Assembly (NCBI RefSeq): GCF_001076885.1
Contig: NZ_JVDT01000236.1
Span: forward strand, 1-32,652
Direction: 5' to 3'
Length of the DNA: 32,652 nt
From: Bacillus sp. 522_BSPC
GTDB lineage: Bacteria; Bacillota; Bacilli; Bacillales; Cytobacillaceae
Made by a program: the position numbers and the translations under genes. How positions within the stretch are numbered: the stretch's first letter is position 1; the number at the start of each line of letters is the position of its first letter. Below are positions 1 to 32,652 of the stretch, piece after piece. The notes under the pieces were generated by a model. That model had not been told where the DNA came from, searched no databases, and worked only from the letters and a program-made list of their open reading frames with translations.

Positions 1-37
1 ACGAACTTTTAAGTAATTTAATTACATTTTAGTTCGT
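1..37 (-). terminator. Possible hairpin downstream of abfA
   Basis: ACGAACT (1-7) pairs with AGTTCGT (31-37), and an inner GTAAT/ATTAC pair lies at 13-17 and 21-25. It sits 55 bp beyond the stop of the minus-strand arabinofuranosidase gene, a plausible place for the operon terminator. Any T-run would lie outside the window, so this is only a candidate. Confidence 0.3.
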
Positions 38-91
38 GTTTGTTGTTGGTTGAAATACTTATGTCCCAGCCTCTTAAATAAGAATGAAGGA

Positions 92-1633
<1,542 letters not shown>

Positions 1634-1666
1634 TCAAACTACTGTACTTTTTCATCAAAAATTTAC

Positions 1667-2266
1667 TCATTCGATTACCAAGCTATTAGTGACTCTCCAT
1701 AGATAAATACGGCTGTTAATGAACACTATAAGGGCGACTCCTATTAGAGCTAATGGAATTAACATTTGACAAAAGTAAATGATCAAATAGTCTATTACTA
1801 CCATCATGATGCTCATTGGTAAATTTTTTATAGCTAAAAAGAGAGAGAGTCTTAATAATTCTAAAACCGCCCCATCATAACTTACTAAAACTGGAAATAT
1901 TATTACAAAGAACAAAGCAAACAGAAAAACTAGAAAAATATAAAAATAGTAAATACTCCATGATGTATTTGCAGCAATTTCAAAATAAAAATTTCGGGAA
2001 GATAGCAACAACATTTCAAAACCGACAACAATAATACCAGCCATCATATTTCTTATAAAATTTCGCTTAAATGATTGGTAAAATTCCGTGAAGATAGTCA
2101 TTTCTTTCCCATTAATCAAATGAAACATACATTGATGGAGCGCAACAGTGGATGGACCGATTGTAATTACTGGAAGACTAAATAATAACCACAAGAAATT
2201 TAAAACAATTATATAATAAAGTTTTCCCATCCGTTCCCAAAATGGAGAATCATATCTTATTTTCAT
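1667..2266 (-). CDS. YesL family (DUF624) membrane protein
   Basis: A 199-residue integral membrane protein with about five hydrophobic segments. The N-terminus reads MKIRYDSPFWERMGKL, and a LPVITIGPSTVAL stretch follows the first membrane segment; both are hallmarks of the YesL/DUF624 family. Members are encoded repeatedly in Firmicute operons for plant-polysaccharide breakdown beside carbohydrate ABC permeases. Their biochemical role is unknown; a link to the transporter is inferred from context. The start is supported by AGGAGG about 9 bases upstream. It lies between the second permease and the arabinofuranosidase and is probably cotranscribed with them. Confidence 0.8.
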   Translation of the reverse strand: MKIRYDSPFWERMGKLYYIIVLNFLWLLFSLPVITIGPSTVALHQCMFHLINGKEMTIFTEFYQSFKRNFIRNMMAGIIVVGFEMLLLSSRNFYFEIAANTSWSIYYFYIFLVFLFALFFVIIFPVLVSYDGAVLELLRLSLFLAIKNLPMSIMMVVIDYLIIYFCQMLIPLALIGVALIVFINSRIYLWRVTNSLVIE

Positions 2267-2305
2267 CGTTTCCCGACCTCCTTATCATCATCTATTTCAG
2301 TGCCT

Positions 2306-3214
2306 TTATCCTTTTACTGCGCCTGCTGTCATACCTTCGACAAAGTACTTATTAAATATCAAGTACAGAATAAATAAAGGGAGAATGGAGAAGATCGATC
2401 CAGCCACAAGGACATCATAATTGTTTCCATAAGGAGTTAATAACGTATTTAACCCGATAGGTAATGTGAATTTTTCTGCTGATCGTAAAACAATCAATGG
2501 CCACAGCATACTATTCCATGCCCCCATTGAACTTAGAATAGCCATAGCGGAGAATGCAGGTTTAGAAATAGGCATAACTATTCTCACGCAAATTCCATAC
2601 TCACTACTGCCATCAATTCTTCCTGCATCCAACAATTCCTTTGGTATGCCTGAAAGATATTGCCTAAAGAAAAAAATGGTAGATGCATGTACTAAACCTG
2701 GAAGGATAACCCCCGCATAGGTATCTATTAGTCCAAAACTAATCATTTGTTTATATAATGGCAACATCAATATTTCAAACGGAACCATCATTGTCGCAAT
2801 AACTAGGAAAAACAATAAATTTTTAAACTTAAAATGGTACATAGCAAAGCCGTATGCAACAAAATAACAGATAATTAACGTCAAAATAACGGAAACAATG
2901 GTAATAATCAAACTATTTTTATACCAATCTAGGTAGCCAGTGCTTCCATCAAAAAGATAACTATAATTGACTAATGACCAATTTTCAAAATCTAAGTTTA
3001 GATTTAAGCCGTTTCTTATTAACATTTGACCTGGACGAAAAGATGCAAATAATCCTGAGATAAATGGGACAGCCACACTAGCACACAAAATGATAAAAAA
3101 GCCATTAATAAAAGTTTTCACTAAATGATTTTTACCACCATTATTTCCTTTTGTAATATCTAATGAGGAGTTTGATAAAGATTTATTATTTGGATTAGTA
3201 TTATTCTTGCTCAT
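2306..3214 (-). CDS. araQ: Carbohydrate ABC transporter permease (AraQ/MalG type)
   Basis: A 302-residue inner-membrane permease of the MalG branch (CUT1 sugar importers), with six predicted membrane helices and an Asn-rich cytoplasmic N-terminus. The EAA loop that docks the ATPase is recognisable as LDAGRIDGSSEYG followed by RIVMPISKPA. The chosen ATG follows AAGGAGG by 9 bases and sits one base after the upstream permease stop (TAGGATG); longer in-frame versions would overlap that gene. No ATPase gene is present. In B. subtilis the AraNPQ system borrows the shared ATPase MsmX, and the same is likely here. The araQ name rests on gene order and the AbfA neighbour, so other pentose oligomers remain possible. 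Confidence 0.8.
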   Translation of the reverse strand: MSKNNTNPNNKSLSNSSLDITKGNNGGKNHLVKTFINGFFIILCASVAVPFISGLFASFRPGQMLIRNGLNLNLDFENWSLVNYSYLFDGSTGYLDWYKNSLIITIVSVILTLIICYFVAYGFAMYHFKFKNLLFFLVIATMMVPFEILMLPLYKQMISFGLIDTYAGVILPGLVHASTIFFFRQYLSGIPKELLDAGRIDGSSEYGICVRIVMPISKPAFSAMAILSSMGAWNSMLWPLIVLRSAEKFTLPIGLNTLLTPYGNNYDVLVAGSIFSILPLFILYLIFNKYFVEGMTAGAVKG

Positions 3215-3215
3215 C

Positions 3216-4115
3216 CTATTTGTCCTCCTTTTTAAACATGCCGCTTGAAAGCAAGTAGACCATGCTAATGGATAACGCAACAATCAATAATACTAAGCCA
3301 ACAGCAGAGGCATATCCTAAATCATTCTTTTCAATTCCTCTTCTATACAAATAACCAACAATCGTTAAACCAATATTTTTTGGAGAATTATTGCTTCCAT
3401 ATATCATAAAGCTTTCAAGAAACATTGCTAATCCTGCATATATACTGATGGTTGTAACATAGATTCTTGTTGGTTTAAGTAAGGGCAAAGTAATATGCCA
3501 AAATCTTTGCCATGCACTAGCACCATCAACTTTAGCCGATTCATAAAGCACTTCATCAATAGAGCTTAAGCCAGCCTCAAAATACAAAGTGTTTACTCCA
3601 GTCCATCTCCATGTTGCTAATAAAAGTAATGCAAACATTCCTGTTCCCCAATTTTTCAGCCACTGCTTTGATTCAAGGCCAAAAAATTGCAGAATTTGAT
3701 TCATCAGACCAGAATCCATTTCACTAAACATATATCGAAATAAAATACCTGCAACTACTACGGAAACCAATGCTGGCAAATAAATAATCGATTTATAGAT
3801 TCTTTTACCAACAACACTTTTCGAATTCAATAAAAATGCACAGAGCATTGGAATAGGAATTAATATAATTAACGTAAATATCGTGTAGATGACACTATTT
3901 CTAACGGCGATATGAAAGACCTTATCACCTAACAGTTTTTCATAATTCGCAAGACCAATATATTCACTGTATCCGTTTCCAATATTATGAAAACTCATAT
4001 TTATGGTCGAATACATTGGATATATCCAGAAGAATGACAAGCTAACAATAAACGGTAAAATAAACACATAAGGAGCAATTTTCTGAGAGAATAAAAAAGC
4101 TTGGATCTTCTTCAA
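3216..4115 (-). CDS. araP: Sugar ABC transporter permease (AraP/MalF type)
   Basis: A permease of the MalF branch that would form the membrane channel as a heterodimer with the downstream permease. Six membrane helices are visible, and the EAA motif reads YESAKVDGASAWQRFWHITLPLL in two adjoining halves. The reading frame extends to an ATG at 4139, but the ribosome site AAAAGGAGAGG lies inside that extension and points to TTG at 4115, giving 299 residues starting (M)KKIQAFLFSQK. A 15-bp perfect hairpin separates it from the binding-protein gene. Its stop abuts the next permease start, so the two are translationally coupled. Confidence 0.82.
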   Translation of the reverse strand: MKKIQAFLFSQKIAPYVFILPFIVSLSFFWIYPMYSTINMSFHNIGNGYSEYIGLANYEKLLGDKVFHIAVRNSVIYTIFTLIILIPIPMLCAFLLNSKSVVGKRIYKSIIYLPALVSVVVAGILFRYMFSEMDSGLMNQILQFFGLESKQWLKNWGTGMFALLLLATWRWTGVNTLYFEAGLSSIDEVLYESAKVDGASAWQRFWHITLPLLKPTRIYVTTISIYAGLAMFLESFMIYGSNNSPKNIGLTIVGYLYRRGIEKNDLGYASAVGLVLLIVALSISMVYLLSSGMFKKEDK

Positions 4116-4140
4116 TTCGTTCCTCTCCTTTTCTATCAAG

Positions 4141-4177
4141 GTCTTTAAGATTGCCTTTATGAGGCAATCTTAAAGAC
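4141..4177 (-). promoter_or_regulatory. Intercistronic 15-bp hairpin between araN and araP
   Basis: A perfect inverted repeat, GTCTTTAAGATTGCC (4141-4155) and its complement (4163-4177) around a 7-base loop. It lies between the binding-protein stop and the permease start and has no clear T-run. In sugar ABC operons such structures commonly stabilise the upstream message or attenuate readthrough, which yields more binding protein than permease. That role is inferred. Confidence 0.6.
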
Positions 4178-4182
4178 TAAAC

Positions 4183-5538
4183 TTATTCTTGTTCAAAATC
4201 TACCTCTGCCTGCGCATCTTCAAGAGCTTGCTTTACATCTGCACCGTTCTCTAGAACTTCATTTAAGGTAGTTAAGTTAAACACCTCATTGATAGTAGTA
4301 GTAATTGGCACTGTTTTAATTAAATTTACTTCATCCTGAATTTCTAATAATGTATCAAATGGATTATTAACAAAATATTTAACATATTCGTTCTCTTGAT
4401 TATGAGTAATGTCTTGATTTGTCCACACCTTTGTATTAACAGGATCAAAACCAAGGATATTCCAAATTTGTTCCCCGCCTTCTTCTGTCAGTTTAGCCCA
4501 GGCCATAAATTCAGCTGCTAGCTCTGCATTTTCAGAGTCTTTATATACTACTGTTCCTGTACCCCCTGCACCATTCGAACGTTTTTGTCCTTCTTCAAAC
4601 ACAGGAGCTGGTGCAATAGCAAATTTACCAGACATCTCTGGCATATAATCTGTAAATCGAGACATATACCAAATCGCTTTAGGAAAAGCAGCTACTTCAC
4701 CTTTTGCAACAGTAGCATAACCTTGCTCTGTATCAATTTGGCCTCCTGGAGTTACTTCTGCAATACCACTTTCCAACCACCCTTGTTGCATTGTTAGCAT
4801 ATTATTTAAAGAATCTAATTTCACATTTGCATTTTCAGGATCTTCTACCCAAGATTCTCCATGTTCAGACATAGTTAATGTTAGCCAGTCAGCACCACCA
4901 GTATCAACAGAGGTCATATAAACTTCTCCGTTTGAAGCCTCTTTTAATTTTTCACCCGCTGCTGTGAAGTCATCCCATGTTTTAATTTGAGTATAATCAA
5001 TACCGTATTTTTCTAAGATTTCCGTATTATAATACATCACCGTAGCCCCAACATGTGTTGGTACCCCATAATAGTTACCATCTTTTTCATAAGCATCTAA
5101 TCGGGATGTTACTAAATCTGCTTTATATGGCTCTACATAACTGTTTAATGCCAACCACGGTACTTCTCCGTCTAAATAGTTAGGAAATTGGCCAATTTCC
5201 ACATCTGCTAAATCAGGAATTCCTTCCCCTGATTGAACTGCTAAAGTTAGCTTTGTATGCATATCTGCATACGGATATACGGTAAACTTAATTTGAATTT
5301 GCTTATCCGGATTCGCTTCATTCCATTTATTCAACATTTCACTATAAAACTTTTGATGTAAATCAACAAACAGCCACATGTCCATTTTCGCCCCATCTTC
5401 TGGACCTACTGTAGTGACCTCAGACTCTACCTCTTCTGTGTTTTCTCCATTTCCACTAGAGGAATTCGAACATCCAACAACTAAAATTGCCATCAAAAGA
5501 ATAACAAAATAGGAAAATACATTTTTGGGTAACCTCAT
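4183..5538 (-). CDS. araN: Sugar ABC transporter solute-binding lipoprotein (AraN-like)
   Basis: An extracellular binding protein of about 451 residues. The signal peptide ends in a lipobox (LVVGC, Cys23), so it would be lipid-anchored outside the membrane. The start of the mature fold (WLFVDLHQKFYSEML, VYPYADMHTKL, then IPDLADVEIGQFPNYL and THVGATVMYYN) resembles B. subtilis AraN as I remember it. Its place ahead of two permeases and a GH51 enzyme supports uptake of arabino-oligosaccharides. An in-frame ATG at 5553 lacks a ribosome site. The ATG at 5538 follows GGGGG by about 9 bases and is preferred. Upstream lie AraR-like and cre-like sites. Confidence 0.85.
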   Translation of the reverse strand: MRLPKNVFSYFVILLMAILVVGCSNSSSGNGENTEEVESEVTTVGPEDGAKMDMWLFVDLHQKFYSEMLNKWNEANPDKQIQIKFTVYPYADMHTKLTLAVQSGEGIPDLADVEIGQFPNYLDGEVPWLALNSYVEPYKADLVTSRLDAYEKDGNYYGVPTHVGATVMYYNTEILEKYGIDYTQIKTWDDFTAAGEKLKEASNGEVYMTSVDTGGADWLTLTMSEHGESWVEDPENANVKLDSLNNMLTMQQGWLESGIAEVTPGGQIDTEQGYATVAKGEVAAFPKAIWYMSRFTDYMPEMSGKFAIAPAPVFEEGQKRSNGAGGTGTVVYKDSENAELAAEFMAWAKLTEEGGEQIWNILGFDPVNTKVWTNQDITHNQENEYVKYFVNNPFDTLLEIQDEVNLIKTVPITTTINEVFNLTTLNEVLENGADVKQALEDAQAEVDFEQE

Positions 5539-5557
5539 AAAATTTGCCCCCATTCGA

Positions 5558-5577
5558 TTTTTTACGTACTAGAAATT
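5558..5577. promoter_or_regulatory. AraR-like operator, proximal site C
   Basis: An AT-rich site centred on TACGTA (5563-5568) in the leader of the araN operon, shortly before the araN start. The AraR consensus in B. subtilis is roughly ATTTGTACGTACAAAT; only the core and some flanking A/T match here. It is weaker than the two upstream sites. Confidence 0.35.
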
Positions 5578-5584
5578 CAAGTAT

Positions 5585-5611
5585 TTACAAGTACTTTATA
5601 TGGATTAACAT
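5585..5611 (-). CDS. Candidate 8-codon leader peptide
   Basis: An ATG followed by LIHIKYL and TAA, preceded directly by AGGGGGTGATC. That sequence matches the anti-Shine-Dalgarno complement at 9 of 10 positions from GGGGG onward, far better than the site used for araN. The ORF ends 47 bases before the araN ATG. It could be a translated leader, or the site could be a ribosome standby element. No sequence similarity supports a peptide function. Confidence 0.3.
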   Translation of the reverse strand: MLIHIKYL

Positions 5612-5627
5612 GATCACCCCCTGTAAT

Positions 5628-5641
5628 TAAAACGCTTTCAT
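5628..5641 (-). promoter_or_regulatory. cre-like CcpA site upstream of araN
   Basis: On the minus strand the bases read ATGAAAGCGTTTTA, matching the catabolite-response consensus WTGNAANCGNWNNCW except at one position near the end. It lies about 90 bp before the araN start, downstream of the likely promoter, where a roadblock type of repression is known for other sugar operons. Confidence 0.5.
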
Positions 5642-5683
5642 CATTAGGTATATTACCATTCACGAATTTTTATGTGCAATTTC

Positions 5684-5729
5684 ATATACGTACTTTTTTA
5701 TTTTTTTCAAAAAATTGTACGTATATAAT
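5684..5729. promoter_or_regulatory. Pair of AraR-like operators at the ara promoter
   Basis: Two sites share a TACGTA core, at 5687-5692 (ATATACGTACTTTTT) and 5718-5723 (AAAATTGTACGTATATAAT). Their centres are 31 bp apart, about three helical turns, as expected for cooperative binding of a dimeric GntR/LacI-type repressor such as AraR. The right-hand site overlaps a possible minus-strand -10 (TATTAT or TATATA, 5721-5732). No araR gene is in the window. From 5730 to 6035 I see no gene, only AT-rich sequence that must hold the yozQ promoter. Confidence 0.5.
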
Positions 5730-6035
5730 AAACATTTTTGTTAATTGAATATTTTTACATAACTTACTTGCATTTTCTACTATCACAAATAAAATATGTG
5801 TATTGCTAAAATATCTTGGCAATACAATCAATTTATGTAGGCAAGATTAATTGTTTTATTCATCATATCTACGGAGAATTTGACCACACATCTTTTGTTT
5901 TTTTAATGGGAAAAAAGGTGCTGCTGTATAAACTACTTGGAGTCACTTTTACACAAATTCAACATTACATGAGTAATTTTTCATATTTAGTAGAAAATAC
6001 ATCTGTAGAAGTTATTACAAAAAGGAGTGTTCACA

Positions 6036-6242
6036 TTGAAAAAGAAAAATGCAGATCAACATACAGAAGTTGCCGGACGTGTTTTTGATCCAAGTGATTA
6101 TGAAAAAAAGGACCAACTTTCATCTGGCCTGGCTACAACTCATGAACAAGCAACAGATACATATACAGAAGGGGAAATTGGTGCAGTAATTGATGATGTC
6201 GATGGGGAAGATATTCAAATTGGGAAAAAAACAAAGAAGTAA
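6036..6242 (+). CDS. yozQ: YozQ-like small protein (DUF4025)
   Basis: A 68-residue hydrophilic, acidic protein with the phrases VAGRVFDPSDY, SSGLATTHEQ and TYTEGEIG that I associate with the small Bacillus YozQ/DUF4025 family. Function is unknown. The likely start is TTG at 6036, preceded by AAAAAGGAG with 8 to 9 bases of spacing; the GTG at 6027 overlaps the ribosome site. It is a single-gene unit closed by a strong terminator. Confidence 0.7.
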   Translation: MKKKNADQHTEVAGRVFDPSDYEKKDQLSSGLATTHEQATDTYTEGEIGAVIDDVDGEDIQIGKKTKK

Positions 6243-6280
6243 CAGAACTAGCTAGACCTTGATGAATTCTTAAGATACTA

Positions 6281-6322
6281 AAATAGGGACTATTTCCTAA
6301 GTAAAGGAAGTAGTCCCTATTT
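6281..6322. terminator. Bidirectional terminator after yozQ
   Basis: AAATAGGGACTA (6281-6292) pairs perfectly with TAGTCCCTATTT (6311-6322). T-rich sequence follows on the plus side and A-rich sequence precedes. It sits between the converging yozQ-like gene and the aldehyde dehydrogenase gene and can serve both. Confidence 0.85.
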
Positions 6323-6376
6323 AATTCTATTTTTTAGTTAATCAATTAGGAAAAAGCAAAACTAAATTTTCCGCTT

Positions 6377-7855
6377 TTACTCAGGAATATATGGTAACTC
6401 CAGGGTTTTCGGAAGATTGATAACATGTGTCTCTACATAAGATTTTAATCCTTCTTCCCCATACTCTCTTCCAACACCAGACTGCTTCACCCCACCAAAT
6501 GGGAACTGAACATCCAAACCTTGAACAGCCGCTGTATTAATCATCGTTGTCCCAGCTTCAATTCTGCGTGCTACTTTCACAGCATGCTCTTCCTCCCCCC
6601 AAACAGAGCTTGTTAAACCGTATATACTTTCATTGTGTAATTCGATTACTTGCTCTTCGTCATCAAATGGCAAGATTGGTACAGTTGGTCCAAATTGTTC
6701 TTCCACTACAATCGGGTCATGATAATCTGCTCCTAGTACTACAGTTGGCTGGAGAAAATATCCGTTGTCCATTAGCTCTGGATTTAGTATTTTCCCTAAT
6801 GGAATCACTTTTGCGCCTTTACTTTTAGCATCCTCTACAAGGCTACGTACGTATTTCACCTGGTTTTTATTATTTACAGGTCCGACTGTCACATCTGGAT
6901 CAAAAGGATCTCCAACTCTTATCCATTTATTTGCTGCTTCGATATATTTTTCTACAAAGGCATCATAGATGGAGCGATGCACATAAATGCGTTTGGCAAT
7001 CATACAAATTTGACCTGCTGTTAAAAAGTTGGAAATAACCATTCTTCTCATCGCTTTTTCATCGTTAACATCAAAATCTTCTAAGACGATGGCAGCATCA
7101 TTTCCTCCTAGCTCCAAGGTCATCTTTTTGATTGTTTCTGATGCAGCTTTCATAATACTTTTGGCAGTTTTTGTTCCACCGGTAAAGGCGATTTTTGCAA
7201 CTTTCGGATTAGATGTTAACTCAATCCCCACTTCTGCATCCCCATGCACAAGATTGAGAACACCAGGGGGAAATTCATTTGCAATGATTTCAACCACTTT
7301 GCTAACAGCTAATGGAGCAAAGGGACTTGGTTTAACAACCATAGTATTTCCCGTCAATAATGCTGGAGCAATTTTTATGGTGGATAAAGAAATAGGATAA
7401 TTCCATGGGGAGATGGCAGAAACAACTCCTACTGGATCAAATGTAATAATGGTTCTTCCATTTTCATGTTCTTTTTCCTGTGGACTAACGACTTTCTTCA
7501 CATTTTTGCAAGCAAATTCCATCCACATGAGAGAGATGGCGATCTCTCCCTTAGAATCATATAAAGCCTTCCCATGTTCTCTTGATAATAAGGCAGCTAT
7601 TTCAGGCGTTGCATCCTTTATTTTTTGGATAGCCCGCTCCATTCTTTCAATTCGATCCTCTACTTTCGTCCATGCCCATTTTTTTAAAGCATTATATGCT
7701 GCATCTATCGCTTGTACCGTTTCCTCTTTCGTATTAAGTGGAGCATATCCTACAATCTCATCAGGATGGGTAGGATTTTCACGAGGAGCTTGTTTTTCCG
7801 TTGGTACTTTCTCTCCATTGATAATAGCATGTATTGTTATTGGTTCATTTGGCAA
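6377..7855 (-). CDS. NAD(P)-dependent aldehyde dehydrogenase
   Basis: A 492-residue cytoplasmic enzyme of the ALDH superfamily that oxidises an aldehyde to the acid. Key residues are all present: Asn152 in SPWNYP, Lys175 in VVKPSP, the cofactor loop FTGGTKT (225-231), the general base Glu248 in LELGGND and the catalytic Cys284 in AGQICMI. The C-terminal FPFGGVKQSGVGREYG is also typical. Overall it resembles the succinate-semialdehyde/benzaldehyde group, but the substrate cannot be assigned. Translation starts at TTG with AGGAGG about 9 bases upstream. It is apparently monocistronic, ending at the shared terminator. Confidence 0.88.
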   Translation of the reverse strand: MPNEPITIHAIINGEKVPTEKQAPRENPTHPDEIVGYAPLNTKEETVQAIDAAYNALKKWAWTKVEDRIERMERAIQKIKDATPEIAALLSREHGKALYDSKGEIAISLMWMEFACKNVKKVVSPQEKEHENGRTIITFDPVGVVSAISPWNYPISLSTIKIAPALLTGNTMVVKPSPFAPLAVSKVVEIIANEFPPGVLNLVHGDAEVGIELTSNPKVAKIAFTGGTKTAKSIMKAASETIKKMTLELGGNDAAIVLEDFDVNDEKAMRRMVISNFLTAGQICMIAKRIYVHRSIYDAFVEKYIEAANKWIRVGDPFDPDVTVGPVNNKNQVKYVRSLVEDAKSKGAKVIPLGKILNPELMDNGYFLQPTVVLGADYHDPIVVEEQFGPTVPILPFDDEEQVIELHNESIYGLTSSVWGEEEHAVKVARRIEAGTTMINTAAVQGLDVQFPFGGVKQSGVGREYGEEGLKSYVETHVINLPKTLELPYIPE

Positions 7856-8730
7856 AATCTGAATCCTCCTTTTCGATTCTTCCTTAACATAATTAGTATG
7901 AATTAGGTTGATACAGTATATACGGTGAGTATAATGAAATTAGACAATTCTTCCTAATCCATTTAGAATAGAGAAACGCATTTACAAATTATTTCACTAA
8001 TATCTTTATTATTATTCCTCTTTGATATAGTAGGAAAACACAATTTGTTTTGTAATTTTGATCTAGACCTACCAAACTTTTAGTTCTGGAAAAAAGTGTA
8101 TACAGTTTAATCAGTACTAAGGGTCTTAGTGAAGAAACCGAAGTTAGAAATAACCCACAAACTCTTTTCCCACCAAAATCCAACTAAAAAAAGCATAAAA
8201 TTACCAACAGAAAATTTATGCTTAACATTGTATAGTGTGACGTAAACCATAACTTTTCCATTTAATTATGCATAAACTTTCCAGCCTTAGAGACATTTGA
8301 CTTTATGGCCTTTTTTAGTCAGCTTTTCTATTTCCATTTCTTTAATTTATTTCATAAAATGGAATTAATAAAACAAATAAATATGTTTTAGGAATGTTTA
8401 TTCTTTATTTTTTTATCCTAGGAAATTTTATAGTTTATTCTCATCCTACTCAAATATCATTTTTAGAATAAACTTTGATTCTTAACGAGTCTTCTTAAAC
8501 TTATTGCATCGTTAAAAAGCCCTGTAACATAAACACTAGGATTTGGAAAATTGATACATATCTATACAAAGAAATTGCTTCTGCCTGTCATTCCCTATTT
8601 TAATTAAAAACTAAACACCCTCAATTTTAAATAGTATACGCATAATACGTTTATTGACCTTTCTTGAATATGTAAAAATATTTTGGAATACTATTTTAGA
8701 TGTATTAAGTTATTTTTTATTTCTTCACAG
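7856..8730. other. Long gene-poor AT-rich interval
   Basis: About 0.9 kb separates the aldehyde dehydrogenase gene from the kinase promoter. Reading both strands I find only short ORFs without ribosome sites or recognisable sequence. One hairpin (8191-8223) with a minus-strand T-run suggests that a gene once ended here. Confidence 0.6.
8184..8223 (-). terminator. Orphan terminator-like hairpin
   Basis: AAGCATAAA (8191-8199) pairs with TTTATGCTT (8215-8223). On the minus strand the stem is followed by TTTTTTT. No minus-strand gene precedes it, so it may be a remnant or may stop antisense transcription from the kinase region. Confidence 0.5.
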
Positions 8731-8733
8731 TTT

Positions 8734-8766
8734 CTGCACGAATTCTCCAAAATAATAAAGTATTAT
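8734..8766 (+). promoter_or_regulatory. Promoter with tandem 11-bp-spaced repeats before kinase 1
   Basis: CTGCACG (8734) and CTCCAAA (8745) are two half-sites 11 bp apart. The second ends 9 bp before a TATTAT -10 (8761-8766). No good -35 exists, so the repeat probably binds an OmpR-family regulator that activates the promoter. The same layout occurs at five other promoters in the window. Confidence 0.6.
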
Positions 8767-8799
8767 GAACCTACTTGATTGGAATATAGGTGAATGGGA

Positions 8800-10167
8800 A
8801 TGAAAAAACTTTCAGTAAAACTCGGGATTTTATTTTTTATCATTATATTTGGTTTAATCACCTTCATGTTTTTCTTTCTGCATAACGAAATAGCTGAGTC
8901 GAGAATAGAAGATGAACTTCGAAATCTTCAATCAAGAGGGAATTCCCATAAAATGATTCTTGAAAAAAATTTCAATGATGAAATGATTGATCATGTCGTT
9001 TTAATGGAATCTGAATCAAATACGGATGTTGTGATAACCAATGAAGAAGGAAAAATACTTGATTCTTCGGCATCATTTATCAATTTTAAGAAGTATTTAG
9101 ATACCCCCCTATCTTCCATTTCAAATGATGGTCAGATTGTAGAGGAAAAATGGGATCAAGAACCCTATATTGCTACAGTAAGTCCTATTCATATTGATAA
9201 TAGAGTCGCTGGGTACGTCTACATGTTTCAAGACACAGCATCTGTTCGTTCCTTAATTCAAAAGTTGAATGAACACTTTCTTATAGCCGGATGGATTTCT
9301 GTAATATTTACGATTATTATTATTATCTTTCTTTCAAAAGGAATTACAAAACCGCTAATTAAAATGAAAGAAGCAACGGCACAGATTAGCAAGGGGAATT
9401 TTTCTGTTTCACTTCCAAAAACTTCTGAGGATGAATTAGGTGATTTGGCAAAATCAATTGAACTTTTAGCTACAGATTTGAACTATTTAAAACAAGAACG
9501 AAATGAATTTCTTGCTAGTATTTCCCATGAACTTCGAACACCTTTAACATATATAAAAGGCTATGCTGACATTGTAAAAAAGAGAAACTTTTCTAAAGAA
9601 GAACGTGAAAAATATTTGACGATTATTGTGGAAGAAACCAATCGATTATCTGATTTAATAAAAGAGCTGTTTGAACTAGCAAAGCTTGATCAAAATTCTT
9701 TTAAGATTGAAAAAGAGTTAATGGACTTAAATGTGTTTTTTACTAAAATAGAACAAAAATTCTCTCCTATTTTTGAAGAACAACAAATGAATTTTAAAGT
9801 GAATTATCAGCCTAATCTTTTTTTAAAAGCTGATTCGTTAAAACTAGAACAAATTATTTTTAATCTGTTAGATAATTCTATGAAATACTCTACAAGTGAT
9901 GCAATCATCTCATTATCTGCATGGAAACATAAAAACGAAATTCATATAGTTGTTAAGGATAATGGGAAGGGTATTCCAAAAAAAGATATTCCGTATATAT
10001 TTAATCGCTTTTATCGTGTTGATAAATCTCGTTCTCGTTCTCTTGGGGGATCAGGACTTGGCCTTGCGATTGTAAAAGAACTTATGATCGCTCATAGAGC
10101 CGAAATTTATGTAAAAAGTGAAGAAAATGTCGGAACAGAATTTGAATTAATTTTCATGGAGGAATAA
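8800..10167 (+). CDS. Sensor histidine kinase of two-component system 1
   Basis: About 455 residues: membrane segment (~8-28), an extracellular sensor domain (~29-160), a second membrane segment (~161-178), HAMP linker (to ~232), HisKA with phospho-acceptor His243 in SISHELRTPLTYIKGY, and HATPase with NLLDNSMKYS, DNGKGIP and GGSGLGLAIV. The start ATG at 8800 is spaced 6 bases from AGGTGA; an ATG 6 bases earlier abuts that site. It overlaps no other gene, and the regulator follows at one base. The sensor domain is paralogous to the kinase at 30.8-32.2 kb, sharing His50, His65 and Met69 at identical spacing. The ligand is unknown; a metal or envelope stress is plausible from the copper genes nearby. 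Confidence 0.9.
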   Translation: MKKLSVKLGILFFIIIFGLITFMFFFLHNEIAESRIEDELRNLQSRGNSHKMILEKNFNDEMIDHVVLMESESNTDVVITNEEGKILDSSASFINFKKYLDTPLSSISNDGQIVEEKWDQEPYIATVSPIHIDNRVAGYVYMFQDTASVRSLIQKLNEHFLIAGWISVIFTIIIIIFLSKGITKPLIKMKEATAQISKGNFSVSLPKTSEDELGDLAKSIELLATDLNYLKQERNEFLASISHELRTPLTYIKGYADIVKKRNFSKEEREKYLTIIVEETNRLSDLIKELFELAKLDQNSFKIEKELMDLNVFFTKIEQKFSPIFEEQQMNFKVNYQPNLFLKADSLKLEQIIFNLLDNSMKYSTSDAIISLSAWKHKNEIHIVVKDNGKGIPKKDIPYIFNRFYRVDKSRSRSLGGSGLGLAIVKELMIAHRAEIYVKSEENVGTEFELIFMEE

Positions 10168-10168
10168 A

Positions 10169-10840
10169 ATGAAAACTATTTTACTAGTAGATGATGAACG
10201 GATGATGCTTGATTTATTAACGCTATACTTATCACCCCTAGGATACCACTGTATAAAAAAGGAATCTGCATTGGATGCAATCGAGTATTTGGAATCAAAT
10301 ACGGTTGATCTCATTTTATTAGATATAATGATGCCTGAAATGGATGGCTTACAAGCATGTCAGGAAATTCGAAAACGTTGGGATTTACCAATTATTATGC
10401 TTACTGCCATGAGTGAGAAATCAGACATTGTAAGAGGATTAAATTTAGGAGCAGACGACTATATATCTAAACCTTTTGATGAAGAGGAACTGGTTGCCAG
10501 AATTGAAGCAGTATTACGAAGAGGTAACACAAAGTCAGATAATATTACGTTTAAAGGACTCATTCTTAACCAAGATTCCTACCAGCTGTTTTTTCATGAA
10601 AAACAAATTCCTTTAACACCTAAAGAATTTGGCATGATGAACCTATTTTTAACCAATCAAAATAAGGTATTTACCCGGGAACATTTAATTACTTCTATCT
10701 GGGGGTATCATGTTTCAACAGAAGATAGAACAATTGACTCCCATGTTAGAAATTTACGAGAAAAGCTTAGAAAATCCGGATTCCCAGCTGATGACCACTT
10801 GCTTACCGTCTGGGGGATTGGATATAAATGGGAAGGTTAA
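10169..10840 (+). CDS. OmpR/PhoB-family response regulator 1
   Basis: A 223-residue regulator. The receiver domain has acidic Asp8/Asp9, phospho-acceptor Asp52 (LLDIMMPEMDG) and the Lys of SKPF. The C-terminal winged helix contains LTPKEFGMMNLF and the recognition region ending DRTIDSHVRNLREKL and GIGYKW. It starts one base after the kinase stop, with GGAGG in the end of the kinase gene. It should bind tandem direct repeats with about 11-bp period, as OmpR-family proteins do. Such repeats precede its own operon and the small secreted gene just downstream, which suggests autoregulation. Confidence 0.92.
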   Translation: MKTILLVDDERMMLDLLTLYLSPLGYHCIKKESALDAIEYLESNTVDLILLDIMMPEMDGLQACQEIRKRWDLPIIMLTAMSEKSDIVRGLNLGADDYISKPFDEEELVARIEAVLRRGNTKSDNITFKGLILNQDSYQLFFHEKQIPLTPKEFGMMNLFLTNQNKVFTREHLITSIWGYHVSTEDRTIDSHVRNLREKLRKSGFPADDHLLTVWGIGYKWEG

Positions 10841-10918
10841 TAGATAATAAAAACCTCAAGCAAAAATATTTTAACTACTTCACTGCATTTTGAAAATGTA
10901 ATTTTGGAGCTGATCCAA

Positions 10919-11344
10919 TTGAAAACTGCATTCCATATGATTAAACCTTGGGATATTATCATTACAATCTTCCTGTTAATCTTATCTTTAGTACCTTTAA
11001 GTATTTTTAGTTTCCAGCAATCAAAAATAAATGCACAAATGGAAGATACTGAATACGTTGCTGTTATTTCAGTCGATGGGGACGAATTAAAACGTGTCAA
11101 ATTGACTGGACATACTGGTACAGAGTTCTTAAATATACCTGAGATTAAATGTACTCCTAAAACGGTAGAAATAAAAGATGAGTCTATCCGTATCAAGTCT
11201 TCTACTTGCCCTGAACAAATTTGTGTTAATACTGGATATATTTCGAAGCCCGGTCCTTCCATCATTTGTTTGCCACATAGGGTTGTTATTAGTGTTGAAA
11301 CGATTAGTGGCAATATTGATGACGAGGTTATTATTAGTTCTTGA
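10919..11344 (+). CDS. NusG domain II-containing membrane-anchored protein
   Basis: About 141 residues: one N-terminal membrane segment (~IIITIFLLILSLVPLSIF), then an extracellular NusG-II-like beta domain. The diagnostic stretch is SSTCPEQICVNTGYISKPG followed by SIICLPHRVVISV. It contains three conserved Cys, which could bind a metal or form disulfides. The TTG at 10919 after GGAG fits better than the TTG at 10904. It is the third gene of the kinase-regulator operon. In other Firmicutes such proteins are often encoded near energy-coupling transporter and ApbE-type genes; none is present here, so its role is open. Confidence 0.75.
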   Translation: MKTAFHMIKPWDIIITIFLLILSLVPLSIFSFQQSKINAQMEDTEYVAVISVDGDELKRVKLTGHTGTEFLNIPEIKCTPKTVEIKDESIRIKSSTCPEQICVNTGYISKPGPSIICLPHRVVISVETISGNIDDEVIISS

Positions 11345-11401
11345 TCTATTATCAAGTAAAAACTTTTAATCTACTCCGTTTTAACAAATTTATCAAAAAT
11401 T

Positions 11402-11434
11402 CTGCATGAGTTCTGCAATTAATAAAACTATAAT
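11402..11434 (+). promoter_or_regulatory. Tandem-repeat promoter of the small secreted gene
   Basis: CTGCATG (11402) and CTGCAAT (11413) form near-perfect half-sites 11 bp apart, with a 9-bp gap to a consensus TATAAT at 11429-11434. This is the clearest of the six promoters with this layout. It lies directly behind the regulator-1 operon, so regulator 1 is the likely activator. Confidence 0.65.
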
Positions 11435-11459
11435 TGAATCAAGAAAGGAGATGAATAAG

Positions 11460-11720
11460 TTGAAAAAAAAGTTAGTGGTTGGAATTTTAACTGGAGCCAT
11501 TCTTTTAGGTAGTGCAGGAACTTATGCTTTTGCGCAAACCAATGAAGATGGTAATGGCGGAGGAAAATTCAATTTTGGACAATTGTTACCACACATGAAA
11601 GAGGTTCATCCTGATCTTTCTACTAAAGAATTAAAGCAGATGTACAATTCATGTCATGGAGAAGATGGTAATTTAGAAAAAAATACAACAAGTACTGAAA
11701 ATATGATGAATAATCTTTAG
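11460..11720 (+). CDS. Small secreted protein with NFGQ-HPxL-KEL-MY-CHG motif
   Basis: A small exported protein of about 86 residues: signal peptide (LVVGILTGAILLGSAGTYAFA, in two halves around residue 12), then a short mature chain. The mature part contains FNFGQLLPHMKEVHPDL, KELKQMY and SCHG. The same arrangement (NFGQMKPLMSKMHPNL, KELEEMY, SMHG) occurs in the protein at 28.7-29.1 kb. The Met/His/Cys content fits extracellular metal binding, which is inference. The start is TTG at 11460, 9 bases after AAAGGAG; the ATG 9 bases earlier touches the ribosome site. I do not recognise a named family. Confidence 0.75.
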   Translation: MKKKLVVGILTGAILLGSAGTYAFAQTNEDGNGGGKFNFGQLLPHMKEVHPDLSTKELKQMYNSCHGEDGNLEKNTTSTENMMNNL

Positions 11721-11825
11721 TTTAAAGGCAAATCTTATGTTTAGACGTTAACTTGTTAGAGTTCTATAAAGACACTTCATTTTTTCGTCCTATGATCTCA
11801 GTTTTCCCTTTTTTCATATATAACT

Positions 11826-11853
11826 AAAAGGATTGGTTAATTCCAATCCTTTT
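11826..11853. terminator. Terminator after the small secreted gene
   Basis: AAAAGGATTGG (11826-11836) pairs perfectly with CCAATCCTTTT (11843-11853) around TTAATT. It lies between converging units and can work in both directions. Confidence 0.75.
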
Positions 11854-11859
11854 GGTGTT

Positions 11860-11887
11860 GGTCCCTATTTTTAATAGAGACCATTAT
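11860..11887. repeat. Copy 1 of a 25-bp repeat; hairpin
   Basis: GGTCCCTATT (11860-11869) pairs with AATAGAGACC (11873-11882) with one mismatch. Bases 11863-11887 reappear exactly at the far side of the copper block, where the IS21-family element has split them (20247-20253 continuing at 27915-27932). Confidence 0.8.
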
Positions 11888-11911
11888 TATTAGTAAATAG
11901 AAATCTAATAT

Positions 11912-12043
11912 CTATTCGTTATGTTGTTCCGTATCTGTATGCTGCTCTTCTTCTACAGGAGGACTCGCAATCGCCGTATACACATAATAAGAACCTACAA
12001 CAACTATTAAATAAGCAAGAGCTGTTAACACCCATTTCTTCAT
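11912..12043 (-). CDS. 43-residue single-pass membrane protein downstream of copA
   Basis: A short ORF reading MKKWVLTALAYLIVVVGSYY then VYTAIASPPVEEEQ and an acidic His-containing tail (HTDTEQHNE). It has one N-terminal membrane helix and an outward acidic tail. It is preceded by AAGGGTGATG with good spacing and begins 12 bases after the copA stop, so it is very likely cotranscribed with copA. A longer ORF in another frame over the same bases has no ribosome site or sensible composition. I know no name for it; a role in copper handling is only inferred from position. Confidence 0.65.
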   Translation of the reverse strand: MKKWVLTALAYLIVVVGSYYVYTAIASPPVEEEQHTDTEQHNE

Positions 12044-12055
12044 TAAACATCACCC

Positions 12056-14470
12056 TTATAGTTTTACTTTTTGCAAACGAAGTGCATTTAGCACAACAGA
12101 CACTGAGCTGAATGCCATCGCTGCACCAGCAAGCCATGGAGCTAAAAATCCAATAGCAGCTATTGGAATACCAATCGTGTTATAAGCCAGTGCCCAGAAA
12201 AGGTTCTGCTTAATATTTCTCATCGTTTTATGACTCATTAGAATGGAATCAGGGATACTATTCAAATCTCCACGAATCAATGTAATATCTGCGGCTTCCA
12301 TTGCTACATCTGTACCTGTTCCAATTGCCATGCCGATATCCGCAGTTGCAAGAGCAGGAGCATCGTTAATACCGTCCCCAACCATTGCTACTTTTTTACC
12401 TTGCTCTTGAAGTTTCTTCACTTCATCAGCCTTACCTTCTGGCAACACTTCAGCTATAACATGGTCTACACCAGCTTGTTTAGCAATGGCACTAGCCGTT
12501 TGTTTATTGTCACCAGTAATCATGATAACTTCAAGGCCCATATCTTTCATCCGTTTAATTGCACTCGTTGATGTTTCTTTAATGGTATCTGCCACAGCTA
12601 CAAGCCCTGCATAGGATCTATCTACTGCAGCTAACATAGCTGTTTTCCCTTGTTTCTCCAGACCTTCCATCTTTTCTAATACATCATTAATCTCGACATT
12701 GTATTTTTTCATAAGGCGGCGAGTGCCTACTAGAACTTCTTTTCCATCAACAATTGCTTTGATCCCATATCCAGGAATATTTTCAAAATCAGAAACCTCT
12801 TTTAACCCGATTGATTTCTCTTTAATCCCTTCCACAATTGCTTGTGCAAGAGGGTGTTCAGATTGTTTTTCAGCCGATCCTACAAGGGATAAGAACTCTT
12901 CCTCGTTCTTTTCAGTTAATACATCTGTTAGAACGGGTGCACCATTAGTAATCGTTCCTGTTTTATCTAAAATAACCGTATTTACTTTGTGCGTCATCTC
13001 AAGATGTTCTCCACCCTTAAAGAGAATCCCGTATTCGGCAGCGCGCCCGGAACCAGCCATAATAGATGTTGGTGTTGCAAGACCAAGTGCGCATGGACAA
13101 GCAATAACAAGAACCGCAATTAATTTTTCTAGAGCGGAGGCAAAGTTTCCTGGATCTGCCCAGAAATACCAAATAATAAATGTAATAACAGCAATACCTA
13201 CAACAATCGGTACAAATATCCCTGAAATGGTATCTGCCATACGTTGAATAGGAGCTTTTGATCCTTGTGCTTCTTCCACAATTTTAATAATTTGGGATAA
13301 AGCTGTTTCTTTTCCCACTTTTGTAGCTTTAATTTTTAAAAATCCATTTTTATTGATGGTTGCTCCAATCACAATGTCTCCAACTGTTTTATCAACGGGA
13401 ACACTTTCACCTGTGATCATCGATTCATCAAGGGCTGATGTTCCTTCTAGCACTTCTCCATCAACTGGAACTTTCTCGCCCGGTTTCACTAATAATATAT
13501 CGCCGGTCACAACATCTTCCAAAGGAATAATTGTTTCCTCACCATTACGAATAACTGTCGCAGTTTTAGCCTGTAATCCCATTAATTTCTTAATCGCTTC
13601 AGATGAACGGCCTTTTGCTTTTGCTTCAAATAATTTACCTAGAATAATTAATGTAATTAAAATAGCACTTGTTTCAAAATAAAGACCTACAGAGTGAGCA
13701 TTATTTCCAATTGTTTGTACCGATAAATATACACTATAAAAGTAAGCAGCTGATGTACCAAGGGCAACTAATACATCCATGTTGGCACTCTTATTTTTAA
13801 GTGCTTTGTATGCACCTACATAAAATTGTTTACCAATAATAAATTGTACAGGTGTTGCTAAGGCCATTTGCACCCAAGGATTCATAAGTGCCTCTGGGAC
13901 ATAAAGATCGGAAGTAAAACTAAAGTGTCCAAACATTGCCCATAGAAGTGGAATGGAAAGAATAGCCGAAAATAGAAATTTCCCTTGCTGTTTCTCAATC
14001 TCTTTTTGTCGGTAATCAACGGCTTCTTTTTCATTTTCATCGCTTTTTACCATTGCACCATAGCCCAAACTTTCAACCCTTTGAATTAAATCCTTTGTCG
14101 TAACAGACGATGGATTTAATTCTACAGATGCCTTTTCAAGCGCTAAATTGACATTAGCTTGAAGAACTCCATCCATTTTATTAAGCCCTTTTTCAATTCT
14201 GGTTGCACACGCTGCACAGGTCATACCAGTAAGTACCAATTCTTTTTTATCCGTAACGACATCATATCCGAGATCTCTTACCTTTTTCGTTATATCTGAA
14301 GGACTCATCACCTCAGGGTCAAACTGGACCATTGCTTTTTCTAACGCAAGGTTTACGTTTGCCTCTTTGACTCCGTCCATTTTATTCAATCCTTTTTCAA
14401 TCCTTGTTGCGCATGCTGCACAAGTCATGCCCGTAATTTGGAATTGATTTTCAATCACTTTTTCACTCAT
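12056..14470 (-). CDS. copA: Cu(I)-exporting P1B-type ATPase CopA
   Basis: An 804-residue copper pump. Two N-terminal HMA domains carry GMTCAAC (Cys17/Cys20 and Cys85/Cys88). The membrane metal site is CPC ([14 protein letters not shown]), the phosphorylation site DKTGT, the nucleotide-domain His-Pro is in SEHPLAQA, and the hinge is [12 protein letters not shown]. The chosen start ([10 protein letters not shown]) is 6 bases after GAGGTG; longer frames run through the operator. The two HMA cores are identical over [21 protein letters not shown] CsoR-type operator lies just upstream, and the copZ terminator separates it from csoR-copZ. Confidence 0.97.
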
Positions 14471-14482
14471 TCCCATCACCTC

Positions 14483-14499
14483 ATACCTACCTAGGGTAT
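14483..14499 (-). promoter_or_regulatory. CsoR-type operator before copA
   Basis: The plus-strand bases ATACCTACCTAGGGTAT form a pseudo-palindrome of the TACCC/GGGTA type known for CsoR operators. It ends 13 bp before the copA start, between the copZ terminator and copA. A TTGAAA (-35-like) overlaps its upstream side on the minus strand, but I cannot assign a good -10. Confidence 0.6.
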
Positions 14500-14507
14500 A
14501 TTTCAAT

Positions 14508-14537
14508 AAAAAAGAGAGCGTGCTTATATTAAGCACG
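14508..14537 (-). terminator. Terminator between copZ and copA
   Basis: GTGCTTA/TAAGCAC (14520-14536, extended by one C:G pair) forms a stem around TAT, followed on the minus strand by CTCTCTTTTTT. It ends the csoR-copZ transcript, so copA needs its own promoter or partial readthrough. Confidence 0.8.
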
Positions 14538-14549
14538 GCCCATACTCCA

Positions 14550-14756
14550 TTACTTCACATCGTAACCTTGATCATCAATTGTTTCTTTGATTTTATCTAA
14601 TGATACTTCAGCTTGGTTGAATTCCACATCTACTTTTTTGTTTTCTAAATCCACTTTAACATTTGAAACCCCACTAAGAGCACCAACACTGCCCTCAACT
14701 GCTTTTACACAATGTCCACATGACATACCTTCTACATTTAGAGTTACTTTTTCCAT
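14550..14756 (-). CDS. copZ: Copper chaperone CopZ
   Basis: A 68-residue HMA-fold metallochaperone with the copper-binding GMSCGHC motif (Cys13, Cys16) and the full length of the family. It hands Cu(I) to the N-terminal domains of CopA. It begins 14 bases after the csoR stop behind GGGAG and is followed by a terminator, so csoR-copZ form a two-gene operon. Unlike the usual order, copZ comes before copA and is transcriptionally separated from it. Confidence 0.95.
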
Positions 14757-14770
14757 ATTTATCTTCTCCC

Positions 14771-15115
14771 TTACTTTTTCATTAATTTTTGTATAGTAAC
14801 TAATACCTCATCTAAAACTTCCATGTCACCTTCTTGAATTCTATTTACAACACAATCTTTCATATGTGCTTCAAGAAGTAACTTTGCTACACCATTAAGC
14901 GCTGCTTGAGATGCAGCTATTTGTGTAATAACATCGTCACAATAAGTATCACACTCAATTAATCTTTTTATGCCCCGAATCTGACCTTCAATCCGGTTCA
15001 ATCGGGTTATAAGGTTTTTTTTCGTATTTTCAGAGTGATGGCTCATTCGCCCATGTGGATGGGAGCAGCAGCTATCCTCCTCTAAAGTTTTTTCATTTTC
15101 TAATTCAGGTTCCAT
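14771..15115 (-). CDS. csoR: Copper-sensing transcriptional repressor CsoR
   Basis: A 114-residue all-helical repressor. The Cu(I) ligand set Cys59-His84-Cys88 has the 25- and 29-residue spacing of B. subtilis Cys45-His70-Cys74. The W-x-y signature context is GQIRGIKRLIECDTYCDDV and LLEAHMKDCVV. The N-terminus is extended by an unusual Cys/His segment (CCSHPHGRMSHH, residues 16-27) that could add a metal site. GGAGG precedes the ATG. The protein should release the operators in its own promoter, the copB promoter and in front of copA when copper is bound. Confidence 0.95.
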   Translation of the reverse strand: MEPELENEKTLEEDSCCSHPHGRMSHHSENTKKNLITRLNRIEGQIRGIKRLIECDTYCDDVITQIAASQAALNGVAKLLLEAHMKDCVVNRIQEGDMEVLDEVLVTIQKLMKK

Positions 15116-15136
15116 TTTACTTCCCTCCTCGATTAA

Positions 15137-15166
15137 AATATAGCATACCCATGTACCCTATGTAAA
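15137..15166 (-). promoter_or_regulatory. csoR promoter with operator in the spacer
   Basis: On the minus strand TTTACA (15161-15166) and TATATT (15137-15142) are separated by 18 bp that hold the operator-like GGGTACATGGGTAT. Repressor binding would block polymerase directly. The same composite is found before copB. Confidence 0.75.
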
Positions 15167-15311
15167 GGGTCCTTTTCATGAAAAAGAAAAACGCATAATT
15201 CCATTCCTCTAGTTAATTGTATAAGGATAAGATTTGTTTTATTTTAGGATTTAATACTGAAAACTTTGAAACAATTCATTAAGGTAAAAATCGATAGTTT
15301 GACGAAAGAAA

Positions 15312-15347
15312 TGGCACAACAAGCGTTTATATCTACTTGATGTGCCA
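15312..15347 (-). terminator. Terminator after copB
   Basis: TGGCACAACAAG (15312-15323) pairs with CTTGATGTGCCA (15336-15347) with one mismatch. On the minus strand a T-rich stretch (TTTCTTTC) follows. It lies 22 bp beyond the copB stop. Confidence 0.6.
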
Positions 15348-15368
15348 TGAGATCTGAATTTACCACAC

Positions 15369-17492
15369 TTAGTCAATCTTCAATAATTGTGCATTAATTG
15401 CACAAATAATAGTACTTAGTGACATAACCACTGCTCCAATAGCTGGTGTTATGACTATACCTACACTGAACAAGACACCTGCAGCTAAGGGAATGGCGAT
15501 TATATTATATCCCGCAGCCCATCCTAAGTTTTGAAACATTTTTCTATGACTAGCTTTTGACAACTTAATGATGTTTAAGATATCTTCTGGATTGCTATTC
15601 ACTAGTACGACATCAGCAGTTTCAATTGCCACGTCTGTACCTGCACCAATGGCGATTCCTACATCAGCCTCAGCTAAGGCAGGAGCATCGTTAACACCAT
15701 CTCCAATCATCGCGACTTTTTTTCCACCTTGTTTTAGACCTTTTACATTATCTGATTTTTCATGTGGTAAAACCTCAGCAATTACCTTCGAAAGTCCAAG
15801 CTTTTCACCCACATAATTGGCCACTCTACTATTATCCCCAGTCATCATGATCGTTTCAATCCCACGTTCATTCAATTCTTTAATGACTCTAAAAGAAGAT
15901 TCTCTGATAATATCTGCTAAAGCAATCATTCCTTGTAACACATCATCTTTTAAGACGAAAACAACTGTTTTACCTTGCTTTGCAAGTTTCTCGTACATAC
16001 TCTCATCAAACGCAATTTTATTCGCTCTCATCGTACCCGGACTAACCACTGCAATTTCTGTATCATTTACTTTTGCAACTAGTCCTTTTCCTGTTAAGTT
16101 TTGATAATCTTTAACATTATAAGGCTCTATCTTTCGTTCCTTCCCCTCTTTTACAATTCCTTTAGCAATTGGGTGTTCAGATTGAATTTCAACTGAATAG
16201 GCCAATCTAAATAATTCATCTTCACTTACTCTATTACTTGGAATAATATCTGTCACACCGAAGTTCCCTTCTGTTAAGGTACCAGTTTTATCAAAAACGA
16301 TACGATCTAGTTTAAACGCACTTTCAAAAGAGGTACGATTACGTATTAACAAACCTTTTCTAGCAGCAATGGATGTAGATCTTGCAGTAACCAACGGAGT
16401 AGCAAGGCCAAGCGCATGTGGACAAGCAATAATCAAGACAGTAACCATTCTTTCTAAAGCAAAATCTAGTTCACCTGTTGTCAACCAGTAGGCGAAGGTT
16501 ATGACACCTACAACAATTGCCACATAAAATAGCCATTTAGCAGCGATATCCGCAAATCCCTGGGCCTTCGATTTAGTCTTTTCTGCATCACTAACTAACT
16601 TAATTACTTGCGCTAAATAAGTTTCATTACCGGTTTTACTTACTTTGATTTTCAGTACACCTTCACCATTAACCGCTCCGCCAATTGCTTCCATACCCGT
16701 GCTTTTTTCTACAGGTACGGATTCACCTGTTAACATGGATTCATCAACGGTTGATTTTCCTTCAAAGACTTTTCCATCAAGTGGGATCTTTTCTCCTGGT
16801 TTAACGAGGATCTGATCCCCCGGTTGTAGATCTTCTACACTAACCTCCACAATGTTTCCCGATGCATCAATTTTATGTGCTTCTTTTGGCATCAACTTAA
16901 TTAACTCTTCCAATGCCTTTGAAGCACCCATAATGGATTTCATTTCAATCCAATGTCCGAGAAGCATAATGACGATTAAAGTAGCTAATTCAAAGTAAAA
17001 GTCACTACCTTCAATAAAGAAGGCGGTTAATGTGCTATATACATAAGCTGTTACGATGGCTAGTGAGATTAATAGCATCATTCCAGGTGCTCTTTCTTTC
17101 AATTCACTCCAAGCACCGAGTAAAAATGGTTTTCCACCGTACAAAAAGACTATGGTTGAAAGTAAAAACAGTAATAATGTATCACCAGTAAAATTCACAT
17201 CATAACCAAATAGCATTTCAATCATTGGTGACAAGTATGAAATAGGTATTGCTAAAACTAATGATATCCAAAAGCGTTTTTTAAAGTCCCCTACCATGTG
17301 TTCGTGGTGACCAGAATGTCCTCCATGGTTGCTATGATTATGTCCTTCATGTGCACTATGATTATGTTGAACTTGGTCACTATGATTGTGATGTTCATGT
17401 CCTTCATGCATACTATGTTCATGGTGGGTATGATTAATGTGATTGTGATGTTCATGAATGTTTTTATTTTCTGGTTTATTTTGCTTTTCCAT
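15369..17492 (-). CDS. copB: Copper/silver P-type ATPase of the CPH (CopB) type
   Basis: A 707-residue P1B ATPase lacking HMA domains. It starts with a His-rich cytoplasmic head (23 His in the first 66 residues). The membrane motif is CPH ([14 protein letters not shown]), typical of the CopB/P1B-3 group that exports Cu(II), Cu(I) or Ag(I). [23 protein letters not shown] and [12 protein letters not shown] mark an intact catalytic core. It starts after AAAGGAGATG. The promoter, with a CsoR-type operator, lies about 200 bp upstream, leaving a long leader. Together with CopA it gives two pumps of different type under one repressor. Confidence 0.95.
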
Positions 17493-17692
17493 AGTTAGCC
17501 CATCTCCTTTAAATATTTTCCCCTAAAAGATTCCACTCTCATATGCATTATTACTTTTACATATTCTTAGTGACGTTTATTAATAACTGATTATCTAGTT
17601 GTGACTCTTTCGTTCTCTTAAACAAAAGTTGGGATTTTTTCCGACAATAAATCTTTTACTAATAAGTTTTATTCTTATACCTCTTCGATTTA

Positions 17693-17722
17693 ATTATAGT
17701 ATACCCTGGTACCTTATGTAAA
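17693..17722 (-). promoter_or_regulatory. copB promoter with CsoR-type operator
   Basis: Minus strand: TTTACA (17717-17722), an 18-bp spacer, then TATAAT (17693-17698). The spacer reads GGTACCAGGGTATAC, closely matching the csoR promoter spacer. The transcript would carry about 190 bases of leader before copB, in which I see no riboswitch fold. Confidence 0.8.
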
Positions 17723-17764
17723 GTGTCGTTTCAAACAAAATATTGTTCGTACACTGACACACAC

Positions 17765-17796
17765 AAAGAGCTAATTCTTTTAAGAATTAGCTCTTT
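17765..17796. terminator. Terminator after the DUF1541 gene
   Basis: AAAGAGCTAATTCTT (17765-17779) pairs perfectly with AAGAATTAGCTCTTT (17782-17796), a 15-bp stem. It lies just past the stop of the lipoprotein gene. Confidence 0.8.
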
Positions 17797-17819
17797 GATG
17801 GACTTAGTAGGATGCAAGT

Positions 17820-18452
17820 TTATTTAACAGGTGATAATTCACTTTCGGTTACCCATTTATGGTTTTTAACCTCTTCACCTGTAGTTGTTGTAAAATCAAC
17901 CATATAAACAGTCGTTTGTTCAGCTGAGTCTATTTCAAGGGTTGCACCCGCCATTCCTTCCATATGGTCTGCCTCTGTTTTTGCTTCTGCTCCAGGCTCT
18001 AAAGGGGCTTTCCCTGGATTGACTAACTCTTCATGAATAACCCATTTATGGTCTTCCACTCTTTCTCCACCCGTTGTAGGAGTATAGGATACCGTATAAA
18101 CAGTAGTGTCATAAGCACCTACTATAGTTGCTTCTGCACTTTTCATCCCTTTCATATGATCAGATTGAATAATTGCTTTACTTCCAACAGGGTATGTTGG
18201 TTTTTTCGCTTCTTTCAATCCTTCTGGAACTTCACCAGAACCAGAGTGATTCATATAAGAATGGTCCATTTCCTCCATCTCTTCATCAGTATCTTTTTCC
18301 GGATTTTCATTATCGTTAGTTGTCGTTTCTTGATTTCCTGTTTCTTCTTCAACAGGTTGCGCTTTATCATCTGTGTTTGCACATGCACCTAATACTAATA
18401 TTAAAGAAGCAAGTAGGATGTATAATATCGATTTTTTATTTGTTTTCTTCAT
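17820..18452 (-). CDS. YdhK-like lipoprotein with two DUF1541 repeats
   Basis: A 210-residue exported lipoprotein: signal peptide with lipobox LGAC, a Glu/Asp/Asn-rich linker with MDHSYMNHSG, then two DUF1541 repeats (~85-145 and ~150-208). Each repeat contains DHMxGM, TTVYxV and DHKWV or NHKWV. Members such as B. subtilis YdhK are common beside copper and other metal resistance genes; the His-Met-Met pattern suggests metal binding outside the membrane, though this is not proven. GGAGG precedes the ATG. It is probably a separate unit in the copper block, closed by its own strong terminator. Confidence 0.85.
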   Translation of the reverse strand: MKKTNKKSILYILLASLILVLGACANTDDKAQPVEEETGNQETTTNDNENPEKDTDEEMEEMDHSYMNHSGSGEVPEGLKEAKKPTYPVGSKAIIQSDHMKGMKSAEATIVGAYDTTVYTVSYTPTTGGERVEDHKWVIHEELVNPGKAPLEPGAEAKTEADHMEGMAGATLEIDSAEQTTVYMVDFTTTTGEEVKNHKWVTESELSPVK

Positions 18453-18606
18453 TTTCTCATTCCTCCTTTATTTCATTACAAGTATGCCCAAAAATTCACA
18501 AATCTTGTCCATTTAACTCATTGATGACTTATAAAAGATAGGGAAATGCATGATAAGCAATTGAATGTAATACATAAATAGATACTTTAAAATAAAAGAC
18601 TGCCGT

Positions 18607-19410
18607 TCATTTAGATTTCTTAACAATAGTCATCGCATGGCTACCTAAAGAAGAATAACTTTCAAAAAATAAATCAGCATTATATGTCGTTTGCCCCTTT
18701 AAAGGATCCATTACAAACACTTCTTTATCGTTATATCCGTTTAATACAACAGAATGTAAATTAATAAGAGCATTAAAAATTTCCTCTGTTTCATGTAAGT
18801 ACCAGGAATATTCTATTTTTGGAGGACTTAAATCTCGGGTCATCCATACGACAACGGGAATACCTTGATCTACATACTCCATAATTGTTTCTCTTGAACT
18901 ACCGCTAATATCCTTCGCCAAATCTTCCCCACCAACTTCTGTGATATAGCGGTTTGCTGCTTCCACAATAGGTGGAGCAAATGTAAAAAAGCCATTATTA
19001 TCTCTCGGATCTCCAGCATATGCTGCATATGGATTGGAACCGTATAATTTATTATTTGTCCTATGAAAAGGTTGCTTAGGTAAGTATTTATCAGACATCT
19101 CCGTTTTAGTGACATCATAATTATAAAAGGTAAGAAGAGATGTAACGGACGTTATTTCACATCCATTTGGCAATTCAGGTATTTGCAGAATAGTATCAAC
19201 TGGTAAAAATACTTCAGCTTTCTCATTATTTTTATCATCTATTTTTAGAGGATCATTCTTATCATTTTTTTTGTTAAAGTAATGCTCTTCAGTTGATTTT
19301 ACTAAAGTACTTTTTGCGTCATCCACAATAAATACAAGAATATAGAATTCTATTAAAATGATTAAGACTAAAGAAATTAAAGCTATTTTCTTCTTCAAGC
19401 TACATTTCAT
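18607..19410 (-). CDS. C39-like family cysteine peptidase, membrane-anchored
   Basis: A 267-residue protein with an N-terminal membrane anchor (~9-29) and a papain-like C39 domain outside. The predicted active-site Cys84 is in ELPNGCEITS, the His in INLHSVVLNGY, and an Asp in VFVMDPLKG. This is the YvpB-like subgroup, not the bacteriocin-processing transporters, since no ABC domain is attached. The substrate is unknown. The start is uncertain: AAAAGGA directly abuts the ATG, and a TTG four codons later is an alternative. It lies in the copper block, but nothing in it binds copper obviously. Confidence 0.8.
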   Translation of the reverse strand: MKCSLKKKIALISLVLIILIEFYILVFIVDDAKSTLVKSTEEHYFNKKNDKNDPLKIDDKNNEKAEVFLPVDTILQIPELPNGCEITSVTSLLTFYNYDVTKTEMSDKYLPKQPFHRTNNKLYGSNPYAAYAGDPRDNNGFFTFAPPIVEAANRYITEVGGEDLAKDISGSSRETIMEYVDQGIPVVVWMTRDLSPPKIEYSWYLHETEEIFNALINLHSVVLNGYNDKEVFVMDPLKGQTTYNADLFFESYSSLGSHAMTIVKKSK

Positions 19411-19520
19411 TCCTTTTAGAAAAAGTAAAGGTTATTTAAAACTATTCACTCGTTTTAAAGTACATTTGATTTGCTAATACATATTTACAAACACTGTATC
19501 CTCTTTTGAGAAGATAATTT

Positions 19521-20132
19521 TTATGGACGTACAAATATTTGTTTCATAATAGATTTCATTAAAGGTATATTTTCTTCAACTTTAAGACCTGATTGTTCGA
19601 TTGTTTTAAGTGTTTCTCTATTTATGTTAGCTCCCCAAAGTCGCACTGTTAAAGGGTTCAACATATCCATTACTAAACCTACTAACTTATTTTCACTCCT
19701 CATATGCTCTAACATTAAGATACGACCAGTTGGTTTACATACCCTTTTTAACTCCTTCAAACCAATCATCGGGTCTGGTACGGAACAAAATACACAAGTA
19801 GAGACAATAGAATCAAACGTATTATCAGGGTATGGTAAAGATTGTATATCCGCTTCCACTAATTCTATCGGAAACAAAAAATCTCCTTTTGATACTTTTT
19901 CCCTAGCGTATTTTAACATCCCATTACTAAAATCAACACCTGTTAAGGACTGAATATTATTAGGATAATAATATAAATTGGCACCGGTACCTATTCCTAC
20001 TTCAAGTACTTTTCCAGATACATTTGATAGTAAATTAAACCGCCATTCTTCTTTAATCATTTTATCCATTACATCATATATACCGGAGATCCTATTGTAT
20101 CGTTTTTTAATTACATCATCTTTATCCAACAA
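19521..20132 (-). CDS. Class I SAM-dependent methyltransferase (UbiE-like)
   Basis: A 203-residue cytoplasmic methyltransferase. Motif I is VLEVGIGTGANLYYY (42-56), followed by GVDFSNGML, EADIQSLPYPDNTFDSIVS and LKRVCKPTGRILMLEHM, the layout of the methyltransferase-11/UbiE group. Neighbouring genes do not suggest quinone synthesis. Translation begins at TTG behind GGGTGA. It is the last gene before the IS21-family insertion, so any further upstream partner was separated by the transposon. Confidence 0.82.
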   Translation of the reverse strand: MLDKDDVIKKRYNRISGIYDVMDKMIKEEWRFNLLSNVSGKVLEVGIGTGANLYYYPNNIQSLTGVDFSNGMLKYAREKVSKGDFLFPIELVEADIQSLPYPDNTFDSIVSTCVFCSVPDPMIGLKELKRVCKPTGRILMLEHMRSENKLVGLVMDMLNPLTVRLWGANINRETLKTIEQSGLKVEENIPLMKSIMKQIFVRP

Positions 20133-20246
20133 TGTTCACCCAATTCTATTTTTAGACTTAAAAATAGTTTCCCACATTAATATGAAAAAACAATGAATTT
20201 TCATCTATAAAATTCAGCTGATATCAATTTTTTTTATAAAAATAGC

Positions 20247-20253
20247 CCCTATT
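20247..20253. repeat. Left half of split repeat copy 2, with target duplication
   Basis: CTATT (20249-20253) is duplicated at 27910-27914, giving a 5-bp target-site duplication for the IS21-family element. Removing the element restores AAAAATAG-CCC-CTATTTTT, an 8-bp-stem hairpin, and the second copy of the 25-bp repeat at 11863-11887. Confidence 0.8.
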
Positions 20254-20376
20254 TGTAACTGCTAAACTATAATCAACAGTTTCTGCTAAATAAGATTGAA
20301 CATTTTTTACCAAAATATTCCTCAGCTGAGATATGATAGATTTACTATCGTTTGTTATAGCTGGAGGGTAAGAAAG

Positions 20377-21129
20377 GTGGAAAAGTTACTATTGTTTGTG
20401 GAAATACATCAATTAAAGAAACAGGGATTTAAAGTAGCAGCCATTGCAAAAAAATTAGAGATTTCTAGAAACACCGTTTATAAATACTTAGATATGAATC
20501 TAGAAGAAGCATCAGATTGGATTACATCTCTAGGAAGTAGGAGGAAAAAGTTAGACCAGTATCACGATGATATTCTAAGCTGGTTGAAGGAACATCCTGA
20601 TCTCTCCTCTGCACAAGTGGAGGATTGGTTAAAAGAGCATTACCCAACATTGGATGTTGGAGGTAGTACCGTTCGCTTGTATGTTAGTCAGTTAAGAGAT
20701 ATCTATCATATACCTAAAGTTGTACGTATTCGATCACATGAGGCTGTAGAGGAATTACCAAAGGGCCAACAAGTTCAAGTAGATTGGGGAGAAATTACTG
20801 TTAAAAATTCAGAAAAGAAAGATATTAAGTTATACTTTATCACCTTTGTCCTCTCTCATTCTCGTTATAAGTATGTGGAATGGTTAGATCGTCCTTTTAC
20901 AACGAGGGATACGATAAGATGCCACGAAAAAGCGTTTCAGTTTTTTGGAGGAATGCCGGAGGAAATTGTTTATGACCAAGACCATCTCATAACTGTAAGT
21001 GAGAATGCAGGTGACATTATTTTAACCAGTGAATTTCAGGCATACAAACAAGATCGAGGATTTCGAATTTACTTATGTAGAAAGGCAGATCCCCAGAGCA
21101 AAGGTTATGTTAAGACTTCCGTTATGTAA
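20377..21129 (+). pseudogene. istA: IS21 transposase IstA, 5' fragment
   Basis: The N-terminal half of IstA, starting at GTG 8 bases after GGAGGG. It holds an HTH (FKVAAIAKKLEISRNTVYKYL), a second DNA-binding segment, and the first two catalytic Asp of the DDE domain (QVDWGEI, VYDQDH). The gene is cut in ADPQSKG; the last residues YVKTSVM and the stop come from the RIT element end. The third catalytic residue, the Glu expected in the KGKVE-type continuation, is lost. The 3' part resumes at about 26085. Confidence 0.88.
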
Positions 21130-21188
21130 AGATTGACCCCCAAACATGGTGTTAACAACGAAAGCCTTAACATTATTTCTTTACATAA
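21104..21188. repeat. Left end recombination repeats of the RIT element
   Basis: GTTATGTTAAGA (21104) and GTTATGTAAAGA (21121) are direct copies 17 bp apart; an inverted copy TCTTTACATAA ends at 21188, directly beside the stop of the third recombinase gene. The right end mirrors this arrangement. These are likely core and arm-type recombinase binding sites. Confidence 0.75.
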
Positions 21189-22211
21189 TTATCTGCGATT
21201 GAAACTCTTAAGCCAGTCTTTCAGATTTGAATCATTATCCCAAATGGCTTCTTCTGAAGGCACGATTTCCTTGCTTGCTGCCTCGATGGCTAGTCTTTTA
21301 TGCATTGCATCCGCCCTTGCATACATTTCTGTCGTTTTCACGCTTACATGTCCAAGTAAATCTCGGATATAAATTAAATCCACACCCGATTCGACTAACC
21401 CCATAGCGGTTGTGTGTCGCATTTTATGCGGACTGAAGTCTGCAGAAATCATATCTGGGGCAATTCTTCGTGCCATTTTTGTATATTTTCCTACGATATA
21501 ATTAATTCCTTGTCTAGTGAAAGGTTCATTCATGTGATTTTTAAACAGCCATTCACCTAGTTTCTCTGGTTTGTCGTATCTTTTTTGAACTAGATATTTA
21601 TGAATAAAAGGGATTGTATTGCGCATTAGCGGTACATATCTACTTTTTTGCCCTTTCCCGTGAACCAATAGTGTGAAGGGCTCCTGTAACGACAGATCTT
21701 TTATCCGGATTTTTATTAATTCACTGACACGGATTCCAGTTGTATACAGAAGGGATAAAATAAGGTAATCCCGCAACCCATTCTGCCGACTTAAATCTAC
21801 TTGTTCGATTAATAACGCTACGCCATCAGTTTTAAGATAAGAAATTTCCTTTTGTGGTGCCTTCTTGACCGGTATGCCAAGAATTTTTTGGTATTCATCT
21901 AAGTGTTCAGGAAATTCGTACATAAGGAAGCGAATGAAGCTGTTTAGGGCTGCCTGCCTTTGGTTTCTAGTCGATATTCCGTTTGATCGTGTTACCTGAA
22001 GCCAGTTCAGGTAATCAACCACATTATTGCGAGTAAGGTCAGATACATCTACCTTATCGGCAGAAATTCGATGTTCATCCTGCATATATGTTAGGAAAAG
22101 GATAAAGGAATATCTGTACGAATCAATCGTCTGAGGGGTGCTTCCACAATTGTTCGGAAGGTAACCCGTAAAATATTTGTTCAAATATAAGGCGAAATTG
22201 GTTTTTTTCAT
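21189..22211 (-). CDS. Tyrosine recombinase, third of the RIT trio (RitC)
   Basis: A 340-residue phage-integrase-family recombinase with a SAM-like N-terminal domain and an intact catalytic set: Arg in TTGIRVSELIKI, HKMRHTTA box, GHVSVKTTEMY with His and nucleophile Tyr. It is the most XerC/D-like of the three. The ATG at 22211, behind GGGAGGG, overlaps the previous stop (ATGA); a longer start at 22229 has no better site. All three recombinases are thought to be needed for RIT movement, though this has little experimental support. Confidence 0.88.
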   Translation of the reverse strand: MKKTNFALYLNKYFTGYLPNNCGSTPQTIDSYRYSFILFLTYMQDEHRISADKVDVSDLTRNNVVDYLNWLQVTRSNGISTRNQRQAALNSFIRFLMYEFPEHLDEYQKILGIPVKKAPQKEISYLKTDGVALLIEQVDLSRQNGLRDYLILSLLYTTGIRVSELIKIRIKDLSLQEPFTLLVHGKGQKSRYVPLMRNTIPFIHKYLVQKRYDKPEKLGEWLFKNHMNEPFTRQGINYIVGKYTKMARRIAPDMISADFSPHKMRHTTAMGLVESGVDLIYIRDLLGHVSVKTTEMYARADAMHKRLAIEAASKEIVPSEEAIWDNDSNLKDWLKSFNRR

Positions 22212-23173
22212 AACGTGGTTCCCTCCCAAAACACTCTATCTAGTTTTGATTTAAACTTTTCCTCGATATATGGATAAATACCCATGGTTAGCCTGATATA
22301 ACGTTCTGTTGCAAATATTGTTTTATGCCCCAAATATGTGGACAGGATTGGAAGAGCGACATACATATCCATGCCAGCATCAACCATCTTCTTGAATGAA
22401 TATACGGCCATGGTATGCCTCCAGTCGTGGATTCTAGGCCCCTTCCCTCCCCCAAGATAGGGAATTCCAGCCTGCCGGAGGAATAACCTGTGCGCCTCAT
22501 ATATGGCATCCCCACTCATTCTACCTCCGGTGGAAGTGGTGAAAATATAGTCTTTGTCATCCAGCAAGTAAAAGCACTTTTCCGCAAATTGTTTCACGAG
22601 CACCCTTAGGTCTTCCCCCAATACGATATAGCGCTCGCAATCATTTTTGGTTTCAAACAGCTTGACAATCCCATTCTCCAAATCCACATCCTGTTTTCGT
22701 ATCCCCAGAGTCTCATTGATTCTTGTACCGCAACAATACAACAGGCGGAATAAGACAGGGTATTGGATTGCGGCCTTTCGGTTTCGGGAAGATTCGTAGG
22801 TATCCACTGCGTGGAAATACCTTCTTATTTCATCCTCGGTATAAATATAGGGTTGGAATTCCGTCGGTTTAAATTTGATATCCTTGGTAACATATACATT
22901 GTAGCCCTTCTGAAAGAGGAACATAAGAAAATGCTTGACTCCATTAATCCGAGAATAATGTGTAGTTGTGGCTTCAGCATCTTTTTTTTGTAGCCACCTT
23001 GCCGCATCTTCTGTAGTGAATATAGGTTCTTTAATCCCTAGTCGGATGCAGAAACTGTCAAAATGACGTAGATGGGTACAAAAACTAATAGCCTTATAGC
23101 CCGAAGCCACTTTATATTCAAGATAGGCATTCATTTCATCGGCAAATACAGAGTGGAATACTGGTGTGTTCAT
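22208..23173 (-). CDS. Tyrosine recombinase, second of the RIT trio (RitB)
   Basis: A 321-residue tyrosine recombinase. The catalytic residues are present: Arg in CCGTRINETLGI, box HDWRHTMAV, and GHKTIFATERY with the Tyr nucleophile. The N-terminal domain (VFADEMNAYLEYKVASGYK) differs from that of the other two. Its ATG immediately follows the first recombinase stop (TGAATG) and uses GGGAGGTG inside the end of that gene, indicating coupled translation. It overlaps the third gene by four bases. Confidence 0.88.
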   Translation of the reverse strand: MNTPVFHSVFADEMNAYLEYKVASGYKAISFCTHLRHFDSFCIRLGIKEPIFTTEDAARWLQKKDAEATTTHYSRINGVKHFLMFLFQKGYNVYVTKDIKFKPTEFQPYIYTEDEIRRYFHAVDTYESSRNRKAAIQYPVLFRLLYCCGTRINETLGIRKQDVDLENGIVKLFETKNDCERYIVLGEDLRVLVKQFAEKCFYLLDDKDYIFTTSTGGRMSGDAIYEAHRLFLRQAGIPYLGGGKGPRIHDWRHTMAVYSFKKMVDAGMDMYVALPILSTYLGHKTIFATERYIRLTMGIYPYIEEKFKSKLDRVFWEGTTL

Positions 23174-24412
23174 TCATTGCACCTCCCATCTAAAATGTGC
23201 TGAATGCAGTTCGGGCATGGGAAGGGGGCATTGCTTCAGTTTCTTTACATCGACGGCTAGATAAATTTTGGTTGTTTCTGTATTTTGATGCCCCATGACG
23301 GTACTAATGACGGGCATGGATACGTTTCTTTTTAGCATGTTGGTCGCAAGACTATGCCGCAAGGAATGGGCACCATGCTTCTTTGCCTTCCAATTTTTAA
23401 TGTTCGCCTTGCCCATATACTTTGAAACAATGGAGTGGACGGTCGGTGGGGAAAGCGGCTGTCCTTTTTTGACAGTATCAGCGGCTACAATAATTTCTTC
23501 AGCGTTCGTTTTCGGGCGACCATGCTTTAGATAATCGATGATGGCATTTCCGACTGATGAAAGAAGAGGGTATTCTACCGGTATATCAGTCTTGCTTTGG
23601 TTAAAACTAATGACATTATTATCCCAGTCAATCTGAGTGAACCGGAAGCTTACGATATCCTTTGTACGCCAGCCATATTCCGCAGCTAAAAGTAAAATAA
23701 GGTAATCCCTTTTTCCGATCGAAGATGAACGCTCCACGGAAGCAATCACGCTGCTTATTTCTTGTTCTTCGTATGTTGTGGGGATTTTACAATGTTTTTT
23801 ATAATTATCAGCGAGAACAAAAATGGAACAGTCCTTTTTTGTCAGTCCGTTATCGTAAGCATGTCGTAGAAAAATCCGTAAAGTTGATCCGCTGTTATGC
23901 CTTGAGGCAGGGGAGTAATCCATAGATTTGAAAAAGTTTTCTACTATGTCTACATTCAATTCTTCCAGGACCAATGAACGCCCGTTGAGGAACATATGAA
24001 ATTCATACAAATACTGTTTCTTATTTCTTATCGTTTCATCGGATAGATGCAGGACGTTACTAGCATATGAAAGATATGATTCTATGATTTTACCAATTTC
24101 ACCATCAAAAATTCGTTCAACACGAGGGGTGCGGAATTCAAAATCTCCATCTTTTTGGTAAGAAATCAACATTCGCACTGCCCTGAGTCTTACCCGATCC
24201 TTTTTGTTTACAATTTTCGTTAGGATATGATCCCCAAAAACCTCATCACAGTATGCAAAGCCGATAGACTCGGAGAAATCCGTGTGTTGATGTTCTTTCA
24301 TCCATTGTTGTAGCCTATCCCATTCCGTTTTGATTTTCAGGTAATGCATACCGCCGTATTCACGGCTAATTAATTCATCTTGGCACAAGGAAACGAGCTT
24401 TTTAAAATCCAT
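23174..24412 (-). CDS. Tyrosine recombinase, first of the RIT trio (RitA)
   Basis: A 412-residue recombinase, the longest of the three because of an extended N-terminal region. Catalytic residues: Arg in EYGWRTKDIVSF, box HSLRHSLAT, and GHQNTETTKIYL with the Tyr. The start ATG at 24412 lies 7 bases after AGGAGG. That ribosome site falls in the 10-base loop of a small hairpin, CCAAAC/GTTTGG (24415-24436), a possible translational control point for the whole operon. No promoter was confidently placed between the start and the right-end repeats. Confidence 0.88.
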   Translation of the reverse strand: MDFKKLVSLCQDELISREYGGMHYLKIKTEWDRLQQWMKEHQHTDFSESIGFAYCDEVFGDHILTKIVNKKDRVRLRAVRMLISYQKDGDFEFRTPRVERIFDGEIGKIIESYLSYASNVLHLSDETIRNKKQYLYEFHMFLNGRSLVLEELNVDIVENFFKSMDYSPASRHNSGSTLRIFLRHAYDNGLTKKDCSIFVLADNYKKHCKIPTTYEEQEISSVIASVERSSSIGKRDYLILLLAAEYGWRTKDIVSFRFTQIDWDNNVISFNQSKTDIPVEYPLLSSVGNAIIDYLKHGRPKTNAEEIIVAADTVKKGQPLSPPTVHSIVSKYMGKANIKNWKAKKHGAHSLRHSLATNMLKRNVSMPVISTVMGHQNTETTKIYLAVDVKKLKQCPLPMPELHSAHFRWEVQ

Positions 24413-24460
24413 AACCAAACCTCCTAAAATGTTTGGTTACTTCGTAACACAGATGATTTA

Positions 24461-24543
24461 TTATGTAAAGAAATAGGCATTAAGTATAGGGATATCCTTG
24501 AAAAGAAGCCTATTTCTTTACATAACAAAAATCTTAACATAAC
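24461..24543. repeat. Right end recombination repeats of the RIT element
   Basis: TTATGTAAAGAAATAGGC (24461-24478) is inverted perfectly at 24508-24525, and an outer TCTTAACATAAC (24532-24543) repeats the motif in direct order 17 bp further out. The order is the mirror image of the left end: inner inverted copy, then two outer direct copies. Confidence 0.75.
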
Positions 24544-25312
24544 CCTTGCTACGGGGATCAAAAGGAGCTGTGTGCGTTAAGGTAATTCCCAATTGTGCGC
24601 ATGCATATTGAAGTGTTTCAGATCGATAGATCTTACCATTGTCCGTATAGATGATAGTGGGCTTTCCTCTACGTATTAAAGCTTCTTTTGTTACTATTCT
24701 TAAACCATCGAATTTTTCCGTTGAAAAAAATTGTGCATATGGAACGATTCTAGAACAGTCATCGATATATGCTATAAGAAAGGTTTTCTTTCTTTTTCCG
24801 TCCATTGGCACATAAGGACCATGAGATAAATCCCCCTGCCAAAGGACATTTACCTTTTCATGAGCGAATCTTTTTCTTTCAGGAATGGCTAAAATTTGTT
24901 TTCCTGATAGGTTGTGTTTTTTCAATAATCGATTTATAGTAGAGTAAGATATTTGCTTTTGTTGAATCTCTCCACGCTTGATTAGTTGTTCGTAGAAAAC
25001 ACTAACAGGCATGTGGGGAGATTTTCTTCTTATTTCTAAAATATGATCCTGATCATCAGGAGACAGTCTTCTGGAGTTTCCTCGATCTCCTCGTTTCTTT
25101 GGTTTTAATGCTTCAAAACCATTTCTCCGATAATGAAGTAACCATTCTTTGATTGTTTTTTCGGCAATCTTTCGCTCTCCATAATAAGGCATAGAATGAA
25201 TTTTTCCATCTAGTCCTTGAAAATACTCCTTTGAATCTACTTGCCCATTTAAAAGAGGGGCAATCAGGCCATACCGAAATAAAGCCACTTGTTCACGTTC
25301 TTTTTCAGTCAT
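24518..25312 (-). pseudogene. DDE transposase of a second insertion sequence, 3'-truncated
   Basis: A 264-residue reading frame: N-terminal helix-turn-helix domains (~1-130, including KTIKEWLLHYRRNGFEALKP), then an rve-type integrase core with catalytic Asp in WQGDLSHGP and YTDNGKIY. The chain is broken at FDPRSKG; the last residues YVKIFVM and the stop belong to the RIT end. The catalytic Glu expected three residues later is therefore missing, so the protein is inactive. The start is supported by AAAGGAGG. It resembles Mu/IS481-like integrases that travel with DUF6431 proteins; I cannot name the IS. Confidence 0.82.
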
Positions 25313-26084
25313 GGAATTTCCTCCTTTTGATTAGAAGGACAACCGGTTATCCATATATCCATTCTACTTTTTTCGATATTTTCTGACTATGAAAAAGGTA
25401 TGTGGGGAGGCTATTATTTTTTATTGTCACCAAATATGGTAGAATTAATTTGCCATAAAGTATTTTGATAAGTGACCCCAGGACCTTCGCAAGAAGGTTG
25501 ATTCGCCAAAATCGAGGATCATTTTCAAGTATTTTATGGTTTCTTTATTTTTATCTGGGGACATCCCCCCTTTGAAACCAATATCAATAAAGAAACTGTG
25601 TATCCACTGTAATTTTCTACTGAAGCGAATTAGATAAAACCTTAATAATTGTCGACTGCCGTTAGATTTTTTCTTCTCTATAAATTGTTTGATCCGGTTT
25701 AAAACCGTTTGAATGGTATGTTGAAAATAAGAGATCAAAAGGTCTGGGAGAATGGAAAAACTCACTCTACACCCGAGACATTTTAGCCGACATATAGGAA
25801 TCCTTAAAGTTCTATCCTCCGAGATTCCATACCTCCAATAATAGCCATTTCTTTCAAGGTTCCCTTGGGATACACACTTACAATTTGGACAAGTATTGAA
25901 TGTTGGAAATGCATTCGATTTCCCCCTTGCCGCATATTCCTCCAAACTTATTCCGAAATCATGAGAAATGATCATAAAAAAACTCCTCCCTTTGAATATG
26001 CAAAAAATTTAGCATATTACTTAGGAGAAGTATAGATAGTAGTCTGTAAGAATTTGAAAAATATAACTGCAATTTAGAGGAATT
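24545..26084 (-). mobile_element. Remnant of second insertion sequence inside istA
   Basis: Minus-strand segment with a DUF6431 gene followed by the truncated DDE transposase. Its left side ends at the RIT junction; its right side must end near 26070-26090, where istA resumes. I could not identify terminal repeats or a target duplication, because the other end has been deleted. An AATATGC/GCATATT inverted pair (25995-26018) lies just upstream of the DUF6431 gene and may be part of its promoter or end. Confidence 0.65.
25445..25975 (-). CDS. DUF6431 zinc-ribbon transposon accessory protein
   Basis: A 176-residue protein with a zinc-ribbon-like cysteine pattern: CPNC near residue 33 and CLGC near residue 69, separated by a GYYWRYG segment, and then FSILPDLLISYFQHTIQ, which fits the DUF6431 family. 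Members are encoded next to DDE transposases and are assumed to assist transposition; their function is not known. GGGAGGAG precedes the ATG by 8 bases. The gene appears intact, but its partner transposase, 132 bp downstream, is truncated. Confidence 0.7.
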   Translation of the reverse strand: MIISHDFGISLEEYAARGKSNAFPTFNTCPNCKCVSQGNLERNGYYWRYGISEDRTLRIPICRLKCLGCRVSFSILPDLLISYFQHTIQTVLNRIKQFIEKKKSNGSRQLLRFYLIRFSRKLQWIHSFFIDIGFKGGMSPDKNKETIKYLKMILDFGESTFLRRSWGHLSKYFMAN

Positions 26085-26087
26085 AAT

Positions 26088-26684
26088 GTGACAGTTTACA
26101 ACAATGTCATAAAATATAAATCTAATCGTTATTCTCTACCCTTGGGGACTTATCGTCCAAGGGGAGAGAATACGGTATATATAGAAATTCAAGAGCAAGA
26201 ACTTGTGATAAGAAGAGAAACGCAGGGAGAAGTCTTAGCAAGACATCCCCTATGCCATGGAAAAGGGGAATTAATTAAAAACAGACAGCATACAAGGGAT
26301 CGTTCAAAGGGAATTCAAGCTTATAAGGAAACCTTGATTCGTCAGTTTAAAGATCAGGAAAAGGCAGAAAGATTTATATATGAGATAGGAAGCCGTTATC
26401 AGAGATATATACGTGATCAGCTTCAAGTCATTCAAAGCACCATTAACCATTATCGAATAGTAGTAGACGAATCCTTAGCTGTTTGTATAAAGGACCAGTT
26501 ATGGAGTGCAAATGACCTTCGGGATGTGGCACAACATTTAACCCGGTTAAAAGAAGCAAAAGCCCCGAATCCTTCCTCGATTCAAGGAACAAAAAATAGT
26601 CATATCAACACCGCATTAAAAGCCACAGCAGCAACAAGGGAAATGGACGACTATATCAAGATACTAGGTGGTGTTTTACAATGA
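26088..26684 (+). pseudogene. istA: IS21 transposase IstA, 3' fragment
   Basis: The C-terminal part of IstA, beginning with TVYNNVIKYKSNRYSLPLGTY, the typical beta-barrel-like domain after the catalytic core. The frame is open from 26067, but sequence before about 26085 no longer looks like IstA. Compared with full-length IstA (about 490-515 residues) roughly 50 to 100 codons between SKG and this point are missing. The stop overlaps the istB start (ATGA), the normal IS21 arrangement. Confidence 0.85.
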
Positions 26685-27445
26685 CTCAAACGGTACATAA
26701 CTTACAGGAGTATTTTCGCCAAGTGAGAATGACGGAAACAGCAAATGAATTACCTGTGATACTTCGTAACGCAGAAAAAATGTCCTGGACCTATCAAGAG
26801 TTCCTGCAGGAACTTCTTATGTACGAGCTAAAGCGACGTGACGAAAAAAACATAGAAAGAAGATTAAAGTGGGCCAAGTTCCCTTATCATAAGAAATTGG
26901 ATGAATTTCATATTGAAGAACAACGATCGTTAAGTACTCGTCAACTTAACCAATTAAGGGAACTGAATTGGTTAGATCAACAATATAATTTAATTTTATT
27001 AGGACCTCAAGGTGCTGGAAAAACCCATATTTCCATTGGACTAGGAATAGAGGCCATTCAAAAGGGTTATAAAGTTACCTTTTCAACCATGGGTGAACTA
27101 GTACATCTCTTAAAAACCGAAGAATATATAAAAAAGTCTCAAAGCCAGCTTAAAAGAATTAGGGAATCAGATTTAGTTATTATTGATGATTTAATGTATA
27201 TGGCTATTGATCAACGGGAGGCTAATTTGTTCTTTCATCTAGTAAATCATTTATATGAGCGTAGTTCTATTATATTAACCTCTAATAAAGGACCTGAAGA
27301 ATGGGGTGAATTGATGGGAGACCAAGGAATTACCATGGCTATTTTGGATCGGATACTTCACCGAGTTGAAGTCATACAACTTAATGAAAATGACAGCTAC
27401 AGGCTTAAACACCGGACTGCTATTTTTGAAAATGAATCTGTTTAA
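26681..27445 (+). CDS. istB: IS21 transposition helper ATPase IstB
   Basis: A 254-residue AAA+ ATPase of the IstB/DnaC type that selects target DNA and activates IstA. It carries an N-terminal helical domain (~1-95), Walker A GPQGAGKTH (~108-116), Walker B LVIIDDLMYM (~168-177), and the sensor region SIILTSNKGPEEWGE. It is intact, but without a functional IstA it cannot move this element; it could act in trans with a related copy. It starts within the end of istA. Confidence 0.93.
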   Translation: MTQTVHNLQEYFRQVRMTETANELPVILRNAEKMSWTYQEFLQELLMYELKRRDEKNIERRLKWAKFPYHKKLDEFHIEEQRSLSTRQLNQLRELNWLDQQYNLILLGPQGAGKTHISIGLGIEAIQKGYKVTFSTMGELVHLLKTEEYIKKSQSQLKRIRESDLVIIDDLMYMAIDQREANLFFHLVNHLYERSSIILTSNKGPEEWGELMGDQGITMAILDRILHRVEVIQLNENDSYRLKHRTAIFENESV

Positions 27446-27481
27446 ATCGAAACAAAACTAGAAATTGGAGGATGAAAGAGA

Positions 27482-27805
27482 TTGAATACATTGACCGTAC
27501 AAGAGACAACTAATCTTATGCATTCATATGGAATCAAATGTGATAGGGCTAACGTAGAGCAATGGCTCGATGAAGGGAAACTTAAAGGAAAGATAAGTAA
27601 AGAGACTTATATGATTGAAGAAGAAGATGTTTATAACTTCCTAGACTTCTATAGGTGGGAAGGAACAGCCTATGAAAGAGGAATTGACGATAAGACAAAG
27701 ATTAGCAGATTATTAGATGAAATTAAATATTTAAAACAGCAAGTAGATGAATTAGAAGAGGAAAATACAAAACTTATGAGTCAACTCGATATTTTACCTT
27801 ATTAA
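27482..27805 (+). CDS. Accessory HTH/coiled-coil protein inside the IS21-family element
   Basis: A 107-residue protein starting at TTG, 10 bases after GGAGG. The first half (LTVQETTNLMHSYGIKCDRA, then VEQWLDEGKL) looks like a MerR/excisionase-type winged helix that reads an element end or promoter. The second half (SRLLDEIKYLKQQVDELEEE, then NTKLMSQL) is a coiled coil for dimerisation. It lies between istB and the right terminal repeats, so it belongs to the element. Standard IS21 members have only istA and istB. A regulatory or target-selection role is inferred. Confidence 0.7.
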   Translation: MNTLTVQETTNLMHSYGIKCDRANVEQWLDEGKLKGKISKETYMIEEEDVYNFLDFYRWEGTAYERGIDDKTKISRLLDEIKYLKQQVDELEEENTKLMSQLDILPY

Positions 27806-27820
27806 AATAAACAGGATACC

Positions 27821-27846
27821 TCCCCATCCTATCGCCAAGATGGGGA
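27821..27846 (+). terminator. Hairpin at the end of the IS21 gene block
   Basis: TCCCCATC (27821-27828) pairs with GATGGGGA (27839-27846), between the accessory gene and the right end repeats. No strong T-run follows, so it may also insulate the element from outside transcription. Confidence 0.5.
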
Positions 27847-27856
27847 AATCTAAACA

Positions 27857-27909
27857 AAAGTGTTCAAAGTTAATTAGCAAAAAGTGTTCAAAACTACTTG
27901 ACGGTTACA
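27857..27909. repeat. Right terminal repeats of the IS21-family element
   Basis: AAAGTGTTCAAA occurs twice (27857-27868 and 27881-27892), 24 bp apart, followed by the terminal GTTACA. The left end (20254-20311) carries related TTGAACA and TGCTAA in inverted order. Multiple end repeats are characteristic of IS21 transposase binding. Confidence 0.75.
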
Positions 27910-27932
27910 CTATTTTTAATAGAGACCATTAT
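27910..27932. repeat. Right half of split repeat copy 2
   Basis: The 23 bases here are identical to 11865-11887 on the other side of the copper block; the first five are the IS target duplication. Between here and 28217 I see no gene, only AT-rich sequence. Confidence 0.8.
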
Positions 27933-28217
27933 AACTATAAAAGTCAGCTATATATTTTTGATGCTTTATATCATAAGAATAGAAATTATCGGACTTTCCA
28001 AAATTGATAACAGAAATAAAATACAACTCTATTTAATTTTGAAGAAAAATATACAGTGGTTTCTTAATAGTATTACTGTTCTACGAGGAACGTTTTCCTT
28101 TTTATAGTATATTTGTTTTCTTTATAATCATAAAAAAAACCATATCTTATCAATAATATTTGCATATCTTTTTGAGAAAATCCTTCTTATAGAAATTAAA
28201 AAGGAGAATTTACTAAA

Positions 28218-28301
28218 ATGGATATAAAAAAACTATTAATATTTATATGGATCCTTTCTATTGTCTTTTTTATTATTCTGTATTATATAAAATATTCTTA
28301 G
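28218..28301 (+). CDS. Candidate 27-residue membrane peptide
   Basis: ATG-led ORF reading MDIKKLLIFIWILSIVFFII then LYYIKYS, a single hydrophobic helix with positive residues at both ends. It is preceded by AAAAAGGAG with about 11 bases of spacing and followed by a hairpin. The composition is what a small membrane peptide would have, but AT-rich DNA can give such ORFs by chance. Confidence 0.4.
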   Translation: MDIKKLLIFIWILSIVFFIILYYIKYS

Positions 28302-28314
28302 TTTTAACATACCA

Positions 28315-28345
28315 TAGGGATTACAATAGAAACTCCTAATCCCTA
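28315..28345. terminator. Hairpin between converging small genes
   Basis: TAGGGATTA (28315-28323) pairs with TAATCCCTA (28337-28345). It lies between the plus-strand peptide gene and the minus-strand SHOCT gene and could stop both. Confidence 0.5.
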
Positions 28346-28390
28346 CCCAATCATTCCTTTATTCTCCTATAGATGATAAATTGTAACTAT

Positions 28391-28579
28391 TTATAAAATA
28401 TTTTTAAGTTTGATATATTCTTCTGTTGATATTTGTCCTGATGCATATCTTAAATCTAGTACTCTTCTTGCTCCATTGGTATCTGGACTTTGTCGAAACT
28501 GAAACTTGTTAAGTACTTTTTGTAGTTCTCCAGTTTTATAAAGATAAAAGCCAATAGCTAAAATGAGTAATAAAACCAC
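28391..28579 (-). CDS. Small membrane protein with SHOCT tail (1)
   Basis: A 62-residue protein with one N-terminal membrane helix (VLLLILAIGFYLY) and a C-terminal SHOCT motif, ARRVLDLRYASGQISTEEYIKLKNIL in its two halves (residues ~37-62). SHOCT is a short oligomerisation domain. It starts at GTG behind GGAGGAGG. It may be the last gene of a unit with the Met-rich secreted protein and a second SHOCT protein upstream. Function is unknown. Confidence 0.7.
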   Translation of the reverse strand: MVLLLILAIGFYLYKTGELQKVLNKFQFRQSPDTNGARRVLDLRYASGQISTEEYIKLKNIL

Positions 28580-28677
28580 TTTTTACCTCCTCCAGACATT
28601 TTTATATGTTATATCATACGTAGGCTAAGAATAACCGGCCTACGTATCTGTTTCTAGTAAATACTTGAAACTATTTA

Positions 28678-29055
28678 TTAGAAATTACTACTTTGTGATG
28701 CACCACCTGTTCCATGCATACTTTTATACATTTCTTCTAGTTCCTTATTATCTAAGTTCGGATGCATTTTGCTCATTAATGGCTTCATTTGTCCAAAGTT
28801 AATATTTCCATCTTCCATGAATTTTTTCATCTCATCTAAGTCTACTCCCTGTTCTTCCATGTAATTTTGCATATCGTCCAAATTTCCAGTTCCCATCATA
28901 TTTGCCATTTGATCATAATCAATTCCTAGTTCTTGCATCATTGAAGCCTGATTAACAGGAGTATCTTTAGCAGATGCTATATATAAGCCAGTTCCTCCCG
29001 TTACAATAAATGCTGCAGCCAAAGCTCCAATTAATATAGTCTTTTTCATCATCAT
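28678..29055 (-). CDS. Met-rich secreted protein with NFGQ-HPxL-KEL-MY-HG motif
   Basis: A 125-residue exported protein: signal peptide (~1-29, ILIGALAAAFIVTGGTGLYI) and a mature chain with about 14 Met. Three loosely repeated units are visible (GIDYDQMANMM, GVDLDEMKKFM, NINFGQMKPLM), ending in MHPNL, KELEEMYKSMHG. The end matches the protein at 11.5-11.7 kb. Methionine-rich exported chains commonly bind Cu(I) or Ag(I), so periplasm-like metal buffering is a reasonable but untested guess. Three consecutive ATG codons follow AAGGAG; the second or third has the better spacing. Confidence 0.75.
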   Translation of the reverse strand: MMMKKTILIGALAAAFIVTGGTGLYIASAKDTPVNQASMMQELGIDYDQMANMMGTGNLDDMQNYMEEQGVDLDEMKKFMEDGNINFGQMKPLMSKMHPNLDNKELEEMYKSMHGTGGASQSSNF

Positions 29056-29105
29056 ACACTCCTTATTTATAATAGATTGTTAAATTTTTAAATTTACATC
29101 CGTCT

Positions 29106-29351
29106 TTATAGTAGATATTTCTTGATTTGTTCGAACTCTTCTACCGTAATTTCTCCACTGGCAAGTCTTGATTTTGCTATTTCAAACGCTTCTAAATTAT
29201 GTGCAGGCTGTACCGCCATCATATTTCCATTTCCAGTATTTTTGTGGTTATATGCCAAATAAAGAAGTACCCCTATAACCAAAATGACTATGATCATCAT
29301 GAATGACCCACCTCCCATTCCAAATCCTCCAAAATATCCAGGTCCCATCAT
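29106..29351 (-). CDS. Small membrane protein with SHOCT tail (2)
   Basis: An 81-residue protein: a Gly/Met-rich start (MMGPGYFGGFGMGGGSF), one membrane helix (MIIVILVIGVLLYLAY), a Met-containing linker and a SHOCT motif (AFEIAKSRLASGEITVEEFE, then QIKKYLL). It is preceded by GGAGG and by a promoter of the shared tandem-repeat type. It heads the minus-strand unit with the Met-rich secreted protein 50 bp downstream. No specific function is known. Confidence 0.75.
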   Translation of the reverse strand: MMGPGYFGGFGMGGGSFMMIIVILVIGVLLYLAYNHKNTGNGNMMAVQPAHNLEAFEIAKSRLASGEITVEEFEQIKKYLL

Positions 29352-29386
29352 TACTATTTCCTCCTTGTATTATTATCTACACTCTT

Positions 29387-29419
29387 AACATACCTTCAAA
29401 AGATGAAGAAAATATGAAG
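29387..29419 (-). promoter_or_regulatory. Tandem-repeat promoter of the SHOCT/Met-rich unit
   Basis: Minus strand: CTTCATA and CTTCATC 11 bp apart, then 9 bp, then TATGTT as -10 (29387-29392). The half-sites differ slightly from the CTGCA type near system 1 but match the kinase-2 promoter. Confidence 0.55.
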
Positions 29420-29444
29420 CTTTTTAAATGATTTATTTCATTTT

Positions 29445-29477
29445 CTCCATAAAATCTCCTTATTTTCTTAGTATGAT
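29445..29477 (+). promoter_or_regulatory. Tandem-repeat promoter of the His-rich small gene
   Basis: CTCCATA (29445) and CTCCTTA (29456) 11 bp apart, a 9-bp gap, then TATGAT (29472-29477). Back-to-back with the promoter on the other strand, so one regulator could control both directions. Confidence 0.55.
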
Positions 29478-29504
29478 TTTAAAAAAAGATTAGGAGTGAT
29501 TTTA

Positions 29505-29708
29505 ATGGAATGGTTATTATTGTTGCTTTGCCCACTTATGATGATTTTCATGATGAAAGGTATGGGTGGTCATGGGCACAAGCAACATGGTCACGATTCA
29601 CACTCTTCGGAAGTGTTGGATAAAAAAATGTCAAACCTAGAATTAGAAAATGAAAAGCTGCGAAAAGAAATCGACTCTCTTTCAGCCATGGTGAAAAAGG
29701 AGTCATAA
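29505..29708 (+). CDS. Small membrane protein, Met/His-rich with coiled-coil tail
   Basis: A 67-residue protein: an N-terminal helix (EWLLLLLCPLMMIFMM), then KGMGGHGHKQHGHDSHSS with five His, then a charged coiled coil (LELENEKLRKEIDSLSAM). The start ATG at 29505 is 6 bases after TAGGAGTG; a GTG at 29496 overlaps that site. The His patch suggests metal binding at the membrane surface. Similar short proteins accompany copper genes in Bacilli as far as I recall, but I cannot give a family name. Confidence 0.7.
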   Translation: MEWLLLLLCPLMMIFMMKGMGGHGHKQHGHDSHSSEVLDKKMSNLELENEKLRKEIDSLSAMVKKES

Positions 29709-29819
29709 ATCAAAAATCCGTTGCCCATAGAAAGACAGAGTATTTTTGGATTTCTTAGCACATGGAAGTAGCCATAATTATTATTTGGTTCAGACGGTGA
29801 AAAGGTTATGCAAAATATC

Positions 29820-29879
29820 GATATGCAGAAAAGGATACAGGAATCCTATGATGGATCATTGTATCCTTTTCTGCATATC
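29820..29879. terminator. Large terminator-like hairpin with 20-bp perfect stem
   Basis: GATATGCAGAAAAGGATACA (29820-29839) is complementary to 29860-29879 over all 20 bases, with a 20-base loop. CTACTTTTATT follows on the plus side. It lies between the converging small genes and probably terminates both. Confidence 0.7.
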
Positions 29880-29902
29880 TACTTTTATTAAACAACAATA
29901 TA

Positions 29903-30148
29903 CTAATTATATTTGTCCCTATTTTTCCTTATAATTAAATATATCAATAAGATGATTCCTATGATAATAAGTAAAATCCAAAATATTTGACTAAACCAGA
30001 ATGACATATGATTAACCATCATATGCCGCCCCATCATCATCCCCATTGGTCCGGGCGTAAACCAAATCATTTTTAGTACAAAAAGTAAAAAAATAATCCC
30101 GATTAGTATGAAGAAGCTCAATATGATTATTGGCCATAGCCGTTTCAT
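29903..30148 (-). CDS. Two-helix membrane protein with Met/His-rich external loop
   Basis: An 81-residue protein with two membrane helices (~5-28 and ~50-74). The loop between them, GPMGMMMGRHMMVNHM, holds seven Met and two His and should face outward. The start ATG is 10 bases after the regulator-2 stop, behind AAGGGTGAG, so kinase, regulator and this protein form one operon. It occupies the same third position as the NusG-II-like protein in system 1. It could be an accessory that presents metal to the sensor; this is inference. Confidence 0.72.
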   Translation of the reverse strand: MKRLWPIIILSFFILIGIIFLLFVLKMIWFTPGPMGMMMGRHMMVNHMSFWFSQIFWILLIIIGIILLIYLIIRKNRDKYN

Positions 30149-30158
30149 TTTCTCACCC

Positions 30159-30842
30159 TTATTCCACTTTATATCCAATACCCCAAACGGTTTTAATTGA
30201 CAATTTATCAATACCTGAAGCTTTTAGCTTTAGCCGTAAATTCTTAACGTGCACATCTACCGTTCTATCTTCCCCCATAAACTCAAGCCCCCAAATATGT
30301 TCCACTAGTTGTTCTCTTGATAATGCTTTTCCCCTATGTCTAATAAAAATTTCTAAAAGATCAAACTCAGTTGGAGTCAGATTAAGCTTTTGATTTTCAT
30401 AAGTAACTTCTCTAGCTGTAAGATTTAAAATAACTCCTTCATATTTTAATACTTCATGTTGATCCATATTTTCCTCTTGATTATGGGCTCTACGCAGCAG
30501 AGCATTTACCCGTGCTAATAATTCTGCTTCATCAAATGGTTTTACTAAATAATCATCAGCACCACTAGACAAGCCAGTGACCTTATCTTGGATCGATCCC
30601 TTAGCAGTTAACATAATAATTGGAATATTTGATATTTTTCTTACTTCCTCAAGCGTCCTCCAACCATCCATAATGGGCATCATAACATCTAAGATCATTA
30701 GATCATAATCATCTTTTTTCACTTTTTCAAAAGCATCCTGTCCGTTGTCAGATTCATCTACTTGATAATTATCCTGAAGTAAATAAATTCGCAATAACTG
30801 TCTCATTTCAAATTCATCATCTACAATTAATATTTTCTTCAT
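30159..30842 (-). CDS. OmpR/PhoB-family response regulator 2
   Basis: A 227-residue regulator with receiver acidic residues Asp8/Asp9, phospho-acceptor Asp52 (ILDVMMPIMDG), Lys in VKPFDEAEL, and a winged-helix output domain (LTPTEFDLLEIF, DRTVDVHVKNLRLKL, GIGYKVE). It overlaps the kinase stop by four bases (ATGA). The likely targets are the three CTYCATA-type tandem-repeat promoters at 29.4, 29.45 and 32.3 kb, which include its own operon. Confidence 0.92.
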   Translation of the reverse strand: MKKILIVDDEFEMRQLLRIYLLQDNYQVDESDNGQDAFEKVKKDDYDLMILDVMMPIMDGWRTLEEVRKISNIPIIMLTAKGSIQDKVTGLSSGADDYLVKPFDEAELLARVNALLRRAHNQEENMDQHEVLKYEGVILNLTAREVTYENQKLNLTPTEFDLLEIFIRHRGKALSREQLVEHIWGLEFMGEDRTVDVHVKNLRLKLKASGIDKLSIKTVWGIGYKVE

Positions 30843-32230
30843 CGGTTTCTCCTAGATTTATTTTCTTGATCAATGGTTAAAAATATCGTGAAAATGGATC
30901 CTTCGTTTTCTGTACTTTTTACGGTAATAGTTCCACCATGGGATTCGATGATTTGTTTAACCACATATAATCCTAATCCGGATCCCCCTGTTTTTCTTGT
31001 ACGGGAAGAATCAACCCGATAAAAACGTTCCCAAATTCTTGGTAGATTATTTTGAGGTATACCTATTCCAGTGTCTTTTATTTCTATTCCAATCAAATCT
31101 CTTTTAGAAAAGGAACGAACTGAAATCCCTCCAATATTTGTATACTTAATTCCATTCTCTATAAGGTTATAAAACACTTGTTCCATTCTTCGGATATCTA
31201 CATAAAGAAGAGGTAAATCCTCTTCCAATTCACCCCATAACTCCAATCCTTTTTTCTCTGCAACGGGCTTCAGATTGGAAATAATTTTTTCCATTATGTC
31301 ATTGATCGAGGTCCATTCTTTCGTTAATTCAAACTTTCCTGTCTGCAGTTTGCTCATCTCAAATAAATCATTTACTAAAAAAGAAAGCCTATTTGTCTCT
31401 TTGTTAATAATTTGCAAGTATTCTTCCTGTTCTTCTCTATTTTTTATGATACCTTTACTTAACACATCACTATACCCTTTAATATAGGTTAATGGCGTTC
31501 GAATTTCATGTGATACAGCCGCCAAAAAGTCATTTCTACTTTCTTCATAATATTGGAGTTGTTCTCCCAAGGTTTGAATGGAATTTCCAAGTTGAGCAAT
31601 TTCATCCCTACCATGAATAGGTACTTTTTGCTTATACTTTCCTTCAGCCATTTTGAGGGTTGCCTCTTTCATTGTTAAAAGAGGCTTAGTAAATACCCGC
31701 GATAAAATTCCAATGAGTCCAAATGCAACTAACATTATCCCTAAACTTGAAATAAAGCTTAATAAACTCATGACAAAAATAATTTCCTTAATAATAGAGG
31801 AAGGGTAGTACATATATACATATCCTTGATTTTCACCAACAGGAGAAACGGAGACAATATACTCATGGTTTTTCCAATCATTCTCTATAACCTGTCCTGT
31901 ACTGATTGGTTTGTCCAAAAAAATATGATCAATTATATCTTCATCAAGTTCAATAGATGAAGATATAATTTGATATTGATTATTGGTAATTAGAATTTTA
32001 GTAGATACTCCCTGCTCCATTTGAATGGCATGATTAATTGTAGATTTAGTAAATTGTTTCTCTAAATTTTGCGCATGGTTATTACCTTTTGCTACTAAAT
32101 CCTGTTCGATATAATCAGTAAAAAAATTAGTAAAAACACCATATAAAATAAATCCCAATATTAAAAGCAACGAAAGAAATATGGTACTAAACCATAAACC
32201 AAGTTTGAAGGAAATACTTTTAATCTTCAC
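30839..32230 (-). CDS. Sensor histidine kinase of two-component system 2
   Basis: A 463-residue kinase: membrane helix (~13-35), external sensor domain (~36-147), second helix (~150-176), HAMP, HisKA with His241 (AAVSHEIRTPLTYIKGYSD), HATPase with NLIENGIKYT, DTGIGIP and GGSGLGLYVV. The sensor domain shares GNNHxxxLEKxF, INHAIQME, ITN, SSS, VSPV and GYVYM with kinase 1, including His52/His67/Met71 at the same spacing. GTG start with AAGGAG 12 bases upstream, a little far. It leads the kinase-regulator-membrane protein operon. Confidence 0.9.
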   Translation of the reverse strand: MKIKSISFKLGLWFSTIFLSLLLILGFILYGVFTNFFTDYIEQDLVAKGNNHAQNLEKQFTKSTINHAIQMEQGVSTKILITNNQYQIISSSIELDEDIIDHIFLDKPISTGQVIENDWKNHEYIVSVSPVGENQGYVYMYYPSSIIKEIIFVMSLLSFISSLGIMLVAFGLIGILSRVFTKPLLTMKEATLKMAEGKYKQKVPIHGRDEIAQLGNSIQTLGEQLQYYEESRNDFLAAVSHEIRTPLTYIKGYSDVLSKGIIKNREEQEEYLQIINKETNRLSFLVNDLFEMSKLQTGKFELTKEWTSINDIMEKIISNLKPVAEKKGLELWGELEEDLPLLYVDIRRMEQVFYNLIENGIKYTNIGGISVRSFSKRDLIGIEIKDTGIGIPQNNLPRIWERFYRVDSSRTRKTGGSGLGLYVVKQIIESHGGTITVKSTENEGSIFTIFLTIDQENKSRRNR

Positions 32231-32331
32231 TTTAAACGATTACTCCTTCGAATATCTATTTGAGTAGTCTTAAAATAGGTATTAATTTTTTCATTATTCT
32301 TCCAGATAAAGATGTAGTTATAATTTACTTA

Positions 32332-32364
32332 ATTATAAAAGAAGAAAATGGAGAAAATATGAAG
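32332..32364 (-). promoter_or_regulatory. Tandem-repeat promoter of two-component system 2
   Basis: Minus strand: CTTCATA and CTCCATT 11 bp apart, 9 bp, then consensus TATAAT (32332-32337). It lies about 100 bp before the kinase start and implies autoregulation. Confidence 0.6.
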
Positions 32365-32520
32365 TTTACACATCATATTCAAATAAAAACGAATAAGAGA
32401 ACCTTTATGATCAAACATTTCTATTTCTGTTCTTTTAATATACTAACTCAAAACAAGCTTTACAATTTTTTTAGAACTATAAGACGCAAAAAGTCTCATT
32501 AGAATAAAAACTCATTTTTT

Positions 32521-32553
32521 CTGCAATGTTTCTACAAACTTTTTTTGTATAAT
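32521..32553 (+). promoter_or_regulatory. Tandem-repeat promoter of the window-edge small ORF
   Basis: CTGCAAT (32521) and CTACAAA (32532) 11 bp apart, 9 bp, then TATAAT (32548-32553). The half-sites are of the system-1 (CTGCA) type although the place is next to system 2. Confidence 0.6.
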
Positions 32554-32591
32554 TTCTTTAATATAAGTTTCTCAAAATGGAGGTGAAGTAT

Positions 32592-32636
32592 ATGAAAAAG
32601 ATATTAATTCCTGAATTATTCATAGAAAATCATTAA
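32592..32636 (+). CDS. Short ORF or interrupted secreted-protein gene at window edge
   Basis: ATG after GGAGGTGAAGTAT, reading MKKILIPELFIENH and then TAA. The frame continues with LVTIV to the window end. With a good promoter and ribosome site this could be a 14-residue peptide, or the start of a signal peptide broken by a nonsense mutation. The sequence beyond the window is needed to decide. Confidence 0.35.
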   Translation: MKKILIPELFIENH

Positions 32637-32652
32637 TTGGTTACAATCGTTA

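Follow-up and report, generated by a model that had tools for sequence, protein, structure and literature searches.

RIT elements appear to use conserved codons of other mobile elements as landing sites

RIT elements were named in 2009. Like those of Cupriavidus metallidurans and others, as far as the accounts covered here describe them, the elements in this study comprise three consecutive tyrosine recombinase genes over about 3.5 kb, have inverted repeats with an overlapping palindrome and occur in several copies in some genomes. Single insertions have been reported in an IS66 tnpA, in a Tn6049-like transposase gene and in radC (PMC2864759; PMC3414803), the end repeats do not fit the usual recombinase sites (PMC3414803), RitA has two CB domains and RitC an extra C-terminal helix (PMC8138268), and a 2023 table gives RIT movement and target specificity as 'NT', not tested (PMC10214605). 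The initial annotation of the locus held that homing of such an element to transposase genes had not been described; this is too strong for single insertions, which are published for transposase and radC genes, and of a target rule we found no statement in the covered parts of PMC2864759 and PMC3414803, the main survey (Ricker 2013) lying outside this coverage.

The window, the whole stretch of 32,652 bp from Bacillus sp. 522_BSPC that was analysed, contains a RIT element of 3,438 bp (21105-24542) with three recombinase genes, ritC, ritB and ritA, all on the minus strand and spanning 21189-24418. The element stands between two unrelated gene fragments, both of them 5' halves, one of an IS21 istA and the other of an IS481-type transposase gene, and both flanking genes are cut at identical codons, between SKG and KVE, as initially annotated. 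In the following list, L004 is a related RIT copy and L122 an intact istA.

20377..21104, plus strand: istA 5' part (IS21 transposase), ending at codons DPQSKG; NF033546 transpos_IS21 7.6e-43, 147 bits; rve 1.9e-12
21100..21104, plus strand: left recombination core AAAGG (Lys-Gly codons of istA), from the sequence
21105..21132, plus strand: RitC-side terminal inverted repeat TTATGTTAAGACTTCCGTTATGTAAAGA, from the inverted-repeat search; close match in L004 and others
21189..22229 (ATG at 22211), minus strand: ritC, tyrosine recombinase; PF00589 2.2e-32; RitC profile
22208..23173, minus strand: ritB, tyrosine recombinase; PF00589 4.4e-21; RitB profile
23174..24418, minus strand: ritA, tyrosine recombinase; PF00589 1.4e-26; 92% identical to L004
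24515..24542, minus strand: RitA-side terminal inverted repeat, from the inverted-repeat search
24543..24547, minus strand (CCCTT on plus): right recombination core AAGGG (Lys-Gly codons of the IS481-type transposase), from the sequence
24543..25312, minus strand: IS481-type DDE transposase 5' part, ending at DPRSKG; NF033577 4.6e-45, 154 bits
25445..25975, minus strand: DUF6431 ORF, part of the IS481-type IS; PF20020 1.1e-5, 25.5 bits, just under the cut-off of 26.6
26101..26684, plus strand: istA 3' part, beyond the IS481-type IS end at 26100; 80% nucleotide identity to L122
26681..27445, plus strand: istB of the interrupted IS21; PF01695 4.7e-68

The three recombinase genes form the adjacent, co-oriented trio of a RIT, all matching PF00589; ritA and ritB adjoin (23174/23173), and ritB and ritC share 4 bp (22208-22211, counted from the ritC ATG). 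Each protein scored highest with its own Rit profile, the profiles having been built including these proteins, and the catalytic H-R and Tyr residues appear to be present in all three (HKMRH..Y, HDWRH..Y and HSLRH..Y, read by eye from the translations). The element ends form a 43-nt inverted repeat, 86% complementary (21090-21132/24515-24557), that includes the flanking target codons, in line with the terminal inverted repeats of about 28-34 bp expected of a RIT. An AARGG core was found in 15 of 15 five-prime junctions compared. Near-identical multiple copies are a sign of mobility and not a requirement: the window's genome, searched as a draft assembly of 291 contigs, yielded no second RIT copy, and genome G246 has four. 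A RIT palindrome of the searched form was likewise not found in the window's genome. The sole match to the palindrome pattern there (C28) was rejected as a perfect palindrome without RIT ends; it lies just upstream of a frame whose start resembles, by eye, a LacI-type regulator.

At the left junction istA reads ...RKADPQSKG and is broken after AAAGG (21100-21104), and at the right junction the transposase, on the minus strand, reads ...PFDPRSKG and is broken after AAGGG. Both halves lose the K-V/I-E with which relatives continue (DPQSKG-KVENVVKY in L122, PRAKG-KIERLF in L126), confirming the proposed loss of the catalytic Glu region. A blastp comparison between the two halves gave no hit. Their best NCBIfam matches are below curated cut-offs that were set for whole proteins (NF033546, IS21, on the left, 147 vs 160 bits; NF033577, IS481, on the right, 154 vs 224). 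When scanned with its RIT-encoded tail, the window istA half runs to NF033546 column 230, not 226.

Both cuts can be placed by comparison with the intact istA (L122) and with L152, an intact relative of the IS481-type IS that the window's genome also carries. The istA 5' part shows 81% nucleotide identity to L122 over 20254-21104, after which 237-250 bp are missing, in line with the missing middle noted initially, and istA resumes at 26101. The IS481-type transposase part is 79% identical to an uninterrupted Metabacillus transposase; its IS, whose gene order in L126 is DUF6431-transposase-AAA-small ORF, lies inside istA. The end of this IS at 26100 corresponds to L152 position 1, and similarity to L152 stops at the right core, where 24546 corresponds to position 1555. 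The proposed nesting of the two ISs is supported, the end of the inner IS being visible against the intact copy. We give practically no credence to the idea that both flanks stem from one ancestral composite transposon and share these codons by coincidence: no support for it was found, relatives of both ISs without RIT exist, one of them in the same genome, and many independent junctions lie at the same codons. A chimeric contig, merged during assembly from RIT copies in istA and in an IS481-type transposase, is conceivable in a draft of 291 contigs and strikes us as very improbable, as the assembly has a single RIT, yielded no RIT palindrome in the form searched for, and carries the continuation of istA at the far end of this very contig. 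Furthermore, the C-terminal half of the IS481-type transposase occurs in this genome in three copies, all full 435-codon frames, and no orphan half was found.

To test the proposed attachment-site use, we read the targets of 73 complete or partial RIT copies (set A), of which 62 were readable, and of 14 further copies chosen before their flanks were seen (set B), of which 13 were readable. In set A, 55 of the 62 fall within conserved motifs, the genes being those of transposases, IstB, tyrosine recombinases or group II intron RTs; labels were assigned by hand, 35 with a profile hit on at least one half and 20 by eye only. The K-G-x-V/I-E motif of many different transposases accounts for 24 of the 62, at or within about three codons, and this flank comparison bears out the initial proposal that RIT elements use conserved DDE active-site codons. 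The rule proved wider than DDE transposases, since other RIT clades use other conserved motifs, mostly of mobile elements. In set B, 11 copies lie in conserved motifs, the genes belonging to IS, recombinases or plasmid metallopeptidases, and two near the end of an error-prone polymerase gene (L142 and L144, read at one end only, as were L135, L136, L146 and L147; the L144 label comes from a 16-codon tail, without a profile). As most relatives examined sit at such codons of selfish genes, RIT elements appear to use active-site or other conserved codons as landing sites, breaking the gene.

Homologues at unrelated sequences, named at the outset as evidence that would speak against the rule, exist in small number: L009 is non-coding, and the error-prone polymerase (L142/L144), amidoligase (L085/L086) and phage portal 3' end (L098) targets are not transposition genes. 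Also outside the rule are a lysozyme-like target (L039), a group II intron RNA (L044 minus) and mixed flanks (L096). Unreadable were the second pieces in L007, L010, L040 and L095, the third piece in L048, and L046 minus, L089, L102, L103, L106 and L107 (11 of 73 in set A), as well as L139 (1 of 14 in set B). The set A count includes the extra pieces in L048 and L095; L109, which repeats L032, was left out, and so were 13 weaker matches (E 1.2e-53 to 5.2e-46). Sampling covered 10 of 740 records of one search, picked for spread, and 14 of 118 of another, and the order and class searches returned only 3 to 13 genomes, already in the sample. Viral contigs yielded no relative by RitC, and plasmids no place with at least 60% identity to the window's RitA. 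For individual labels, the second 5' piece of L010 spans only about 35 bp, the RitA-side half of L095 is putative, a neighbouring segment having given no family match, and the istA label of L137 rests on its three-prime half because the five-prime frame is mostly IS110 transposase. Pfam rve was absent from three DDE five-prime halves (L008, L034 and L037; NCBIfam IS21, IS21 and ISNCY, respectively) and under the Pfam cut-off in L028 minus, L029, L030, L042 and L043.

With halves cut by hand at the core, the breaks fell into the same profile columns: 122 of RVT_1 in 4/4 five-prime halves, with 124 in one three-prime half, 133-134 of Phage_integrase in 8/8 halves, 103 (3/3) and 160 (2/2) of IstB, and 226 of NF033546 in 3/3. 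The 17 DDE five-prime halves represent 14 clusters at 50% identity and 7 at 30%, and in G246 the four copies that have identical RitC each occupy a different transposase gene, two of these genes being 89% alike. A search of G246 for an empty site of the L029/L030 target matched, beyond the RIT-bearing copies, only another query repeat. The window's SKG/KVE junction is more than chance: other RIT copies break unrelated transposases at these same codons. Targets follow RIT clades: we counted 19 label changes against 42.8 upon shuffling, and none of 200 shuffles was as low. It has to be considered that the recombinases merely read a short sequence, with no preference for active sites, and that insertions elsewhere are purged by selection while those in mobile-element genes survive. 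Recognition must indeed be of DNA, the non-coding L009 site somewhat resembles the coding targets by eye (GAATATTGG before and TAATAGTGAA after the break), and some targets are not transposition genes. Selection leaves unexplained, however, both the single profile column shared by divergent proteins and the different motif of each clade, and we regard this explanation as unlikely.

Ordinary RIT copies keep a second, inverted core beside the palindrome. In oppositely inserted copies of three genomes (G246, G101, G218) the asymmetric centre of the palindrome has one orientation relative to ritA-ritC, which is what a circle junction would give; the centre is not a family constant, being opposite in L004 to that in L005, L008 and L011 from other species. 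This anatomy, as judged from sequence, implies a circular form in which the palindrome is flanked by two cores, either of which would be usable.

We consider it highly probable that the attachment sites of the window's RIT are conserved, mostly active-site, codons of other mobile elements, that insertion is mediated by the core and that the present structure arose by recombination, either between two insertions or of a free second core with the second target. The circular form would have its two ends separated by a core, a palindrome of about 20-24 bp and an inverted core, and strand exchange between one circle core and the matching 5-6 bp of a target gene would yield insertion in either orientation, with a core on one side and inverted core, palindrome and core on the other. 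Each RIT clade would be tuned to one motif, which for the window clade is the Lys-Gly codon pair immediately preceding the catalytic Glu in DDE transposases. We infer that the RIT entered the istA of the IS21 as well as the IS481-type IS nested in istA, and that recombination between the two insertions, or of a free second core with the second target, would have left a 5' half on both sides and removed the palindromes together with the middle of istA and the 3' part of the second IS; the two-insertion route would delete about 1.9 kb and a RIT copy. The intermediate was not seen, as the window's genome retains neither a palindrome of the searched form nor another RIT copy.

The same structure could have arisen in one step, if the free inner core of a single RIT in istA recombined with the core of the nested IS481-type transposase gene, an exchange that would remove the palindrome, the middle of istA and the 3' part of the transposase gene at once, without any second copy. 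Ordinary copies do have a second inverted core beside the palindrome, the window's two cores would have the direct orientation that such a deletion needs, and one event is simpler than two insertions and a crossover. The one-step and two-copy routes end in an identical structure, but genomes with several RIT copies exist, and G339 has a 5'/5' copy (L104) alongside a 3'/3' copy with palindromes at both ends (L097; 5'/5' and palindrome-side tallies were made by eye), the latter requiring more than one RIT copy. A one-step origin is a tentative second choice. A simple inversion does not relate L104 and L097, because their RITs share one strand; either unequal crossing-over or excision and re-entry of the circle would fit. 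The initially proposed two insertions followed by a deletion fit the data, with other 5'/5' copies and one 3'/3' copy as counterparts, and share their product with the one-step route.

For RIT elements overall, we lean towards a reading as parasites of parasites, in which the recombinases of each clade would have as attachment site the DNA behind one highly conserved selfish-gene motif and would act on a two-core palindromic attP. Motifs that belong to such a reading are DDE Glu/Asp, IstB Walker A or B, IS66, an ArdC-like zincin, tyrosine recombinase HxxRH (other RITs included) and RT PQGG-ISPLL. If so, RIT elements would find landing sites across many genomes while sparing the host and inactivating the element they invade, and a palindromic two-core attP would let either end serve, making them agents of deletion between targets. 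Insertion should kill transposase, IstB, integrase or intron genes, adding an element-against-element layer to IS dynamics. Since clades read different motifs, the family would be a natural experiment in target change of tyrosine recombinases. In the accounts covered here, no RIT target or mechanism has been shown; a codon-level rule makes movement testable, provides attB and attP sequences ready for use and suggests that site-specific recombinases directed at coding motifs form a widespread class.

Inteins and group I introns also sit at codons for highly conserved active-site residues, and splice out, sparing the host protein. Splicing is not suggested for the window RIT, as both target frames run into a stop within a few codons of entering the inverted repeat. 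IS5075 and IS4321, which target the terminal repeats of Tn21-type elements, resemble RIT elements as mobile elements homing to and disabling another, yet they use IS110-type transposases and terminal repeats, whereas RIT elements use protein-coding motifs of many families. The Tn554 group combines TnpA-TnpB with a third, non-recombinase TnpC, whereas all three window proteins are recombinases. Strand-biased circularizing integrative elements (SEs) and Tn554 are tyrosine-recombinase transposons with target specificity and a 6-bp footprint; their gene sets differ from that of the window, which lacks the SE set intA-tfp-intB-srap, and the covered part of the source mentions no preference for active-site codons (PMC10214605). 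GInts, as far as covered, are site-specific and carry three recombinase-type genes plus one, all four essential, and several unrelated GInts use ssb as their target, inserting at its beginning or, by preference, at its end (PMC5385486). The window element has three genes, with only short overlapping ORFs and no recognisable fourth gene such as ginD between its inverted repeats, and it cuts inside a catalytic motif. Compared with the published RIT accounts, as far as covered, the present analysis adds a clade-specific conserved-codon rule and a core-palindrome-core anatomy.

Two broken transposase genes flank the RIT element of the window:

21105–24542: the RIT element proper, with inverted repeats at both borders
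21189–24418, minus strand: ritC, ritB and ritA, each encoding a tyrosine recombinase
left of the RIT element: 5′ part of IS21 istA, ending in DPQSKG
right of the RIT element, minus strand: 5′ part of an IS481-type transposase gene, ending in DPRSKG

In both genes the break lies immediately before the K-V/I-E of uninterrupted relatives, which we take to carry the catalytic Glu of these transposases. The istA half and the IS481-type half gave no blastp match to each other, in agreement with the initial annotation, which had described the 5′ halves of two different transposase genes cut at equivalent codons.

We surveyed 73 complete or partial RIT copies (set A), collected by similarity to the window RitA or RitC together with ten of 740 plasmid-search records. 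Target labels were assigned by us from translated flanks, and the target was readable in 62 of the 73; the counts are of copies, and several genomes contribute two or four. The DDE Glu motif accounted for 24 of the 62, supporting the proposal that RIT elements attach at conserved DDE active-site codons. Further copies occupied the tyrosine recombinase HxxRH motif (8), IstB Walker A (7), the group II intron reverse transcriptase (RT) motif PQGG/xISPLL (5), the IstA second-Asp motif DNL/KTG (3), IstB Walker B (3), IS66 CWAHARR (2), and IS66 RKNWLF, an IS4-type Glu motif and an IS4/Tn5-type first-Asp motif (1 each). Together these motifs comprise 55 of the 62 readable copies, 35 with a Pfam or NCBIfam match on at least one half and 20 placed by eye. 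The remaining seven were located in an amidoligase HVH motif (2) and, once each, in group II intron RNA, lysozyme GWGH, the 3′ end of a phage portal gene, mixed flanks (L096) and non-coding DNA (L009). At locus L044, the minus-strand RIT trio lies at GCCGGATGCG/GGAAATCCGCACG, a site that presumably belongs to the conserved 3′ part of a group II intron RNA; the insertion is apparently in this RNA and not in the intron's protein gene. Copies at L048 (6985–10244) and L095 seem to interrupt tyrosine recombinase genes that themselves belong to RIT elements, the interrupted gene of L048 scoring as RitB; RITs apparently invade RITs.

Set B consisted of 14 plasmid RIT copies found with a distant RitA (from L047), chosen, and the prediction recorded, before their flanks were fetched. 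Thirteen were readable, all except L139. They occupied tyrosine recombinase HxxRH (L134, L135, L136), the first-Asp motifs of IstA (L137) and of an IS481-type transposase (L138), IS66 motifs (L140, L141, L143, L145), a zincin metallopeptidase motif in a plasmid protein (L146, L147) and the C-terminal end of error-prone DNA polymerase (L142, L144), a site which we assume to be conserved. Thus, 11 of the 14 lie in IS, recombinase or plasmid metallopeptidase motifs, or 9 of the 14 without the metallopeptidase. The polymerase sites count against a pure mobile-element target rule; these two related RITs lie at the C-terminal codons of plasmid-borne polymerase genes close to copper and arsenic resistance genes. 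The observation and the main idea of the initial annotation thus hold, and the targets extend beyond DDE sites to other conserved motifs.

The junctions coincide in profile coordinates, within an uncertainty of about two codons given that we cut the halves at the core, the 5–6 bp at the junction, before the profile search. RVT_1 was interrupted at column 122 in 4/4 five-prime halves and at 124 in the single three-prime half, Phage_integrase at 133–134 in 8/8 halves, and IstB at 103 in 3/3 Walker A halves (one three-prime half at 105) and at 160 in 2/2 Walker B halves. The same held for rve (column 74, 2/2 second-Asp halves), the IS21 profile NF033546 (column 226, 3/3 cut halves), IS66 (column 157 for one L104 5′ half and one L097 3′ half) and amidoligase (column 114 for both L085 halves). 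Clustering of 17 DDE five-prime halves gave 14 groups at 50% amino-acid identity and 7 groups when the threshold was lowered to 30%, so the targets do not reflect one inherited insertion.

A quickly built tree of 67 RitC rows, with SH-aLRT as its only support measure, required 19 changes for 18 target labels, the minimum possible being 17, whereas shuffled labels needed 42.8 on average and none of 200 shuffles was as low as 19; near-copies favour a low count, but each of the larger target groups (RT, IstB, tyrosine recombinase, DDE) is drawn from different genomes. Target choice therefore goes with the recombinases and has shifted several times.

Ordinary RIT copies read target–core–element end on one side and element end–inverted core–palindrome–core–target on the other. 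By eye, the palindrome lay at the 3′-half side in all 18 DDE-Glu copies showing one, whatever the element direction, and at the 5′-half side in the RT (4/4), IstA second-Asp (2/2) and IstB Walker B (3/3) copies having one. In three genomes (G246, G101, G218), oppositely oriented copies carried the palindrome at opposite ends, and its asymmetric centre kept a constant orientation relative to ritA–ritC; three further pairs of copies compared in this way were uninformative. Between species this orientation varies (L004 versus L005, L008, L011). The anatomy suggests a circular RIT form with core–palindrome–core at its junction, either core of which could be used for strand exchange with a target, and the constant centre orientation in the three genomes matches the expectation for such a circle. 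The inner core of L029, CAAGGG, differs from the TAAAGG of its own target and equals the target-side core of another copy in that genome (L028+), as though a previous site had left its trace there.

Among 52 copies with both ends readable by eye, 5′ halves stood at both sides in six (window, L010, L090, L095, L104, L134), 3′ halves with palindromes at both sides in one (L097), and one was mixed (L096). In genome G339, about 30 kb separate L104, flanked by IS66 5′ halves, from L097, which has an IS66 3′ half and a palindrome at each end; the two are apparently complementary products of RIT–RIT recombination. Both are on the same strand, which rules out a simple inversion linking them. The double 5′ structure of the window probably arose when two RIT copies, inserted in the outer and the inner IS respectively, crossed over. 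A single recombination between the element's free inner core and a second target would also yield the observed structure without palindromes, as the two-copy crossover equally does; we consider this single event possible but the less likely route, and lean towards the two-copy crossover.

Compared with an intact istA relative (L122, 81% DNA identity), about 237–250 bp are missing from the window istA downstream of the Lys-Gly codons, and istA restarts at 26101. One relative of the second IS (L126) has the gene order DUF6431, transposase, AAA ATPase and small ORF; another (L127) is without an annotated DUF6431 gene. The genome that contains the window also has a related IS in three copies, each with a full 435-codon transposase frame and 78.5–82% identical to the window transposase over the overlapping part. 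Similarity to the fullest (L152, on a 3,248-base contig) spans 26100 to 24546, from IS end to RIT core. Therefore, istA had received the second IS, of which the window no longer has the 3′ part of the transposase gene, the ATPase gene or the small ORF. The total loss would be about 1.9 kb, assuming no second RIT was present. Relative to intact IS21 relatives, about 410 bp (27447–27856) are inserted after istB, containing a 107-aa ORF (27482–27805); the 12 bp with which the IS21 match ends ahead of the insert are repeated at 27857 (L122 3479–3490 matched twice), resembling a third small element with a 12-bp duplication. The regions around the nested ISs (8794–18452 and 28678–32230) contain genes that by eye encode two metal P-type ATPases with a CsoR-like regulator, as well as two two-component systems.

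In the portions covered, PMC3414803 describes one RIT insertion in a transposase and one in radC, and a RIT with a 28-9-bp inverted repeat and overlapping palindrome, and gives no target rule; PMC2864759 reports radC inactivated by RITs in two species, and also IS66 tnpA. In a table of PMC10214605, both movement and target specificity of RITs are entered as not tested. No title or abstract opening in our literature search stated such a target rule; Ricker 2013 may contain it. The window element belongs to the known RIT family; the rule for its targets and the palindromic site with two cores are, as far as the literature covered extends, new.
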